Assembly: GCA_030673845.1 (NCBI GenBank)
Contig: JAUTCQ010000021.1
Coordinates: 124,001 to 188,000, forward strand
DNA from: Verrucomicrobiota bacterium JB022
GTDB lineage: Bacteria; Verrucomicrobiota; Verrucomicrobiia; Opitutales; Oceanipulchritudinaceae
DNA length: 64,000 nt
Direction of reading: 5' to 3'
Below the pieces are notes generated by a model. The model was not told the DNA's origin. It saw only the letters and a list, made by a program, of their open reading frames with translations, and did not search any database. Of this stretch, positions 1-64,000 are shown one piece after another. Made by a program: the position numbers and the translations under genes. The number at the start of each line of letters is the position of its first letter. Position 1 is the first letter of the stretch.

Positions 1-30
1 ATAGGAACGACTCTTAACCCCCAATCCATT

Positions 31-822
31 ATGGCAGACAAAAAAGACAATAACCGCGTGGCCTTGATTACCGGAGCCGGCGAAGGCCTGGGACGCGCTA
101 CCGCGCTCCGACTGGCCCGTGACGGCGTCAAGGTGGGCTGCCTGGGGCGACACCTCGATAACACCCAGGAAACCGTCGACCTGATCAAGGAAGCGGGCGG
201 CGAGGCCAAGGCTTTGCAGGCCGACATCAGCAAATGGGAGGACATGCAAAAGGCTGCCAAACAACTCGACGAGCTGTGGGGCCGGATCGACATCGTCTTT
301 GCCAATGCCGGCATCAACGGCACCTGGACACCCATTGCAGACATGGAGCCGGAGGAATGGTGCAAGACGATCGACATCAACCTCACGGGCACCTTTTACA
401 CCGTCAAGGCCTGCCTCCCGATGCTGAAGCGCGACGGCGGCTCCGTCATCATCACCTCTTCGGTCAATGGTACCCGTATGTTTACCAACACGGGTGCCAG
501 TGCCTACTCGTCGTCCAAGGCGGGTCAAGTGGCCTTCATGAAGATGATCGCACTGGAGCTGGCCAGCCACCGCATCCGCGTCAACGCCATCTGCCCCGGC
601 GCCATCGAATCGGCCATCGACGACAATACGGATAAGGAGAACATCGAGTCCGAAGCTGAGCCGGTCGTATTCCCCGAGGGCAAAATCCCGCTGACCGACG
701 GCAAGCCTGGCAAGGCCGAAGATGTGGCCGAGCTGGTCTACTTCCTCGCCAGCGAGCACAGCCGCCACATCACTGGCACGGAGGTCTTTATCGACGGTGC
801 CCAATCCCTGCTCCAAGGCTAG
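31..822 (+). CDS. SDR family NAD(P)-dependent oxidoreductase
   Basis: A 263-residue short-chain dehydrogenase/reductase, probably cytoplasmic, oxidising or reducing a hydroxyl/keto group; the substrate cannot be read from sequence. The Rossmann nucleotide-binding motif TGAGEGLG is at residues 14-21, the structural NAG at 92-94, the catalytic serine around 143-144, and the YxxxK pair is Tyr159/Lys163 in YSSSK. The C-terminal stretch with ITGTEVFIDGAQ is typical of classical SDRs, and the length is usual for the family. ATG at 31 opens the frame right after the window start. The next gene begins 2 bp after the stop, so the two are probably cotranscribed. Confidence 0.93.
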   Translation: MADKKDNNRVALITGAGEGLGRATALRLARDGVKVGCLGRHLDNTQETVDLIKEAGGEAKALQADISKWEDMQKAAKQLDELWGRIDIVFANAGINGTWTPIADMEPEEWCKTIDINLTGTFYTVKACLPMLKRDGGSVIITSSVNGTRMFTNTGASAYSSSKAGQVAFMKMIALELASHRIRVNAICPGAIESAIDDNTDKENIESEAEPVVFPEGKIPLTDGKPGKAEDVAELVYFLASEHSRHITGTEVFIDGAQSLLQG

Positions 823-824
823 GC

Positions 825-1280
825 ATGCGCTACCAAAAGCTAGATACTACCGGCGACACCACCTATGTGCTCGTCTTTGAAACGGGCGAAGCCGTGATGG
901 AAAAGCTGGCCGCATTTGTCGCGAAGGAAGGGATCGTTTCTGCCCGCTTCCACGGCATCGGTGCCTTTTCAGAGGCGGGCCTGCGTTTCTTCAACACCGA
1001 CCATCTGGAATATATCGACATCCCGGTGCACGAGCAGGTGGAGCTGCTCTCGTTGACTGGCACGATTGCCTCTCGCGATGGCAAGGCCCAGCTGCATGCC
1101 CACGCGATCCTGGGCAAGCCAGATGGCCAGTGTATCGGCGGGCACCTTAAGGATGCCGTGGTGCGCCCCACCCTGGAGGTGATGGTGATTGCCAGCCCGG
1201 CTCACCTGCACCGCGAATTCGACCCACGGGTCGAGCTGCCCTTGTTGCAGCTCGATGCCAGCAAGCAACAGGAAGTGTAA
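825..1280 (+). CDS. PPC (DUF296) domain protein
   Basis: A 151-residue protein matching the PPC/DUF296 fold found in bacterial and archaeal stand-alone proteins and in plant AT-hook proteins. Visible features are the central SLTGTIASRDGKAQLHAHA strand-turn-strand and the glycine-rich GGHLKDAVVRPTLEVMV segment that characterise the family, and the protein is one domain long. No AT-hook or other DNA-binding extension is present, so the family name should not be read as proof of DNA binding. It starts 2 bp after the SDR stop, implying translational coupling; the biochemical role is unknown. Confidence 0.85.
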   Translation: MRYQKLDTTGDTTYVLVFETGEAVMEKLAAFVAKEGIVSARFHGIGAFSEAGLRFFNTDHLEYIDIPVHEQVELLSLTGTIASRDGKAQLHAHAILGKPDGQCIGGHLKDAVVRPTLEVMVIASPAHLHREFDPRVELPLLQLDASKQQEV

Positions 1281-1307
1281 TCCTTTCACTTACGAATCCC
1301 TACCACC

Positions 1308-1583
1308 ATGAACGCTCAAACTTCTTTCCTTTACCGCCCCTTGGCGGGGCTGAGCCTGCTCGCGGCTTTCTGCTTTGCGGGCTGCGAAAACTACCGTAAG
1401 CCGCAGAACACCGAAGAAGGTGCGCTGCAAGGCGCGGCGGCCGGAGCCGCAGCCGGGGCCTTGATCGGGTCCCAATCGGGCGATGCGCTCGAAGGGGCGG
1501 CCATCGGGGGCGCAGCAGGAGCCGCAGCGGGTGGCTACTACGGCAATCGCGAGGAACGGCGCGACCGCGACGATGACGACTGA
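1308..1583 (+). CDS. Glycine-zipper lipoprotein
   Basis: A 91-residue envelope protein. The N-terminus is a signal peptide ending in a lipobox-like FCFAGC around residues 22-27, so it is probably lipidated. The middle is an alanine/glycine-rich glycine zipper (GAAAGAAAGALIG followed by GAAIGGAAGAAAGG, about residues 44-76) of the kind that packs helices in membranes. The tail is highly charged (RREE followed by repeated R and D). Proteins of this design are usually outer-membrane or envelope-stress lipoproteins. A rho-independent terminator follows at 1611. Confidence 0.8.
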   Translation: MNAQTSFLYRPLAGLSLLAAFCFAGCENYRKPQNTEEGALQGAAAGAAAGALIGSQSGDALEGAAIGGAAGAAAGGYYGNREERRDRDDDD

Positions 1584-1610
1584 TCGCGGGCCAGAAATTT
1601 GTGCTAAGCG

Positions 1611-1642
1611 AGCGGCGGGGATCAGGCTCCCGCCGCTTTTTT
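1611..1642 (+). terminator. Rho-independent terminator
   Basis: Nine-base stem AGCGGCGGG (1611-1619) with CCCGCCGCT (1629-1637), nine-base loop, followed by a run of six T. It ends the SDR, PPC and glycine-zipper gene group. Confidence 0.8.
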
Positions 1643-1647
1643 GTGCC

Positions 1648-2091
1648 CTACTCCTTCGCCGGGTAGAGCTTGGTGCCCCCTTGGGTCTCGGGCTGGAAAG
1701 GCTGCTCGTCGGTCACGCGCTGATAGCCTTCCGGCAGCTCTCCCCAGTTCCATGTGATGCCACTGACGAAGTAGCGCGCGTTGCCGGGAGGAGCCTGCAG
1801 CGTGACGCTGTCGGTAGACTCGGTGATGACCTGCGCGGCCATGCCCTCGCTGTGCGCCACTCGCGCCCAGATCCATACCTGGTCGCGCACCTGCCAGACT
1901 TCCTGGATCGAGATGCTGTGAGCAGGCGTTGGGACCTGGAGCGTGGCGGTAAAGGTCCGCTCTGCCCAGGCGCGTTCCTGCTCGCTGGGCGTGGTCGAGC
2001 CCGTGGGATCGGCGGTAGTGGATGCGCGCTCGCAAGCCGTGAAGAGGGTAACGCCGGCGAAGGCGATCAAGGGGAAGATGGGTTTACGCAT
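1648..2091 (-). CDS. Hypothetical lipoprotein
   Basis: A protein of about 147 residues of no family I recognise. It has a signal peptide with a lipobox-like segment (GVTLFTAC, Cys about residue 20 from this start), a Ser/Thr/Pro-rich linker (STTADPTGSTTPSE), then a globular part with alternating beta-type hydrophobicity and a tryptophan-rich SGITWNWGELPEGY near the end. ATG at 2091 is chosen because the n-region MRKPIF then precedes the hydrophobic core directly. An in-frame GTG five codons upstream (2106) is the alternative. It converges on the preceding gene group. Confidence 0.65.
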   Translation of the reverse strand: MRKPIFPLIAFAGVTLFTACERASTTADPTGSTTPSEQERAWAERTFTATLQVPTPAHSISIQEVWQVRDQVWIWARVAHSEGMAAQVITESTDSVTLQAPPGNARYFVSGITWNWGELPEGYQRVTDEQPFQPETQGGTKLYPAKE

Positions 2092-2265
2092 AACAGATCC
2101 ATTCACTGCAGGATTCCGGCCGATGAGCGAGCGCTTTTACCGCTTGCTCAGGATGCCCCCCTAGAGGGGCCGAAGCGTTTCACTTTGCATCGTTGGCTAT
2201 TCCACCCAGGCGGAAATACGGGTTCCTGAAGGCTGGCACACAAGTAGCATTCTCCCGTTGCCCTG

Positions 2266-3519
2266 ATGGATGGTGCGACGATCAACTTTACGGTTTTCCT
2301 CTTCTCGGTAGCCTCGCTGGCCTATATCACGTTTGCGAGTCTGCTGCAGAAGTTGTGGCTGCCGCTGCCTCTGCTGGCCTTGGCCACGGGCGTCATCATC
2401 GGCCCGCATGTATCGGGCCTGCTCCAGCTCCCCAGCGAAGAGCATCGCCACCTGATCATGGAAGAAGGCGCGCGCATGACCCTCGCCATCGGCCTGATGG
2501 GGATCGCGCTACGCCTGCCCAAGCACTACTGGCGCCGCGAGTGGCGCTTCTTTTCCGTCGTCATCCTGCTGGGGATGCCGCTGATGTGGGGGGCGGCCAC
2601 CCTGGGCCTTTGGGCAGGCGGCAACTTCGGCTTCTGGATCTCGGCGCTATTGGCGGCGATCATCACCCCAACCGACCCTATTGTATCGACTCCGATCGTT
2701 ACTGGCCCATTGGCCAACGAACAAATTCCCACCTGGGAGCAGCAGGGCATTTCGGCTGAATCTGGCTCCAACGACGGCCTCGGCTTCCTTTTTGTCATCC
2801 TGCCCATCTATGTGCTCAATCACGGGGTAAACTGGGCGACGGCTCAGGAGTGGCTGGTCGTGGGGTTGTTGAAGGAAATCGGGATGGCGGCGCTGCTCGG
2901 AGCCTTTTTTGGTTGGCTCGCGGCCCAGATCCTCACCTTTGTGAGCCATCGTGGCATGATTCGCCACACGTCTTATCTCGGCTTCACGCTCGCCCTGCCC
3001 GTGGTCATCATGACGGCGGTCAAAATGATGGGTGCCGACGGCATTCTGGCCGCGTTTGTCGCAGGCGTGGTCTTCGACCAATTTATCGACGACGAGCACC
3101 AGGAGCACCAGGAAGAGATTCAAGAGGCCATCAACAAATTTTTCACCATCACGATCTTCATGATCGTGGGCCTGTTCCTGCCCGTAACGGAATGGCCGGC
3201 ACTCGGCTGGGGCATGGGGCTGCTTTGGCTGGCTGTCATCATCGGCCGACGCATGATAACGGTTGTTGTACTCAACCGCCTGCTGCGCCCGCGTATCAAT
3301 GTGCCCGAGATGGCATTCCTCGGCTGGTTCGGGCCGCTGGGGATCGCAGCGCTTTACTATGTGATGTTTGCCGAAAATGAATTGAGCCGCAACGACTTGT
3401 GGCCGCACATCAGTCTCGCAATCACGCTCTCTGTCGTCATCCACGGCATTACCGCCGCTCCTTTCGCCCGCTGGCTGGGCTCTACATTGCGCCAGCGCGG
3501 GCAAGCTACCCACCCGTAA
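2266..3519 (+). CDS. CPA1-type Na+/H+ antiporter
   Basis: A 417-residue inner-membrane cation:proton antiporter with about 11-12 hydrophobic segments. The early ALATGVIIGPHVSG is typical of the Na_H_Exchanger fold. The TPTDPI motif (about residues 129-134) and the later ESGSNDGLGF segment carry the acidic residues that bind cation in NhaP/CPA1 proteins. It should exchange Na+ or K+ for H+ to regulate cytoplasmic pH and salt. The length is usual for the short NhaP-like members without a cytosolic tail. Its TAA overlaps the ATG of the next gene by one base. Confidence 0.88.
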   Translation: MDGATINFTVFLFSVASLAYITFASLLQKLWLPLPLLALATGVIIGPHVSGLLQLPSEEHRHLIMEEGARMTLAIGLMGIALRLPKHYWRREWRFFSVVILLGMPLMWGAATLGLWAGGNFGFWISALLAAIITPTDPIVSTPIVTGPLANEQIPTWEQQGISAESGSNDGLGFLFVILPIYVLNHGVNWATAQEWLVVGLLKEIGMAALLGAFFGWLAAQILTFVSHRGMIRHTSYLGFTLALPVVIMTAVKMMGADGILAAFVAGVVFDQFIDDEHQEHQEEIQEAINKFFTITIFMIVGLFLPVTEWPALGWGMGLLWLAVIIGRRMITVVVLNRLLRPRINVPEMAFLGWFGPLGIAALYYVMFAENELSRNDLWPHISLAITLSVVIHGITAAPFARWLGSTLRQRGQATHP

Positions 3520-4580
3520 TGACCTCTCTACAGCCCCCAAACGATCTCGCCCACCATCGTCCTCTGGTCGAGTTCCAGAAGCGCGTAATGATCGCGCTCG
3601 CCCTCATCGGCCTGGCCCTCTTCATGTGGAAGAGCGCCGAGGCTTTTCTGATCTTTTTTGCCGGCGTCGTGCTGGCCGTCGTAATGGGCGGCTTTGCGTA
3701 TATGCTGCGCAGCAAGACGCATTGGACTTATTGCCACTGCCTCTACGTGGTCACGGCTTGCGTCTTCCTCCTTATCGCAGGGATCGCCATGCTGGTCCTG
3801 CCGATGGTGATCGAGGAATCGAAACGTCTGCTGGAAAAGATGCCGGCGATGATCGACCAGGTGAGGACCACCACCTGGGGGCGCATGTTCTTCAGTGGCG
3901 GCTTGAGCGGCGGCGACGGCGACGGTGTGCTGAGCCGCATTATCGGCCCCGCGACCCGCTCGGCCGAAGCGTTTACGGCGATGGCTCTCGCGTTGGTAAT
4001 CGGCATCTTTCTCGCCTACGACCCTGAAGCCTATGCGCGCGGGATGATCAGTATCCTGCCTCTGGGCTACCGCGAAAAGGGCCGCCAGGTATTGCTGGCC
4101 TGCGGGCGGGCGCTTTGGCACTGGCTGATCGGCCAAGGCTTTGCCATGCTCATCATCGGTACCCTGGTCACCCTGGGCATGGTAATCGTGGGCGCCCCGT
4201 TTGCGCTCGTGCTGGGGCCGCTGGCGGGTCTGTTTCAATTCGTGCCCAACGTGGGCCCGGTATTATGGGCCTTCCCCGCGATCCTCATCGCATTCTCCGG
4301 CGGCGAGGTTATGGCGATCAAGGTCCTGGCCGTCTATATCGTGATTCAGGTGCTGGAGGGCAATTTCATCACCCCCATGGTACTGAAGCAGAATGTGCAA
4401 CTGCCGCCTGTGTTGACACTGCTGGGGACGATTGTCATGGGCATGGTCTTTGGGCCTCTCGGGTTGATTCTGGGCACGCCGCTAACGGTAATACTATTAG
4501 TCTGCTACCGTATGCTTTACCAGCGCGATCTCCTGCACGACGAATCGGCGAAAATCCCGGGGCAAGGGGAGCGCAAGTAG
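3519..4580 (+). CDS. AI-2E family transporter
   Basis: A 353-residue polytopic membrane protein of the AI-2E (PerM/TqsA, DUF20) family, with about eight membrane segments and the conserved C-terminal region GPLAGLFQFVPNVGPVLWAFPA followed by a glycine-rich NFITPMVL segment. Some members export autoinducer-2 and others act as Na+/H+ antiporters, so the substrate is open. Pairing with the CPA1 antiporter immediately upstream favours an ion-related role, which is inference. The start is the ATG in TAATG, overlapping the antiporter stop. The frame stays open upstream, but that stretch lies inside the antiporter gene. Confidence 0.87.
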   Translation: MTSLQPPNDLAHHRPLVEFQKRVMIALALIGLALFMWKSAEAFLIFFAGVVLAVVMGGFAYMLRSKTHWTYCHCLYVVTACVFLLIAGIAMLVLPMVIEESKRLLEKMPAMIDQVRTTTWGRMFFSGGLSGGDGDGVLSRIIGPATRSAEAFTAMALALVIGIFLAYDPEAYARGMISILPLGYREKGRQVLLACGRALWHWLIGQGFAMLIIGTLVTLGMVIVGAPFALVLGPLAGLFQFVPNVGPVLWAFPAILIAFSGGEVMAIKVLAVYIVIQVLEGNFITPMVLKQNVQLPPVLTLLGTIVMGMVFGPLGLILGTPLTVILLVCYRMLYQRDLLHDESAKIPGQGERK

Positions 4581-4592
4581 AGGGCGGCGCAT

Positions 4593-4634
4593 GCAGCCTG
4601 CACCGTTCAACCCCTAAAATATCGCGCAGGCTGC
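4593..4634 (+). repeat. Inverted repeat downstream of AI-2E gene
   Basis: GCAGCCTGC at 4593-4601 is perfectly inverted as GCAGGCTGC at 4626-4634, with a 24-base loop. There is no T run, so it may be an mRNA-end structure rather than an intrinsic terminator. Confidence 0.45.
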
Positions 4635-4740
4635 ACCACCGGACCTTTCGCTTCCACAATCGGTAAAAATCCTTCAAGTAATCGGAAGCGTTACCGGGTC
4701 TCTCCGTAAAATTGGTACAGCCTTGGCATCTACCAAGGCC

Positions 4741-4953
4741 ATGAGTACGGACAACGATATCCTCAAAGCCCATTGGCTCACCTACGCAAACGCCCTGATG
4801 CGACAGTGGCCACAACTGCAGGAAGAGGATTTGCGGGAAATCGGCGGCGATGTCGATCGCCTCAAGGCCCGACTCGGCAAGCGCTATGGCTTCACGCCGG
4901 AACAAGCGCAGACAGAAGTCGATGCGTGGTATCAAAAGGAGGGTGGCCGCTAG
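4741..4953 (+). CDS. CsbD-like small stress protein
   Basis: A 70-residue soluble, charged protein resembling the CsbD general-stress family. The pattern W-x-Q-L-x-E-E-D-L-x-x-I-G-G-D-x-D-x-L followed by RYGFTPEQAQTEVDAWY corresponds to the family core, although the N-terminal part is divergent. The molecular role of CsbD proteins is unknown. ATG at 4741 has an AAGG sequence just upstream and was preferred over codons further 5'. It sits directly ahead of the respiratory operon in the same direction, but the 15-bp gap and different role make functional linkage unclear. Confidence 0.68.
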   Translation: MSTDNDILKAHWLTYANALMRQWPQLQEEDLREIGGDVDRLKARLGKRYGFTPEQAQTEVDAWYQKEGGR

Positions 4954-4968
4954 CAACTTTCCACCTCC

Positions 4969-5697
4969 GTGGCCGCCCCCGACAAACATCCGCAAGCCTT
5001 TGGACCCTCCGCCGATGCCTGGCTGCGCGGGGGTGCGATTTTCGCGCTCGTGCTGGTGCTAGCCTCGCTGACGGCGGTATATGTGTTTGGGAGTCGAGAT
5101 GGCTACGAAGGCTTTGGGGTAACGCACGAGCAGCCCATCATCTTCAGCCATCGTCACCACGCGGGCGAATTGGGCATCGACTGCCGCTACTGCCATACCG
5201 GCGTCGAAAAAGCGGCCTTTGCGGGGCTGCCTTCGACCGATACCTGCCTGAGTTGCCATAGCCAGCTCTTCCGCGACAGCCCGATGCTGGATCCGCTTTG
5301 GGAGAGCCTGCGCACAGGGGAGCCCGTCCGTTGGCAGCGAGTGCACGACTTGGGTGACTTTGTGTATTTCGACCACTCCGTGCACGTAAACAACGGGGTG
5401 TCCTGCCGCTCCTGCCACGGGGATGTCGAAGATATGGTGACGGTGGCTCAGGTCGAAGAACTCTCGATGCTGTGGTGCCTGGAGTGCCACCGCAACCCTA
5501 GCGCTCATTTGGTGCCTGAAGCAGAGGTCGTTAACGTGCGGCGGCAAGCCGACCCGCTCCAGCCGGGCGAGACCTTTCACGCCATGCGGTCTTCTCCCTT
5601 CGATGCCAAACGCTGGCATGACGTCCACGAAGAAGTGGCAGCCCAGCAGAGCGTGGCCACCTATAACCTGACCGATTGCACCGCCTGCCACCGCTGA
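4969..5697 (+). CDS. actA: Alternative complex III subunit ActA, pentaheme cytochrome c
   Basis: A 242-residue membrane-anchored multiheme cytochrome. One N-terminal membrane segment (about residues 22-43) precedes five CxxCH heme-c sites: CRYCH, CLSCH, CRSCH, CLECH and CTACH, the last nearly at the C-terminus. In alternative complex III, ActA carries electrons from the quinol-oxidising core to the monoheme cytochrome. The start is GTG at 4969, the only start codon after the in-frame stop of the preceding gene that retains the full N-terminus. The stop shares its last base with the actB start (TGATG). Confidence 0.93.
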   Translation: MAAPDKHPQAFGPSADAWLRGGAIFALVLVLASLTAVYVFGSRDGYEGFGVTHEQPIIFSHRHHAGELGIDCRYCHTGVEKAAFAGLPSTDTCLSCHSQLFRDSPMLDPLWESLRTGEPVRWQRVHDLGDFVYFDHSVHVNNGVSCRSCHGDVEDMVTVAQVEELSMLWCLECHRNPSAHLVPEAEVVNVRRQADPLQPGETFHAMRSSPFDAKRWHDVHEEVAAQQSVATYNLTDCTACHR

Positions 5698-8513
5698 TGC
5701 CTGCCCCCACCTCCAGTTCTCCCCGCAATACGGATGAGTTTCCGCCCGAAGCTGCGGTGTGGCCTTCGCAGTTGAGCCGGCGCAGGTTTCTCCAAGTGGC
5801 GGGAGCGGGCTTAAGCCTGGCGACGCTCAGCGGGTGCTTCCGGAAGCCCCGCGAAGAGATCCTGCCTTACGTGCGCCAGCCCGAGCAGGTATTGCCGGGG
5901 ACGCCGAATTTCTATGCTACCACGCACAACTGGAGAGGCTACGGGCGGGGTATCCTGGTCGAGAGCCGCGAAGGTCGTCCTGTGAAGATCGAAGGTAACG
6001 AGAGCCATTCGTCTACGCTCGGAGCCAGCGATGCGATCATGCAGGCCAGCCTGTTGGGACTCTACGACCATCAGCGCCTGCGCGCCCCACATCTGCGCCA
6101 GCGCACCAGCAACTGGCAGAGTTTTGAGGCCAGTTGGCTGGAACGGTTCACAGCTTTGCAGTCGACCGGGGGGCGTGGTCTCTGGATTGTAGCCGAGGCG
6201 AATGCCTCCCCCACCGAAACCGCAGTCTGGCAACGACTGGTAGCCCGCTTCCCACAGGTTCGCATCGTGATGGAGTCGCCCATCCATCACCTGCACTGGG
6301 AACCCATTGACTACCGTTTTGCCGCAGCCGAGGTGGTCGTGGGCATCGACCCCGATTTCCTGACCGAACACCCCGAAAGTCTACGTTATGCGCGCGATTT
6401 CGCACAGCGCCGGCGCGGTTGGGAAAAGGACGCCCAACTCAGCCGCTTCTACAGTCTGCACGCCGCCCCCAATGTGACCAACGTGCAAGCAGACGCGCCC
6501 CTCTTGGCCCGCCCCAGCCGTTGGGCAGTGCTGCTCGATGCGCTGGAAGGCCAGATGACAGGCGATCTTGCAGAAGCGGAACAAAAATGGGTCGAACGCT
6601 GCCGGGCAGACTTGAACCGTGCGGGCAGCAGAGCCCTGATTGTAGGTGGAAGCTACTTGGACGACGAGCTGCAGGAGCGCGTGCGCCGACTGAACCAGGC
6701 ACTGGGCTCGGAGGGCACCACTTGGGAATCCATCGCCTTGCCAGCCCGCACAGACGACGCGGTGGGCCTGCCACTCGCCTCACGGCAGGAGTTGCAGGAG
6801 GCGCTGGAGGCCGAGGCGGTCCAGGCTCTGATTTGCTTCGATACCAACCCCGTTCATAGCGTCCCGGAACTGGCGGCAGCAATCACCCGCGCCCAGTGGT
6901 CGGCCTGCGCCACCTTGGAGGTGAATGAAACCGCACGCGCCTGCCAATGGCGGCTGCCGGTGCACCACTTTCTGGAAGACTGGGGCGATTTGCGCAGCTG
7001 GACCGGTACCTTGAGCCCCGTGCAGCCGCTCATCCGCCCGATGTATCAGAGCCGCTCACGGCTGGAGCTGTTGCATTGGCTCGCGGAGCCGAGCAATCCG
7101 CTGAGCGCCCACGATCTGGTGCGACGGCATTGGCAGGCTCAAGTGCCGGGAGATTTTGAATCGTGGTGGCTCAAGGGACTGCAGGAGGGTGTGTTTGCCG
7201 ACGCTCCGCCTGCGCCCGAGGTGCTCCGTCGAGAGGCAGGGCGCCGCCCCACGAGAGAACCCGGCCATGGCCCGCTCGACCTGCTGGTGCGGCTCGACCC
7301 GACAATCGAGGATGGCCGCGGCGCGCGCAACGCATGGCTCCAGGAGCTGCCCAAGCCCATCAGCCTCTTGGTATGGGACCAGGCGCTCTGGGTCTCTCAG
7401 AGGCGCGCGCAAGAGCTGGATTTGCAGCAAGGCGACGTGGTGGAAATCCGGGTTGGCGACCGGCGTCTGCACCTCCCCGTATTGCCGTTGCCCGCGATGG
7501 AGGACGACACGGTGGTAGCCTTTCTTGGCTATGGCCGCGCGACTGCTCGCTTGCATGAGGGCCACCACACCGGCTATTCGGCAGCGACTCTGCAAGGGCA
7601 ATGGAGGTGGGAGGGGGTATCCCTGGCCAAGACCGGTGAGCGCTACGAGCTGGTGACGACGCAGCATCATCAGGTGATGGAAGGGCATGAGTTTGTGAAG
7701 GTGAGAGAGGTGGGCCACCCTGCCCCAAAGGAAGAGCACCATTTTGATCCAGAAAAGAGCAGTTTCATGCCCCACCCGCCCAAGCTGCCCGCCGGGGAGG
7801 CGCCGTATGCCTGGGGTATGTCGATCGACCTCAGCTCATGCATCGGCTGTTCGGCCTGTATTACGGCCTGCCAGGCAGAGAACAATATCCCCAGCGTAGG
7901 CAAGGAACAGGTGGCCGCCGGACGCGAAATGCACTGGCTGCGGGTGGATCGCTACTTCTCGGCCGAGAGTGGCCCTACGCGCGTGCTGCACCAGCCCGTG
8001 CCCTGCATGCATTGCGAAAAGGCCCCGTGTGAATTGGTCTGCCCGGTAGCCGCAACGGTGCACGACAGCGAGGGCCTGAACGCAATGGTCTATAACCGCT
8101 GCATTGGCACGCGCTATTGTTCGAACAACTGCCCTTACAAGGTCCGCCGCTTCAATTTCCTCGATTACCGTCCGCCGCAAAAGCACCCGCGTAACCTGCA
8201 GTTCAACCCCGAGGTGACGGTGCGCGAGCGGGGCGTGATGGAAAAGTGCACCTACTGCGTCCAGCGCATCAGCCGGGCCCGGATCGACGCCCGTAACGAA
8301 AAGCGCGAAATCCGCGACGGCGAGATCCAGACGGCTTGTCAGCAGGCCTGCCCGACACAGGCGATCGTCTTTGGCGACATCAGCCGCCCGGAGAACGCCG
8401 TCGCCCAGCGGAAGGCCCAGAAAGGCGACTACGGCTTGTTGGCCGAGTTGGACACTCGCCCCCGCACCACTTACCTGCCGCGTTGGCAAAACCCGCCGCA
8501 TGAAGCCCGCTGA
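5697..8513 (+). CDS. actB: Alternative complex III subunit ActB, molybdopterin-like and Fe-S protein
   Basis: A 938-residue periplasm-facing subunit. The N-terminus has a twin-arginine signal SRRRFLQ followed by a hydrophobic stretch ending LSGC, which could also be a lipobox. The first ~700 residues resemble molybdopterin oxidoreductases, which in ActB lack the cofactor. The last ~230 residues form a ferredoxin-like domain with four cysteine clusters (CIGCSACITAC, CMHCEKAPCELVC, CIGTRYCSNNC, and CTYC with CQQACP) for 4Fe-4S/3Fe-4S centres. ATG at 5697 overlaps the actA stop. It overlaps actC by 14 bp. Confidence 0.93.
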   Translation: MPAPTSSSPRNTDEFPPEAAVWPSQLSRRRFLQVAGAGLSLATLSGCFRKPREEILPYVRQPEQVLPGTPNFYATTHNWRGYGRGILVESREGRPVKIEGNESHSSTLGASDAIMQASLLGLYDHQRLRAPHLRQRTSNWQSFEASWLERFTALQSTGGRGLWIVAEANASPTETAVWQRLVARFPQVRIVMESPIHHLHWEPIDYRFAAAEVVVGIDPDFLTEHPESLRYARDFAQRRRGWEKDAQLSRFYSLHAAPNVTNVQADAPLLARPSRWAVLLDALEGQMTGDLAEAEQKWVERCRADLNRAGSRALIVGGSYLDDELQERVRRLNQALGSEGTTWESIALPARTDDAVGLPLASRQELQEALEAEAVQALICFDTNPVHSVPELAAAITRAQWSACATLEVNETARACQWRLPVHHFLEDWGDLRSWTGTLSPVQPLIRPMYQSRSRLELLHWLAEPSNPLSAHDLVRRHWQAQVPGDFESWWLKGLQEGVFADAPPAPEVLRREAGRRPTREPGHGPLDLLVRLDPTIEDGRGARNAWLQELPKPISLLVWDQALWVSQRRAQELDLQQGDVVEIRVGDRRLHLPVLPLPAMEDDTVVAFLGYGRATARLHEGHHTGYSAATLQGQWRWEGVSLAKTGERYELVTTQHHQVMEGHEFVKVREVGHPAPKEEHHFDPEKSSFMPHPPKLPAGEAPYAWGMSIDLSSCIGCSACITACQAENNIPSVGKEQVAAGREMHWLRVDRYFSAESGPTRVLHQPVPCMHCEKAPCELVCPVAATVHDSEGLNAMVYNRCIGTRYCSNNCPYKVRRFNFLDYRPPQKHPRNLQFNPEVTVRERGVMEKCTYCVQRISRARIDARNEKREIRDGEIQTACQQACPTQAIVFGDISRPENAVAQRKAQKGDYGLLAELDTRPRTTYLPRWQNPPHEAR

Positions 8514-9885
8514 ACAGGAAAACGCCCCGACCCGCCCGGAGGAGTTGCTCGGCGCCGAGATGTCGCATGAGCTGCTCAACCAGCGTGTGGGTGACGAGGC
8601 GCGGGTGCGGACCCGTGCCTGGTGGTGGTGGAGTGCGTTGCTCGTCACCGCTGGCGGGGTCTTCCTCTTGTTTACTGCCATTACGTGGCTGCTCGCCAAG
8701 GGTGTTGGCGTCTGGGGCCTGCAGATCCCCGTCGCCTGGGGCTTTGCGATCATCAACTTTGTCTGGTGGATCGGCATTGGACACGCGGGCACGTTCATTT
8801 CGGCCATCCTGCTCCTGTTGCAGCAAGACTGGCGCAACTCGATCAACCGCTTTACGGAGGCGATGACGCTGTTCGCGGTGGCGTGCGCGGGTCTTTTTCC
8901 CCTGCTCCACCTCGGCCGACCGCAGTATTTCTTCTACCTCATTCCGTATCCCAACGATATGGGGCTGTGGCCGCAATTTCGCAGTCCACTGGTCTGGGAC
9001 TTCTTTGCGGTCTCGACCTACGGAAGCGTGTCGCTGATCTTCTGGTATCTTGGGCTGGTACCGGACCTAGCCACCATGCGCGACCGGACGGCGCCGGGCC
9101 TGCGCAAGCGTATCTACGCCTTTTTCTCGCTCGGCTGGCTGGGGCGCGACCACCAGTGGCGCGACTACCGGGCGCTCTACTTCATGCTCGCCGGGCTGGC
9201 CACGCCGCTCGTGATCTCCGTGCACAGCATCGTGGGGCTGGACTTTGCAGTGAGCAACCTGCCGGGGTGGCACAGTACCGTCTTCCCGCCTTACTTTGTG
9301 GCCGGCGCGATCTTCTCGGGCTTCGCCATGGTGGCGACGCTGGTCATCCCGATCCGCAAGATTTTCAAGCTGGAGGGCATGATCACCAGCCGCCACCTCG
9401 ACAACATCGGCAAGGTAATGCTGGCGACTGGCATGATGGTGGGCTTTGGCTACCTCAGCGAGGTGTTCTTCCAGTGGTACAGCGCCGACTTGTTTGAGGT
9501 GGACACGATGATGGACCGCCTCACGGGCTACTACGCCCCAGTCTTCTGGACGGTGATCGCGTGCAACGTGGGCGTGATTCAGGTGCTCTGGTGGAAGCGT
9601 GTCCGCACCAACAGCCTCGCGCTCTGGATCATCGCCGGGCTGGTCAACGTGGGCATGTGGATGGAGCGCTACCTGATCGTGGTCTCCAGCCTGGGCCACG
9701 ATTTCCTGACCTCGTCGTGGCAGGACTTCGACAGCACGGGCTGGGATTGGGCGCTGTATCTGGGCACGCTGGGGCTGTTTTTCTTCCTTGTGCTGCTCTT
9801 TGTGCGGCTGATTCCAATGGTCTCGATGCACGAGATCCGGGAGATCCTGCACGAACGGGAAGAGCACGGAAAGGAGGCGAAGTGA
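8500..9885 (+). CDS. actC: Alternative complex III subunit ActC, NrfD/PsrC-like quinol-binding membrane protein
   Basis: A 461-residue integral membrane protein with about ten hydrophobic segments, of the NrfD/PsrC polysulfide-reductase family. In alternative complex III it holds the quinol site and a possible proton path. Typical stretches are the NFVWWIGIGHAGTFISA segment in an early helix and HSIVGLDFAVSNLPGWH, where the family has conserved His and polar residues. ATG at 8500 lies inside actB, giving a 14-bp overlap, and the stop overlaps the actD GTG. Translational coupling is therefore likely. Confidence 0.93.
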   Translation: MKPAEQENAPTRPEELLGAEMSHELLNQRVGDEARVRTRAWWWWSALLVTAGGVFLLFTAITWLLAKGVGVWGLQIPVAWGFAIINFVWWIGIGHAGTFISAILLLLQQDWRNSINRFTEAMTLFAVACAGLFPLLHLGRPQYFFYLIPYPNDMGLWPQFRSPLVWDFFAVSTYGSVSLIFWYLGLVPDLATMRDRTAPGLRKRIYAFFSLGWLGRDHQWRDYRALYFMLAGLATPLVISVHSIVGLDFAVSNLPGWHSTVFPPYFVAGAIFSGFAMVATLVIPIRKIFKLEGMITSRHLDNIGKVMLATGMMVGFGYLSEVFFQWYSADLFEVDTMMDRLTGYYAPVFWTVIACNVGVIQVLWWKRVRTNSLALWIIAGLVNVGMWMERYLIVVSSLGHDFLTSSWQDFDSTGWDWALYLGTLGLFFFLVLLFVRLIPMVSMHEIREILHEREEHGKEAK

Positions 9886-10430
9886 GGGCTCCGATTCTAC
9901 CGTTGGCGGTGATCGCTTCGTTTCGTGAGGCCGAAGCTTTCGAACGAGCCGTAGAGCGTTACGTGCGCGAGGATGCCGCGTGGTCGGTGCAGGTGTTCAC
10001 ACCCCATCCGATGGAGTCGCTGGACGCACTGGTAGCCTATCGCCCGAGTCCGATCCCGAAAATCATCTTTTGGGGCTTCATCTGCGGAGCCTTCGGCGGC
10101 TACCTGATGCAGGTCTACGCTTCCGTCTGGGCTTACCCGCTCAACGTGGCGGGGCGTCCGCTGCACAGCTGGCCCGCCTTCATCCCGATCACGTTCGAGC
10201 TGGGGGTGCTGACGGCGGCACTGACGGGCCTGATTACGTGGCTGATCCGGCTTCGTCCGCGCCTTTATGTGCCGGAATTGGATTCGCCGCTGATCGCACG
10301 CGGCACGCAAGACCGCTACGTGCTGCTCATGGTGCCGACCGGAGACGTTTCGGAAGAGGAGCTGCGCCACCAACAGAGGCAGTTGAGCAATGCAGGGGCG
10401 GAAGAAACGGAGGTGCGCCGATGGAACTGA
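9882..10430 (+). CDS. actD: Alternative complex III subunit ActD (DUF3341)
   Basis: A 182-residue protein with a cytoplasmic N-terminal domain, two membrane segments (about residues 55-75 and 95-118) and a short hydrophilic tail, as in DUF3341/ActD subunits. No cofactor motif is visible; in the family it is a structural subunit beside ActC and ActF. The start is GTG at 9882, overlapping the actC stop as GTGA, with a strong AAGGAGG ribosome-binding site at 9871-9877. That site decides the start, although the frame is open further upstream. It overlaps actE by 10 bp. Confidence 0.9.
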   Translation: MRAPILPLAVIASFREAEAFERAVERYVREDAAWSVQVFTPHPMESLDALVAYRPSPIPKIIFWGFICGAFGGYLMQVYASVWAYPLNVAGRPLHSWPAFIPITFELGVLTAALTGLITWLIRLRPRLYVPELDSPLIARGTQDRYVLLMVPTGDVSEEELRHQQRQLSNAGAEETEVRRWN

Positions 10431-10966
10431 AGCCGCTCTTACCTCTACTGATCGCGGCCCTTTCCTTCCTTGCCGGCTGCTACGACAACATGGGCGATCA
10501 ACAGAAAGTCGAAGCCTACGAGCGCGCGGACAACCTGCCGGGTGAGTTCGCCGCCCAGCCGCCGCCCGAAGGTACCGTCCCACACGATGGCCCTTGGGCT
10601 GACCGGCCCTTCGTCACGGGCAAAGGGGCCGATGGCCGCTATCTCGACCGCATGCCGCTGGAGGTTACGGAGGCCACACTGGAGGCGGGTGAAGAGCTTT
10701 ATCACGTGCACTGTGTCGTCTGCCATGGCCCGGCGGGGTATGGCGACGGTATTGTCGTGCGGCGTGGCTTTCCTACGGCAACCAATTTTCACCTCGACCG
10801 CCTGCGCGTGGCGCCCGATGGCTACCTCTTCGACGTGATCACCAACGGCTATGGCGCCATGCTGCCCTATGGGGGCCGCGTGAGCCCGGAAGAGCGTTGG
10901 GAGATTGTAGCCTTTGTGCGCGCCTTGCAATTGAGCCAGCATCCAACGGAGGAGGTGGCACCATGA
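10421..10966 (+). CDS. actE: Alternative complex III subunit ActE, monoheme cytochrome c lipoprotein
   Basis: A 181-residue exported lipoprotein. The signal peptide ends in a lipobox-like FLAGC (Cys about residue 20), and a single heme-c site CVVCH lies in the second half, with a distal Met candidate in the NGYGAMLPYGG segment. In alternative complex III this subunit passes electrons from ActA/ActB to the oxidase or a soluble carrier. The ATG at 10421 overlaps the end of actD, and its stop overlaps the actF ATG as ATGA. Confidence 0.92.
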   Translation: MELKPLLPLLIAALSFLAGCYDNMGDQQKVEAYERADNLPGEFAAQPPPEGTVPHDGPWADRPFVTGKGADGRYLDRMPLEVTEATLEAGEELYHVHCVVCHGPAGYGDGIVVRRGFPTATNFHLDRLRVAPDGYLFDVITNGYGAMLPYGGRVSPEERWEIVAFVRALQLSQHPTEEVAP

Positions 10967-11829
10967 CGCTCGCGCTGCATTTATTCTGGTATGTGGCACT
11001 GCTGGCGTTGGCACTGGTAGCGGGCTCGGCCTATCTGCTTTTGCTTTATCCGCTGACGGGAGGGCGCTGGATGGAGACGCTGCGGCCGATCCTGCGGAAG
11101 CACGTGAGCCTGTGGTGGGTGCCTGCGCTCTGTTTCCTGGGGCTGATCTTTTTCTTCGAACACCTCGCCTACTGGGTTTCACCTGCCAATGACCACCTGA
11201 AGGAGCTGACGCACGAGCGCGCCGCGTTCCTCAACTGGCCCTTTTTCCTCGTGCGTAACGTGGTGTATCTGCTGGTCTTCGCCGGGCTCGGCCTCCTGCT
11301 GGGGCGGCGCGGTGGCGAGCGGGGTCAGCCGTGGGCGGCACCGGCATTGGTCGGCCTGACGCTGACGATGTTCTTCTTTGCGGTGGACTGGGTGATGGTG
11401 CGCGACGCCGACTGGTTTTCGACCGGCTTCCCGTTCACGTTCATGCTGCTCTCGGTCCTGTTCGGCCTTTCGATGGCACTGTTGCGGACCCGTTGGTCGG
11501 AGGTCGAGGAGTTCTCGCGCCGTCAGCTGGCGAGTTTGCTGCAAGCGTCGACCGTCGTCGGCGCCTATCTGGCCACGGCCGAGCTGATCATCATCTGGAT
11601 GGCCGACCTGCCGCGCGAATCGCAGCTTTACGTGGAGCGGAGCCATTTCCCGTGGGTGTTACTGGTCGTCTACATGGCAGTATGCGGGGTGGCGTGGCCC
11701 TTCATCAGCCTGCTCTCGCGTGAGGCCCGGGTGCGCCCGGCGCGAATCAATCGAGCCGCTTTTCTCGCCGCCTCCGGGATGGCCGCCTACCTGCTGTGGT
11801 TCTTGCACCCCCTGCCCCATACCTTCTAA
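10963..11829 (+). CDS. actF: Alternative complex III subunit ActF, membrane protein
   Basis: A 288-residue polytopic membrane protein with about eight hydrophobic segments and no cofactor motif. Its position after actE and its general pattern (HLFWYVALLALALVAGSAYLLL at the start, conserved Trp/His-bearing helices later) match ActF, which is an ActC-like scaffold of alternative complex III. ATG at 10963 overlaps the actE stop; upstream in-frame sequence belongs to actE. The next gene starts 2 bp after the stop. Confidence 0.88.
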   Translation: MTLALHLFWYVALLALALVAGSAYLLLLYPLTGGRWMETLRPILRKHVSLWWVPALCFLGLIFFFEHLAYWVSPANDHLKELTHERAAFLNWPFFLVRNVVYLLVFAGLGLLLGRRGGERGQPWAAPALVGLTLTMFFFAVDWVMVRDADWFSTGFPFTFMLLSVLFGLSMALLRTRWSEVEEFSRRQLASLLQASTVVGAYLATAELIIIWMADLPRESQLYVERSHFPWVLLVVYMAVCGVAWPFISLLSREARVRPARINRAAFLAASGMAAYLLWFLHPLPHTF

Positions 11830-11831
11830 CC

Positions 11832-12212
11832 ATGGAAGCGCCGAACCCGCATACCGATTACGAGCGTCACGACGTGGGCCTGCGTTTGCCGGCAATCGTC
11901 GCGCTGGGTATCATCGTGCTGATGGCAGTATGCCTGGGCGTGCTCTATTGGATCTATGGTGAGCACCTTTACGACCGCCATGGGCCAGACGACCGTTTGT
12001 TTACGCATGGCTCGGCCTACGAGACGCCAATTGCGGCCGATTGGCAGGAGATGATGGAGGCCAATAGCGGGCGGCTGGACGGCAGCGCGCCGGGGACCCT
12101 TTCCCTCGACGCAGCCAAGCGGCGGATCGCCTCTCAGGGCCTGCCGCAGTGGTCGGCTGAATCCGATTTCGAACTTCAACGCCAGGAGACGTATTACGAT
12201 GCACGTCCTTAG
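11832..12212 (+). CDS. Small single-span membrane protein of the ACIII-oxidase operon
   Basis: A 126-residue protein with one clear membrane helix (about residues 20-42) and a hydrophilic C-terminal part of about 80 residues presumably facing the periplasm. No heme, metal or enzyme motif is visible. The position between actF and the SCO gene suggests an accessory or linking subunit of the complex III-oxidase assembly, by inference only. It begins 2 bp after actF and overlaps the SCO gene by 14 bp, so it is made from the same transcript. Confidence 0.75.
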   Translation: MEAPNPHTDYERHDVGLRLPAIVALGIIVLMAVCLGVLYWIYGEHLYDRHGPDDRLFTHGSAYETPIAADWQEMMEANSGRLDGSAPGTLSLDAAKRRIASQGLPQWSAESDFELQRQETYYDARP

Positions 12213-13002
12213 AATTGCCGTCTTGCTCGCTGCCTTTACGGGAGTGTTACGCGCCGAAACGCAGACGAATTACAACCAGCCGCCCCCGCCCGACGTGGGT
12301 TGGACGCAAAATCTCGGCCAGCGCCTGCCACTCGACGCGGAGGTGATCGACGTGCAGGGCAACGCCAAGCCCTTCGGCCACTACTTCGGAGACAAGCCTG
12401 TGATCGTGCTGCTGGGCTACAACCGTTGCCCAATGCTGTGTGGCGAGCAGATCCAAGGGGTATTGCAGGTGACGCACGACCTCGACTGGAAGGCGCCGGA
12501 AGATTTCAAGGTACTCTTTATCAGCGTCGACCCGGAGGAAGATCCGCAGCTGGCTCGCGAAGCCCAGCGCAACGCCAATCGCGCCTACGCCGAAAACGCC
12601 GACGCAGATGCGTGGACGTTTCTGCGGGCCGGGCCGGAGGCGATTACGCAAATCGCGCAGGCTGCTGGCTTCGGCTACGAATACGACGAGGAGAGCACCG
12701 AATACGCCCACCCCGGCGGTTTTCTGATCGCGGAGGAAGACGGCACGATCGCTCAGTATTTCTTCGGGGTGCGCTTCGAGGGCCCTGCCGTGCGTCTGGC
12801 GCTAGTTGATGCCTCGCAAGGCAAGCTGGGTTCGCCCGCCGATCAGCTCTTGCTGCTGTGCTATCACTACGACCCGATGACGGGCAAATACGGCCTCGCG
12901 ATTCAGAACCTGCTCAAGGCAGGGGCCTTGGCGACCATTTTTGCCCTCGGCGGCTTCATCACCTGGAACCTGCGGCGCGAACGCCAACAGCCCCACGCCT
13001 AG
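12199..13002 (+). CDS. SCO1/SenC family copper chaperone
   Basis: A 267-residue periplasmic thioredoxin-fold protein for assembling the CuA site of the oxidase. It has a signal peptide (cleavage probably near ALRAE, residue 19-20), the copper-binding CxxxC as Cys77/Cys81 in NRCPMLC, and a downstream His in the EYAHPGGFLI segment, the usual third ligand. A membrane segment near the C-terminus (ALATIFALGGFITWNL) probably anchors it, less usual than an N-terminal anchor. It lies directly upstream of coxB, its expected client, with a 9-bp gap. Confidence 0.9.
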   Translation: MHVLRIAVLLAAFTGVLRAETQTNYNQPPPPDVGWTQNLGQRLPLDAEVIDVQGNAKPFGHYFGDKPVIVLLGYNRCPMLCGEQIQGVLQVTHDLDWKAPEDFKVLFISVDPEEDPQLAREAQRNANRAYAENADADAWTFLRAGPEAITQIAQAAGFGYEYDEESTEYAHPGGFLIAEEDGTIAQYFFGVRFEGPAVRLALVDASQGKLGSPADQLLLLCYHYDPMTGKYGLAIQNLLKAGALATIFALGGFITWNLRRERQQPHA

Positions 13003-13011
13003 ACCACGCGC

Positions 13012-13995
13012 ATGCTCACTCTTGCCCAAGTCGATACCACTTCCACCTTCAGGCTCTGGCCCGAAGCCGCTTCGGACTTGGCCCTGCGCGTCGATCTACT
13101 CTTCGCTGGCCTGTTACTGATCAGCGGGGCGATCCTGGCCCTGCTCTTCGTGCTGCTGGCTTATGCCCTCTTTAACTACAAACGCGACGATCAAGGCCTG
13201 GGAAAGTGGATCAAGCGGAGCAGCTGGAAGCTCGAACTGGGGTGGACGGTCGTGCCGCTGATCATCTTTCTGGGCCTCTTCGCGTGGGGCGCGCGTCTGT
13301 ATCTGGTTTCTTATCAGCCGGAAGACGGAGCGCGCGAAATCAACATGGTGGGCCGACAATGGATGTTTCAGGCCTACCACGCGGAGGGCAAGATGGAGCA
13401 AAACGCGCTGCACCTGCCGGTCGGCGAGCCGATTACGCTGGTGTTATCTTCGGAGGACGTGATCCACTCGTTTTATGTGCCCGCGTTTCGCGTGAAGCGC
13501 GATGTCGTGCCGGGCAAATACGTGCGGCTGACCTTCACGCCGTCCAAGACAGGTCGCTTCCGGTTTTTCTGCGCGGAGTATTGCGGCACCGATCACAGCA
13601 AGATGGGTGGCTGGGTCGAGGTGATGGAGCCGGAGGATTTTGCGGCCTGGCTCCAGCAAGACCGCAATACGCCGGGGCAAATGACGCTGGCCGAACGCGG
13701 GCAGGAGATCTTTCACACCCAGGGCTGCAGCGGTTGCCACCTTCCGGGCGGTAACGTGCATGCGCCGCGGCTGGAGGGGCTGGCCGGTCGCCGCGTGGCG
13801 TTGGCCGATGGAAGCTTTGTGACCGCCGATACCGCCTACCTGCGCGACAGCATCCTCGTGCCCGGCAAGCACATCGTCGCGGGCTTCAACAACGTGATGC
13901 CCTCTTATCAAGGCCAGCTAGACGAGGCTCAGCTCGCCGCGCTGATCGCTTACCTGCAATCGCTCGAAACCGGAGCCGAAGACTTTACCCGCTGA
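13012..13995 (+). CDS. coxB: Cytochrome c oxidase subunit II with fused cytochrome c (caa3 type)
   Basis: A 327-residue subunit with two N-terminal membrane helices, a cupredoxin domain and a C-terminal cytochrome c domain. CuA ligands are visible as His152 and the CxxxCxxxHxxM series Cys187, Cys191, His195 and Met198. The heme-c site is CSGCH at residues 239-243, making this a caa3-type subunit II that can accept electrons from ActE or a carrier and pass them through its own heme to CuA. The stop shares its last base with the coxA ATG. Confidence 0.95.
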
Positions 13996-15638
13996 TGGAC
14001 AAACCTGCCGACAGTCAACGCCGCGACATCCACCATCCGCCCCGCGAGGTGGAGCCTTCGGCCGAACCCAGCTATCTGGAGCACGACCGTAGCCTGAAGG
14101 GTTGGCTGCTCACCACCGACCACAAGCGGATCGGCATTCTTTACTTGTTCACGATCACGTTCTTCTTCGGCATTGCCGCATTCGCCGCCGCCATGATGCG
14201 GGCCGATCTGACGACGCCGCAGGGCGATCTGGTGATCTCGGAAACTTACAACAAGCTCTTCACCATCCACGGGGTGCTGATGGTGTGGTTTTTCCTCGTG
14301 CCCTCCATCCCGGCGGTGCTGGGCAACTTCCTGCTGCCGCTGATGCTGGGGGCCAAAGACGTGGCTTTCCCACGGATCAACCTGGCGAGCTGGTATGTGT
14401 TCGTCGCAGCGGGGCTGTTCACGCTCTACGCGATGGTGGCAGGCGGGGTCGACACAGGCTGGACCTTCTACACGCCCTATTCGAGCACCTATTCCAACGG
14501 CCACGTCATCAGCATGGCGATGGGGATATTTATCGCGGGGTTTTCGTCGATCTTCACCGGGGTCAACTTCATCGCGACGGTCCACAAGATGCGCGCGCCG
14601 GGCCTGACGTGGGGCCGCCTCCCGCTCTTTGTGTGGTCGCTCTACGCCACCAGCCTCGTCATGGTGCTGGCGACGCCGGTGCTGGCGATCACGATGTTCC
14701 TCGTCATGGCGGAGCGCCTTTTCGGGGTCGGCATTTTCGACCCGGCACTGGGGGGAGACCCGATTCTGTTCCAGCACCTGTTCTGGTTCTACAGTCACCC
14801 GGCGGTCTACATCATGATCCTGCCAGGGTTCGGCGCGATCAGTGAGATTATCGCCACCTTTTCCCGACAGCGCGTCTTCGGCTACAGCGTGGTGGCGTTC
14901 TCCAGTCTGGCGATTGCGGGGCTGGGCTTCCTCGTGTGGGGGCACCACATGTTCGTCAGCTCGCAATCGGTCTACGCCGGGCTGGTGTTTTCGCTGCTCA
15001 GTTTCCTCGTGGCGGTGCCGTCGGCGATCAAGGTTTTCAACTGGACGGTGACGATGATCCTCGGGCGTGTGCAGTTCACGACGCCCCTGCTTTACGCGGT
15101 GGGCTTCCTCGGGCTCTTTACCATCGGGGGACTCACGGGCCTGTTTCTCGCGACGCTGGCCGTCGATGTGCACGTGCACGATACCTACTTCGTAGTGGCC
15201 CACTTCCACTACATCATGGTGGGCGGCATGGTGATGGGGTACCTGGGCGGGCTGCACCTGTGGTGGCCGAAGATCACGGGGCGCATGTATCACGAGTGGT
15301 GGGGGCGCATTGGTGCAACGCTGATCTTCATCGGCTTCAACCTCACGTTTTTCCCTCAATTCCTGCTCGGCTACCTCGGGATGCCGCGCCGCTACCATAC
15401 CTACCCGGAAGAGTTCCAGTTCCTCAACGTGATGTCGACGGCGGGGGCGACGATCCTGGGCCTGGGATACATGCTGCCTTTGATCTACCTCATCTTCTCG
15501 CTCTGGAAGGGCGAAAAAGCACCAGCCAACCCCTGGCGCGCGACCGGGCTGGAGTGGACGACGCCTTCGCCGCCGCCAAAGCACAATTTTGAAAAGACGC
15601 CGGTCGTCGACCGCGAAGCCTACGCCTACGAAGACTGA
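13995..15638 (+). CDS. coxA: Cytochrome c oxidase subunit I, heme-copper A2 type
   Basis: A 547-residue, roughly 12-helix catalytic subunit holding heme a, heme a3 and CuB. The heme a ligand region is around His92 ([10 protein letters not shown]). The CuB His and cross-linked Tyr are His268 and Tyr272 in YSHPAVY, the two CuB histidines are in WGHHMF, and the heme ligands are in [14 protein letters not shown]. The usual D-channel Glu of GHPEVY is absent and the sequence reads YSHPAVY, the signature of A2 heme-copper oxidases. The stop overlaps the coxC ATG by one base. Confidence 0.96.
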
Positions 15639-16282
15639 TGGGACACCTGAGCCAGCAAGTGCACGAAGCCTATCACGATGCGCCGCACGAGAAGCGCACC
15701 GGCTACCTCGGCATGTGGGCGTTCCTCAGCTCCGAGATCCTGTTTTTCGGCGCCTTCTTCCTCGCCTACACCGTGATACGGTCCTATCATCTGGAGGGTT
15801 TTCGCGAGGCAGCGAGTGAGCTGAGCCTGTTTTGGGGCACGCTCAATACGGCCGTCCTCCTTGTCAGCAGTTATCTCATTGCCTTTGGAGAAAAGGCGCT
15901 GGAGGCCCGCAAGATGAAAGCTGGCCTCTGGAGCTGGGGATGCGCGGCCTTTCTGGGGGTCGTGTTTCTCGCGATCAAGCTCTACGAATACTGGGAAAAG
16001 GCACACAAGCATCACATCCCAGGCCTCGACTTCAAGGCGGAGGATTTCGAGCACCCGCACAGCGCCGAGCTGTTCCAGTTTCTCTATTTTTCAATGACGG
16101 GGCTGCACGCCTTCCACTTGTTCGTCGGCATTTGCTGGATCGGCGGGATGGTGTGGTGGTTCCGTAGCCGCAAGGGCCGCGTGATTCAGCCCACCTACGT
16201 GACCTGTGCGGCCCTTTACTGGCACTTTGTCGACCTCGTGTGGGTCTTCCTCTACCCCCTGCTCTACCTGATCCGCGCATGA
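15638..16282 (+). CDS. coxC: Cytochrome c oxidase subunit III
   Basis: A 214-residue membrane subunit of the heme-copper oxidase with five hydrophobic segments. Typical features are the GMWAFLSSEILFFGAFF segment, the acidic residue in SSEILFF, the GLHAFHLFVGICW helix and the final YWHFVDLVWVFLYPLLYL. Subunit III has no redox centre; it stabilises subunit I and proton uptake. The ATG overlaps the coxA stop, and the stop overlaps the coxD ATG (ATGA). Confidence 0.95.
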   Translation: MGHLSQQVHEAYHDAPHEKRTGYLGMWAFLSSEILFFGAFFLAYTVIRSYHLEGFREAASELSLFWGTLNTAVLLVSSYLIAFGEKALEARKMKAGLWSWGCAAFLGVVFLAIKLYEYWEKAHKHHIPGLDFKAEDFEHPHSAELFQFLYFSMTGLHAFHLFVGICWIGGMVWWFRSRKGRVIQPTYVTCAALYWHFVDLVWVFLYPLLYLIRA

Positions 16283-16563
16283 GCCACCCCGAAGAAGAAT
16301 CGCCTTCCAACGGCCTGCTCCTGCTCGTGCTGGCGGGCCTGATGATGCTGCTCGTGGTCGCCTTCAGCCTCATCTGGGTGCCGCATGGCTGGTGGAGCCC
16401 TGTGCTGGCCATGACGGTCGCGGCGGCCAAGGCGCTGCTGATTATCGTCTACTTCATGCGCGCCCGCTACCACGACCGTAGCTCGTGGCTCTTCATCTTT
16501 GGCGGGCTGTTCTGGTTGGGGATTCTTTTTACGCTGACGTTTGCGGATTACCTGACGCGGTAG
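16279..16563 (+). CDS. coxD: Cytochrome c oxidase subunit IV
   Basis: A 94-residue protein with three membrane segments, matching bacterial oxidase subunit IV (CyoD/CoxD-like). Recognisable are the second-helix residues AAAKALLIIVYFMRARYHD and a final ILFTLTFADYLTR. It is a small accessory subunit without cofactors. The start is ATG at 16279, overlapping the coxC stop. The stop is only 4 bp from the stop of the convergent S41 protease gene, with no terminator hairpin visible between them. Confidence 0.88.
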   Translation: MSHPEEESPSNGLLLLVLAGLMMLLVVAFSLIWVPHGWWSPVLAMTVAAAKALLIIVYFMRARYHDRSSWLFIFGGLFWLGILFTLTFADYLTR

Positions 16564-16567
16564 ACAC

Positions 16568-17812
16568 TTAGGCCGCCGCAGGGGCGGTCGCCTCAACTTC
16601 ACTGAGCAGATATTCCTCGGCCTTTTGGCGCACGGAGTCCTCACGATCCGGGGCAAAGCCGAAGATGCGTTCAAACTCCTCGCGAGACATGCGGTCGGCG
16701 TGGCGCTTTTGCACCTGCAGCTCGCGGTAGGTTTCGGCGGGCATGTCGACGACGATATCGGGCTCGACGCCTTTCTGGTGAATAGATTTGCCGCTGGGGA
16801 AGTAATAGAGCGCGGTCGTTTGGGTAAACGCGCCGCCGGTGCGCAGGCTGTAGACCGTCTGGACGGAGCCTTTGCCGTAAGACTTTTCACCGACGATAGT
16901 GGCGCGCCCCACGTCCTGGAGGACCCCGGACACGATCTCGGAGCCGCTCGCGCTATAGTGGTTGATCAGGATCGCCACCGGGTAGTGGCCGACGCGGTCG
17001 GGGGAATGAGAACGGTATTCGACGCGGTCTTCGTCATCACGGCCAGCGGTGTAGACGATCAGCTCGCCCTCGTCGAGGAACTGCTCGGTCACTTCATTGG
17101 CTGCCGTAAGGTTGCCGCCCGGGTTGTCGCGCAAGTCGATGATCAGGGCCTTCATGCCGCTCTCCTCCAAGCGGTCGAGCGTTTCGACAAATTCCATCGC
17201 CGTGCGCCCGCCAAATTGAGTCAGCCGCAAATAACCGATGCCCTGCTCCGTCAGATCGACATCGACGAGGCTAGGAATGGAGACCGGGGAGCGCACGAGG
17301 TTTACGTCCAGCTCGCGATCTTCCAAGGGGCGATAGAGCCCCAATTCGACCGGCTGGCCTTCTTCGCCGCGAATTTCGTCCACCACGGCCTCGACCGAGA
17401 ATTCGCGCACATCGGTATCCCCCACGCGCAGGATGCGGTCGCCCGGCAACACCCCGCCCTGCTCGGCCGAACTGCCGGGGAAGACGGTCATGATCGCCAC
17501 CCGGTCCTCAAGTTTCTGGATCTCGACTCCCACACCCACATAACGCTGGTCGGAGCGCTCGCGAAAGGCGGTAAAATCCTCTTCGGAGAAATAGCGCGAG
17601 TAAGGATCGAGATTTTCGACCGTGCCCTGCAGCATCTTGTCGCGCAGGTGATTGTAGCGCACTGCGTCGGCGTCGTAATACTCGCGGTGGATCAGGCGCA
17701 TCACGGCCCCCACCTCGCGCAGCGTCGCCCAATAAGGGCTCCACATCAGCCACGAAAAGAGGCCGAGGATGCAGAGGAAAAGCACACCGGGGGCGAAGTA
17801 CCGCTTGAACAT
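16568..17812 (-). CDS. S41 family C-terminal processing peptidase
   Basis: A 414-residue periplasmic serine protease of the CtpA/Prc family. One N-terminal membrane anchor (residues 8-26) is followed by a PDZ domain (about 90-170) and the S41 catalytic domain. The nucleophile is Ser291 in SASGSE and the general base lysine is Lys314 in SYGKGSVQ. Such enzymes trim or degrade envelope proteins from their C-terminus. The start MFKRYF at 17812 places the anchor at the very N-terminus. Further upstream, the frame runs through the divergent methyltransferase gene and is not used. Confidence 0.92.
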   Translation of the reverse strand: MFKRYFAPGVLFLCILGLFSWLMWSPYWATLREVGAVMRLIHREYYDADAVRYNHLRDKMLQGTVENLDPYSRYFSEEDFTAFRERSDQRYVGVGVEIQKLEDRVAIMTVFPGSSAEQGGVLPGDRILRVGDTDVREFSVEAVVDEIRGEEGQPVELGLYRPLEDRELDVNLVRSPVSIPSLVDVDLTEQGIGYLRLTQFGGRTAMEFVETLDRLEESGMKALIIDLRDNPGGNLTAANEVTEQFLDEGELIVYTAGRDDEDRVEYRSHSPDRVGHYPVAILINHYSASGSEIVSGVLQDVGRATIVGEKSYGKGSVQTVYSLRTGGAFTQTTALYYFPSGKSIHQKGVEPDIVVDMPAETYRELQVQKRHADRMSREEFERIFGFAPDREDSVRQKAEEYLLSEVEATAPAAA

Positions 17813-17842
17813 GAGAGACAGGATGCGGAAGATCGCCCCGGA

Positions 17843-18823
17843 ATGCAATTTCCTGACAGCGCAAATAAGCAATGCCGGCCGGAAATGTGGGCGGCCCTGG
17901 AAGCCCGAGCCGATGCCCAAGGGCGGCTCAGTTATCGCGACTTTATCGAAGTGACCCTGTACACGCCCGAGGTGGGCTACTATCGACAGCCGGCGGAGCG
18001 CGTGGGAAGGCAGCCGGGCAGCGACTTCTACACCTCCACTTCGCTGGGGCCGATCTTCGCCGAGCTGGTCGTCGCGGCTGCTGTCAAACTGCTGCCGGAG
18101 GCGCCCGCGCACTACACCTTTGTCGAAATCGCGGCCGAGCCAGACTCCGGGCTGCTGCACGGGCGCGAGCACCCCTTTGCCGACTACCTACCGCTCCGGC
18201 TGGGCCAGGAGCTCAATATCCCGCCTCGCAGCGTGGTCTTTGCCAACGAGTGGCTCGACGCCCAGCCCTTCGACCGCCTTGTCTTCCGCGAAGGCGCGTG
18301 GCGAGAGCGCGCGGTGCAACTCCAGCCAGATGCCACGCTCGCGGAAATCGAGCTGGGGCGATGGGATCGCGATTTTCCGGCCTTGGCCCACCCCGCGCCG
18401 GAGGGTTACGAGCTGGATCTGCCGCTCGACGCTGTGCAGGCGCTGGAAAGCATTGCCCGACAAGACTGGCAGGGGCTTTTTATTACCTGCGACTACGGGC
18501 TGCTCTGGAATGCCCTTGCCTACGAGCGCCCCGCAGGCACCGCGCGCACCTACTCGCGCCACCAGCAAGGCGACGACCTGCTGGAGCGTCCGGGCGAAAT
18601 CGACATCACCTGCCACGTCTGCTGGGACTGGCTGGAGCAGGCGTTGCGGGACCATCGCTTTGACGCGCACCTGGAGCGGCAGGAGGCTTTCCTGGTCCAG
18701 CATGGCACGGCGGCCATCGAGCGAGCGATGCGCGAGAGCCGCCTTTCGCGCGGGGCCTTGCAGGAGCTGCTGCACCCCCAGTATTTCGGGAGCAAGTTTC
18801 AGGTGCTCTGGGGAAGCCGATAA
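17843..18823 (+). CDS. MidA/NDUFAF7-like SAM-dependent methyltransferase
   Basis: A 326-residue protein with the general pattern of the MidA/NDUFAF7 class of S-adenosylmethionine-dependent protein methyltransferases. Seen are LSYRDFIEVTLYTPEVGYY near the N-terminus, the FANEWLDAQPFDRLV segment, the ITCDYG motif and the GEIDITCHVCWDWL segment near the C-terminus. The mitochondrial homologue methylates a complex I subunit; the bacterial substrate is unknown. The SAM loop (usually ExGxGxG) reads EIAAEPDSG here and is poorly conserved. ATG at 17843 is taken as start; MWAAL at 17885 is an alternative. Confidence 0.8.
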   Translation: MQFPDSANKQCRPEMWAALEARADAQGRLSYRDFIEVTLYTPEVGYYRQPAERVGRQPGSDFYTSTSLGPIFAELVVAAAVKLLPEAPAHYTFVEIAAEPDSGLLHGREHPFADYLPLRLGQELNIPPRSVVFANEWLDAQPFDRLVFREGAWRERAVQLQPDATLAEIELGRWDRDFPALAHPAPEGYELDLPLDAVQALESIARQDWQGLFITCDYGLLWNALAYERPAGTARTYSRHQQGDDLLERPGEIDITCHVCWDWLEQALRDHRFDAHLERQEAFLVQHGTAAIERAMRESRLSRGALQELLHPQYFGSKFQVLWGSR

Positions 18824-18909
18824 GCGCACATACATGAAAAGTTATTCACTTTTTTCCTTGCGGCCCCCGGGGGGCGCGTGCTTTTGTCTACGTTTTTCCC
18901 AAGCGAGCT

Positions 18910-19143
18910 ATGGCACGGATTTGTTCAGTAACTGGTAAGCGTCGCGTCAGCGGCAGCAAGATTCACCGCCGCGGTCTCACCAAGAAGAGTGGTGGTATCG
19001 GTACGCACATCGCGAAGATCACCAAGCGCACTTTCAAGCCGAATGTGCAGCGGGTGCGCGTGAAGTTGGCCAATGGCCAAACGAAGCGCGTCTGGGTCTC
19101 CGCCAAGGCGCTCAAGGCTGGTCTCGTCGAGAAGGCCCTTTAA
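18910..19143 (+). CDS. rpmB: 50S ribosomal protein L28
   Basis: A 77-residue basic ribosomal protein L28. The N-terminus MARICSVTGKRRVSG and the TFKPNVQRVRV segment are diagnostic, as is the final VWVSAKALKAGLV. The single Cys (residue 5) means the four-cysteine zinc form is not present. It is transcribed alone, with an upstream GC-rich stretch and a clear terminator 32 bp after its stop. Confidence 0.96.
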   Translation: MARICSVTGKRRVSGSKIHRRGLTKKSGGIGTHIAKITKRTFKPNVQRVRVKLANGQTKRVWVSAKALKAGLVEKAL

Positions 19144-19174
19144 GGCCCCGACTGCCCTTTCCCTTTCGACCCCC

Positions 19175-19206
19175 GCCGACTTTGCGCATGCGAAGTCGGC
19201 TTTTCG
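19175..19206 (+). terminator. Rho-independent terminator of rpmB
   Basis: Eight-base stem GCCGACTT (19175-19182) with AAGTCGGC (19193-19200), ten-base loop, followed by TTTTCGTTT. Confidence 0.85.
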
Positions 19207-19274
19207 TTTATCCAGACCTTGGCAAATTTCGCCAAACCTGCCGTCTTGGCACAGGAAATGGAGTATATTAAGGT

Positions 19275-19685
19275 ATGAGCAGCTCTCACCCTTACTCCGC
19301 CCCCACTTTTTCGACTGCCAAGCCTAAATCCAAAGGTGTCGATCACGCCACTCAGATGGCCGCGTTGCGCCGCGTAGACAAGATCTCACGCCTGATGGAT
19401 ACGGCCTTCAAGGTGCCGATCATCGGTCGCCGCGTTGGCTGGGACGGCATCATCGGCCTCGTCCCCGGCGTTGGTGATACCATTACGGCAGCCATCTCGG
19501 CCTACCCGATCGTTGAGGCTTTACGCATGGGTGCGCCGCGCACTCTGGCCCTGCGTATGGCCGCCAACGTAGGGGTAGACTGGCTGGTCGGCAGTGTGCC
19601 GATTCTGGGCGACTTCTTCGACTTCGCCTTCCGCGCCAATATCCGCAACGCGGCCCTCTTGCGCCGCTGGCTGGAGAAGGCGTAA
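19275..19685 (+). CDS. DUF4112 domain protein
   Basis: A 136-residue membrane-associated protein of DUF4112. The segments LMDTAFKVPIIGRRVGWDGIIGLVPGVGD and VGSVPILGDFFDFAFRANIRN are the conserved core of the family, with two hydrophobic helices between and around them. Function is unknown for the whole family. The 131-bp gap after rpmB, with a terminator, indicates its own promoter, although I cannot point to one confidently. Confidence 0.85.
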   Translation: MSSSHPYSAPTFSTAKPKSKGVDHATQMAALRRVDKISRLMDTAFKVPIIGRRVGWDGIIGLVPGVGDTITAAISAYPIVEALRMGAPRTLALRMAANVGVDWLVGSVPILGDFFDFAFRANIRNAALLRRWLEKA

Positions 19686-19712
19686 AAAAACCACGGGAGA
19701 GCTGCCCGTGGT
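19684..19712 (-). terminator. Rho-independent terminator of the acetyl esterase gene
   Basis: On the minus strand a stem CCACGGG/CCCGTGG (19691-19697 with 19705-19711) is followed by seven T (A run 19684-19690). It lies 27 bp beyond the esterase stop and next to the convergent DUF4112 gene. Confidence 0.82.
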
Positions 19713-19738
19713 CGAAACCGCTACGCGTTGACCAAGGC

Positions 19739-21022
19739 TTAGTTGCCTGCGCTCAGTTGCTCAAAGAGCCAAGCCTGCCCGGCCGCCGTCTGCTCCGGAT
19801 AGGTCCAGTGGTAGGTTTCGGGGTAGAGGTGAAGCTCCGGCTCACGCTTCAGCACATTGTGGGCGGCAAAGGTCGAAGTCGGCGGGCAAACCCAGTCGTT
19901 ATAGCCAAACGACATCCAACCCGGCTTGTCGAGATGGCGGGCGAAATTCACCACATCGTAGTACGGGATCACGCCATACCACTCGGGGTGCTTTGCCGCG
20001 TCATAACGCGAAAAGAGGTGCGGCCAGCCACCGGCTTGGCCCTTGAGATCGCCCAGCATGTCCGACATGGCGGGATAGAAGGAGACATACGCATCCACGT
20101 CCGCATGCAGACTGGCGGTGATGATGCTCAGTGCCCCACCCTGGCTGCCCCCGGTCACGCCGATGTTCTCGCCATCCCACTCGGGTAGCGACTGCAGGAA
20201 GTCGACCGCCTTGACACAGCCGAGGAAGACACGCTTGTAATAGTAGCGATCGCGATCTTCGGCCTGGTTGACGTTGTAGTCCAGCAAGGCGCCATAGCGG
20301 AGGTTGAGGTAGGTTTCTTCCGGGTAGCGCACGGGGATGCCGTGGATTCCGATGTCGAGGGTAATGGCGCCTTGTTCGGCCACTTTGGATGAGCCCGTGT
20401 AAGGGCGCACGCCTGCCCCGGGCACGCGCAGGATGGCAGGATACTTCCCGGGCTTTTTAGGTACGCAAAGCACGCCGTAGATGTAATTGCGAGCCTCATT
20501 GCGGAAGCGCACGTGGTAGGCGTTGACCCGATCGGTGCTCAGATCGGGCAGCAGCTCGAAGCTTGGCTCCAGCGGCACCTTACGCACCTGCGCGATGGCG
20601 TCTTGCCAGAACTGCCAGAAGTCGGCGGGCTCGGACACGTAGGGCGTGATCTCTTCCGGCTCGAAGCCTACGTTGGCGTCGCCGCGGTAGGTCTTGCCCT
20701 CGTAGTCGACAAACACGGCGCAGCGCAGGAAACCCGGCTTGTCGCGTCCAGCCGTCTGGATCACCACCCCTTGGGCGCTCGTCGTGGCGTTGCCTTCTTC
20801 GGTCGCGTCGAACTGTTCGGGCGAAATTTCGTAACGCAGCGCCAGACCTTCGACCGGGCGCGCATCTTTCAGCGCGTGGACGGTAAAGGTCACCGGAGTG
20901 CCAACGTCGTAGGTCCAGTCGGCCTCGTTGGGCGTCACCACGACGGTGATCAGCTCGCGCTCAGGAGCAGCGCAGGCCAGCGTGCTGGCAAGGAGAGTCA
21001 GGGTAAGGAGGAGTGGTCTCAT
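19739..21022 (-). CDS. Secreted CE7 acetyl (xylan) esterase
   Basis: A 427-residue alpha/beta hydrolase of the acetyl xylan esterase/cephalosporin deacetylase family (CE7). A signal peptide ends near LACA (residue 18). A ~100-residue beta-rich N-terminal region precedes the catalytic domain, making it longer than the usual ~320-residue cytoplasmic enzymes. The nucleophile serine is in TGGSQGGALS (about residue 290), and the terminal His is in ETYHWTYPEQ. It should remove acetyl groups from xylan or related acetylated sugars outside the cytoplasm, consistent with the nearby glycan genes. A minus-strand terminator follows. Confidence 0.88.
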   Translation of the reverse strand: MRPLLLTLTLLASTLACAAPERELITVVVTPNEADWTYDVGTPVTFTVHALKDARPVEGLALRYEISPEQFDATEEGNATTSAQGVVIQTAGRDKPGFLRCAVFVDYEGKTYRGDANVGFEPEEITPYVSEPADFWQFWQDAIAQVRKVPLEPSFELLPDLSTDRVNAYHVRFRNEARNYIYGVLCVPKKPGKYPAILRVPGAGVRPYTGSSKVAEQGAITLDIGIHGIPVRYPEETYLNLRYGALLDYNVNQAEDRDRYYYKRVFLGCVKAVDFLQSLPEWDGENIGVTGGSQGGALSIITASLHADVDAYVSFYPAMSDMLGDLKGQAGGWPHLFSRYDAAKHPEWYGVIPYYDVVNFARHLDKPGWMSFGYNDWVCPPTSTFAAHNVLKREPELHLYPETYHWTYPEQTAAGQAWLFEQLSAGN

Positions 21023-21082
21023 ATTTATTAGATTCTACGATTCTACAAAGTTGGGGCAATCGCGAAATAGCGAGGGTGTGTT

Positions 21083-22675
21083 TCAGGCATGCAGTGCGGC
21101 GGGGTCTTCCGGCGGAGCGCTGAAGTCGTGTTGAAGGCTGTCCGCCGTGCGGCCGCTCAAGTGGTTCCACCTGCGCAGTTCCGCTTCGCGGGCGTAGAGG
21201 GTGTCAAGTTGCGCATCGGTGCACCGCCACTGCCAGTTGCCGCCCTGAGTCCCAGGCAGATTCATCCGCGCCTCCGGGCCCAGGTCGAGCAGGTCTTGCA
21301 GCGGCACGACGGCCAGCCGCGAGACCGAAAGCAGCGCAGCGCGCACCAACGGCCAGGCTGTCGACGGATCGCCCCAATCGAAATAGGTCTGCACGGCGGC
21401 CTCTTGCCCACCTTGCAGACTGGCTCTCCAGCCGACGGTCGTGTCGTTGTCGTGCGTACCGGTGTAGACGACGCTATGAGCCGGGTAGTGGTGCGGGAGG
21501 TTCACCTGATTGGCATCGTGACCGAAACCGAACTGCAGCACCTTCATGCCCGGGAGGCCAGTAGCTTCACGCAGCTCGAACACCTCACGGTCGATATAGC
21601 CAAGGTCTTCGGCAATGATCCGGGCGGCCGGGAAGCGCTCGTAAACCGCTTGGAAAAAGTCGAGCCCCGGGCCAGGCTGCCATTGGCCGGTCCGGGCATC
21701 GGGAGCGTCACCCGGGATCTCCCAATAGGTCGAAAAACCGCGAAAGTGGTCGAGCCGCACGACATCGTAGAGCGCAAAAGCGCCGGCCAGGCGGTCGAGC
21801 CACCAGCGGTAGCCTGTCTCGCGCAAGTAAGCCCAGTCGTAGAGCGGATTGCCCCAAAACTGGCCCAGCTCCGAATAATAGTCGGGCGGCACTCCCGCCG
21901 ACACCTGCAGGCGACCATCGGCGTGGAGACGGAAGTTTTCCGGGGCGCTCCAGACGTCGGCGCTGTCGTGCGCGACAAAGATCGGCACGTCGCCGATGAT
22001 CTCGACGCCTCGCTCATGCGCGTAGGTGCGCAAGCGCTGCCATTGGTCGAAAAACCAATATTGGTAGATCCGGCGGCGGCGGGCTTCGGCTTGTACCTCC
22101 TCTGGCAGCGAGGCGGGATCGAGGCGATGGAAGTCGCGATATGGCTCCGCCCACTCCGTCCAGGCGCGCCCACCATGGTGGGCCTTCAAGGCCATAAAGA
22201 ACGCGTAGGATTCGAGCCAGGTGCTTTGGGCGGCCTGAAACGCTTCCCAATCCACCTTGCCGTCTTCCGTGTGAGTGGGGTCGAAGCGGTCGGCAGCCAA
22301 GCGCAGAAGCGGCCAGAAATGCCGATACAAACCGCCATAGTCGACGCGTCCGGGAGGCAAATGTTCCAACGGCTGAAGCTCCTCGGGGTGGAGCAACCCT
22401 TGCGAGGCCAACTCCGCGAGGTCGATGAAGTAGGGGTTGCCCGCGTAGCTGGAAAAGGACTGATAGGGCGAGTCGCCGTAGCCCGTAGGCCCAAGCGGGC
22501 AGATCTGCCAATAGTGGAAGCCGCTCGCCGCCAGCCAGTCGATCAACCGGTGAGCGCTCGCCCCGAAATTGCCGATCCCAAAGCGCCCCGGCAACGACGA
22601 AACGTGGCAGAGAACGCCGCTTTGGCGCTGGTTGAGCCATGGCTTGGGTGTGGTGAAAACAGGCGTGCGCGACAT
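21083..22675 (-). CDS. malQ: 4-alpha-glucanotransferase (amylomaltase, GH77)
   Basis: A 530-residue cytoplasmic GH77 enzyme that transfers alpha-1,4-glucan segments between maltodextrins. The N-terminal SGVLCHVSSLPGRFGIGNFG, the nucleophile region VVRLDHFRGF, the acid/base AEDLG and the third acidic residue in GTHDNDTTVGW are all present, and the length is usual for bacterial MalQ. The ATG at 22675 has AAAGG upstream on its strand and fits the family N-terminus; the frame is open 34 codons further back but that stretch shows no similarity. It lies next to, but is apparently transcribed separately from, the esterase. Confidence 0.95.
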   Translation of the reverse strand: MSRTPVFTTPKPWLNQRQSGVLCHVSSLPGRFGIGNFGASAHRLIDWLAASGFHYWQICPLGPTGYGDSPYQSFSSYAGNPYFIDLAELASQGLLHPEELQPLEHLPPGRVDYGGLYRHFWPLLRLAADRFDPTHTEDGKVDWEAFQAAQSTWLESYAFFMALKAHHGGRAWTEWAEPYRDFHRLDPASLPEEVQAEARRRRIYQYWFFDQWQRLRTYAHERGVEIIGDVPIFVAHDSADVWSAPENFRLHADGRLQVSAGVPPDYYSELGQFWGNPLYDWAYLRETGYRWWLDRLAGAFALYDVVRLDHFRGFSTYWEIPGDAPDARTGQWQPGPGLDFFQAVYERFPAARIIAEDLGYIDREVFELREATGLPGMKVLQFGFGHDANQVNLPHHYPAHSVVYTGTHDNDTTVGWRASLQGGQEAAVQTYFDWGDPSTAWPLVRAALLSVSRLAVVPLQDLLDLGPEARMNLPGTQGGNWQWRCTDAQLDTLYAREAELRRWNHLSGRTADSLQHDFSAPPEDPAALHA

Positions 22676-22847
22676 GGGTAAGCCTTTCGCGGTCAGCCTA
22701 AGGAAGCACGGCCCGGTTTCAAGGCAACGTAGCGTAATCTTCGCTATAGCGTCTGCAATCGCACCTATTAGGCGCACTGCTGCGTAGGTTTGCGACCCCG
22801 TCGTGGGCTTGCGGGTGCCGTTTCGCGACGTTCAGCTGGATAGTGGT

Positions 22848-22861
22848 TGTTAACGTTAAAC
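22848..22861. promoter_or_regulatory. LacI-family-type operator
   Basis: TGTTAACGTTAAAC contains the perfect 10-bp palindrome TTAACGTTAA (22850-22859) with a central CG, the general form of LacI/GalR-family operators. It lies 10 bp before the yecH-like start and 172 bp before the divergent malQ start. A LacI-family regulator gene is at 23241. Assignment to that regulator is inference. Confidence 0.5.
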
Positions 22862-22871
22862 CCTGCTTCGC

Positions 22872-23150
22872 ATGAACAACGAAACCCATGGGCACGAGGT
22901 GCTGCACTTGATGATGGCGATCGGCAAGCCTTTGCCGCGGATGCACTTGAAGATGTGCATGGAATACTACTTCGGTCATCAGGCCCTCTATATCACTTGC
23001 CGCGACCCCGAAGGCTTGACCGCCGACGGGTTGATCGACGCCTTCACCGAGCGTGGCCGGATTCAGTTGACCGACGCCGGATATCTGCCGGTGCAAGGGG
23101 CGACTTGCCACCACTCGGGCGAGGCGTGCCACCACCATCACCACCATTAG
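22872..23150 (+). CDS. YecH-like (DUF2492) putative metal-binding protein with native His6 tail
   Basis: A 92-residue protein of the YecH/DUF2492 type: the opening HGHEVLHLMM, a central YITCRDPEGLTADGLIDAF and the loop before the terminal Cys/His match the family, whose members are thought to bind metal. The C-terminus is unusual. After Cys79-His80-His81 it ends Cys86 followed by six consecutive His (87-92), then the stop. This is natural sequence and not a tag, and it would make a strong Ni/Zn/Cu-binding tail. It lies between divergent malQ and the LacI gene, just after a LacI-type operator. Confidence 0.8.
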   Translation: MNNETHGHEVLHLMMAIGKPLPRMHLKMCMEYYFGHQALYITCRDPEGLTADGLIDAFTERGRIQLTDAGYLPVQGATCHHSGEACHHHHHH

Positions 23151-23171
23151 AGCGGAGATTTGGGGGCGACT

Positions 23172-23193
23172 CGGCTTGCCGTAAGCCGCGCTT
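23172..23193 (+). terminator. Possible terminator after yecH-like gene
   Basis: CGGCTT (23172-23177) with AAGCCG (23183-23188), five-base loop, followed by CGCTTTT. The stem is only six pairs, so confidence is limited. Confidence 0.4.
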
Positions 23194-23240
23194 TTGGCCA
23201 AGGTAGAGCCGGGGATGCCAAAGCGTCCCACCCCTACCCC

Positions 23241-24350
23241 ATGCCCCGCAGCCCCGTTACGATTCGCGACATTGCCAAACACGCGGAGGTCTCGCCCTCT
23301 GCCGTGTCACTGGCGCTCCGCAACAGCCCAAAGATCTCTGCCGCCCAGCGCGAACGCATCCAGCAGCTGGCACAGGAGCTGGGCTACACGAAGGACCCGC
23401 ATGTGACGCAGTTGATGGCCCACTTGCGGCAGTCGCGCGCCACGCGCTCGGCCGCGACGCTGGCGGTCTTGATCCCCGAAATCGGCACGGCGGAACAACA
23501 GAGTTACCACCCAATCCGGGCTTTGCTGGAGGGTATCCGCGATCAGGCGGGCCGGATGGGCTTCGAGCTCGACGTGTTTCACCTGGCCGACATGCAGATG
23601 TCTTCCGCCCGGCTCCGTAACATCCTGATCGCACGCGGGATCAAGGGTATTATCGTGCTGCCCTTCCGCAGCGGCGTCGGCCGGATCGACTTCGATTTTT
23701 CGGGCTTCTGCGCGGCGACAGCGGGCTTCAGCATTATCGACCCGATGCTTGACCGCGCCTGCCCGAATTACCTGCAAATGATGGATGAGTTGCTGGAGCA
23801 CCTCTGCGCGCAGGGCTACGAACGTATCGGGCTGGTCATGACGTATGGGGAAGGCGGCATCGGCCAAAAGCTCTTCACCTCGTCGTTTCTCTTTTTCCAG
23901 ACCAAGATCGCTGCAGCGCACCACATCCCCATCTTGCCGAAAAAGGAGATCTCCGACGAGAGCCTGCAGGCGTGGATTGAGCAGTATCGCCCGCAGGCCA
24001 TCGTTGGCGCGGGCAGCGTCTACCAACGCCTCGCGCGACTCGGCTACCGCATCCCGGCAGACGTCGCCTTTGCCAGTATCGACCTCTCCGAACCTCCGGT
24101 CGAGGCCACCGGGGTCAATCACCGTTACCGGCTGATCGGGCGCGAAACGGTTTCGCTGGTCGCGACCAACCTGAATCTCAACCAGACAGGCGTGCCGGAA
24201 AACCCGCGCGTCGTGCTGGTCGATTCGCACCGGCGCGATGGCTTCAGCCTACCGCCTTGCGGGAGTGCCATCCCGGTGCGCTTGCGCACGACGGTATCCG
24301 AAAAAATGGCGCGGCAACAGGAAATCGCCGCGCCAGTCTCGCCAGCCTAG
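23241..24350 (+). CDS. LacI-family transcriptional regulator
   Basis: A 369-residue regulator. The N-terminal LacI helix-turn-helix (VTIRDIAKHAEVSPSAVSLAL, split over residues 5-25) and hinge (ISAAQRERIQQLAQELGY) are followed by a periplasmic-binding-protein-like sugar-sensing domain. Such proteins repress or activate sugar genes in response to a ligand. It converges with the symporter gene, sharing four bases (CTAG) at the stops, and is the only LacI regulator in the glycan region. The neighbouring transport, oxidoreductase and hydrolase genes are the likely targets, by inference. Confidence 0.92.
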   Translation: MPRSPVTIRDIAKHAEVSPSAVSLALRNSPKISAAQRERIQQLAQELGYTKDPHVTQLMAHLRQSRATRSAATLAVLIPEIGTAEQQSYHPIRALLEGIRDQAGRMGFELDVFHLADMQMSSARLRNILIARGIKGIIVLPFRSGVGRIDFDFSGFCAATAGFSIIDPMLDRACPNYLQMMDELLEHLCAQGYERIGLVMTYGEGGIGQKLFTSSFLFFQTKIAAAHHIPILPKKEISDESLQAWIEQYRPQAIVGAGSVYQRLARLGYRIPADVAFASIDLSEPPVEATGVNHRYRLIGRETVSLVATNLNLNQTGVPENPRVVLVDSHRRDGFSLPPCGSAIPVRLRTTVSEKMARQQEIAAPVSPA

Positions 24351-26113
24351 GCCGCTACGACGCGACCTTCGACTCGGCGGACGCCGTACCAGATTGCTCC
24401 GCCAAGGAGGAAGAGCATCGCAGCGAAGGTCAGCAGCACGGCAACCTTTTGCGCGACCGTAACCGCAAGCACCGTCATGACGGCCCCCAGCACGAGCACC
24501 GACCACGCACAGAGCTTGGCCGGCAGCAGCGAGGCCACAATGGGGTTATCGGCAGCCAACACTTTGGCTTGGGCGGCGTGCGCCTGGATCTTGCGATAGC
24601 CGGGAGCTTCCTCGCGGCCGAGCGCTTCGGAAAGACCGAGCACGAGCAGCGCGGTAACCGAGCCTACCACGAGATCGGTCACGTTCTGGTTGTGCTGGAC
24701 CAGCGAGGTGATGGGCCGCAGCAGCTCTACATCGAGAAAACCGCCCGCCGAAAGGCCGAACTTGGCCACCACCGCCGCCGAGCCGCCGATGATGGTAGCG
24801 GCCCAAGCCGTCTTGAGGCTGATCTTGCGCGAAAACAGGCCCCAGATGGTCGGGAGTACGAGCGGCCCCGTCAACATGGCCGTGAGCGAGATGATATAGC
24901 CCGTGTAAGTGCCAGCGCGCGGGATGATCATGGCCCCGGCGACGATCATCATGCCGAGTGCGACAGTGAAGATGCGCCCCATCGCCACCAGTCGCTTTTC
25001 GCTGGCCTGCGGGTTGATCAGGTTGCGGTAAAACTCGTTGGTAAAGGCCCCCGCGTAAACGTTAAGCTGCGTCGTAACCATGCTGGCCGTGGCGGAGGTC
25101 ATCGCCGCTACCATCAGGCCCATCATGCCGACCGGCAGCACTTGCTGGCAGGCCAGAATGTAAGCACGCTCGCCCAAGGCGTTGACCTCCGAGGGGCTGA
25201 GCCCCTCCGGGATCGGCGAAACAAGGCGGTAGGCCATCGGCGGCAGCATCCAGAAGATGGGGCTGACGAGATACATGATGCCGAAGAGGTAGGTGCTCTT
25301 GCGGGCATCCTTCTCCGTCGGCACGCACAGGAAGCGCTGCACAAAGGTCCAGTCTCCCCCGATCTTGAAGTAGTGGACGACCACCCAGCCCGTGAGGAAC
25401 CACCACGTATAGTCTTGCGCCACCGGCTGCCAAAAGCCTTCCGGTGCCTCCGTCAACATGCTGCCGAGCCCGCCCGCCTGCATCAGGATCAGCGGCACAA
25501 CCACAATCACCGACACCGTCAGGATGATGAACTGCAGCACATCGGTCATCAGCACCGCCCACAAGCCGCCGCCAAAGGTAATCAGGATGACCACGCCGCA
25601 GATGAAAATGGAGGTGTAGGTGACCGAGAGGTTGCCGGTGGCTGGGTCGGCCAACGGGTGGTCGATCCCCAGCGGCACGAGCGTGCAGACAATGACGGAC
25701 AGGGCGTAGACCGAGCCGCCCATGGTGAAGAGGTTGATCAGCCCTTGCAGCCAGGTGTAGAACTGCACGATGGAGTTGCCGAAGCGCAGTTGCAGGAACT
25801 CGGCGGCGGAGTTGACGCCTATACGCTTCCACACCCCCGCCAGCGTGGCACCCACAATCAGCGCCGCCACCCCGTAGCACAGGCTGATGGCGACGGCAAC
25901 AAAGCCGTAGCGGTACGCGATGCCACCCCACACGACAAAGGTGCCGGCGGAAAACATCGTCATGAAGGCCGACAGGCCCGAGACCCACCAAGGCGATTGC
26001 CCACCAGCGGCAAACATCTCCTGCGAAGACTTGTTGCGCGAAATGAACGACGCGCCCATCGCGATCAGGCCGATCACATACAGCAGGATGACGAAGTAGT
26101 CGGGCGTGCTCAT
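24347..26113 (-). CDS. Sodium:solute symporter (SSS family)
   Basis: A 588-residue inner-membrane transporter of the SSS family with about 13-14 hydrophobic segments. Visible are the MSTPDYFVILLYVIGLIAMG first helix, a typical helix-break segment WWVSGLSAFMTMFSAGTF, and the conserved second-repeat region. It should couple Na+ entry to uptake of a sugar, sugar acid or related solute. The start overlaps the stop of the upstream FAD oxidoreductase gene (ATGA), so both are translated from one transcript and probably act on the same substrate. That substrate cannot be read from the sequence. Confidence 0.9.
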   Translation of the reverse strand: MSTPDYFVILLYVIGLIAMGASFISRNKSSQEMFAAGGQSPWWVSGLSAFMTMFSAGTFVVWGGIAYRYGFVAVAISLCYGVAALIVGATLAGVWKRIGVNSAAEFLQLRFGNSIVQFYTWLQGLINLFTMGGSVYALSVIVCTLVPLGIDHPLADPATGNLSVTYTSIFICGVVILITFGGGLWAVLMTDVLQFIILTVSVIVVVPLILMQAGGLGSMLTEAPEGFWQPVAQDYTWWFLTGWVVVHYFKIGGDWTFVQRFLCVPTEKDARKSTYLFGIMYLVSPIFWMLPPMAYRLVSPIPEGLSPSEVNALGERAYILACQQVLPVGMMGLMVAAMTSATASMVTTQLNVYAGAFTNEFYRNLINPQASEKRLVAMGRIFTVALGMMIVAGAMIIPRAGTYTGYIISLTAMLTGPLVLPTIWGLFSRKISLKTAWAATIIGGSAAVVAKFGLSAGGFLDVELLRPITSLVQHNQNVTDLVVGSVTALLVLGLSEALGREEAPGYRKIQAHAAQAKVLAADNPIVASLLPAKLCAWSVLVLGAVMTVLAVTVAQKVAVLLTFAAMLFLLGGAIWYGVRRVEGRVVAA

Positions 26114-28476
26114 GCGCGGAGGGAGGGCAGCGGGAGGAGTGTGGCGGGGCCGTAGGCGCGCACCGTAAAGAGCGCGGCGGGCACTTGGGCGCTGGGGTGC
26201 GTCAGCTCTACCCGGAGGCAATCGGTTTTCCAGCCTCCGTCAAAGGTAATGTGCACGAGCGTCTGGTGGTTGTCCGCCACCTCGGCCACCACTTTGCCCT
26301 CTTCGTCGAGGATGCGGCAGGCGGGCACCGTAAACGGCATCGCCGCCTCTGGATGCCCCATCAGTACCGACTCCATCGCGTGATCGAAGTCGGTATCGAA
26401 GGCCAGCACGAGAGCGTGCAGATCTTGCGGCGCATCCCAGCGCAGCTCCAACGTGGGGCTGGCGTCCTGCGGGTCGGCGATCCAGGCGTTGGGCTGATGC
26501 GTCGGCCTCTCGAAGCCGGAGCGGAGCTGGGCCGCATCGCACACGAAGATCGGGCGGTCGAACTGGAACGCCAGGTTGTGGCCTTCGGGGCGGCGGCGCG
26601 GCGTCCAGAACTCGAAACTATCCACGCCTGAGCCGGCGGGAGCCTCTTGGCGGCCATTGTTGGAAACCCGCTCGTTCACGCCGTTGTAGACGGTGAGCAG
26701 CCCGGTCGCACGCGTAGCGGAGGATCGCAAGGACACGCCCTCGGTCGCGAGGAAGCAGACGAAGACGTAATCGGCGCGCGGCATAGGAGTGCTCCAGCGC
26801 AGCGTGAACGACTGCTCGCCCGGCTGCAGGGAGATCGTCTGGCGTTCCAGCACGTCTTCCGGCGTGTAGTGACCGGCGCGGTGACCAAGGCGTAGCTCGA
26901 CCGTCAACTCGGTGGCGACGTCGGCCTGGGCGGTGAATGTCATGCCTGGCAGCGGGCCTTTTGGGGCGGGTAGCATTTGGGCAAGCGATTCGTGCAGCGT
27001 CTGCCAAGGCCCGTCGGCTGGGAGCTGCAGAATAGCCCACTTGCTGGAGGTGCTGAGCTGGGCCGACGCGGCCAAGTCGTGCGTATCGTGCAGCGGCACT
27101 TCGGGGATGTGTTGACCGATGCGTTGCAACGCGGCCTGCAGGGGGGCGAAGTGCTTCGGCGCAGCCATTTGCGAGGGCGCAACACCTTGCCTTCGGGCCT
27201 CGACTACCGCCAGCGCGGTCGCCTGAGCGAGGTAGCCGCAGGTGGCCATAACGCGGGTCGAGCCAAAGGCCGAGTGCGTGGCGCTGATGATCCGCCCGCC
27301 GAGCACGAGGTTGTCGAAATCGCGCAGCAGGGTCGCCCGCAACGGGATCTGGTAGACGCCCTTGGAGTGCCACTGGCTGCAGCCCGGCTTGTTGGAATAG
27401 ACGCCATCGGCAGGGTGCAGGTCGAGCGCCCAACCGCCATGCGCCACCGCGTCGGGGAAGGTGCGCTGCTCCACGATGTCGGGCTGGGTGATCATGTATT
27501 GCCCCTCGAAGCGGCGGCTCTCGCGCTTGCCGGGGATCATGCCGACCCACTCCAGCGTGTGCGTCTCGGCCTCGGGGAACTCCCCCGAGTTCTTGATGTA
27601 GTCCCAGATGCCGTAGACGATCTTCCAAAGCTCCCACTTGATCTGCTCGGTCTCGTGGATCGTATCGAGGCGGCCCCCGTATTCGACCCACCATAGCTTG
27701 CAGCCGTATTCCTTGAGCTTGATGTTGCGGAAGCGCGGGATTCGGTTGATGTCCTTCAGCGCAAAGGAGGGGGCGTGATACTTGACCGGCCTGCCCGCGT
27801 CCTTGCTGTAAAAGTAGAGCGAGTGGCCGAGCAGGTAGCCGTAGTCTTCGGTGGGCGCGAGGCCCTCGCCAAACTCGTCGACCGTCTCGGCACCCATGCG
27901 GAAGGGAGCGCCGGCAAGAAAAGCCACCACGCCGTCGCCCGAGCAGTCCATAAAGTCGCGGCCGCGCAAGATGTAGCGGGTGGCGTTTTGCGAGCAGAAG
28001 GCGACGACGGCGGCCAGCTCGCGCTCGTTACGTTTCTCGACTTCGTAGACGCAGGTGTTGAGCAGCAGCTCGATGTTGGGCTCGCTGCGCACCATGTCGA
28101 GCATGAGCGCGTCGACGAGCAGCGGGTTGCCCTCGGGGTTGCGGAAGACGTTCTCCACCAGCAACTCACCCATTACCCCACCCTCGCGGGACCAGCGGTT
28201 GTTGTTGCCCATGTGGGAGGTGGCGCCAAGCATCCAGAGGCGGACCTCGCTGGAGGCATTGCCGCCCAGGACGGAGCGGTCTTGCACGAGCACGACCTTG
28301 AGGCCGGCCCGGGCAGCGGTGATCGCGGCGCAGACGCCTGAAATCCCGCCCCCGACGATCACCAGATCGCGCTCGAGGGTTTGCGTCCGCAGCTCGCGCC
28401 CAGCGTGGGTCAGCGGCTCGCGAAACATGCGCTCATCCCCCGTCGCAGCGGTGGATTGGGAAGCAAAATCGTTCAT
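26110..28476 (-). CDS. FAD-dependent oxidoreductase of the FAD_oxidored (PF12831) type
   Basis: A 788-residue protein. An N-terminal FAD-binding Rossmann region (VIVGGGISGVCAAITAARAG, about residues 35-55, then GGNASSEVRLWMLGA) belongs to the PF12831 family that is abundant in PVC glycan gene clusters. The C-terminal ~300 residues are beta-rich and probably non-catalytic. No signal peptide is seen, so it should be cytoplasmic. Substrate unknown; the cotranscribed SSS symporter suggests an imported sugar or sugar-like compound. ATG at 28476 is preferred to the in-frame TTG four codons upstream. Confidence 0.82.
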   Translation of the reverse strand: MNDFASQSTAATGDERMFREPLTHAGRELRTQTLERDLVIVGGGISGVCAAITAARAGLKVVLVQDRSVLGGNASSEVRLWMLGATSHMGNNNRWSREGGVMGELLVENVFRNPEGNPLLVDALMLDMVRSEPNIELLLNTCVYEVEKRNERELAAVVAFCSQNATRYILRGRDFMDCSGDGVVAFLAGAPFRMGAETVDEFGEGLAPTEDYGYLLGHSLYFYSKDAGRPVKYHAPSFALKDINRIPRFRNIKLKEYGCKLWWVEYGGRLDTIHETEQIKWELWKIVYGIWDYIKNSGEFPEAETHTLEWVGMIPGKRESRRFEGQYMITQPDIVEQRTFPDAVAHGGWALDLHPADGVYSNKPGCSQWHSKGVYQIPLRATLLRDFDNLVLGGRIISATHSAFGSTRVMATCGYLAQATALAVVEARRQGVAPSQMAAPKHFAPLQAALQRIGQHIPEVPLHDTHDLAASAQLSTSSKWAILQLPADGPWQTLHESLAQMLPAPKGPLPGMTFTAQADVATELTVELRLGHRAGHYTPEDVLERQTISLQPGEQSFTLRWSTPMPRADYVFVCFLATEGVSLRSSATRATGLLTVYNGVNERVSNNGRQEAPAGSGVDSFEFWTPRRRPEGHNLAFQFDRPIFVCDAAQLRSGFERPTHQPNAWIADPQDASPTLELRWDAPQDLHALVLAFDTDFDHAMESVLMGHPEAAMPFTVPACRILDEEGKVVAEVADNHQTLVHITFDGGWKTDCLRVELTHPSAQVPAALFTVRAYGPATLLPLPSLRA

Positions 28477-28488
28477 AAAAGCTTTCAA

Positions 28489-28820
28489 TAAAGGGGCCGT
28501 AGAAAGGCGCTAGTGTCTGATCGTCTGGGCGTTTTCACAGTGGCACCCTTTCTGGGTGCAAACTGGTCCGGTTACGATCCGGTGGTGTCGGACGCATGCG
28601 TCCTCAACCACCGGCTAAGTTATGGCATCCCTCCGGGATGCTGGATCATCCAGCAAGCCAAAGGCTTGCCACCCCTTAGCCCGGGGTTGAGGGCCGCGAG
28701 AGCGGACCGACACCCCGGGTTCCCGAGCCCAAGGATGCACCCTGAAAGGGTGCCACCCCTAAACGCGCTAACGCTCACATAAATTGAATAGGCCTTCGTC
28801 ATTGTTCACACAACTTGAGG
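28489..28820. other. Intergenic region without genes, dominated by a repeat element
   Basis: No credible gene lies between the FAD oxidoreductase start and the next gene. Open frames crossing 28513-28802 on both strands read through stacked hairpins and have unnatural composition. The first ~50 bp should hold the promoter of the oxidoreductase-symporter pair. Confidence 0.7.
28540..28756. repeat. Multi-hairpin MITE/REP-like element with 12-bp terminal inverted repeats
   Basis: The ends are GTGGCACCCTTT (28540-28551) and its exact inverse AAAGGGTGCCAC (28745-28756). Inside are further inverted pairs: CCGGTGGT/ACCACCGG (28579-28586, 28607-28614) around the palindrome GGACGCATGCGTCC (28590-28603); GCATCCC/GGGATGC (28625-28631, 28635-28641); GCTGGAT/ATCCAGC (28640-28654); GCAAGCC/GGCTTGC (28653-28669); and CCCGGGGT/ACCCCGGG (28680-28687, 28712-28719). 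No transposase is encoded. The architecture is that of a non-autonomous or REP-like element mobilised in trans. Confidence 0.75.
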
Positions 28821-31685
28821 CTAGCGGCGCATGGTCTGAATCTCGCCGCGCTGACGCTGGCCATCGGTCGTTTCTACCGTCAGGCGAAACTCGAAGGTTT
28901 GGGTGTCGTCCGGCAGCGGCACCGTCCATTCATAAGGGAAGGCCGCGTCTTCGAAGGCCTGCCACTGGTCTCCCTGTCGCACTTCAAGCGTGGCTCGGGC
29001 CACCTGGGCATCGTCCTGACGGAGGTAAAGGTAGGCGTTGGTGCCAACGGTTTGCCCCCAGTCCATGATGATGGCACGGGCGTCGCCGGTGGGCAGTTCG
29101 CGATAGTGGTCTCGCCAGGCGTCTGCCGTCTGAAGATCAAGCAGGCTTTGCTGGAAGGCGGCTTGCGGCTGCACACTTTCGACCGACAGGGCGACGAGCC
29201 CGCGCGGCGGCACGGTGACGGTCAACTGGCCGCCGCGAAGCGAACGCTGCCGCTGCGACTTGCCATCGACCCAGCTGCGGACCTTGTAATCGCGACCGGA
29301 TTGCAGGCCGAGGCGTTGCGGGTCGAGCGTCACCGTAGTCTGGACCGTTTCGGTCGACTCGTTCATCAGCGCGAGATAGAAGCTGCCTTCGCCCCGGGCG
29401 CTAACATGGTTGATCTCTGGCGACTCGACCTGCACGAGGCCTTTCGGCATCCAGAGGATCGCGTCGTCGTGGCCGTAGAAGGTACCGGGCTGGTGGCCGT
29501 AAAACTTGGACTTCAGGTAGGCGTAGCCCTCGATGTATTCGGAGGGAAAGTCGATCTGGCCGTCGCTGCGCGCACTGGCGTCGGACACCAGGTAGTCGAG
29601 CAGGATCGACATCATGGGCCAGATGTGGTTGTAGTGGAATGAGTTGACGCTCAGTTCGTCGTGACTGCGCAGCGGGTAATCCGCCTTTTCGTAGACTGTC
29701 GTGCGGGCGGTATTGATGTGGTAGCCCGGGAAGTTGCGGTAGCGACCAATCACGGCCCAGCGGGCGATGTCGTGCAAGTAAGCGTCGCCCGTGGCCTCGG
29801 CAATACGGAGCATCCAAGGGGCGTAGTTGGCCATGAAGATGCCCCGGTGGCCGTTGCTCGTGCCGGAAGACTCCGGCGTGAGGCCGACCGCCGAGAGGCG
29901 CCAGGCGGGGGCGAATTCCTCCGGCAGCTCGATTTGCTTAGCCCCCTTGCTGGCCAGATACCAGTAGACGGGGGCCTTGTTGCCTTCGTTGACCCGCACC
30001 AGCTCGTCCGGCACTTTCGGGCTCATGAAGGTGTAGAAGGCATAGCGGCGGGCGCCTTCGTGAGCGGCCTGCAGATAACGCTCATCACCCGTCGTCTCGT
30101 AAAGCTCGAACAGCTCGATCCAGTTGGCGGTAAATTGGGTCCAGAAGAAGGCTCCGCCACCGAAGTCCGTCTGCGCCTGGTCAATGCGTTTGCTCACATA
30201 GCGGTCGGCATCGCGCCGCATCCGCTCGCCAAACCGCTCGTCGTCGGTCGCCCGATAGAGCATGAGGCTGTTTTCCCAGCGGTCGCCCTTCTCCTCCACG
30301 TCGAGGTTGAGCGTGCGGGTGGTGCCATACATCTGCTCGGCCAGATCGCGAAATACGGGATTGGCGCGGTGGCTGATCTCGTAGAGCGCCACCAGCTCGC
30401 TGACGGGCGCGCTGGGGCCGGTCATGTTGCGCGAAGGGTTCTGGATCTTTTGCTCTGGATCGAGAGAGAAGAGGAACTTCTCGCGCGAGAGCAGGTATTC
30501 CATGATCGGATAGGCGCGCTGGGTGAAGATCGTCTCGTCGTCGCGGATCAGCGCCATGTTCAGCGGGTTGAGCGACGACACGTTCTTGACCGCTCCGGGC
30601 ACATCGGTCGAGTAGCTGCAGCCCTTCAGATCGAGGTTGAAGTGGCTGTATTCACTCATCCCGTAGTCGACCATGCGGTCGAGCGCGTCGTTGAGGGAGC
30701 CGAGGGCGTTGTGGCGCTGGTCGCGAAAGCCGTAATGCTCACGGGCCACATATTCGTAGGTGTCGAGGATGTCGTCGTTGCGCAGGAGCAGGCGGACGGA
30801 AAAGCGATAGGGCTCACCCGGCTCGCGCAGTGACTCGATGCCGCCCAACAGGGGCGCAAAGAGGTAGGGTTGCGCTTGCCCTTGGGCGTTACGGACCCCA
30901 ATGCCGAAACGGCTGTTGGTGATCATCGGCAGCGGGCTGAAGGGATATTCTTCCGCATTCGCCAGCACGCCCCAGGTCTGACCCTCGTCCATGACCAGCG
31001 CGGAAGGGATAGGCGCGCGAAAAGCGGCCGTCAGGTAGCTTGCCTCCGGGAAGCGTTTCTCCTGCCACAAAAGGGGTTGCCAGACTTCATCGACTTCCGC
31101 CAGAGGCTTGGCTGGAGCACCGAGATAGCCGATCGAATAATAACCCGGCTGACGAGCATCCCAGGTGTAAGTCAAAACGGGGTCGCCCGCGTCGGGCAGG
31201 CTCAACTCGGCCTGCAGGGTCCCCCACTCCGTCGGAGCGAAGTCCCAGACGATGCGGTCGCCCACTTCCCGGTGTGCGACCGGGCTCAGGCGTTGGCTGT
31301 CACCCGCATAAAAAACGTCGGCGGTGCGCGACTTACTGCTGCCGAGCAGTACGCGGTCGTCAAAGCCGTCGCCCTGCTGGGAGACGTCGCGCTTCACCTG
31401 CCCGAGAGCCGCATCGGCGCTGCGCAGGTTGGGATTTTCCCACGAAAGCAGGTTGTAAGGCACCTTCAGGCCGCCCGGGCGCAAGGCCATCTTCGGGTCG
31501 TTCGGCTGGTGCAGCACCAAAAAATCGAGGGTAAAGGTCTGCGGCTGGCCACCCTGGGGGCGGACTTCGATGCGGTGCGAATCGGTCACCGTCACGCGGA
31601 AGTCGTCGTTTTCCAGTTTTTGGGCGGAAAGGGTGCCCGCCACGGCGCAGGCGAGAGTCGTGAAGGTGAACTTGAGCAGGTGCAT
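28821..31685 (-). CDS. Large secreted protein of unknown family
   Basis: A 954-residue exported protein with a signal peptide (cleavage probably after LSAQ, residues 18-22). I do not recognise a named family with confidence. The first ~300 residues are beta-rich. The middle (about 320-760) is helical with repeated Tyr/Trp/Asp-rich segments such as YEISHRANPVFRDLAEQMYG and GDERYLQAAHEGARRYA. Together these suggest the beta-sandwich plus (alpha/alpha) toroid layout of polysaccharide lyases and some glycoside hydrolases. The end is beta-rich again. It lies 111 bp after the TonB receptor on the same strand, which supports a glycan role. Confidence 0.75.
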   Translation of the reverse strand: MHLLKFTFTTLACAVAGTLSAQKLENDDFRVTVTDSHRIEVRPQGGQPQTFTLDFLVLHQPNDPKMALRPGGLKVPYNLLSWENPNLRSADAALGQVKRDVSQQGDGFDDRVLLGSSKSRTADVFYAGDSQRLSPVAHREVGDRIVWDFAPTEWGTLQAELSLPDAGDPVLTYTWDARQPGYYSIGYLGAPAKPLAEVDEVWQPLLWQEKRFPEASYLTAAFRAPIPSALVMDEGQTWGVLANAEEYPFSPLPMITNSRFGIGVRNAQGQAQPYLFAPLLGGIESLREPGEPYRFSVRLLLRNDDILDTYEYVAREHYGFRDQRHNALGSLNDALDRMVDYGMSEYSHFNLDLKGCSYSTDVPGAVKNVSSLNPLNMALIRDDETIFTQRAYPIMEYLLSREKFLFSLDPEQKIQNPSRNMTGPSAPVSELVALYEISHRANPVFRDLAEQMYGTTRTLNLDVEEKGDRWENSLMLYRATDDERFGERMRRDADRYVSKRIDQAQTDFGGGAFFWTQFTANWIELFELYETTGDERYLQAAHEGARRYAFYTFMSPKVPDELVRVNEGNKAPVYWYLASKGAKQIELPEEFAPAWRLSAVGLTPESSGTSNGHRGIFMANYAPWMLRIAEATGDAYLHDIARWAVIGRYRNFPGYHINTARTTVYEKADYPLRSHDELSVNSFHYNHIWPMMSILLDYLVSDASARSDGQIDFPSEYIEGYAYLKSKFYGHQPGTFYGHDDAILWMPKGLVQVESPEINHVSARGEGSFYLALMNESTETVQTTVTLDPQRLGLQSGRDYKVRSWVDGKSQRQRSLRGGQLTVTVPPRGLVALSVESVQPQAAFQQSLLDLQTADAWRDHYRELPTGDARAIIMDWGQTVGTNAYLYLRQDDAQVARATLEVRQGDQWQAFEDAAFPYEWTVPLPDDTQTFEFRLTVETTDGQRQRGEIQTMRR

Positions 31686-31796
31686 AAAAACGATGGCGTA
31701 AAAAGGGATGGGAGGGGCGTGAATCTGGTCTCCTTGTACGCCTCCCCACTGCTGGACGTACCGCCCCTCCCGTTGTCTGATACCTCAAAACCAAGA

Positions 31797-34154
31797 TTAG
31801 AAGCTGATCGAGTAGCTGCCCCGGACTTCGGTCGGCAGCCCCTCGCGCCCTGTAACGGTGAACCAGCGCTCGTCGAAAGCGTTCTTCACCGTGAGGCGGG
31901 CCGAGTGGTAGGTCTTCCGGTCCTCACCCGTGCGCCAGGTATAGCCGACATAGAAGTCCCACAGCGTGACGGCCGGGCGGATTTCTTCGATGCGGCTGGT
32001 CGTTTCGGTGCCAGCCTGTGAGGGCTGCGTCGGGGCGGTGTAGCCCTCTTCGCCCGTCACCTGCGAGGCCACACCGCCAAAGCGGGCGTAATACTCGTCG
32101 GTGTAGCGCACGGCAGCGCCGAATACTACCCCGTTGAGCGGGCCTTCCTTGATGCGGTAGGTCAAGGTGGAGCCGATGTTCCACTCGGGCGCGCGGAGCA
32201 GCTTGCGGCCTTCGATCTCCGGCGAATTGGGCGACTCCTTGGTAAAGGCATCCACATAGCCCACCGCGAAGGTGAACGAAAGGTTTTCGGTCGGGTCGCC
32301 GTAGATTTCGAGTTCGTAACCCTCGGAGCGTTCTTCGGCGAGGCCGAGAAATTCCGGGATGCCGGGCGGGATGTTGCCCTCGTCGTCGAGGATAAACTCC
32401 GGGTTGTCGACCGAGATGTTCTCGCGGGTGATCTGGAAGGCGGTGGCCTGCCAGTAAATCTTGTCTTGCAGCAGCTCGCCCTTGAAGCCCGCTTCGTAGC
32501 CCTGACCTTCGACGTTGGGCACCAGTTCGTTCGTCCCGCGGTCGAGCGAGGGCTCCGAATCGACCGCCCACTCGAACGAGGTGGAGTGGTTGGCGAACGC
32601 GATCAGGCGGTTGTCGAGGATCTTGTAGACGAGGCCCAGCGAGTAGGTGGTGGACTCTTCATCGGCATCGGCTGGGCTGGCCTTGGCCTTCGTATTGTCG
32701 GCCGACGAGCTGAACTCGGTGTGCGTGGAGGTATCTTCGTAGCGCAGCGAGCCGTAGCCGATCAACTTACCCTGCAACATGGCAAAGCGGTCGCTGATGA
32801 GGAAGCCGTAGCGCTCGCGCTCGTCGAGGTGGTAGCGTCGCTCACGGGTCAGCAGGTTGTAATCGTAAGCGATGCCGTAGTCCGGATCCGAAAGGTCGAA
32901 GCGATTGTAGTCGGGGAAATATTCGGCGCGGACGCCGGGCTCCATGCTATAGTCGCGGCGCTCCATGCTGCGGTCCATATAGTCGACCGAGACGAGCAGG
33001 CTGTTTTCGAAGTTGGTCCAGCGGTTGCGCAGGATGTAGTCGAGCTGCAGGGCCACGGCCTCTTCCGGTTGGAGGTGGACGTAGGGTTCGCGGGCGTAAA
33101 CGGCCGCAGGATCGTCGACGTAGAAGGCGCTCGCGCCAGTCGTGAAGCGCCAGTCTTCGAAAGTGCGGTCCCAGTACTGGGCGTTGAAGCGCAAGCCGGA
33201 ATTATCCGTCAGCTCGTGCTCGACGCGCAGGTCGAGGGTGGTGATCTCGCGATTCACTTGGGCATTCGGGCCGTGGTAGTTGAAGCCGCTCTCGACCAGC
33301 TCTTCATTGATGCCGCCGATCACGTTGCCGTAGCTTTGGCCGTCGACCGGGCTCACGAAGTTTTTCCAGCGGTTGAGGTACCCGCCAAAGCCACGATTCT
33401 GGTAACGGTTGAGCTGCTCGCCTTCGATCGTGATCGTGGTCTTCTCGGTCAGCTCGTAGGTCCAGGCCGTGCTGAGCGCGTAGGTGCGGGTGAAGAAATA
33501 GTCCTGCACGCCCCGGGTGTTGGTGAAGGAGCCGTCGACACGGTAGTAGAGGTCGTCGGAGACGATGGACGCGGGGCCGGTGTTGTGCAGCTCGAAACGG
33601 GTAAAGTCGAAGCTGCCGTAGATGCCAACGAGCTTGGTGTGCGGCTTGCGCGCGGGCTTTTTGGTGATGTAGTTGATCAGGCCACCCGGGTTGGAGCGCC
33701 CGAACATCGCAGACAGCGGGCCCTTGATAATCTCGACCCGGTCGAGGTTGACGACTTCGCCCACTCCGGTGCGCTCGAAGCCATTGCGGAAGGTCAGCGG
33801 CACGAAGCCACGGAGGCGACTGCCGCCCCCACCACCGGCTTCGACTTCGCCGGAGAGCCAGCTGGCCACAAACTGGCCCTGTTCATCGGGATCGAAGAGT
33901 TGAAAGTTGTTGATCATCTCCGGCTTGAGCACGGACACCTGAATCGGCAGCTCAGTCAGCTGGGTATTGATCCGGGTGGCGCCAAGGGACTCCTGGGCGC
34001 GGTAAGACTCGTCGTTGGCAGAGGTCTGAACGGCAAAGGCTTCGAGGGTGTAGACGTATTCGTCTTCCGGCAGATCGCTGTCTTGAGCGAACCCGGTGGC
34101 AGCAAAGCCCAGAGTCGCAGCAGCCATCAGGCTATACTTTAGGTAGTGAGACAT
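31797..34154 (-). CDS. TonB-dependent outer-membrane receptor
   Basis: A 785-residue outer-membrane receptor. A signal peptide (to about GFAQ, residues 21-24) is followed by a plug domain whose core reads LRGFVPLTFRNGFERTGVG then LDRVEIIKGPLSAMFGRSNPGGLINYITKKP, and a ~600-residue beta-barrel ending in the terminal-strand motif GSYSISF. The plug sequence is close to siderophore-type receptors, but in Verrucomicrobiota such receptors also occur in glycan loci. No carboxypeptidase-like extension and no SusD partner is encoded nearby. The substrate is probably an oligosaccharide by context; iron-siderophore uptake is the alternative. Confidence 0.88.
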   Translation of the reverse strand: MSHYLKYSLMAAATLGFAATGFAQDSDLPEDEYVYTLEAFAVQTSANDESYRAQESLGATRINTQLTELPIQVSVLKPEMINNFQLFDPDEQGQFVASWLSGEVEAGGGGGSRLRGFVPLTFRNGFERTGVGEVVNLDRVEIIKGPLSAMFGRSNPGGLINYITKKPARKPHTKLVGIYGSFDFTRFELHNTGPASIVSDDLYYRVDGSFTNTRGVQDYFFTRTYALSTAWTYELTEKTTITIEGEQLNRYQNRGFGGYLNRWKNFVSPVDGQSYGNVIGGINEELVESGFNYHGPNAQVNREITTLDLRVEHELTDNSGLRFNAQYWDRTFEDWRFTTGASAFYVDDPAAVYAREPYVHLQPEEAVALQLDYILRNRWTNFENSLLVSVDYMDRSMERRDYSMEPGVRAEYFPDYNRFDLSDPDYGIAYDYNLLTRERRYHLDERERYGFLISDRFAMLQGKLIGYGSLRYEDTSTHTEFSSSADNTKAKASPADADEESTTYSLGLVYKILDNRLIAFANHSTSFEWAVDSEPSLDRGTNELVPNVEGQGYEAGFKGELLQDKIYWQATAFQITRENISVDNPEFILDDEGNIPPGIPEFLGLAEERSEGYELEIYGDPTENLSFTFAVGYVDAFTKESPNSPEIEGRKLLRAPEWNIGSTLTYRIKEGPLNGVVFGAAVRYTDEYYARFGGVASQVTGEEGYTAPTQPSQAGTETTSRIEEIRPAVTLWDFYVGYTWRTGEDRKTYHSARLTVKNAFDERWFTVTGREGLPTEVRGSYSISF

Positions 34155-34295
34155 AGTAGGGGTAGTTTTGGGAGTTTGGGGAAGACCTTGCGACTATGAG
34201 GCGCGGGGCAGCGGTCGCCAAGGTCTGCCTGCACTCTGCTCAAATCCCCTCAGTTGCCGAGACGCGAAATGGTAGACAGTTGACTTTGTGTAAAC

Positions 34296-34325
34296 AAAGA
34301 AACGCCCGACTTGAACTGTCGGGCG
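34296..34325 (-). terminator. Rho-independent terminator of the GPH-GH43-GH43 operon
   Basis: Minus-strand stem CGCCCGAC/GTCGGGCG (34303-34310 with 34318-34325), seven-base loop, followed by TTTCTTTG. It lies just beyond the secreted GH43 stop and separates that operon from the TonB receptor gene. Confidence 0.75.
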
Positions 34326-34352
34326 CTTGGGATTCATCCTGCGCAAAAAGGT

Positions 34353-35381
34353 CTATTCGGCGCTCACTTCGGGCCAGCCGTCTTCGGTCCAATGGATCTT
34401 GTCGATCCGCAGCTTGGGCCAGCCGTGCGCTTCCGCATCGTAGGCGTGCGAGACGATGTAATCCGCGCCATCGAACGTGTAGACGGCGTTGTGCCCCACC
34501 CCATGCCAGCGCTTGTCGCCCTGCAGGATGATCGTGCCGCCACCGTCGAGCAGGGGCTCGCCTTCGCGGTCTACATACGGCCCCAGGAGCGACTCGGAGC
34601 GGCCTACGATCACCTTGTAATCACTGCGCGCGCCCCGGCAGCAGTAGTCGATGGAGGCGAAGAGATAATAGTGGTCGCCGTGGTGGAAGATGAAGGGTGC
34701 CTCGATCGCGTTGGCCCCCGGTTCCTCGCCGTTTTCGTTTTCGCGCACGCGGGTAGCGATGGTCAGAAGGTCTTGCCAGCAATCGGCCAGGCTCAGCCGG
34801 TCGGGCATCAGCTTGGCGATCTTGAGGCCGCCCCAGAAGGAGCCGAACGACATGTAGGGTGTGCCGTCGGCATCGTCGATAATGTGCGCGTCGATAGCAT
34901 TCCAGTTGGTGACGCCGGGGAAGGACTGCACGATCTTGCCATGGTCGACCCACTTGAAGTTCGGATCGTCGCGGTCGAGCGTTCGATTGGTTGCCACACC
35001 GATGGCAGAAGTGTTTTTACCGAAAGCCGAGGCCGAATAGTAGAGGTAATAGAGCCCGTCGTGGAAGTAGATGTCGGGCGCCCAGAGATGTCCCTGGAAC
35101 TCAGGAATCGCGACCGGAATCCACTCCGGGAAGGGATCGAACACGCCGGGTTGGCGCGTCCATTCCTTGAGATCCGTCGAGGTCCAGACAGAGATGCCGG
35201 GGCCGGTGGTGAAGAGGTAATAGGTGCCGTCTTGCTCGATCATCACCGGGTCGTGCGCAATCACGCCGTTGGTGGGCAAGGTTGAGCCGATTTCGGGCAC
35301 CGGGGGCCGTTCCTGGGCGTGCAGGGAAGTCGCCAAGGGCAGCAGTAAAGTCCGCAGAAGGCGGGAAAAAGTGGAGTTCAT
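34353..35381 (-). CDS. Secreted GH43 arabinanase-like glycoside hydrolase
   Basis: A 342-residue five-bladed beta-propeller hydrolase, most like arabinan endo-1,5-alpha-L-arabinosidases. A signal peptide ends near SLHAQ (residues 22-26). Catalytic residues fit GH43: base Asp in IAHDPVM, pKa-modulating Asp in WNAIDAHI, and acid Glu in EAPFIF. The HLWAPDI strand and the SFGSFWGG segment also fit arabinanases. The start is MNSTFSRLL at 35381, five codons inside the longest frame, because the signal peptide then begins properly. It follows the cytoplasmic GH43 with a 78-bp gap. Confidence 0.88.
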   Translation of the reverse strand: MNSTFSRLLRTLLLPLATSLHAQERPPVPEIGSTLPTNGVIAHDPVMIEQDGTYYLFTTGPGISVWTSTDLKEWTRQPGVFDPFPEWIPVAIPEFQGHLWAPDIYFHDGLYYLYYSASAFGKNTSAIGVATNRTLDRDDPNFKWVDHGKIVQSFPGVTNWNAIDAHIIDDADGTPYMSFGSFWGGLKIAKLMPDRLSLADCWQDLLTIATRVRENENGEEPGANAIEAPFIFHHGDHYYLFASIDYCCRGARSDYKVIVGRSESLLGPYVDREGEPLLDGGGTIILQGDKRWHGVGHNAVYTFDGADYIVSHAYDAEAHGWPKLRIDKIHWTEDGWPEVSAE

Positions 35382-35459
35382 GAGGCGCACAGGCAAAGTA
35401 CTCCCCAGCCGGCACGGGAGGCCGGCCGGGAAGCGTTTCGGTGGTTCGGGGGGCAGAGA

Positions 35460-36398
35460 TCAGGGCAGGGCCGGGCTTCCCAGCACCGGCATCCCGCCCT
35501 TCCAGGCGATCTCTTTGACAAAAGTGTGACGGTTGGGATCCCACAGCGGGTCTCCTACAATTTCGGTATAGGTGCGGGCATGGTAGACGAGCAGGTCCTT
35601 GCCGTCTTCGGAGACCGTAAAGCTGCTATGACCAGGGCCGTAAATGCCGTGCTCGAAATCGCTCTGGAAGATCGGCTGCGGGCTCTTCGTCCAGCTCTGG
35701 GGGTCGAGCAGCTCGGCGTCTTCATCGGCAGAGAGCAGGCCCATACAGTAGTTCTCGTCGGTCGCACTGGCCGAGTAGGTGATGAACACCTTGCCGTGGC
35801 GGACGAGCACCGCCGGGCCTTCGTTGACCCAGAAGCCGCGGATCTCCCAGTCGAACTCCGGCTTGGTCAGCATCACAGGCTGGGTTGCCAGCTTCACGGG
35901 CGTCTCCATTGCGGCGAGGTAGAGGTTGGAGTTGCCCTGGATCTGAGGATCTTTCTGCGCCCACAGGTAATAGAGCCGGCCTCGGTGGCGGAAGGTGGTG
36001 GCGTCGAGGCAAAAGCTCTCCCAGCCGGTCTTGACCTGCACGGGCTCCGTCCACGGGCCTTCTAGCGGGTTGGCGGCGTCGGTCGAGATGGCATACATGC
36101 GGTGCTGGAACAGGTTGTCCTTGATCTCGCGGCTCGGAGCAGCGGCAAAGTAGACATACCAGCGGCCTTCGTGGTGGTGGATCTCCGGCGCCCAGATGAG
36201 TTCGCAGAGCGGGCCCGTCGCTGGCTTGTGCCAGACGGCGACCGGCTGGGCCTCGCGCAGGCCGGCAAGCGTGTGGGAGCGGCGGACTTCGATGCGGTCG
36301 TAGGCCGGGACGGAGGCGGTAAAGTAGTAGTAGCCGTCGGTATGTCGGTAGACAAAGGGATCGGCTCGCTGTTCGATGAGTGGCTGGAGGCGCTTCAT
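35460..36398 (-). CDS. Cytoplasmic GH43 glycoside hydrolase, arabinofuranosidase-like
   Basis: A 312-residue GH43 beta-propeller enzyme with no signal peptide, so probably cytoplasmic. Catalytic positions are visible as Asp in RADPFVY (residue ~13), Asp in FCLDATTF and Glu in NEGPAVL; LIWAPEIH is the usual second-blade motif. It resembles alpha-L-arabinofuranosidases and should act on short imported oligosaccharides. Substrate within GH43 is not certain (arabinoside versus xyloside). It starts 9 bp after the GPH symporter stop, so uptake and cytoplasmic cleavage are coupled. Confidence 0.86.
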   Translation of the reverse strand: MKRLQPLIEQRADPFVYRHTDGYYYFTASVPAYDRIEVRRSHTLAGLREAQPVAVWHKPATGPLCELIWAPEIHHHEGRWYVYFAAAPSREIKDNLFQHRMYAISTDAANPLEGPWTEPVQVKTGWESFCLDATTFRHRGRLYYLWAQKDPQIQGNSNLYLAAMETPVKLATQPVMLTKPEFDWEIRGFWVNEGPAVLVRHGKVFITYSASATDENYCMGLLSADEDAELLDPQSWTKSPQPIFQSDFEHGIYGPGHSSFTVSEDGKDLLVYHARTYTEIVGDPLWDPNRHTFVKEIAWKGGMPVLGSPALP

Positions 36399-36407
36399 GG
36401 AAATGGC

Positions 36408-37781
36408 TTAGATCGTGGTATCGTGGATGACGCCCGCCATGGGCTGCAGGCCCGGCTCGCGGCCTTCCTTCATGCGGTTGTAAAAGGCGTCGGTGATGCG
36501 GTATTTGAACATGACCCAGCCCATGATGGCATGGAACGCCCCGGGGATAATCGTCACCATCAGCGCGATGCCCGTCAGCGTGTAAGAGCTTTGCGGCACA
36601 TCGGGCACGTAGTGGAAGACGGTCAGCAGGATGTTGGCGAGCGAACCGGCCACGGCCATACCCGTCTTCTGGCAAAACGAGATGCCCCCAAAGGCGATGC
36701 CGGACACGCGCTGCCCCGTCTTGGCCTGCCCATAATCGACCGCTTCGGCGATGGCCGACCAGAAGACCGGGGCGTGCAAGTCGACCACGAACGACAGCAG
36801 GGCGTAGAAAACGAAGGCCGTCACCACATCGCCCGGCCCGACCAGTAAGAGCATCGCGAGGCTGATCACGCCTACGGCGAGCTGCGTCCAGCGAAACATC
36901 TGCACCTTGCAGTAGCGCTTGGTGATCCAGGTGGAGGCGACCATCGCGAGGATGGCCGCACCGACACCCGTGCCAAGGAAGGGGGCGATCAACCCCTTGT
37001 CGCCCAGGTAATATTGCGCGTAGTAGGCGGCGACAGAGTTGCGGATGGTGTAGCCTACCGTGCCGACTACGCAGACGATGCAGAGCACCACCCATTGGTC
37101 GTTGCGGAAGAGGATCTTCCACTGCTCGGCTAGCGGCTTGCGGTCCACCACGTGCTCGACTCGCTCGCGCGTGGTGATGAAGCAGAAGAGGAGGAAGAAA
37201 ACCGAGAGCAGCGCCATCAGCCCCATGGCCAGCTGGTAGCCGCGCTGCATACTCTCCGCCCCCCAGATCTGCGCGAGCTTGGGCACGGCGATGGCGACGA
37301 GAAAGGCCGCGACCTTGGCCAGGAACAAGCGGTAGCCGTTGGCCGAAAGGCGCTCTTTCGGGTCGTCCGTCAGCACCGAAATGAGCGAGATGTAGGGGAT
37401 CGTGACGCCCGTGAACATGAGCGTGACGAAGATGTAGGTAGCGTAAGCCCAGACGAGTTTGCCCGCGTAGGCGAAATCGGGTGTCGTAAAAGTCAGGAAG
37501 ACGGCAATGCCGAAGGGCACCGCCAGATATAACAGGTAGGGTCGGTAGCGCCCGTGGCGGCCCTTGAGCTTATCCGTGAGGATCCCCATCGCGGGGTCGG
37601 TCACTGCGTCGATAATCCGCACTAGCGGAAACATGAGGGCGAGGTGCGCAGGCTTAAGGCCGAAGACGTCGGTGTAAAAGTAATTGATGATCAGAAACAT
37701 CGACGAAATGACCACATTGATGGCCATGTCGCCGGATCCGAATCCGATCTTCTCCAGCACGGTTAGCTTCTGTGTCTTCAT
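36408..37781 (-). CDS. GPH-family sugar:cation symporter
   Basis: A 457-residue MFS transporter of the glycoside-pentoside-hexuronide:cation symporter family (MelB-like) with 12 hydrophobic segments. The family motif RIIDAVTDPAMGILTDK (helix II/loop) keeps the Asp residues that bind the coupling cation, and HGRYRPYLL follows. It should import short arabino- or xylo-oligosaccharides that the downstream cytoplasmic GH43 cleaves. The start is MKTQKLTVLEKIGFG at 37781; the longer frame begins at a TTG and its extra Pro/Ala-rich stretch is not family-like. Confidence 0.9.
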   Translation of the reverse strand: MKTQKLTVLEKIGFGSGDMAINVVISSMFLIINYFYTDVFGLKPAHLALMFPLVRIIDAVTDPAMGILTDKLKGRHGRYRPYLLYLAVPFGIAVFLTFTTPDFAYAGKLVWAYATYIFVTLMFTGVTIPYISLISVLTDDPKERLSANGYRLFLAKVAAFLVAIAVPKLAQIWGAESMQRGYQLAMGLMALLSVFFLLFCFITTRERVEHVVDRKPLAEQWKILFRNDQWVVLCIVCVVGTVGYTIRNSVAAYYAQYYLGDKGLIAPFLGTGVGAAILAMVASTWITKRYCKVQMFRWTQLAVGVISLAMLLLVGPGDVVTAFVFYALLSFVVDLHAPVFWSAIAEAVDYGQAKTGQRVSGIAFGGISFCQKTGMAVAGSLANILLTVFHYVPDVPQSSYTLTGIALMVTIIPGAFHAIMGWVMFKYRITDAFYNRMKEGREPGLQPMAGVIHDTTI

Positions 37782-38161
37782 GTAGGGGTAGAGCGCAGGC
37801 GGAGCCTGTGGGGCTAAGGAGGCGGGATTCTGCGCAGCAGGAGTCAAAGCCAGCGCCCCGAGTGACAGGGCGCTGGCGATGCTGTTGCTACTCCTATTGA
37901 CGTGCAGAATCCCCTTTCAGCTTCGTCAGATAAGAAATTTGCGGGTTAAGACGACCGCGCTCAGGCTGCGGCGTCTGTAGGGGGCACAAAAACAGGGTCA
38001 GGGCATGACGCGGTGAAAGGGTTGGTTTTTCCGGGTGACCGTGGACCGTATGGCCCGCGGGTGAGTAGCGCACATCCCTACATGCGCCCTTCCCATCCCT
38101 ACCCCGCCGAAATTTCGCAAAAAAAATGGCCGCCATTTTCGCGACCGGAAGCGGCAGTGCT
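37782..38161. other. Intergenic region upstream of the GPH operon
   Basis: No gene is visible. On the GPH side there is a nested structure: GGGATTCTGC (37824-37833) inverted at 37904-37913 as GCAGAATCCC, enclosing a stem CCAGCGCCC/GGGCGCTGG (37850-37858 with 37868-37876). It may be a leader RNA structure. The other end holds the terminator of the kinase gene. I cannot place a promoter reliably. Confidence 0.5.
38119..38139 (-). terminator. Rho-independent terminator of the sigma-kinase operon
   Basis: On the minus strand AAAATGG/CCATTTT (38123-38129 with 38133-38139) with a three-base loop is followed by a T run (A run 38119-38126). It lies 22 bp beyond the kinase stop. Confidence 0.7.
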
Positions 38162-40378
38162 CTAAATTCCCATACTGCGTTCCTCCACGAGCGTTGTCGC
38201 CTCGCGCAGGATGATGCGGGCAAAGGCCCAGTCGAACCAGAAGCCGAGCACCGGGGTGCCCCGGTCGGCGCGGTTCGGGTTGCGGGTTTCCGTCAATTCC
38301 GTGGCAAGGGCCAGGCTGGCGCGGGCAGAATCGATACGGCCCAACCGCGCCTCCGCCATCGCCTGGATGGCCTTGACCGTAACGGTGCGGGGAGCATTGC
38401 TATCCGAGTATTCGACGCTCCTTAGGCACCAGTCGATTGCCGCCTGGTAGTCGCTGGAGCGGTATTCGAAAAGGGCGATGGACATGCATTGCCATGCGGC
38501 CTGGAAAGTATCGCCACTCGCGGCAGCCTCAATCGAAACTTGGGTGGTGAAGTCGGCATATTCCTGCAGATCTTCCAGCAAAGTCGCTTCTGCCGGGGCC
38601 AGTAGGCTGATCTTGACGATACGATCGGAGAAGCTGCCGGCGGCGGGAAAGCGATCGACTGCGATGCGGCGGAACCGGTCATACGCCTCACGATCACCCA
38701 ACTCGATCAGCACCGGGCCCAGCTCCAGATAGTCGAGCGTGCGGACGTCGGCACCTTCCAACTCGTTGATCCGCAGCAGCACGCCAAAACACTCGGCGGC
38801 CTTGGCCCAACGCTCGTTGATCGCGTGCCACTCGCCCACCGCGCGGTAGACGGCCGCACCCTCCATCGTCGAGTCGGTCAGCGTCACTCCTTTCAGTAGC
38901 TCGTCGGCTTCCGGGTAACGCTCCTGGCTAACCATGAGGGCGGCTTGAGTGACCATTTCGCGTTCTTCGGCCTCCTGACGCAGGCGGGCCTGTTGCTGCT
39001 CGGCCTGCACCGCGCGTTGACGGGCCTCACGCTCGTTCAGGAAAAGGTGGGTCGAGACCCCGAGGGCGGCGAGGAGAATGGTCGTGACCATCGCCGAGGC
39101 AAAGAAGACTGCGCGGTTACGCCGCACGAGCTTGCGAAACGAATAGACCCACCCGGCAGGGTGCGCGAGCACGGGGTCGTGATTGAGGAAGCGCTGGGCG
39201 TCCATCGCGAGGCCGTTGGCGGTCTCGTAACGGTAGCGGCGGTCTTTTTCGAGAGCCTTCAGCGCAATGCAATCGAGGTCGCCCCGGAGGTGGGCCAGGA
39301 GGCGGGCGGGCGTCGTCTGGCGCTGCTCCGCCACGGCCTGCAAGGCTTCCGGTGGCAACGCCGCCAAGGCCACCGAAGGGCGCAATGGCGTATATTCGCG
39401 CAGGGCGCGACGGACTTCTTCCAGACCGGCCTCTTCCGGAAGCCGCCCTTCCAACGGAGTGCGACCGGTCAGCAACTGAAAAAGCAACACGCCGAGGCTG
39501 TAGATGTCGCTGCGGGTATCGACGTCCAGCTCCCCCACCTCTACCTGTTCGGGGCTCATATAGGCAGGGGTGCCGATCCAGAGCGCAGAGGTGCTCAGCG
39601 TCTGGCGTTCGCCGCGCCGAGCTTCTGCCGCCCGGGCAATGCCAAAGTCGATGACCTTGGGCTGCGCCACGCCGTCGTGCTGGGCGATCATAATGTTGGA
39701 GGGCTTGATGTCGCCGTGGATGATGCCCTTCTGGTGCGCGTGCTGGATGGCGTGGCAGACCTGGATAAAGAGGTGAAGCCGCTGACGGATCGAGAGCCGG
39801 TGCTGGTCGCAATAATCGGTGATCCGCACGCCGCGCACATGCTCCATCACAAAGTACGGTGCACCCTTGTCCGTCGCCCCCGCATCGAAGACACGCGCGA
39901 TGTTGGGGTGGTCCATCATTGCGAGGGCTTGCCGCTCGGCTTCGAAGCGTGCGATCACGCTCCGGCTTTCCATCCCGCCCCGGATGATCTTGAGAGCTAC
40001 GTGGCGCAGTACGGGCTCTTCCTGCTCGGCGAGGAAAACGGCGCCGCAGCCGCCCTCCCCGATCTTCTCCAGCAGCTTGTAGCGCCCGATGCGCGAGCCG
40101 ATCGCCTCGTCGTCCAGCCGGCCGCCCTGGTCGGGCAAGACGGAACTGCGGACCCGGCGCTTGAGCAAGGTGAAGGTGTCTGAGAGGCGGACGACCGAAG
40201 CGCCTTCTTCGAAAAAGCGGTCGGCTTCGCGGTGGGCCTCCAGCAGGGCTTCGACCCGGGCGCGCAGCTCGGCGCGGCCGGCGCAGGCGCGGTCCAGATA
40301 CGCGCTGACCTTGGTCGGGTCGACCATCTCGGCGGCGGTGGTAAAGATCGCCTCTTCCTCTTTCCCGGCCTCTTTCAT
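38162..40378 (-). CDS. Membrane-anchored serine/threonine protein kinase with C-terminal repeat region
   Basis: A 738-residue PVC-type kinase. A ~100-residue N-terminal region (EAIFTTAAEM and RACAGRAELRARVEALLEAH are typical) precedes the kinase domain. Seen are the glycine loop GEGGCGAVF, the catalytic lysine Lys130 (VALK), HGDIKPSN at 221-228 replacing the usual HRDLKPxN but keeping the catalytic Asp223, and DFG at 244-246. One membrane helix (about 430-450) is followed by a helical, TPR-like sensor region of ~280 residues. The start lies 12 bp after the sigma factor stop, so both come from one transcript and probably form one signalling unit. Confidence 0.9.
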   Translation of the reverse strand: MKEAGKEEEAIFTTAAEMVDPTKVSAYLDRACAGRAELRARVEALLEAHREADRFFEEGASVVRLSDTFTLLKRRVRSSVLPDQGGRLDDEAIGSRIGRYKLLEKIGEGGCGAVFLAEQEEPVLRHVALKIIRGGMESRSVIARFEAERQALAMMDHPNIARVFDAGATDKGAPYFVMEHVRGVRITDYCDQHRLSIRQRLHLFIQVCHAIQHAHQKGIIHGDIKPSNIMIAQHDGVAQPKVIDFGIARAAEARRGERQTLSTSALWIGTPAYMSPEQVEVGELDVDTRSDIYSLGVLLFQLLTGRTPLEGRLPEEAGLEEVRRALREYTPLRPSVALAALPPEALQAVAEQRQTTPARLLAHLRGDLDCIALKALEKDRRYRYETANGLAMDAQRFLNHDPVLAHPAGWVYSFRKLVRRNRAVFFASAMVTTILLAALGVSTHLFLNEREARQRAVQAEQQQARLRQEAEEREMVTQAALMVSQERYPEADELLKGVTLTDSTMEGAAVYRAVGEWHAINERWAKAAECFGVLLRINELEGADVRTLDYLELGPVLIELGDREAYDRFRRIAVDRFPAAGSFSDRIVKISLLAPAEATLLEDLQEYADFTTQVSIEAAASGDTFQAAWQCMSIALFEYRSSDYQAAIDWCLRSVEYSDSNAPRTVTVKAIQAMAEARLGRIDSARASLALATELTETRNPNRADRGTPVLGFWFDWAFARIILREATTLVEERSMGI

Positions 40379-40390
40379 CGGCGCAAAAGC

Positions 40391-41074
40391 TCAGCTCTGG
40401 CTACTGCGGATCGACTGATAGAGCCAGGCTTTGGCGTAGGTCCACTGGCGCTCCACGCTACGCTCGCTCATGCCCATAGTTTCGGCCACCTCGGCGGTGG
40501 TGCAGCCCCAAAAAACCTTCAGCTCCACGATGCGGGCCTTGTCGGCATCGTGCTCCTGCAGGCGCTCCAGGGCCTCGTCGATCAACAGGATGTTCTCTTC
40601 GGGGGTGGTGGCCGCGAGGTCCAGATCTTCGACCTGCACGCGGGTCTGGTTGCCGCCACGTTTGAGGCGCGACTTGCGGCGGGCGTTTTCGATCAGGATC
40701 CGGCGCATGGCCTGGGCCGCCGCGCCAAAGAAGTGTGCGCGATTGGCCCATTGACGCGTACTGCCGCCGACTACGCGCAACCAGGCCTCGTGCACCAGCG
40801 CGGTGGGCTGCAGCGTCTGGTAATGGTATTCACGCGACATGCCGATAGCAGCCTGTCGGCGCAGGTCGTCGTAAACCATCGGGAGCAGGTCGTCGGCGGC
40901 CTGTTTGTCGCCGCTGCCTAAGGCACGGAGGCATTGAGTAATGTCGGAAACCGTCCGGTCGAGCGCGCGCTGAGCGGCTTGGGCAACGGTAGGCTGGCGA
41001 TCCTGAAGGGCGGGCCCGTCGTTGGCCGGGCGCAGGCGCAAGGAAAAATAGGCGGGGGAAAGGGTCGACTTCAT
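40391..41074 (-). CDS. ECF-type RNA polymerase sigma factor (TIGR02999-like)
   Basis: A sigma-70 family factor of about 227 residues with regions sigma2 (ALGSGDKQAADDLLPMVYDDLRR, then LVHEAWLRVV) and sigma4 (LKVFWGCTTAEVAETMGMSERSVERQW). It matches the ECF subgroup found in PVC bacteria next to Ser/Thr kinases. The first ~45 residues before sigma2 are an uncommon extension. ATG at 41074 is used; the alternative at 41137 lacks similarity and neither has a clear Shine-Dalgarno. No anti-sigma gene is adjacent, so the kinase may control it, by inference. Confidence 0.85.
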   Translation of the reverse strand: MKSTLSPAYFSLRLRPANDGPALQDRQPTVAQAAQRALDRTVSDITQCLRALGSGDKQAADDLLPMVYDDLRRQAAIGMSREYHYQTLQPTALVHEAWLRVVGGSTRQWANRAHFFGAAAQAMRRILIENARRKSRLKRGGNQTRVQVEDLDLAATTPEENILLIDEALERLQEHDADKARIVELKVFWGCTTAEVAETMGMSERSVERQWTYAKAWLYQSIRSSQS

Positions 41075-41476
41075 GGGGGGTGCAAGGAGGGGGTGTGGCC
41101 GCGCTTCCGCAGCCGGAAGGAACAGGGGGAGAAACAAAAAGCTGTGCCGGGTTCAAGACGGTAGGATACGAGGGGACGAGGAACCAATGTAGCTTGTCTT
41201 CGCGGCAGTAGGCCACAGCCGGAGAAAACCATCAACGTTAGGCGGCCAATGGGGCGGTGACAATAGGACGTAGCGCTGCATGAGGGTACACGGGAGGGGG
41301 TGATTCAGCCTTGGCTGAAGGTGTAATGAGGAGACTGTGCAGCCTCGATACGCTCGGGGGAGAACGCTGCCGCCATGTGCGCTACTACATGAGGGTATGC
41401 GGCGAGAAGCTGCTCAAACTATGTCGGCAGCTTATCCTAATTTTCGTAAAAGCAAAGCGAAATCTTCGCGTTGAGC
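41075..41476. other. Intergenic region between the sigma factor and efflux gene
   Basis: About 400 bp with no convincing gene; a short plus-strand frame at 41311-41520 runs into the TolC gene and has no ribosome-binding site. GCGAA/TTCGC (41457-41461 with 41465-41469) near the TolC stop, followed on the minus strand by TTTGCTTTT, may be a weak terminator. The promoter of the sigma-kinase operon should lie here but is not obvious. Confidence 0.5.
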
Positions 41477-43101
41477 CTACGGGAGCCCTGCCCCGCCGCG
41501 GTATGGCATGGGCAGCGTAACGCCTCGACGTTCCAGCAAGGTGCCCTCGGCCAGGTAGAGGTCGACCAGCGCAATGCGATACTGGATAATCGCCCCCACC
41601 CGCGCGATTTCCGCTTCCAGCAGGTCGCGTTGAGCCTGGGCGAGCTGGAGAGATGTGCCGCTACCGAGTTCGAAGCGGTCTTCCTCGGCGGTAACGGCTT
41701 GGCGCTGCAGCTCGACGGTGACAGCGGTCGCCTCGATCTGCTGGCGCAGACGCTCGACTTCGTTCAGCGCGAGCAATACGTCGAGCTGGATGACCTGGCG
41801 CAGGTTGCGCAGTGATTCCACCGCCTGGTCGCGGGCGGCGCGGGCGGCGAGGTGTCGACCTTCGGCGGCACGATTGCCCAGCGGCATGCTGAATTCGACC
41901 CCCGCCATCAGGTCGTACGTCTCATCGTCCATGCGGCGGAAAGAGCGCTCGACCGATTGCGCGTAGCCCGTCTTGCCGAGATCGAGGAACAAATCGAGCC
42001 GCGGAAGCAGGCCGTTGCGCGTTTGCAGGACTTCGAGGCGGTTCTGGCCAAAGAGGTTCTCCGCCTCCTTGAGGTCGGGGCGCGACTGGAGGGCCAGCTG
42101 GATGCGCTCCGCGCCGTCGCGGATGGGCTCGGGCTGCAAGGGCGGCGTCGAGCGGGTATCGATCTGCGTTTCGTTGAAGGAGCTGTTGGGCGGCAGGATG
42201 AGCTGGGCCAATTCGAGGCGTAGTTGATTGGACCGGCTGCGGGCGTCGATCAGGTCTTGCTGGCGGCGCGCCACCTCGGCCTTGATCGCAGCGGCATTGA
42301 TGGGGGGCAGCGTCCCGATCTCGATCTGGGTCTGGATCTCGTCGCGTTGCTGCTCGGCCACCGCCAGGGAGCGCTCGAAAATGGCAATTTCTTCCCGCGC
42401 GAGCACGTATTCCCAATAGGTCGTCTCAACTTCGGCCAGCAGTGCCTCGCTGAAGGCGGCCAGCTCATAGTAGCTCGCATCGCGCGCCAGCTCAGCCGCC
42501 CGGACAGCGGCTAGGTTGACGCTGGGGCCAAAGCCGCGCAGCAGGGATTGCGTGACGGAGAGCCCGAGCCGGGCCGACTGCTCTTCCTGCGTCCGGCTGG
42601 AGACCGAGCGCCCTTGCTCGACCGAGACTTCGACTTCCGTCCCCGTGGGCAGGGTCTGGCGAACGCCGACGGCGGCGTTGTTGTCGTTGCCGACCACGTT
42701 GTAAGAGCCCCCGGTGCCTCGGTCGGTTTCGGAGACGTTTTCTTCGTCGTATTGGTAGGAGGCGAAGATCTCCGGATCGAAGATACCACGCTCGGTCATG
42801 AGGAAAGCGTCGGCAATGACGGGCTCCAGCTCTTGCACGCGCAAGTTGCGGTTGTGCCGCAGGGCGAGAAAGACGGCGTCTTCGACCGTCAGCGCGTATT
42901 CGGTCGGCGCGGTGCGCACGGCGGCTTCGTTGAAGCTCGCCGGCGGCTGGACGGGCCCCGCGATCACCGGGTCTTCGACGCGGATTTCGCCACCCGAGGA
43001 GGTGGGGACGACCAGCGGGTCGGGCTCGACGCGGCTGGAGCATCCTGCCAGCCCGAGGCCGGCGATGAGGAAACAGGTGGTAAAGCAGCGGAGGCGAGAC
43101 A

Positions 43102-43102
<1 letters not shown>
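41477..43102 (-). CDS. TolC-family outer-membrane efflux lipoprotein
   Basis: A 541-residue outer-membrane channel of an RND pump. The N-terminal signal ends in a lipobox GLGLAGC (Cys about residue 21). Two OEP repeats with long amphipathic helices are visible (ALRHNRNLRVQELEPVIADAF near the start, the second repeat with its RPDLKEAENLFGQNRLEVLQ segment about residue 330). The ATG at 43102 overlaps the RND stop by one base. It is the last gene of the adaptor-RND-channel operon. Confidence 0.9.
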
Positions 43103-46170
<3,068 letters not shown>

Positions 46171-46172
46171 AA

Positions 46173-47318
46173 TCAGTCAGCGTCGATGGTGATCGCCGAG
46201 CCGTCTTCCAGCAGCTGCTGGCCAAGCGTCACCACTTGGCCAGACACGTTGCCCGACGTCACTTCCACCCGGTCGCCCTCGCGGATCCCGAGCCGTACCG
46301 GCTGCCAGGAAACGGTCTTGCCACCTTCATCGACCAAAAAGACCCCGTTGGTATTGTCGCGACGCACGACGGCGGCCTCCGGGATGATGATCGTGTCTTC
46401 GTGGTCCTGCATCACCAGCTCGGCCCGCACAAACATGCCGGGCTTAAGCCGTCCGTCGGCATTGGGCACCTCAAATTCGACCATGGCCTGGCGAGAGTTC
46501 TCGGAGAAAACCGGAGCGACCCGCACCACCTTGCCCTCGAAGGTCTGTCCGGCATAGGCGTCGGTACGAATGGTGACGGTGTTGCCGTTGGAGACGCGGG
46601 GATAGTCACGCTCCGTCACGTTTACCACGCCCAGTAGCGGGTCGAGGTTGACGATGCGGAACATCTCGTCGTTGACAGCGACCATGTCGCCTTCGTCTAC
46701 AAAGCGTTCGGCTACGATCCGGGTGGCGTCTCCTTCGCTCCATTCGGCGCGGACTTCGGTATACCCCAGCTGCAGGTGGGCCGTTTCCAACGCTGCTTCG
46801 GCACGGGCGACCTGGGCTTGGGCCACGGCCAGCCCGGCGCGGGCAGAGCGTTCACTGCCCAGGGCGGTATCGTATTGGGTATCCGACGAGACGCCACGCT
46901 CGCGAAGCTGGCTGACGCGCTGCATTTCGCGTTGGGCAATCTCCGCCCGGGCCTTGGCTTCCTCCAGGTTGGCCTCAGCCACGAGCAGGTCGGCCTCGGC
47001 GCGGCGGACTTCCTGCACGTAAGATTCATCTTCCAGCACGGCGACAATGCCCCGGCGCTCGATGGTGTCGGAAACGCGTACCTTTAACTGGTCGACGCGA
47101 CCGCTGACTTTGCTCGCAACCACAAAATCGGCACTGGCGCGCAGGGTGCCGCTCAAATCTCGACGTTCCGTAATGGTGCCCTTCTCAACCGTGAAGACTT
47201 CGACCGGAGCCGGTCGGCGTTGGGGAGCTTCGGTCGTCGCCTGTTGACCGCATCCGGCTAGCCAGATTGCGACCCCGGCGAATGCCACGGGAAGAGATAG
47301 AGTACGATAGAGAGCCAC
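46173..47318 (-). CDS. RND efflux periplasmic adaptor (HlyD/AcrA-like)
   Basis: A 381-residue membrane-fusion protein. The N-terminus is a lipoprotein signal ([12 protein letters not shown], Cys about residue 23). Then come a barrel-sandwich hybrid strand ([15 protein letters not shown]), a coiled-coil hairpin rich in Ala/Glu (residues ~95-170) and a beta-barrel. The start is GTG at 47318: it gives a proper n-region [10 protein letters not shown], whereas the longer frame would overlap the MFS gene end. An AGGA lies upstream at a reasonable distance. It is the first gene of the pump operon. Confidence 0.88.
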
Positions 47319-47448
47319 GGCTAAAAAAATCCTGTTCGTGGGGTAAGAACACAATTCAACGTGTTTAGTTCCGTAAAAAAGGCGGATAGGTGGAATTTCT
47401 GCTGGACAGATGGTCGCCTCACGCTGCGGAAGCGATGCCATTCCTAAG

Positions 47449-48915
47449 CTAACGACTCCGCGTGCGCAAGGTCGCTTCTTCCACATTTGTCGCGGGCTCG
47501 CGGATGCGGTTGGCCCGATTGCTCACGTTGTTGCCGTCGTCGGCTCGCAGCCCGATAAACGTAAGGGAAGAGATGACCGTGAATCCGCCGAGGATCCAGA
47601 AGGTGCGATGCAGCCCCGCAGCGAATGCCTGCGGTTCTGCCTGCTCCAGCCCGCCCAACAGCAGGATGGCGAGGAAGGAGGCGAGTGCGATGCCGAAGCT
47701 CATCGACATCTGCTGCCCGGTGCTGGTGATCGATGACGCGCCGCTGGTCCGCTCGTTGGGCACATCGGCATAGGCGAGCGAGTTGACGCTGGTAAACTGC
47801 AGCGACATGAGAAAGCCGTGCAGGAAGGCCAGCCCGACGATCAACGCGATGGGCCGGCCGGGCTCGATCAGCGAATACGAAGCGATTACGCCGCCCAGCA
47901 GCACCGTATTCCAGCGCAACGCGACCCGGTGGCCGATTCGCTTGAGGATGGGGCCCGTGAGGAATTTCATCAGGATGGCCGCCGCCGGGGCCGGCATCAT
48001 CAGCAGGCCTGCCTTCCAGGGCGGGAAACCCAGCCCGATCTGGTAGAGCAGCGGCAGGAGGAAGGGCATGCCCGCGATGCCCAGCCGCGTGACGAAGCCG
48101 CCCACCACGGAGATCCGAAAAGTGCGGACCTTGAAGAGGTCGAGCGCGAGCAGCGGGTGCTCCTTGGTGCGCGCGGTGATCACGTAAGTCACCACCAGCC
48201 CCACCCCGAGTGCCGCAATGAGGGCCACCGTCGCCATGGGCAGCGTGTGCTCGCCCAAGACCTCCAGCGCGAAGGCGAGCAGCCCTACCCCACTGCCAAA
48301 GAGCAGGAAGCCCACCCAGTCCAGCGGGGGCGAAGTCTCCGAGCGGTAGTCGGGCATGTGCTTGCTGGAGGCGAGCACGCCGGCAAAGCAGAACGGGAGA
48401 TTGACCCAGAAGATGAAATGCCAGGGCAGCCACTGGACAATCAAACCGCCCGCCAGCGGACCGAGCAAGGGCCCGAGCAGACCGGGAATAATGACGAAGT
48501 TGAGCGCGCGGATCAGCTCCGAGCGCGGATACGTCCGCACCATCGCAATCCGGCCCACCGGGATCATGAGCGAGCCCCCCGCCCCTTGCAGGATCCGGGA
48601 GGCCACCATCATGGGCAGGTTGACCGAAAGGCCGCAGAGCAGCGACCCGAGGGCAAAGAGCGCCATCGCACTGGTAAAGGTGCGGCGTGTGCCCAGCCGG
48701 TCTGCCACCCAGCCGCTGATCGGGATGAACACGGCGAGGCTGAGCGCATAGCTCGTGAGCGCAGCCTTGAGGCTCAACGGCTCCACACCGAGGCTCTCGG
48801 CCACACGGGGCGCAGCGGTGTTGAGGATAGTGGCGTCGAGCGTCTCGATGAAAAACGCGATGGCCACCAGCCAGGGCAGCACGCTGCGCAGAGTTGGCTT
48901 GGGTTGCGAATCCAT
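47449..48915 (-). CDS. MFS exporter, DHA2 (EmrB/QacA-like)
   Basis: A 488-residue, about 14-helix drug:H+ antiporter of the DHA2 type. Motif A (GWVADRLGTRRTF) after helix II and the motif LDATILNTAAPRVAESLG in helix I are typical of EmrB-like proteins. It should export lipophilic compounds or metabolites. The start MDSQPKP at 48915 keeps the cytoplasmic N-terminus short; MRHDLS at 48966 is possible and neither has a clear ribosome-binding site. It lies 130 bp before the RND adaptor on the same strand and may be cotranscribed with the pump operon. Confidence 0.88.
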   Translation of the reverse strand: MDSQPKPTLRSVLPWLVAIAFFIETLDATILNTAAPRVAESLGVEPLSLKAALTSYALSLAVFIPISGWVADRLGTRRTFTSAMALFALGSLLCGLSVNLPMMVASRILQGAGGSLMIPVGRIAMVRTYPRSELIRALNFVIIPGLLGPLLGPLAGGLIVQWLPWHFIFWVNLPFCFAGVLASSKHMPDYRSETSPPLDWVGFLLFGSGVGLLAFALEVLGEHTLPMATVALIAALGVGLVVTYVITARTKEHPLLALDLFKVRTFRISVVGGFVTRLGIAGMPFLLPLLYQIGLGFPPWKAGLLMMPAPAAAILMKFLTGPILKRIGHRVALRWNTVLLGGVIASYSLIEPGRPIALIVGLAFLHGFLMSLQFTSVNSLAYADVPNERTSGASSITSTGQQMSMSFGIALASFLAILLLGGLEQAEPQAFAAGLHRTFWILGGFTVISSLTFIGLRADDGNNVSNRANRIREPATNVEEATLRTRSR

Positions 48916-49031
48916 GAAGGAAGGGGCGGCCCACGATGAGCCGGTGGCGCTCAGGTCATGGCGCATCGGGGGGCGAATTGCCACCCGATTTTGTTGAGTA
49001 ATGCTACTACCTCAATCTTGAAGCAGTTACT

Positions 49032-49922
49032 TCAAGTCAGCGAAGCCCGGTAGATGCTCTCGATGGAGGCGTCGAGCGTCTTGGTAAACTCTTCGTCGCT
49101 CTGTTGCGCAGTCAACCCTTCGAGCAGCGCGCGGGAGAAGCTGGCAATGATCTTCGAGTTCTTGCTGAGCTGCGCATTTGCCTCTTCCCGGTCGTAACCG
49201 CCGGAAAGCGCCACCACGCGGACCACGTTGGGGTGGGCGCGGCAGGCTTCGTAATAGCCGGGCTGGCTGGGCAGGGAGAGCTTGAGCATCACCAACTCGT
49301 TTTCTTCCAGCTGGTCGAGCTGCTCGACGATGGCTTCGCGCAGGAGCTTCTCCGCCTCGGCCTTGGTGGGAGATTTGATGTCGACTTCCGGTTCGACGAT
49401 CGGCACCAGCCCCACCGCGCAGATGCGGCGGGCATATTCAAACTGCTGGGCAACCACGGCCTTTACCCCTTCGATGCTGGCCTTGTGGATGACGGAGCGC
49501 ATCTTGGTGCCAAAGATCCCTTCCTGCTTGGCCCGCTGCAGCAGGTGGTCGAGTCTATCCATCGGCTTCATCAGCTGCACGCCGTCCCGCTCTTTCTCCA
49601 TCCCTTGGTCGACTTTCAGGAACGGCACGATGCGTTTTTGCTCCCACAGGTAAGTGGCGGTGGGCTGCCCCTCGACTTTGCGCTCCATCGTGGCCTCAAA
49701 AAGGATGGCTCCGATGATGCGTTCGTCGAAGGCTTCGTTGCTGATGATGCGGCTGCGCATCTGGTGCACGAGGTCGTACATCTCGGCCTCGGTCTGGTAT
49801 GCATCTTCTTCGATGCCGTATTCGCGCAGCGCCTTGGGCGTAGAGCCGCCGCTCTGGTCGAGCGCGGCAATGAAGCCTTGGGCGGTGCGCATCTTCTTCA
49901 GTTGATCGTAAAAATTGGCCAT
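49032..49922 (-). CDS. Class I fructose-bisphosphate aldolase
   Basis: A 296-residue cytoplasmic class I aldolase that cleaves fructose 1,6-bisphosphate to dihydroxyacetone phosphate and glyceraldehyde 3-phosphate through a Schiff base. The typical N-terminal FIAALDQSGGSTPKALREYG, VPIVEPEV and the Schiff-base lysine Lys214 in VMLKLSLPSQ are visible. Its length is usual for the short bacterial class I group. The start is MANFYDQLKK with no competing upstream start. It is convergent to nothing and stands 115 bp above the MFS gene on the same strand. Confidence 0.95.
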   Translation of the reverse strand: MANFYDQLKKMRTAQGFIAALDQSGGSTPKALREYGIEEDAYQTEAEMYDLVHQMRSRIISNEAFDERIIGAILFEATMERKVEGQPTATYLWEQKRIVPFLKVDQGMEKERDGVQLMKPMDRLDHLLQRAKQEGIFGTKMRSVIHKASIEGVKAVVAQQFEYARRICAVGLVPIVEPEVDIKSPTKAEAEKLLREAIVEQLDQLEENELVMLKLSLPSQPGYYEACRAHPNVVRVVALSGGYDREEANAQLSKNSKIIASFSRALLEGLTAQQSDEEFTKTLDASIESIYRASLT

Positions 49923-50028
49923 GATGGGTCGGGGTTCCGTGCTGGCTTCAAACGCCGCATCGCTCCCCTACCCTAGGCGCGTTCCCGCTGCTTGTCGAAT
50001 TGCCACCGCGCGTTTGTCGAACGGCGCT

Positions 50029-51108
50029 CTAATCTGATGAACGGCCCGCATCGGCTGCGGCCTGTGCGCGGAGCGAAAGCTCGGCGGCCTTGAAGCTGTG
50101 CGCCTGCGTCATGGCCTGCTCGGTGCCGTGGAGTACATCGAGAATGTATTGGCCGAAGAAGGGAAAGCCGACTTTGCCCTGGCAATCGATCAGATGCTCG
50201 CGCTCCTGGTCGACGAGGTAGATCTTTTCGCCCCCGTGGTCTTGGCCCACGTCGAGCTGCTTGCGGATCTCCAGCGTGCCCTTGGTCCCGAGTGCAAAGG
50301 TGCGGCCATCGCCCCAGGAGCGCAGGCCGGCGGGGTTGAACCAGTCGAGGCGACAATAGCAGGACGCGCCGTTGTTCAACGTGAGCGAGGCTTCACCAAA
50401 GTCTTCCAGCTCCGGGTAAGCGGGGTTGGCGAAGTTCTCGACCCGGGCGAAGTTGACCACCCCATCGGTCGCGCCCGTGTAGTGGAGGAACTGCTCGAAC
50501 TGGTGCGAGCCGATATCGGTCAGGATGCCGCCGTAGCGGGCTTTCTGAAAAAACCAATCCGGACGACCGGCGGCGCCAAGGTTGTGTGGAGCGAGGTTGA
50601 TCACCTGCAGCACCTGCCCGATGGCCCCTTGGCGGATGAGCTCGCCTGCGTGGTAGGCGGCTTCACTCAACAGGCGCTCGGAGTAGCAGCACATGTAGCG
50701 CTGCCCGGTGTCGCGCGCAGCTTCCCAGGCCCGTTGGAGCTGGTCCAGCGTCGTGAAGGGCGCCTTGTCGGTCAGATACTCCTTGCGCGCCCTCAGCACC
50801 TGCAGGCCGAGGTCGCACCGCTCGTCGGGGATTGCGGCGGAGGTGACGATGCGTACCCGGGGGTCTTCCAGAATCTCCTCGAAGCACGCCACCCGCTTAC
50901 AATCGGGGTAGTGCTGCAACACCTTGGCCGCCTTGGCGTCGTCGGGCTCGTAGATCTTGGTCAGGGTGCCCCCGGCCTGCGCCAGACCGTCGATCTGCAT
51001 GTAGATATGGCCGTGCTCGAAATGGCTGGCGGCAAAACAGCATTCGCCGGGCGAGACGACTGGCTTCGGTTGGGGGCCCGAGGGCGCGTAGGGAGATAGC
51101 TGGGGCAT
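50029..51108 (-). CDS. Gfo/Idh/MocA family oxidoreductase
   Basis: A 359-residue NAD(P)-dependent oxidoreductase with an N-terminal Rossmann-like region (ITKIYEPDDAKAAKVLQHYP, then VRIVTSAAIPDERCDLGL), the conserved TDKAPFTT strand where family members have EKP, and a C-terminal substrate domain. It probably oxidises or reduces a sugar or inositol-type substrate. The N-terminal glycine motif GxGxxG is not visible and the substrate cannot be named. The start MPQLSPYAPSG is the first codon of the open frame. The 50-Asp end is followed by 106 bp before the aldolase gene on the same strand. Confidence 0.85.
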   Translation of the reverse strand: MPQLSPYAPSGPQPKPVVSPGECCFAASHFEHGHIYMQIDGLAQAGGTLTKIYEPDDAKAAKVLQHYPDCKRVACFEEILEDPRVRIVTSAAIPDERCDLGLQVLRARKEYLTDKAPFTTLDQLQRAWEAARDTGQRYMCCYSERLLSEAAYHAGELIRQGAIGQVLQVINLAPHNLGAAGRPDWFFQKARYGGILTDIGSHQFEQFLHYTGATDGVVNFARVENFANPAYPELEDFGEASLTLNNGASCYCRLDWFNPAGLRSWGDGRTFALGTKGTLEIRKQLDVGQDHGGEKIYLVDQEREHLIDCQGKVGFPFFGQYILDVLHGTEQAMTQAHSFKAAELSLRAQAAADAGRSSD

Positions 51109-51458
51109 AACAGAATGCCCGAAGATGCCGCAGCGGGCGAGCGGCGTCGATGGTCAATGCTGGTTTTGAGGCCAAACAGTCAGATTCCGGCCCCTAATGC
51201 GTGACATTTTGGCGGCTAAAGCCCAATTTCGGCCAAAACGGTTGTGCGACCGGGAGAGATACTTTAGGATATGCGGTCGGGTTTTTCCGGCCCCGTAGTG
51301 TTAGCCAGATGAGCTTTCCGCTTCAGTCGAAAAGATCACCTTTTCTCTCACCCTTACCCGTGGCGGCCCGCTTCGGAATGGGCGGCTTTCGAGCTTCCCA
51401 AAAATCCGCAGGCGCGTTGCATTTCTTGATTGTTATTCACGACTTTTGACGCATTTTC
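51109..51458. other. Intergenic region upstream of speA
   Basis: About 350 bp between the divergent Gfo/Idh/MocA and speA genes; it should hold both promoters. A short plus-strand frame (51201-51449) shows no similarity or ribosome-binding site. A T-rich, A-rich stretch lies between 51410 and 51450. I see no riboswitch-like structure. Confidence 0.5.
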
Positions 51459-53426
51459 ATGGCCTCTCCCATTGCCACAAACCCTTCAGAAACACAGACC
51501 GCGTTGAACCGCAAAAATCCGTTGTTGGACAAATGGTCGCTCGAACAAGCGGCCGATCTCTACGGCATCAAGAACTGGGGGGCGGGATACTTCGATATCT
51601 CGTCGTCCGGTGACGTCTTGGTGAACCCCAAAGGCGAGCCCGGCCTGGCCGGCGCCAGCCTCCGCGAAATCGTGGAAGGCTTACGCGAGCGCGGCTGGGA
51701 CATGCCCGTGCTGCTGCGCTTTGAAGACATCCTGGCCTCCCGCCTGCGCCTGATCAACGAGTCCTTTGCCAAGGCCATCAACGAGTATGGCTACAAGGGC
51801 AAGTTCCGGGGCGTCTACCCGATCAAGGTCAACCAGCAGCAGCAGGTCGTCGAAGAAGTCACGACGTTCGGCAAGCAGTTCCACCACGGCCTGGAAGCAG
51901 GCAGCAAGGCGGAGCTGATCACGGCCATGTCGTATCTCGACGATCCGGAATCGCTCCTGATCTGCAACGGCTACAAGGATGCGGAATTTATCAACCTCGC
52001 CCTCAGTGCGCGCCGCCTCGGCATCAACTGCGTCATCGTGATCGAAACGATGATGGAGCTGCCGCTGATCATCGAGCGCTCCAAGGCCATGGGAGTCGAG
52101 CCGCTGATCGGCGTGCGCCTCAAGCTCTCCAGCAGCGGCAGCGGCCACTGGAAGAGCAGCGGTGGCGACCGCAGCGCCTTCGGCCTCTCCACCAACCAGA
52201 TCATCCAGGTGGTGGACGAACTACGCAAGGCCGGGATGCTCGACTGCCTGCGCCTGATGCACTACCACCTCGGTTCGCAAGTGCCGAACATCCGCGACGT
52301 GCGCAATTCCGTGGTAGAAGCTGTGCGCACCTACGCCGGGCTCGTAAAGGAAGGCGCCCCGATGGGCTTCCTCGACCTCGGCGGCGGCCTCGCCGTCGAC
52401 TACGATGGCAGCGCGACCAACTTTGCCAGCAGCTGCAACTACACGATTGGCGAATACGCCCGCGACATCGTGGAAGTGGTCATGACCATCCTCAATGAGG
52501 ACGAGATCGCCCACCCCACGCTGATTACGGAAAGCGGCCGCGCAACCGTCGCCTACTACTCGGTGCTGATCTTCAACGTGCTCGACGTGAGCCGCTTTGC
52601 GCCCAGCAGCAAGCTGCCGGAGCTGCCCGAAGATGCGCACGATTACTCCAAGCACATCCTCCACGCCGCCAAGTCTCTCACCCGCAAGAACATGCAGGAA
52701 GTCTTCCACGACAGCCTGTATTACCGCGACGAGATCCGCGAGCTGTTCAAGTATGGCAAGGTGAGCATCCGCGAGCGCGGCCAGGTCGAAGGTATCTTCT
52801 GGGCCTTGACGCAGAAGATCGCCGAGATGCTGAAGCACGAAAAGTATGTGCCCGACGAGTTCGAGAGCCTCAACGTGGCCATCGCCGACACCTACCACAG
52901 CAACCTGAGCGTCTTCCAGTCTTTGCCCGACATCTGGGCCATCGACCAGCTCTTCCCGGTGATGCCGATCCACCGCCTCGCCGAGGCCCCGACCCGCCAG
53001 GCCGTGATCGCCGACATCACTTGCGATTGCGACGGCAAGATCGACCGCTTCATCGACCTGCAGGACGTCAAGAACACCCTGACCCTGCACGAACTGGAAG
53101 AGGACAAGGATTATTACCTCGGCGTGTTCCTCGTCGGTGCGTATCAGGAAACCCTTGGCGACCTGCACAACCTCCTGGGCGATACCCACGTGGCCAGCGT
53201 GCGCGTCGACGAAAAGGGCAAGTTCGAAATCCGCTCCGAAATCGAGGGCGACTCGATCGCCGATGTGCTCGAATACGTCGAATACGACCCCAAGGAAGTC
53301 GCCAGCCGCTTCCGCCGCCGTGCGGAAAACGCCGTGCGCGACGGCCATATCTCCAGCCGCGAGCGCAAGCAGATCATGGAAATCTACCTGCGCAACCTCA
53401 ACGGCTATACCTACTACCAATCCTGA
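51459..53426 (+). CDS. speA: Biosynthetic arginine decarboxylase
   Basis: A 655-residue PLP-dependent fold-III decarboxylase that converts arginine to agmatine, the first step of polyamine synthesis. The PLP lysine is Lys123 in YPIKVNQQQQV, the YFDISSSG and GLDLGGGLAVDY (reading FLDLGGGLAVDY) segments are typical of SpeA, and the length matches. It heads a three-gene operon with carboxynorspermidine dehydrogenase and decarboxylase, with 21 bp before the next gene. No agmatine-to-putrescine gene is present in the window. Confidence 0.96.
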   Translation: MASPIATNPSETQTALNRKNPLLDKWSLEQAADLYGIKNWGAGYFDISSSGDVLVNPKGEPGLAGASLREIVEGLRERGWDMPVLLRFEDILASRLRLINESFAKAINEYGYKGKFRGVYPIKVNQQQQVVEEVTTFGKQFHHGLEAGSKAELITAMSYLDDPESLLICNGYKDAEFINLALSARRLGINCVIVIETMMELPLIIERSKAMGVEPLIGVRLKLSSSGSGHWKSSGGDRSAFGLSTNQIIQVVDELRKAGMLDCLRLMHYHLGSQVPNIRDVRNSVVEAVRTYAGLVKEGAPMGFLDLGGGLAVDYDGSATNFASSCNYTIGEYARDIVEVVMTILNEDEIAHPTLITESGRATVAYYSVLIFNVLDVSRFAPSSKLPELPEDAHDYSKHILHAAKSLTRKNMQEVFHDSLYYRDEIRELFKYGKVSIRERGQVEGIFWALTQKIAEMLKHEKYVPDEFESLNVAIADTYHSNLSVFQSLPDIWAIDQLFPVMPIHRLAEAPTRQAVIADITCDCDGKIDRFIDLQDVKNTLTLHELEEDKDYYLGVFLVGAYQETLGDLHNLLGDTHVASVRVDEKGKFEIRSEIEGDSIADVLEYVEYDPKEVASRFRRRAENAVRDGHISSRERKQIMEIYLRNLNGYTYYQS

Positions 53427-53447
53427 GCCCCCAGTCTTAGCCCGAAA

Positions 53448-54656
53448 ATGAGCAAAGTCCTGATTATTGGAGCCGGCGGTGTCGGCAGCGTGGTCGCCCA
53501 CAAGTGCGCCCAAGTGCCGGAAGTCTTTTCCGAAATCGTCCTCGCCTCGCGCACCGTGAGCAAGTGCGACGCGATCGCCCGCGAGATTAAGGAAATGCAA
53601 GGCCGCGACATCCGCACCGCCAAGGTGGATGCGGACAACGTGGCCGAAACGGTCGCCCTGCTGCGCCAGGAAAAGCCCGACCTCGTCGTCAACGTGGCCC
53701 TGCCCTACCAGGACCTCCCGTTGATGGACGCCTGCCTCGAAGCCGGCATCGACTACCTCGATACGGCCAACTACGAGCCGCGCGACACCGCGAAGTTTGA
53801 ATATAGCTGGCAGTGGGCCTATCAGGACCGCTTTGTGAAGGCCAAGCTGATGGCCCTGCTCGGCAGTGGCTTCGACCCGGGCGTGACCAACGTCTACACC
53901 GCCTACGCCGCCAAGCACTTGCTCGACGAAATCCACGAGCTGGACATCATCGACGCCAACGCGGGCAACCACGGCCAGCCCTTTGCCACCAACTTCAACC
54001 CGGAAATCAACATCCGGGAAGTGACGGCCCCCTGCCGCCACTGGGAAAATGGCGACTGGGTGGAAACCAAGGCCATGAGCTGCCACCGCGGCTACGACTT
54101 CCCCGAAGGCATCGGCGAGCTGAATATCTACCGGATGTATCACGAGGAGCTGGAATCGCTGGTGAAGCACTTCCCCACGATCAAGCGCGCCCAATTTTGG
54201 ATGACCTTTAGCGCCAACTACCTGAAGCACCTCGAAGTGCTCCAGAACGTCGGCATGACGCGGATCGACCCGGTGGTCTACAATGGGCAGGAGATCATCC
54301 CACTGCAGTTCCTCAAGGCGGTGCTGCCCGACCCGTCGTCCCTCGGTCCGTTGACCAAGGGCCAGACCTGCATCGGCATCGTCGCCCGCGGGATCAAGAA
54401 CGGCGAACGCAAGCAGTTCTACATCTACAACATCTGCGACCACGAAGCCTGCTACCGCGAGGTCCGCAGCCAGGCCATCAGCTACACCACCGGCGTGCCC
54501 GCGATGATCGGCGCCAAGATGGTGCTGCAAGGCAAGTGGCGCGGCGAAGGCGTCTTCAACATGGAACAGTTCGACCCGGATCCCTTCATGGAAGCCCTCA
54601 ACCAACACGGGCTGCCGTGGAAGGTCGTCGAGCAACCGGTCGAAGTCCTGAACTAG
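53448..54656 (+). CDS. Carboxynorspermidine/carboxyspermidine dehydrogenase (saccharopine-dehydrogenase fold)
   Basis: A 402-residue NAD(P)H-dependent enzyme of the saccharopine dehydrogenase family. The Rossmann motif is IIGAGGVGSVVAHKCAQ at the N-terminus. Placement between speA and nspC identifies it as carboxynorspermidine dehydrogenase, which condenses a diamine (putrescine or diaminopropane) with aspartate semialdehyde. A lysine-type saccharopine dehydrogenase is the alternative by fold but not by context. It is separated from nspC by 7 bp. Confidence 0.92.
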   Translation: MSKVLIIGAGGVGSVVAHKCAQVPEVFSEIVLASRTVSKCDAIAREIKEMQGRDIRTAKVDADNVAETVALLRQEKPDLVVNVALPYQDLPLMDACLEAGIDYLDTANYEPRDTAKFEYSWQWAYQDRFVKAKLMALLGSGFDPGVTNVYTAYAAKHLLDEIHELDIIDANAGNHGQPFATNFNPEINIREVTAPCRHWENGDWVETKAMSCHRGYDFPEGIGELNIYRMYHEELESLVKHFPTIKRAQFWMTFSANYLKHLEVLQNVGMTRIDPVVYNGQEIIPLQFLKAVLPDPSSLGPLTKGQTCIGIVARGIKNGERKQFYIYNICDHEACYREVRSQAISYTTGVPAMIGAKMVLQGKWRGEGVFNMEQFDPDPFMEALNQHGLPWKVVEQPVEVLN

Positions 54657-54663
54657 CCCATTG

Positions 54664-55818
54664 ATGCAAGACCCGCACCTGAACAACATCGTTCAGCAGG
54701 CCCCCTCCCCGTGCTTCGTCGTCGACCTCGGCGGGCTGCGTCGCAACCTGGCCGTCCTCGGTCAGGTGAAGCAGCGCACGGGTGCCAAGGTCCTGCTCGC
54801 GCAGAAGGCGTTCTCGCTCTTCCACGTCTACCCACTGATCCGCGAGACGCTCGACGGCGTCTGCGCCAGCGGCCCTTGGGAAGCCCGCCTCGGCCGCGAA
54901 GAGTTTGGCAAGGAAGTCCACACCTTTGCCGCCGCCTACAGCGAAGCGCACATCCACGAGCTGCTCGAGTTGACGGACCACCTCGTCTTCAACTCCGTGG
55001 CCCAATGGAAGCGCTTCCGCCCCCTGATCGAAGCGGCTCCCCGCTCCATCGACTGCGCCTTCCGCATCAATCCGGAGCACAGCGAGGGTGCGGTGCCGCT
55101 CTACGACCCCTGCGCCCCCGGTTCGCGCCTCGGCATCCGCTACGACGACCTGCAAGGGGTGTCCCTCGACGGAATCAGCGGCCTCCACTGGCACACGCTC
55201 TGTGAGCAGAACTCCGATGCGCTCGACCGCACCCTACGCGTGGTCGAGAAGAAGTTCGCGCACCTGCTCGAGCAAGTGGAATACGTCAACTTTGGCGGCG
55301 GTCACCATATCAGCCGACCCGATTACAATCTCGACCTCCTCTGCGAGTGCATCGAACGCGTGCGCAAACGCTTCGGCGTGGAAGTCTATGTTGAGCCGGG
55401 CGAAGCCGTGGCCCTCAATGCGGGCGTGCTAGTCGCGTCCGTCCTCGATGTGGTGGAAAACGACGGCCTCAACGCCATCCTCGACACCTCCGCCACGGCC
55501 CACATGCCCGACACGCTGGAGATGCCCTACCGCCCCCATATCATCGGCAGCGGCGAGGCCGGCGAAAAAGCCCACACCTACCGCCTCGGCGGCATGACCT
55601 GCCTCGCCGGCGACGTGATCGGTCAATACTCGTTCGACCAGCCCCTCAAGGCCGGCGATCGCCTGGTGTTTACCGACATGGCGCACTACACGATGGTGAA
55701 GACCTCGTTCTTCAACGGCGTGCAGCACCCCGCCATCGCCACCTACGACCCGGAGACCGGCCACTTGGAGGTCTTGCGCGAATTCACCTACGCCGATTTC
55801 AAAAACCGCCTCGGGTGA
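54664..55818 (+). CDS. nspC: Carboxynorspermidine decarboxylase
   Basis: A 384-residue PLP fold-III decarboxylase that removes the carboxyl group from carboxynorspermidine or carboxyspermidine, giving norspermidine or spermidine. The PLP lysine is Lys48 in LLAQKAFSLF; EPGEAVALNAG and the later GMTCLAGDVIG are family motifs. ATG at 54664 is preferred over the adjacent in-frame TTG at 54661. It completes the operon that starts with speA, giving the alternative, S-adenosylmethionine-independent route to triamines. Confidence 0.94.
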   Translation: MQDPHLNNIVQQAPSPCFVVDLGGLRRNLAVLGQVKQRTGAKVLLAQKAFSLFHVYPLIRETLDGVCASGPWEARLGREEFGKEVHTFAAAYSEAHIHELLELTDHLVFNSVAQWKRFRPLIEAAPRSIDCAFRINPEHSEGAVPLYDPCAPGSRLGIRYDDLQGVSLDGISGLHWHTLCEQNSDALDRTLRVVEKKFAHLLEQVEYVNFGGGHHISRPDYNLDLLCECIERVRKRFGVEVYVEPGEAVALNAGVLVASVLDVVENDGLNAILDTSATAHMPDTLEMPYRPHIIGSGEAGEKAHTYRLGGMTCLAGDVIGQYSFDQPLKAGDRLVFTDMAHYTMVKTSFFNGVQHPAIATYDPETGHLEVLREFTYADFKNRLG

Positions 55819-55837
55819 AGCAGTTGCTCCGTCACGC

Positions 55838-55880
55838 TTCCGAGATACGGCTGACAAAAAAACGTCACTTTTTCTCGGAA
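55838..55880 (+). repeat. Inverted repeat after nspC
   Basis: TTCCGAGA (55838-55845) is perfectly inverted at 55873-55880 as TCTCGGAA, enclosing a smaller TGAC/GTCA pair (55852-55855 with 55864-55867). It may end the polyamine operon transcript, although a trailing T run is lacking. Confidence 0.4.
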
Positions 55881-55925
55881 TTCCGTTGACGGATCCGAAA
55901 AAATAAAGACTATCAGAAATAGATC

Positions 55926-55956
55926 TTGATTCGAAAGCGAATCACGCCATTCTAAA
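55926..55956 (+). promoter_or_regulatory. Possible promoter of initiator tRNA
   Basis: TTGATT (55926-55931) and TCTAAA (55951-55956) lie 19 bases apart, the second ending 17 bp before the tRNA. The spacing is longer than the usual 17, so this is tentative. Confidence 0.25.
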
Positions 55957-55973
55957 ACTTTTACTTTCAAAGA

Positions 55974-56050
<77 letters not shown>

Positions 56051-56060
56051 ATTTACCGGT

Positions 56061-56095
56061 AAAAGCCGCTGATTTTCAGCGGCTTTTATTTTTGA
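56061..56095 (+). terminator. Rho-independent terminator of tRNA-fMet
   Basis: A strong stem AAAAGCCGCTGA (56061-56072) with TCAGCGGCTTTT (56076-56087), followed by ATTTTTG. It lies 10 bp after the CCA end. Confidence 0.9.
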
Positions 56096-56656
56096 CCAGA
56101 TTTCTGGCATGCTCATGCGTCGGGACGTTTGCAACTTTTAACACCGGTGAACACCCCTGAACACGTCCCAAACTTGGGACAATGTCCCAAGTCCAGCCGG
56201 CAGCGTGTCCCAAGTCTCTGAGCCCGCTGATGGCGCGGGCTTGCGGTGCAAAGCACGTTAATATGTCGCAATGGCCCGTGTTTGTGATGCTCAAAGTCTG
56301 TGGGGAGGGCATTACCTTGCAGTTTTGACATCTGAACTCCTCCAGTCCCGGCGTGCAGCCTCTGTCAGCTACCAACACTATTGCCAGCCTCGCTGCTTCT
56401 ACGGTTTTGCCACCGAACCGAACTGATGTGCTACTGGAAAATGCGTGAGGAGCCCCTCTAGCGATGTTAAAGGCGGGGAGCGCCCTGGCAGTTGTCCTTT
56501 CGGCTTCAACGTCTATGCTGACAGCACCAAATGATCCACTAACAAGTCCCCGACTGCGAGATACGCCTGAGGGCCGAGGACAGAGGCTTTGGCCAGAGGC
56601 ACAGAATAGCCGCTCTGGCGCGTTGATATAACCAGCCTCAGACCTCTTAACCGTAA
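56096..56656. other. Non-coding left flank of the integrase-bearing element
   Basis: About 560 bp with no convincing gene; the only frame over 90 codons (56076-56378, minus) overlaps the tRNA terminator. It holds three direct copies of GTCCCAA (56165-56171, 56184-56190, 56207-56213), the last two extended to GTCCCAAGTC, and one inverted copy TTGGGAC (56174-56180). These could be recombinase or regulator binding sites. The composition is visibly poorer in G+C than the left flank. Confidence 0.5.
56165..56216. repeat. Clustered GTCCCAA repeats
   Basis: GTCCCAA at 56165, 56184 and 56207 and its inverse at 56174; the first two face each other around AC. Spacings of 19 and 23 bases between direct copies suggest protein-binding sites near a recombination end. 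This is inference. Confidence 0.5.
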
Positions 56657-58003
56657 CTAGTGGACGCCATCAGGCTTGCCCCCAAACCTTCGGAGTATCT
56701 CCGCTCGGATGATCTGCCAATTTTCCGAGTTCATCTTCTCCACTTCGGCCAGGACCTGGTCACGAGCGTCCGGCACTGAAGCAGGAAGACCAGTAATGAC
56801 AGTAGGCAGCTTACTGAACGCCTGCCTTGATTGGTCCAGGCTAAGCTGAATGTAGCGATTGATAATGACCTCAACCGTGTTGTTGCCCACAACCTTTTGC
56901 AGGACCGAAATAGGGACGCCACTGGCCACCGCCAAGGTGATAAAGGTCGTTTTAAGCGCGTGAAATCCGAATGTAGACGCGCGGCGACTGCCTTTTTCTC
57001 GTACGACCTGCAAGCTCTTCTCGTCCGCATCGTCAAGATTGAACCCGATCGCCAGCAGGAGCTCCTTTAGCCGCTTGTCAAGCAGTTTGGTATTTCGGGA
57101 ATACTGCTTTGCCACAGCGGGATAAACAAAGTCTTCAGGGTTACCAACTCCCCTACTGATCAGAACGTTTCTTAGCCTTGGGAACAACGGAATAGCGACC
57201 TCCTTTCCTGTTTTCCGAGTTTTTATCCTTATGCATCCCCTATTCAGATCTACCTCTCTCCACCGGAGCTGGCAGCAATCTACCAACCTCATGCCCGTGC
57301 TAACACCTACCGCGATTAAGAAATGCAACTGTGGATCATCCTGGCAGCGGTCCAAGATCACCTCTATCTCTTGTTGTGAGAACGCACGCCTTGAAATTGA
57401 GTCGTCCTCTAGCTCTTCTACTTTTTCAAATGGATTCCGACTGAGATACTCATAATATACCGCCGCGTTGTAAAGCGCCGAGAGAATTCCCACGCGCTTA
57501 TTGATTGAACCGTTTGTCAGCTTTCCATCATCCAGATCACTGACATATAATTTGCAGTGGCGCGACTCCACTGTCCCTAAATCCTCAACCGAGAATTTTT
57601 GCTGCATATAGCCCGCAAACATGCTCAACTGACGCCGAACCTCTTCGCCATGTTTTGGGCTTTTACTCTTGCGTTTGCGCGGCTGCTTAAGCCAGAGAGC
57701 ATAGAGCTTGTCCGTTGTTAACCTTTCTGGGGTCGGCGCCAATTCGCTATGACCATTACGGCTCCACTCAGCTAGCACCTGAGCGGGGTTGTTGGATCTT
57801 TGCAAACGCGCAGCCAGTTTAGCCTCCTCTTCCAGAGCCAGCTTGCGCGAGGCTTCAAACTCAGCGTCACCTGGGCTGGAAATGCGATACCCCTCTGGTG
57901 GCACCCCTGCATACTTGCACCTCAAAGCAATCTTTTTCCTCTTTCCATCCATGCGCATGACTGAAAAGAAATAGGGACTTCGACTAGATATTTCTAAGCT
58001 CAT
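56657..58003 (-). CDS. Divergent tyrosine recombinase/integrase
   Basis: A 448-residue phage-type integrase with an N-terminal SAM-like DNA-binding region (about 95-195) and a C-terminal catalytic domain. Catalytic positions are Arg239 in STGMRLVDCCQLRW, Lys264/Lys267 in the beta hairpin, His348 in FHALKTTF, and Tyr384 in INRYIQL. The second conserved Arg is Lys351 (H-A-L-K), and the usual His of the GH box is Asn374 (VVGNNT). It either belongs to a divergent subfamily or has reduced activity. It is translationally coupled (ATGA) to an upstream helix-turn-helix gene, about 600 bp from the tRNA. Confidence 0.88.
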   Translation of the reverse strand: MSLEISSRSPYFFSVMRMDGKRKKIALRCKYAGVPPEGYRISSPGDAEFEASRKLALEEEAKLAARLQRSNNPAQVLAEWSRNGHSELAPTPERLTTDKLYALWLKQPRKRKSKSPKHGEEVRRQLSMFAGYMQQKFSVEDLGTVESRHCKLYVSDLDDGKLTNGSINKRVGILSALYNAAVYYEYLSRNPFEKVEELEDDSISRRAFSQQEIEVILDRCQDDPQLHFLIAVGVSTGMRLVDCCQLRWREVDLNRGCIRIKTRKTGKEVAIPLFPRLRNVLISRGVGNPEDFVYPAVAKQYSRNTKLLDKRLKELLLAIGFNLDDADEKSLQVVREKGSRRASTFGFHALKTTFITLAVASGVPISVLQKVVGNNTVEVIINRYIQLSLDQSRQAFSKLPTVITGLPASVPDARDQVLAEVEKMNSENWQIIRAEILRRFGGKPDGVH

Positions 58004-58311
58004 CTTAGCTTTTTTGTTTGCCGCGCAGGGCGCATGATTCGGAGGAATTGGTCAACTGTTTCAGGCGTCAACTTTCCGGCACACCCCCTGTGAAGCAAGA
58101 TACCATGACGCTTGGCCTCAGCATATAACGACGTCCGGGAGGCTCCCAGCACCTGGGCGAGCCGTGCAACCGTCATTGGCCTTGCCTCCGGATGCATCAT
58201 TCGCTCCTCCGAGTTCTCCAGCGCGTCTAGCACGCGCTGGCGCTGCAGTTTTCCAACCGTTTCGTCTCCTGTTATAGCAAGCTCGATCAGAGCTCTTGTC
58301 GTTTCTTTCAT
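58000..58311 (-). CDS. Helix-turn-helix protein, possible excisionase or regulator
   Basis: A 103-residue protein with a clear helix-turn-helix around MTVARLAQVLGASRTSLYAEAK (about residues 46-66), followed by a short basic tail. It overlaps the integrase start by 4 bp, so both are expressed together; a role as recombination directionality factor or repressor of the element is plausible but not proven. Its composition is closer to the integrase than to the host genes on either side. Confidence 0.78.
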   Translation of the reverse strand: MKETTRALIELAITGDETVGKLQRQRVLDALENSEERMMHPEARPMTVARLAQVLGASRTSLYAEAKRHGILLHRGCAGKLTPETVDQFLRIMRPARQTKKLR

Positions 58312-58445
58312 ATGCTATATTCTGATCTTCGTTCAGAAAAAACGTAAACGTCCCTTATATATCTGATTTTCTGAATCTTACGCAAAAGTCGGACTTTTCC
58401 GTCTTTCGATTGCAACCTGCAAAACAACAACATATACCATCAATA

Positions 58446-59111
58446 ATGCTCAGGTTAACGGATGCACCAGTGACTCATGTTTCCGCCAGCTCTCTTCGTC
58501 TTGATCTCCATCGCCAGCTCAGGACCAGAGACCTAGGCAGCGATATCAACTGGCCTATGGACTATCAGTACTACCGTTGTATAATTGACCATTTCCAGAC
58601 CGTTACGTCCCGCTTGGTTACAGAGATACTGCGTGACGGCTTTAAGACCCCTCTTTTGGTCCATGGATCTACCATCGTCCACGGGTTTTTTCGTTTTCAC
58701 GCGATCCAGCAGATCATAGGCCGAGATCAACAGTGGCCCGGGATGAAGGGGCCAGACCTTATCCCTTGTGTAAGACTCAAATGGACGCCCAGTAAACAAT
58801 CTAAAGATCTGATGGCTATTAGCATTAGCGAGAATTGGACTGACAAAAGATCACACAGCTTCGAAAGGAAGCAGCGAATACTGCTGATTCTTGCTGCTCA
58901 GCTGTTAAGCACCAACCGCTACATAGACTGCGCAGGACGGCCCAGAAGTCGCTGCAAGCCATTGCGTAAAGCACTAGCGGAGCTAACAGGGGCCTACAAC
59001 AAGGAGATCAAACTTTACTTACCCGGTCGCTACGCGATTGATCAAGAAGGCTACCTGACTAGCAGGATGAAGGGCAACTTAACAAAAGTGCTTGGCCCTA
59101 GAGAATATTAG
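58446..59111 (+). CDS. ParB N-domain-like protein
   Basis: A 221-residue protein I place only tentatively. The segment EILRDGFKTPLLVHGSTIVHG-FFRFHAI, then LIPCVRLKW and the ISENW segment, follow the ParB/Srx N-terminal pattern (helix, G-x-x-x-P-x-x-V, GxxR, ENxxR-like region), with GFFR in place of GERR. A helical tail resembles ParB linker regions. ATG at 58446 is used; a TTG at 58410 is the alternative. It is divergent from the HTH-integrase pair and shares their low G+C, so it belongs to the same element. Partitioning, regulation or a nuclease role all remain open. Confidence 0.55.
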   Translation: MLRLTDAPVTHVSASSLRLDLHRQLRTRDLGSDINWPMDYQYYRCIIDHFQTVTSRLVTEILRDGFKTPLLVHGSTIVHGFFRFHAIQQIIGRDQQWPGMKGPDLIPCVRLKWTPSKQSKDLMAISISENWTDKRSHSFERKQRILLILAAQLLSTNRYIDCAGRPRSRCKPLRKALAELTGAYNKEIKLYLPGRYAIDQEGYLTSRMKGNLTKVLGPREY

Positions 59112-59222
59112 GGGTTGTAGACGAATTCTGTCTGTTCTCGCGATTAGGAATGAAGCCTAAGGTAAACGTAAACTAAAGTAATAGCAGGACGTAGACGCTA
59201 AACATGCCATGGGCGATACGCC

Positions 59223-59252
59223 AAAAAGCCGACGGCTGGTGTGGCCGTCGGC
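59223..59252 (-). terminator. Rho-independent terminator of the PEP-CTERM gene
   Basis: Minus-strand stem GCCGACGGC/GCCGTCGGC (59228-59236 with 59244-59252), seven-base loop, followed by five T (A run 59223-59227). It lies 28 bp beyond the stop. Confidence 0.85.
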
Positions 59253-59280
59253 GAGGAAGACGCAAAGTTCCGCTATCGCT

Positions 59281-60078
59281 TCAGGCGCGGCGGCGGCGCC
59301 AGGCGGCGAAGCCGAGGGTGAAGAAGCCTGCGGCGAGCGCGTAAGTAGAGGGCTCCGGAACGGCGGCAGTCGAGACGACATCGCTCCAAGAGGTGCCGAC
59401 GAGGTAGTTATCGAGCGCATAGGTGCCGGAATCGACACTGGACCGTAAACGTAGCCCCACGCCGCCCACCTCGTTGATGAGCGTTCCGTTCGTCGACTCC
59501 ACCGACGTCGAAAGCTCGTCTGTTGGATCGATCCAGAGGGTTGAAGTGCCCGTGGAGAGGTCGTAGCGAGTGACGATGAGGTAGGCCGTGTCCAGATCGC
59601 CGGCGGTGGCCGTTTGCCACGTGGCCTGGCTGGCACTGGAGGTGTTGGTGATGCCCCATTGCAGGCCACCGTCGCTCAAGCGATAGGTGAGGCGGCTCGC
59701 GCGGGTACCGGTGGAACCTTCAGCAGTCAGGAAGGCGATGTAGCCTGCGGAAGAGGTGGGAGCAACGGACGCTTGGAACTGGAAGCTGGTGTAGACAAAG
59801 CCGGTGGTGGCCGAGCTGGAGAGCGCGGCGCCGACTTCGCGGTTGGTGGAGCCTCCGATGGCTGAAAACTCCGCCACCAACTGCTCGTCCACCACCCGGT
59901 AGGTTTGTGCGTAGGCCGAGTCGAGAGTCGACCAGTTGCCACCCGCCACGGAGACAAGCTCGCCATCCATGTAATCGAAGGAATCCGAAAGGAGCACGGT
60001 GGCACTCAGTTGCGAGGAGAGAATCAGGCCGGCAATGACGGCCGCCAGAGGAGTGAGAATGGGGTGCTGTGAGTTCAT
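59281..60078 (-). CDS. PEP-CTERM sorted exported protein
   Basis: A 265-residue exported protein. The N-terminal signal peptide is followed by a beta-rich, Ser/Thr-rich domain resembling lectin-like or concanavalin-type sandwiches (FDYMDGELVSVAGGNW near the start). The C-terminus VPEPSTYALAAGFFTLG followed by a basic RRRR is a PEP-CTERM sorting signal, cut and transferred by an exosortase. The start MNSQHP at 60078 begins the signal peptide. It is divergent from the beta-helix gene; both carry an upstream TCAATAAAA motif. Function unknown. Confidence 0.88.
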   Translation of the reverse strand: MNSQHPILTPLAAVIAGLILSSQLSATVLLSDSFDYMDGELVSVAGGNWSTLDSAYAQTYRVVDEQLVAEFSAIGGSTNREVGAALSSSATTGFVYTSFQFQASVAPTSSAGYIAFLTAEGSTGTRASRLTYRLSDGGLQWGITNTSSASQATWQTATAGDLDTAYLIVTRYDLSTGTSTLWIDPTDELSTSVESTNGTLINEVGGVGLRLRSSVDSGTYALDNYLVGTSWSDVVSTAAVPEPSTYALAAGFFTLGFAAWRRRRA

Positions 60079-60163
60079 AGGATAAGCCTGTTGCGGGGAG
60101 TAGATCCGCAGCGAGGTGCCCGCAGGCTGAAGGACTCGCAGCCGAGCGCTCAACGGCAGCGCC

Positions 60164-60178
60164 GCTTTTATTGAAAAA
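60164..60178 (-). promoter_or_regulatory. TTTTTCAATAAAAGC motif upstream of the PEP-CTERM gene
   Basis: Read on the minus strand, this matches CTTTTCAATAAAAGC at 63416-63430 and the TCAATAAAA core at 60211-60219. It ends 86 bp before the PEP-CTERM start. Confidence 0.5.
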
Positions 60179-60206
60179 CGAATCTCACGGCACGTCACCT
60201 CGACCA

Positions 60207-60223
60207 CTTCTCAATAAAAACGC
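60207..60223 (+). promoter_or_regulatory. CTTCTCAATAAAAACGC motif upstream of the beta-helix gene
   Basis: Contains the TCAATAAAA core shared with 60164-60178 (inverted, 33 bp away) and 63416-63430. It ends 78 bp before the start of the beta-helix gene. Probably a regulator site. Confidence 0.5.
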
Positions 60224-60300
60224 TCCTACCCTCGCCGGCGATGTGGACCACCGGCAGATCCAAAAGGGACACAGCGGAATCTACCCCACCCTTTTACTCC

Positions 60301-63300
60301 ATGCGTTTTACCCTCCCTCTCCTTGGCGCCTTCCTGTCTGCGGCAGCCTGCCACGCCTCGATCACTGGGCCCGATGGGCTCCAATACCCCGACTGGACAC
60401 GAGCCGGGATTAACGGCGGCATTCCTGCGGTGGCTTCGCCCGCAGTTGACCTGACTGTGCACGGCGCCGACCTGGAAGACGATGCTGCCGCAATTGAAGA
60501 AGCCGCCGCCAGCCTCACCGGCGGAGGTGTCGTCAACCTTGGAGCGGGAACCTATTACCTGGACCGGCCGGTCGTGATCCGCCAAAGCGGTGTCGTCCTG
60601 CGAGGAGCAGGCCAAAATGCAACGCGGATCGTCTTTCGCTGGAACGGACCAGAGAACAATCCCGAGATTCTTTGGCCAGCACCGGGCAGCAACGTCTACA
60701 AGAACTCGTGGATTCAGGCCTTTGCGGATCCGCAGGGGCTGAAAAAGATCTCGATCCTGGTGAATGGGGTCGTGGTGCAATCGGCTTCTCGACTGAAAGA
60801 CGATGAACCCATCTGCAGCCTCTCAACCAACGGTCAAAAAATCCTAACCAAGGCGGGCGGCACTGGCAGTGTCACCCTCACCGTGCAAGTGGACTACTAC
60901 GAGAAGCCCACTCGTAGCACTTCGCAAACGATCCAGCTGCAGGCGACCACGGACGGCCCATGGATCTTGCCCAATGAAAGCGGAGGCGTCGGACTGTTGG
61001 GAGCCATTACGTTTGCAGGCAGCCAGCCCACCTTCAACAACACGATTTACTCGCAGCGGACCTTAAAGCAATCGGCGATCCGTGGGAGTGAGGTGCTGGA
61101 ACTCGGCTCCGGCCACGGTTTCGAGGTGGGAGACAGGCTGGAGATCCAGGCTCCGCCGACGGAACGCTGGAACGCCGAAACAGGGAATCAGATCACCTTT
61201 GGGACACACCGGGCCAATCAATATAAGGTTGTCGCGGTAAACGGCAGCAAAGTCGTTGTCGATGCGCCTTTGCGGATCGACTTTCCCATGGAAGATGGCG
61301 CTTTCGTGCGGCAGCTGGATCCCATCGAACGCTGCGGGATTGAAAACCTGACGCTGGAGCAGACGAGCGATCTTTGGGTCTGTGGTGTGTTGTTCAGCCA
61401 GAGCTGGGAATGCTGGGCGCAAAACGTGACCGTCCGAAAGGCTGGTCGCCACCCGCTCTACATGGTCAGCTCCAAACACGGAGAAATCCGCGACTGCACG
61501 ATGATCGACGCCGGCTGGAAGGGCCATGCCGGCAGCGCCTACGTCGGTTGGGATCAGTCATACGACTGCCTGATGGAAAACGTGACGACGGCCTTCCTGC
61601 GTCATGCACCCCTGTTCCAGTGGGGCGCGGCCGGCAACGTGATCCGTAACAGCACCTTCTACGGCAGCGACGCGCAATTCCACGCCGGTTATACGCACGA
61701 AAACCTCATCGAGAACTGTGTCGTGCTCTCCAACACTGGAGACGGAGGGTATGGGGGCGCGCTCTACTCCGCTAGCGACACCAGCCACGGTGTCAACGGC
61801 CCGCGCAACGTCATTTACCATTGCGACTTCAGCGCGCCCAACGACGGCTACTACAATGGCGGGGCGTGGTTTGGCGGTGGCAACGATGACTGGATGATAT
61901 TGCACAGCCGCTTCATGCTCGACCACGAGGGCGCAATCTATCTGCGCGATCGGAGCCGTGACCACCTGTTTTACCACAACGTCTGGGCGTTCGGCGAACC
62001 GGGTGGCGGGGTGCATTACGACAATGAGACCTCATCCGGAATCGAGATCACCGGAAACGTCTTTGACGGATTGGCCGCAAGCGAACTGGCCAGCGGGCTC
62101 ATGCAACCGGCACTGGCTTCCGACAATACTTTTCTCGACCGCACTGAACCAGTTGTCTTGGAAAGCGCTGGTTTCGAAGCCGCCCTGGCAGGCTGGACAA
62201 CCGAGGGAAACGGCGCGCTCACCACGACAGAAGCGGCACGGGTCGGCACGTACGGCCTTCGGCTGACTGACTCTAATACCGATACCGCGGCGAGCGTATC
62301 TTCAGCGGTCTACCCAGTTGAACCGGGGCAGACCTGGCAAGCCCGCGCCTGGGTGCGCTCCGTCGAGGCTTCCTCGCAGGCAGGCGTGCTCGAACTGCAA
62401 TTTGTGAACGCCTCGGGCATGGTCTTGACCGGCTACAACAAGGTAATCAAGGACTACTGGACAGCATGGCGGCGCATCGCGGTGAATGGAGACGCACCAC
62501 CAAATGCGGCTGGCGTCCGGGTGGTATTGAGGACTTACGAGAACCGCATTTCGACCGTCGACTACGATGGTATCGGATTGGCGCGAGTTCCCGTTGCGCT
62601 CGCTAATCCCGGCTTTGAATGCGGTCTGGTATTTTGGTCAATCGAAGCTGGTGAACCTCAGGCTTCCGCCGATGCCGCCTACACGGGAGGGCGCGGCCTG
62701 GAGCTCGTCAACATTGGCGAGGCCGTAAAAGTAGTGAGCCGTGCCATGCCTGTCGTTGTGGGAGAGACGGCGCAGATTCGCATCCGCGCGAGTGTGGTTG
62801 ACGGGCAGGGCTTTGCCGTTGGATTGCGCTTTGTGGATCGCGATGGCGCCCTCATTATGGAGACGCTGCACCTGCTGCCCCCAGGCCCCGCTCCTTGGCG
62901 CCAATACGTGCACCGCGCGATGGTTCCCGCAGGCTCGGCCACGCTGCAGGTTATCCTCATGGCCGAAGCCGAAGGCAGCGGCAGCGGCAGCGCCTACTTC
63001 GACGATGCTTTTGTACTGACCGCGCCCGCCTTGCCTGAGGCTCCGGTTCCTTCGATCTTTGCGTGGCAAAAGGAACCCAACCCCGCCCTGGCGCGCGGAT
63101 TGGATGGAACGCCGATAGGGCTGAAATTCGCTCTTGGCCTCGGACCAGATTCGGATCTGGGCGATCGAGGATTGCAGATCGAAGCCGAAGGCCCCGTATG
63201 GACCCTTTCATGGCGGCAACCCAAGGCGCGCGACGGGTTCGGGCTTGAGTTGCAACGTTCGACCGACCTTCGCACTTGGGACGCTGTATACAGCACCGAA

Positions 63301-63390
63301 CAGGAGGCCGACGCCGATGCGCTCGTCGAACACGCGGCTGAAGTTCCTGCCTGGGGCCAGCCGACCTTTTTCCGCCTGGCGGTGCCCTGA
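60301..63390 (+). CDS. Secreted right-handed beta-helix protein with carbohydrate-binding-like modules
   Basis: A 1029-residue secreted protein. A signal peptide (MRFTLPLLGAFLSAAACHAS) is followed by a pectate-lyase-like right-handed beta-helix (about 40-630; GGGVVNLGAGTYYLDRPVVI and VIRNSTFYGSDAQ are typical coil segments). Two CBM4/9-like modules (about 635-755 and 770-915; note NPGFECGLVFWSIE) follow, and a C-terminal ~90-residue region whose ALGLGPDSD then WTLSWR and LELQRSTDLRTWD pattern is common in Verrucomicrobiota. It probably binds or cleaves a polysaccharide; catalytic residues cannot be assigned. ATG at 60301 follows a 223-bp divergent gap. Confidence 0.85.
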   Translation: MRFTLPLLGAFLSAAACHASITGPDGLQYPDWTRAGINGGIPAVASPAVDLTVHGADLEDDAAAIEEAAASLTGGGVVNLGAGTYYLDRPVVIRQSGVVLRGAGQNATRIVFRWNGPENNPEILWPAPGSNVYKNSWIQAFADPQGLKKISILVNGVVVQSASRLKDDEPICSLSTNGQKILTKAGGTGSVTLTVQVDYYEKPTRSTSQTIQLQATTDGPWILPNESGGVGLLGAITFAGSQPTFNNTIYSQRTLKQSAIRGSEVLELGSGHGFEVGDRLEIQAPPTERWNAETGNQITFGTHRANQYKVVAVNGSKVVVDAPLRIDFPMEDGAFVRQLDPIERCGIENLTLEQTSDLWVCGVLFSQSWECWAQNVTVRKAGRHPLYMVSSKHGEIRDCTMIDAGWKGHAGSAYVGWDQSYDCLMENVTTAFLRHAPLFQWGAAGNVIRNSTFYGSDAQFHAGYTHENLIENCVVLSNTGDGGYGGALYSASDTSHGVNGPRNVIYHCDFSAPNDGYYNGGAWFGGGNDDWMILHSRFMLDHEGAIYLRDRSRDHLFYHNVWAFGEPGGGVHYDNETSSGIEITGNVFDGLAASELASGLMQPALASDNTFLDRTEPVVLESAGFEAALAGWTTEGNGALTTTEAARVGTYGLRLTDSNTDTAASVSSAVYPVEPGQTWQARAWVRSVEASSQAGVLELQFVNASGMVLTGYNKVIKDYWTAWRRIAVNGDAPPNAAGVRVVLRTYENRISTVDYDGIGLARVPVALANPGFECGLVFWSIEAGEPQASADAAYTGGRGLELVNIGEAVKVVSRAMPVVVGETAQIRIRASVVDGQGFAVGLRFVDRDGALIMETLHLLPPGPAPWRQYVHRAMVPAGSATLQVILMAEAEGSGSGSAYFDDAFVLTAPALPEAPVPSIFAWQKEPNPALARGLDGTPIGLKFALGLGPDSDLGDRGLQIEAEGPVWTLSWRQPKARDGFGLELQRSTDLRTWDAVYSTEQEADADALVEHAAEVPAWGQPTFFRLAVP

Positions 63391-63415
63391 ACCCACAGAG
63401 AGATAACGATCCTGG

Positions 63416-63430
63416 CTTTTCAATAAAAGC
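63416..63430 (+). promoter_or_regulatory. CTTTTCAATAAAAGC motif upstream of the last gene
   Basis: Third copy of the motif, ending 97 bp before the start at 63528. It lies just after the stop of the beta-helix gene. Confidence 0.5.
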
Positions 63431-63527
63431 AGTGCTCCGCTCGTGCCATAACCCGGGGCATCCTAGCATCTGGCCATTCGAAGCAGCGCTGCCCAGGCAG
63501 CTCATCCCCAACCCCAAAGACTCCCCT

Positions 63528-64000
63528 ATGAATCCCTTCAGCCCTACATATCGTCGCAGTCGTACCTTGCATCGGCTGCTGACAGTCGCCGCGACCTTCG
63601 GTGCCGCATTTTCGTTGCCGGCGCGCACCCTCATCGAGTTGAGCGACGCCCACGCCTCCGAGTGGCGGCTATTTGTGCCGTCGAAATATGCCGATTGCGG
63701 CGCTTCTTTTCAGATCGACTCGGGCATTGCCTTGATGAAGTCCGACGAACTGGCCCGTTTTGCCCTGCAGTCATCGCTGGCGGCGGTCGAACCGGGGCAG
63801 CCCTGCCATTACAAGGCGCGGATTCTGATTACACCGCAGTCGGAGCTTGAACGCAAATCCCCCGGCGTGGTGCTGCGCCTGACTTACTACAATGCGGACA
63901 AGAAGCCGCTGGACAGTGAGCACCTGCACATCGGGATCGGCGGCGAGACGGCTACCGTTGCCGCCATCGGCAACCTGAACCGCAAAAGCTGGCCCGGCGG
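63528..64000 (+). CDS. Partial secreted protein, cut by the window edge
   Basis: An open frame from ATG 63528 to the end of the window (157 codons, no stop). The N-terminus MNPFSPTYRRSRTLHRLL with the following hydrophobic stretch to LPAR is a signal peptide. The mature part is beta-rich (RILITPQSELERKSPGVVLR, then LTYYNADKKPL), suggesting a carbohydrate-binding-like or polysaccharide-related N-terminal domain; no family can be assigned from this fragment. Its upstream motif links it to the preceding two genes. Confidence 0.75.
   Translation, partial: MNPFSPTYRRSRTLHRLLTVAATFGAAFSLPARTLIELSDAHASEWRLFVPSKYADCGASFQIDSGIALMKSDELARFALQSSLAAVEPGQPCHYKARILITPQSELERKSPGVVLRLTYYNADKKPLDSEHLHIGIGGETATVAAIGNLNRKSWPG

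Follow-up and report, generated by a model that had tools for sequence, protein, structure and literature searches.

Genomic islands inserted at tRNA genes by tyrosine integrases are a general, known kind, and the locus described here shares with them an integrase by the 3′ end of a tRNA gene, a far boundary formed by a direct repeat of the tRNA tail, a replaced tRNA 3′ part, mosaic cargo and an odd base composition at the ends; it differs in that the integrase occupies attL, its 3′ end towards the tRNA, and has two catalytic residues replaced. Its nearest counterpart, the 22.7-kb insert of Puniceicoccaceae bacterium 5H (G001, WOUP01000001.1), has the same target tRNA, an integrase of the same family (28% identity) and its own terminator after the tRNA, but carries that integrase at attR together with a TrwC-type relaxase and ArdC, and has no cargo in common with our locus at the DNA level (blastn). 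The inserts of two further relatives, G045 and G018, likewise run from tRNA-Met to a tail copy, with a related integrase in G045 (G018 gave no integrase match at 1e-30), but they are 18.2 and 16.7 kb long and encode MobA/VirD2-type relaxases (PF03432).

The window, a 64,000-nucleotide stretch of contig C21 of Verrucomicrobiota bacterium JB022 (G000), contains the features below. We consider it probable that the region at 56051-59200 is the tRNA-side (attL) end of a mosaic genomic island of about 91.7 kb in this Opitutales-type verrucomicrobial chromosome; as such, the island is an ordinary kind of tRNA-targeted genomic island.

55974-56050, forward strand: tRNA-Met (CAT), found by ARAGORN; the insertion target, its 3′ part forming the attachment site
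56006-56050, forward strand: attL core, 45 bp, with an exact copy at G000:C21:271714-271758
56051-56094, forward strand: element-borne hairpin and T-run directly after the tRNA (MFE -26.7 kcal/mol, z -6.8)
56051-64000, no strand: part of the proposed island within the window, continuing to G000:C21:271758 (extended window position 147758)
56657-58003, reverse strand: divergent tyrosine recombinase/integrase, 448 aa (PF00589, phrog_1)
58000-58311, reverse strand: helix-turn-helix (HTH) protein, 103 aa, overlapping the integrase start
58446-59111, forward strand: orphan ORF pointing away from the HTH gene, 221 aa, or 233 aa if started at TTG 58410
59281-60207, reverse strand: cargo, secreted protein (ORF list)
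60241-63390, forward strand: cargo, right-handed beta-helix/carbohydrate-binding protein (protein search), opening a polysaccharide-use block

The original prediction had described a tyrosine recombinase gene, an overlapping HTH gene and a divergent gene of lower G+C than both flanks, next to a tRNA. All were located: the integrase and HTH ORFs share 4 bp, the recombinase matches PF00589 (8.9e-15) and phrog_1 (7.4e-43), and G+C is 0.46-0.55 across the three genes vs about 0.60-0.67 on either side. The genes do not, as had been thought, start right after the tRNA, since about 600 bp separate the tRNA from the stop codon of the integrase.

The tRNA, which from its overall sequence we take to be of the initiator type, is the only full-length match to tRNA-Met(CAT) in its own genome. 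Its 45-bp tail recurs downstream, beyond the window edge, identical at 45/45 bp and in the same orientation at a spacing of 91,708 bp, and comparing C21:179001-274646 with itself (E ≤ 1e-8) brought up no other exact pair. No internal match to the tail within the island exceeds 14 bp, and no copy nearer than 91,708 bp rises above chance; across C21:180051-188000 the best ungapped match to the 45-base tail was 23/45, the same as the average top match over 200 shuffles, consistent with the earlier report of no repeat at 59-60 kb. An integrative element at the tRNA 3′ end had thus been rightly proposed, and the downstream search for a direct repeat that had been suggested found its copy, but the small satellite-like element that was to end near 59.2 kb is contradicted by a matching att copy 91.7 kb away. 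Nor is the interval a phage satellite, which would be compact and carry packaging or replication genes of phage origin: it spans 91.7 kb, and the genes scanned are mainly metabolic and defensive. A tandem array of elements was rejected, given no internal tail copy and a single integrase of the family in a scan that unrelated integrase types could escape.

In relatives, the tRNA is uninterrupted or followed by a different insert. The congener, bacterium 5H, carries its different insert after the same tRNA, ending in a 51-bp tail copy; the left side of the tRNA is 85.3% identical between the two genomes over 4,648 bp, and the 367 bp aligned from within the two tail copies onward show 82.6% identity. 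About 320 bp past both tail copies are homologous and begin with a terminator. A terminator like the one beyond attR stands directly 3′ of an uninterrupted tRNA in three family members, G009, G007 and G008, with identities over tRNA and hairpin of 93% (G009) and 86% (G007 and G008). The hairpin at 56051-56094 would stand where the native terminator was, with the native one now beyond attR. The far 45-bp copy and the different insert of the congener together place 56051-59200 at the tRNA side of an island of about 92 kb. The three uninterrupted sites showed no synteny past tRNA and hairpin in the approximately 1.5 kb compared per side and hence gave no fully syntenic empty site, so that the empty-site comparison that had been proposed succeeded for the tRNA and its terminator, and for the differently filled congener, but not for the wider surroundings. 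Conservation of the three genes in place among relatives, which would have spoken against an insertion, was not seen for the two that were searched genome-wide: of 177 genomes, the orphan gene occurs in 1, that of the window itself, and elsewhere the integrase has relatives of at most 33% identity.

The cargo is varied. The secreted protein, with a PEP-CTERM-like end, and the beta-helix protein are encoded inside the same att-delimited interval, which further holds polysaccharide-use genes, SIR2-HerA, a terminase gene (PF05876, one only, at 221.4 kb), error-prone polymerase genes and a type I restriction system with bSEFIR. A 370-aa ORF near attR has an HFH motif by eye and is without a convincing family match. 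No relaxase or conjugation genes were recognised among the island genes scanned.

Third-codon-position G+C (GC3) is 0.55-0.58 in the low-G+C stretch by the tRNA vs 0.86 in two measured genes on the other side of the tRNA. In a second count along the island it is 0.53-0.57 at the left end and, for most genes, 0.47-0.63 at the right end (258-271 kb) and 0.67-0.80 at 183-258 kb; the 26 large ORFs measured to the left of the interval have a median of 0.80. These values suit a composite, in which an element of about 17-20 kb (the low-G+C left 3 kb and right 13 kb, the latter with restriction genes) was inserted at the tRNA and later received about 74 kb of near-host DNA through rearrangement or further insertions. 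Relatives have four more inserts at this tRNA, of 7.2, 16.7, 18.2 and 22.7 kb, which agree with an element of that size. So does a rearrangement right of attR, where sharing with the congener site extends for about 320 bp only and the flank genes beyond match G001:C29, not C1, meaning that at least one genome has been rearranged there and that the interval may be composite. The middle argues the other way. With the best 40 of 84 to 171 candidates scored per long DNA query and coverage summed by hand, the island stretches at 184-204 and 222-242 kb gave just short G001 matches, none longer than 1,014 bp (at 63%), which cover about 1.7 kb and 1.8 kb of the respective 20 kb, whereas a control of 20 kb left of the tRNA was covered over about 17.7 of 20 kb at 72-80%, across several G001 contigs. 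The two tested stretches are absent from the congener and are therefore not shared chromosome, and a low-G+C block at 212-224 kb makes the middle itself mosaic. At C21:252-261 kb the best 40 candidates scored included one 611-bp match, in which C21:257221-257831, inside the island, is 91.8% identical to the extreme end of G001:C29. We rate this composite history at a little under an even chance; it is compatible with the main reading, and the likelihoods given to the two overlap. The mosaic cargo itself makes later insertions between the att copies likely.

Base composition stays near that of the host through much of the interval, an observation that sits uneasily with the reading as a 92-kb island, as do the shortness of right-flank sharing, the 611-bp match to the end of G001:C29, the missing synteny around the three uninterrupted tRNAs, the attR position of most integrases of the family and the lack of a recognised relaxase among the genes scanned.

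Active tyrosine recombinases typically have a full catalytic set of Arg, Lys, His, Arg, His/Trp and Tyr, which the window integrase does not. It retains Arg I, Lys, His II and Tyr, but in the alignment a K replaces the arginine of HxxR and an N replaces the third catalytic His, so that two of six catalytic residues are gone; among relatives with a residue in these columns, R is found in 72/72 and H in 72/72. Altogether 24 of 71 conserved columns are broken, whereas the next worst row has 9 and the median is 2, and the branch length of 4.38 in the family tree is too long for the window row to be placed. The integrase looks worn out. Its ORF is nevertheless intact over 448 aa, the HTH ORF is open and four catalytic residues are kept, and an altered but still active enzyme, through unusual chemistry or a changed site, would leave the island mobile; the replacement of two residues invariant among the compared relatives, the broken columns and the very long branch make this unlikely. 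Judged by its catalytic residues, the integrase is unlikely to excise the island any longer, and the island would probably be fixed, or movable only in trans. The idea of a remnant therefore fits the integrase, which has lost two catalytic residues, but not the size of the element.

The HTH protein is weakly similar by blastp (1.6e-4 to 1e-3) to HTH proteins of three integrase loci of relatives, L118, L137 and L138, and weakly matches the phrog_66 excisionase (0.043); the HTH proteins of L116 and L118 match HTH_17 with a score under its cut-off. Its most likely role would be that of an excisionase-like recombination directionality factor of the integrase.

The third gene had been called ParB-like. 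From TTG the ORF encodes 233 aa, vs a maximum of 223 across 1000 mononucleotide shuffles, but its protein had no match in Pfam, NCBIfam, PHROGs or PADLOC, and lacks a recognisable ParB N-terminal domain: a PF02195 search of its own genome found two other loci and not this one, and comparison with a profile of eight checked ParB rows scored 11.7, below the best of 60 shuffles (22.7). PDB sequences offered nothing usable for a ParB identity, and an AlphaFold model made without an alignment was uninformative (pLDDT 32.8). The likeness to ParB/Spo0J is one of motifs by eye, and we reject the assignment. No homologue was found in the 176 other genomes, the 80 integrase loci described below, plasmids, phages, or genome and viral contigs (these two sets reaching close relatives only).

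The integrase family is one of the PVC group. Eighty loci were found with two peptide patterns, neither of which covers the two altered catalytic positions; they overlap with the genomes from the integrase-relative search and are not independent, with L132 nearly a copy of L133 and several loci stemming from one genome. The fMet tail lies within 2.5 kb in 40/80 loci and farther away in 3, and under a stricter rule, with four loci dropped for want of a usable ORF, the association holds in 36/76. This use is clustered on the integrase tree (15 changes vs a shuffled mean of 25.9), although not in one clade. The tail stands in the attR orientation, on the integrase 5′ side, in 31 of the 36 fMet-associated relatives, so that the window integrase, at attL, is unlike most of its family.

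That unusual position, and a sharp G+C step at about 59.2 kb, would suit a separate 3-kb element or remnant made up of the integrase, HTH and orphan genes, arriving after, or surviving from, an earlier event to which the far tail copy would be due. However, no tail copy near 59.2 kb rises above chance, the 91.7-kb interval holds one integrase of this family, and L116 and L118 also have an HTH gene that overlaps the integrase gene, in L116 with the window's gene order and with the integrase gene turning its 3′ end towards an intact tRNA-Met; we regard such an element as decidedly improbable. More doubtful still is a domesticated module, in which a non-cutting recombinase, newly partnered by the orphan protein, would bind the att region and stabilise the 92-kb island and the displaced tRNA terminator, the family being a PVC-wide lineage repeatedly using an initiator-type tRNA.

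For the island reading that we prefer, a tyrosine integrase, with the HTH protein as its likely directionality factor, would have recombined the attP of the element with the tRNA-Met gene in its 3′ part. The incoming DNA would have supplied a tRNA 3′ end of the same sequence together with a terminator, leaving the tRNA whole, and the displaced native tail and terminator would now mark attR, 91.7 kb away. Without two of its catalytic residues, the integrase would probably leave the island locked in place unless it is moved in trans.

Among the titles listed on Verrucomicrobia, integrases and tRNA, none concerned such an insertion. A puzzling 3-kb patch is recast here as the end of a large delimited island, indicating that a G+C step can mislead about where an element ends, and the tRNA-Met(CAT) gene emerges as an insertion site that a single integrase family has used repeatedly in Verrucomicrobiota and related bacteria.

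Three genes follow a single tRNA gene, the only one found by ARAGORN, which we take from its overall sequence to be of the initiator type, and their ORFs lie where the original prediction had placed them (window positions):

55974-56050, tRNA-Met (CAT)
56657-58003, minus strand, tyrosine recombinase (integrase) by family searches
58000-58311, minus strand, helix-turn-helix (HTH) protein of 103 aa
58446-59111, plus strand, orphan gene

Measurement confirmed that this patch is of low G+C: the value falls from ~0.63 to ~0.50 across the three-gene stretch and is back to ~0.64 near 59.25 kb, and GC3 is 0.57, 0.58 and 0.55 in the three genes versus 0.86 in two genes to the left. A search of the genome itself (G000) revealed an exact 45-bp match to the tRNA region on the same strand of the contig holding the window (C21:271714-271758), 91,708 bp downstream and therefore outside the window (C21:124001-188000). 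The repeated 45 bp span the anticodon loop to the 3' end of the tRNA and form the only exact pair (E <= 1e-8) when C21:179001-274646 is compared with itself. We found no further tail match longer than 14 bp across that region, and the best hit of an ungapped scan of C21:180051-188000 was no better than shuffles. The proposed integration at a tRNA 3' end, with a downstream direct repeat to be looked for, is thus borne out, but the proposed size of ~3 kb is not; the right boundary, which had been called unknown, has no tail copy above chance in C21:180051-188000 but does have one farther along the contig. The three-gene patch is the tRNA-side end of an island of ~92 kb. We hold that the two att copies (attL at the tRNA, attR at the far tail copy) delimit the interval, which one or several events may have filled.

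The sole further genome of the genus in the set searched, Puniceicoccaceae bacterium 5H (G001), matches the window at 85.3% identity along 4,648 bp left of and including the tRNA, diverges after it, and repeats 51 bp of the tRNA tail 22.7 kb further on. Aligned stretches of 367 bp starting in the tail copies (G000 C21:271714; G001 C1:475907) share 82.6% identity, and a strong hairpin (TGAAGGCCCG...CGGGCCTTC) opens the DNA just beyond each copy. Since the two genomes differ after the tRNA while the flanks beyond the tail copies are homologous, two different inserts share one site. Because a closely similar hairpin directly follows the whole tRNA in three other genomes, G009 (93% over tRNA and hairpin), G007 and G008 (both 86%), the tail copies mark where the native DNA 3' of the tRNA has been displaced to. 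Beyond tRNA and hairpin, no synteny with these three was seen in ~1.5 kb on each side. Comparison of the locus among relatives therefore showed the same tRNA differently filled in G001, but yielded no fully syntenic empty site. Inserts between tRNA-Met and a tail copy were also present in three further genomes:

G006:C1:567669-574941, 7.2 kb
G018:C12:40937-57698, 16.7 kb, carries a relaxase
G045:C2:213717-232019, 18.2 kb, carries a relaxase

Several closely spaced partial tRNA-Met copies were observed at G014:C369:9-329 and G037:C93:81338-81949, which may reflect repeated insertion, decay of att sites or clustering of tRNAs.

In G000 (window 56051-56094) and G001 (L004), a new hairpin and T-run brought in by the insert come immediately after the restored tRNA. 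Nearly the same hairpin stands after the tRNA and after its tail copy in G045 (L059, L047); a hairpin that may be insert-borne also follows the tRNA at L116, a locus of an integrase relative. Such replacement terminators fit an element that spares the function of an essential tRNA gene.

Comparison of the interval with G001 covered C21:184-204, 222-242 and 252-261 kb, with 40 first-look candidates scored per query and coverage summed by hand from match tables. Among these candidates, the two 20-kb stretches gave short matches only (~1.7 and ~1.8 kb covered, respectively; longest 1,014 bp at 63%), and the 9-kb query gave a single match, to the end of contig C29 (611 bp, 92% identity). The 20-kb control left of the tRNA (window 31001-51000) was covered over ~17.7 kb at 72-80%, across several G001 contigs. 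Composition of the interval is mosaic, near-host in most genes of 183-258 kb and low in 212-224 kb and most of 258-271 kb. Past the first ~320 bp on the right of attR, G000 pairs not with C1 but with C29, the contig whose end also matches the 611-bp stretch inside the island, and C1 right of the site matches in part another G000 contig (C9); therefore, at least one of the genomes is rearranged at this border.

Cargo was listed from scanned genes, a subset of the interval ORFs, and includes the following (L numbers in this list are pieces of G000):

C21:215512-218523 (L011:12512-15523), SIR2-domain gene then HerA-type ATPase gene, low G+C, matches below NCBIfam cut-offs
C21:221395-222573 (L011:18395-19573), terminase gpA gene
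C21:260522-268567 (L014:3522-11567), type I restriction operon that has two specificity genes, with a bSEFIR-like gene lying between HsdS and HsdR
C21:269762-270874 (L014:12762-13874), orphan protein of 370 aa near attR

The first pair resembles the SIR2-HerA anti-phage pair, and the terminase has relatives of 67% identity in two genomes, G003 and G005, and G001 C29 holds a fragment of it. Polysaccharide-use cargo includes beta-helix, pectate-lyase-like and GH2 proteins, a heparinase-like protein and a melibiase; inverted 1.6-kb copies, 71% identical, lie within two of the beta-helix protein genes (L010:385-1987 and 6411-8016). SSF transporters, TonB plug proteins, a LacI-type regulator, Gfo/Idh oxidoreductases, an error-prone DnaE-type polymerase that scored above its NCBIfam cut-off and a Y-family-like one that stayed below cut-offs were also recorded. 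No relaxase was recognised among the scanned genes; the 370-aa orphan, which gave no convincing family or PDB match, may be a relaxase of the HUH type or a replication protein, judging by an HFH motif seen by eye. Separately, many ORFs of G001:C29 at ~31.8-35.8 and 47.0-48.5 kb (L086, L087) repeat 'HPHAGGEY' or 'SPPAWGWT', a pattern that looks like translated CRISPR repeats.

The third gene beside the tRNA is probably real, judged by its length. It had been called ParB-like from a by-eye resemblance near 'GFKTPLLV...HGFFRFHA', a label that we abandon: PF02195 does not pick up the gene in its own genome yet finds a chromosomal ParB at 5.6e-33, and a ParB profile comparison scored under shuffles. 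No family match was found, nor relatives in 176 other genomes, plasmids or phages, or in genome and viral contig collections (searches reaching close relatives only), and structure prediction was uninformative.

Relatives of the integrase (E < 1e-30) occur in 10 other genomes of 177 searched. A scan of genome_contigs retained 80 of 91 relatives, with record titles naming Verrucomicrobia, Lentisphaerae, Kiritimatiellae, their subgroups or 'PVC group' in 70, 'bacterium' only in 9 and Bryobacterales in 1. At 40 of the 80 loci a tRNA-fMet tail could be matched over at least 20 nt no more than 2.5 kb from the integrase match, and at 3 it lay further away; under a stricter rule, which left out four loci without a usable ORF (n = 76), 36 were fMet loci, 19 had a different tRNA called no further than 500 bp away, and the other 21 had neither. 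Of the 36, 35 carried the tail 5' of the integrase, at 81-700 bp from the match start, and in 31 of these 35 it had attR orientation (including L109, where ARAGORN calls a whole tRNA). Only L116 among the 36 shares the window arrangement: an HTH gene overlapping the start of the integrase, whose 3' end faces an intact tRNA-Met. The window HTH protein, a putative directionality factor, shows weak similarity to the HTH proteins encoded next to the L118, L137 and L138 integrases.

Catalytic columns were read from an alignment of 77 integrases, with residue roles assigned as in tyrosine recombinases generally. The window integrase retains Arg I (R239), Lys (K264), His II (H348) and Tyr (Y384). Two other positions differ: K351 stands in place of an R, and N374 in place of an H, each of which is present in 72/72 ungapped relatives (4 rows gapped in each case). 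At columns at least 90% conserved (n = 71) it deviates at 24, compared to 9 in the next worst row and 2 in the median row, and it sits on by far the longest branch of the tree (4.38). On these substitutions, the likeliest reading is that the integrase lost catalysis after insertion, and this predicted loss would leave the island fixed or dependent on another integrase. The island is of an ordinary kind, DNA that is or once was mobile.
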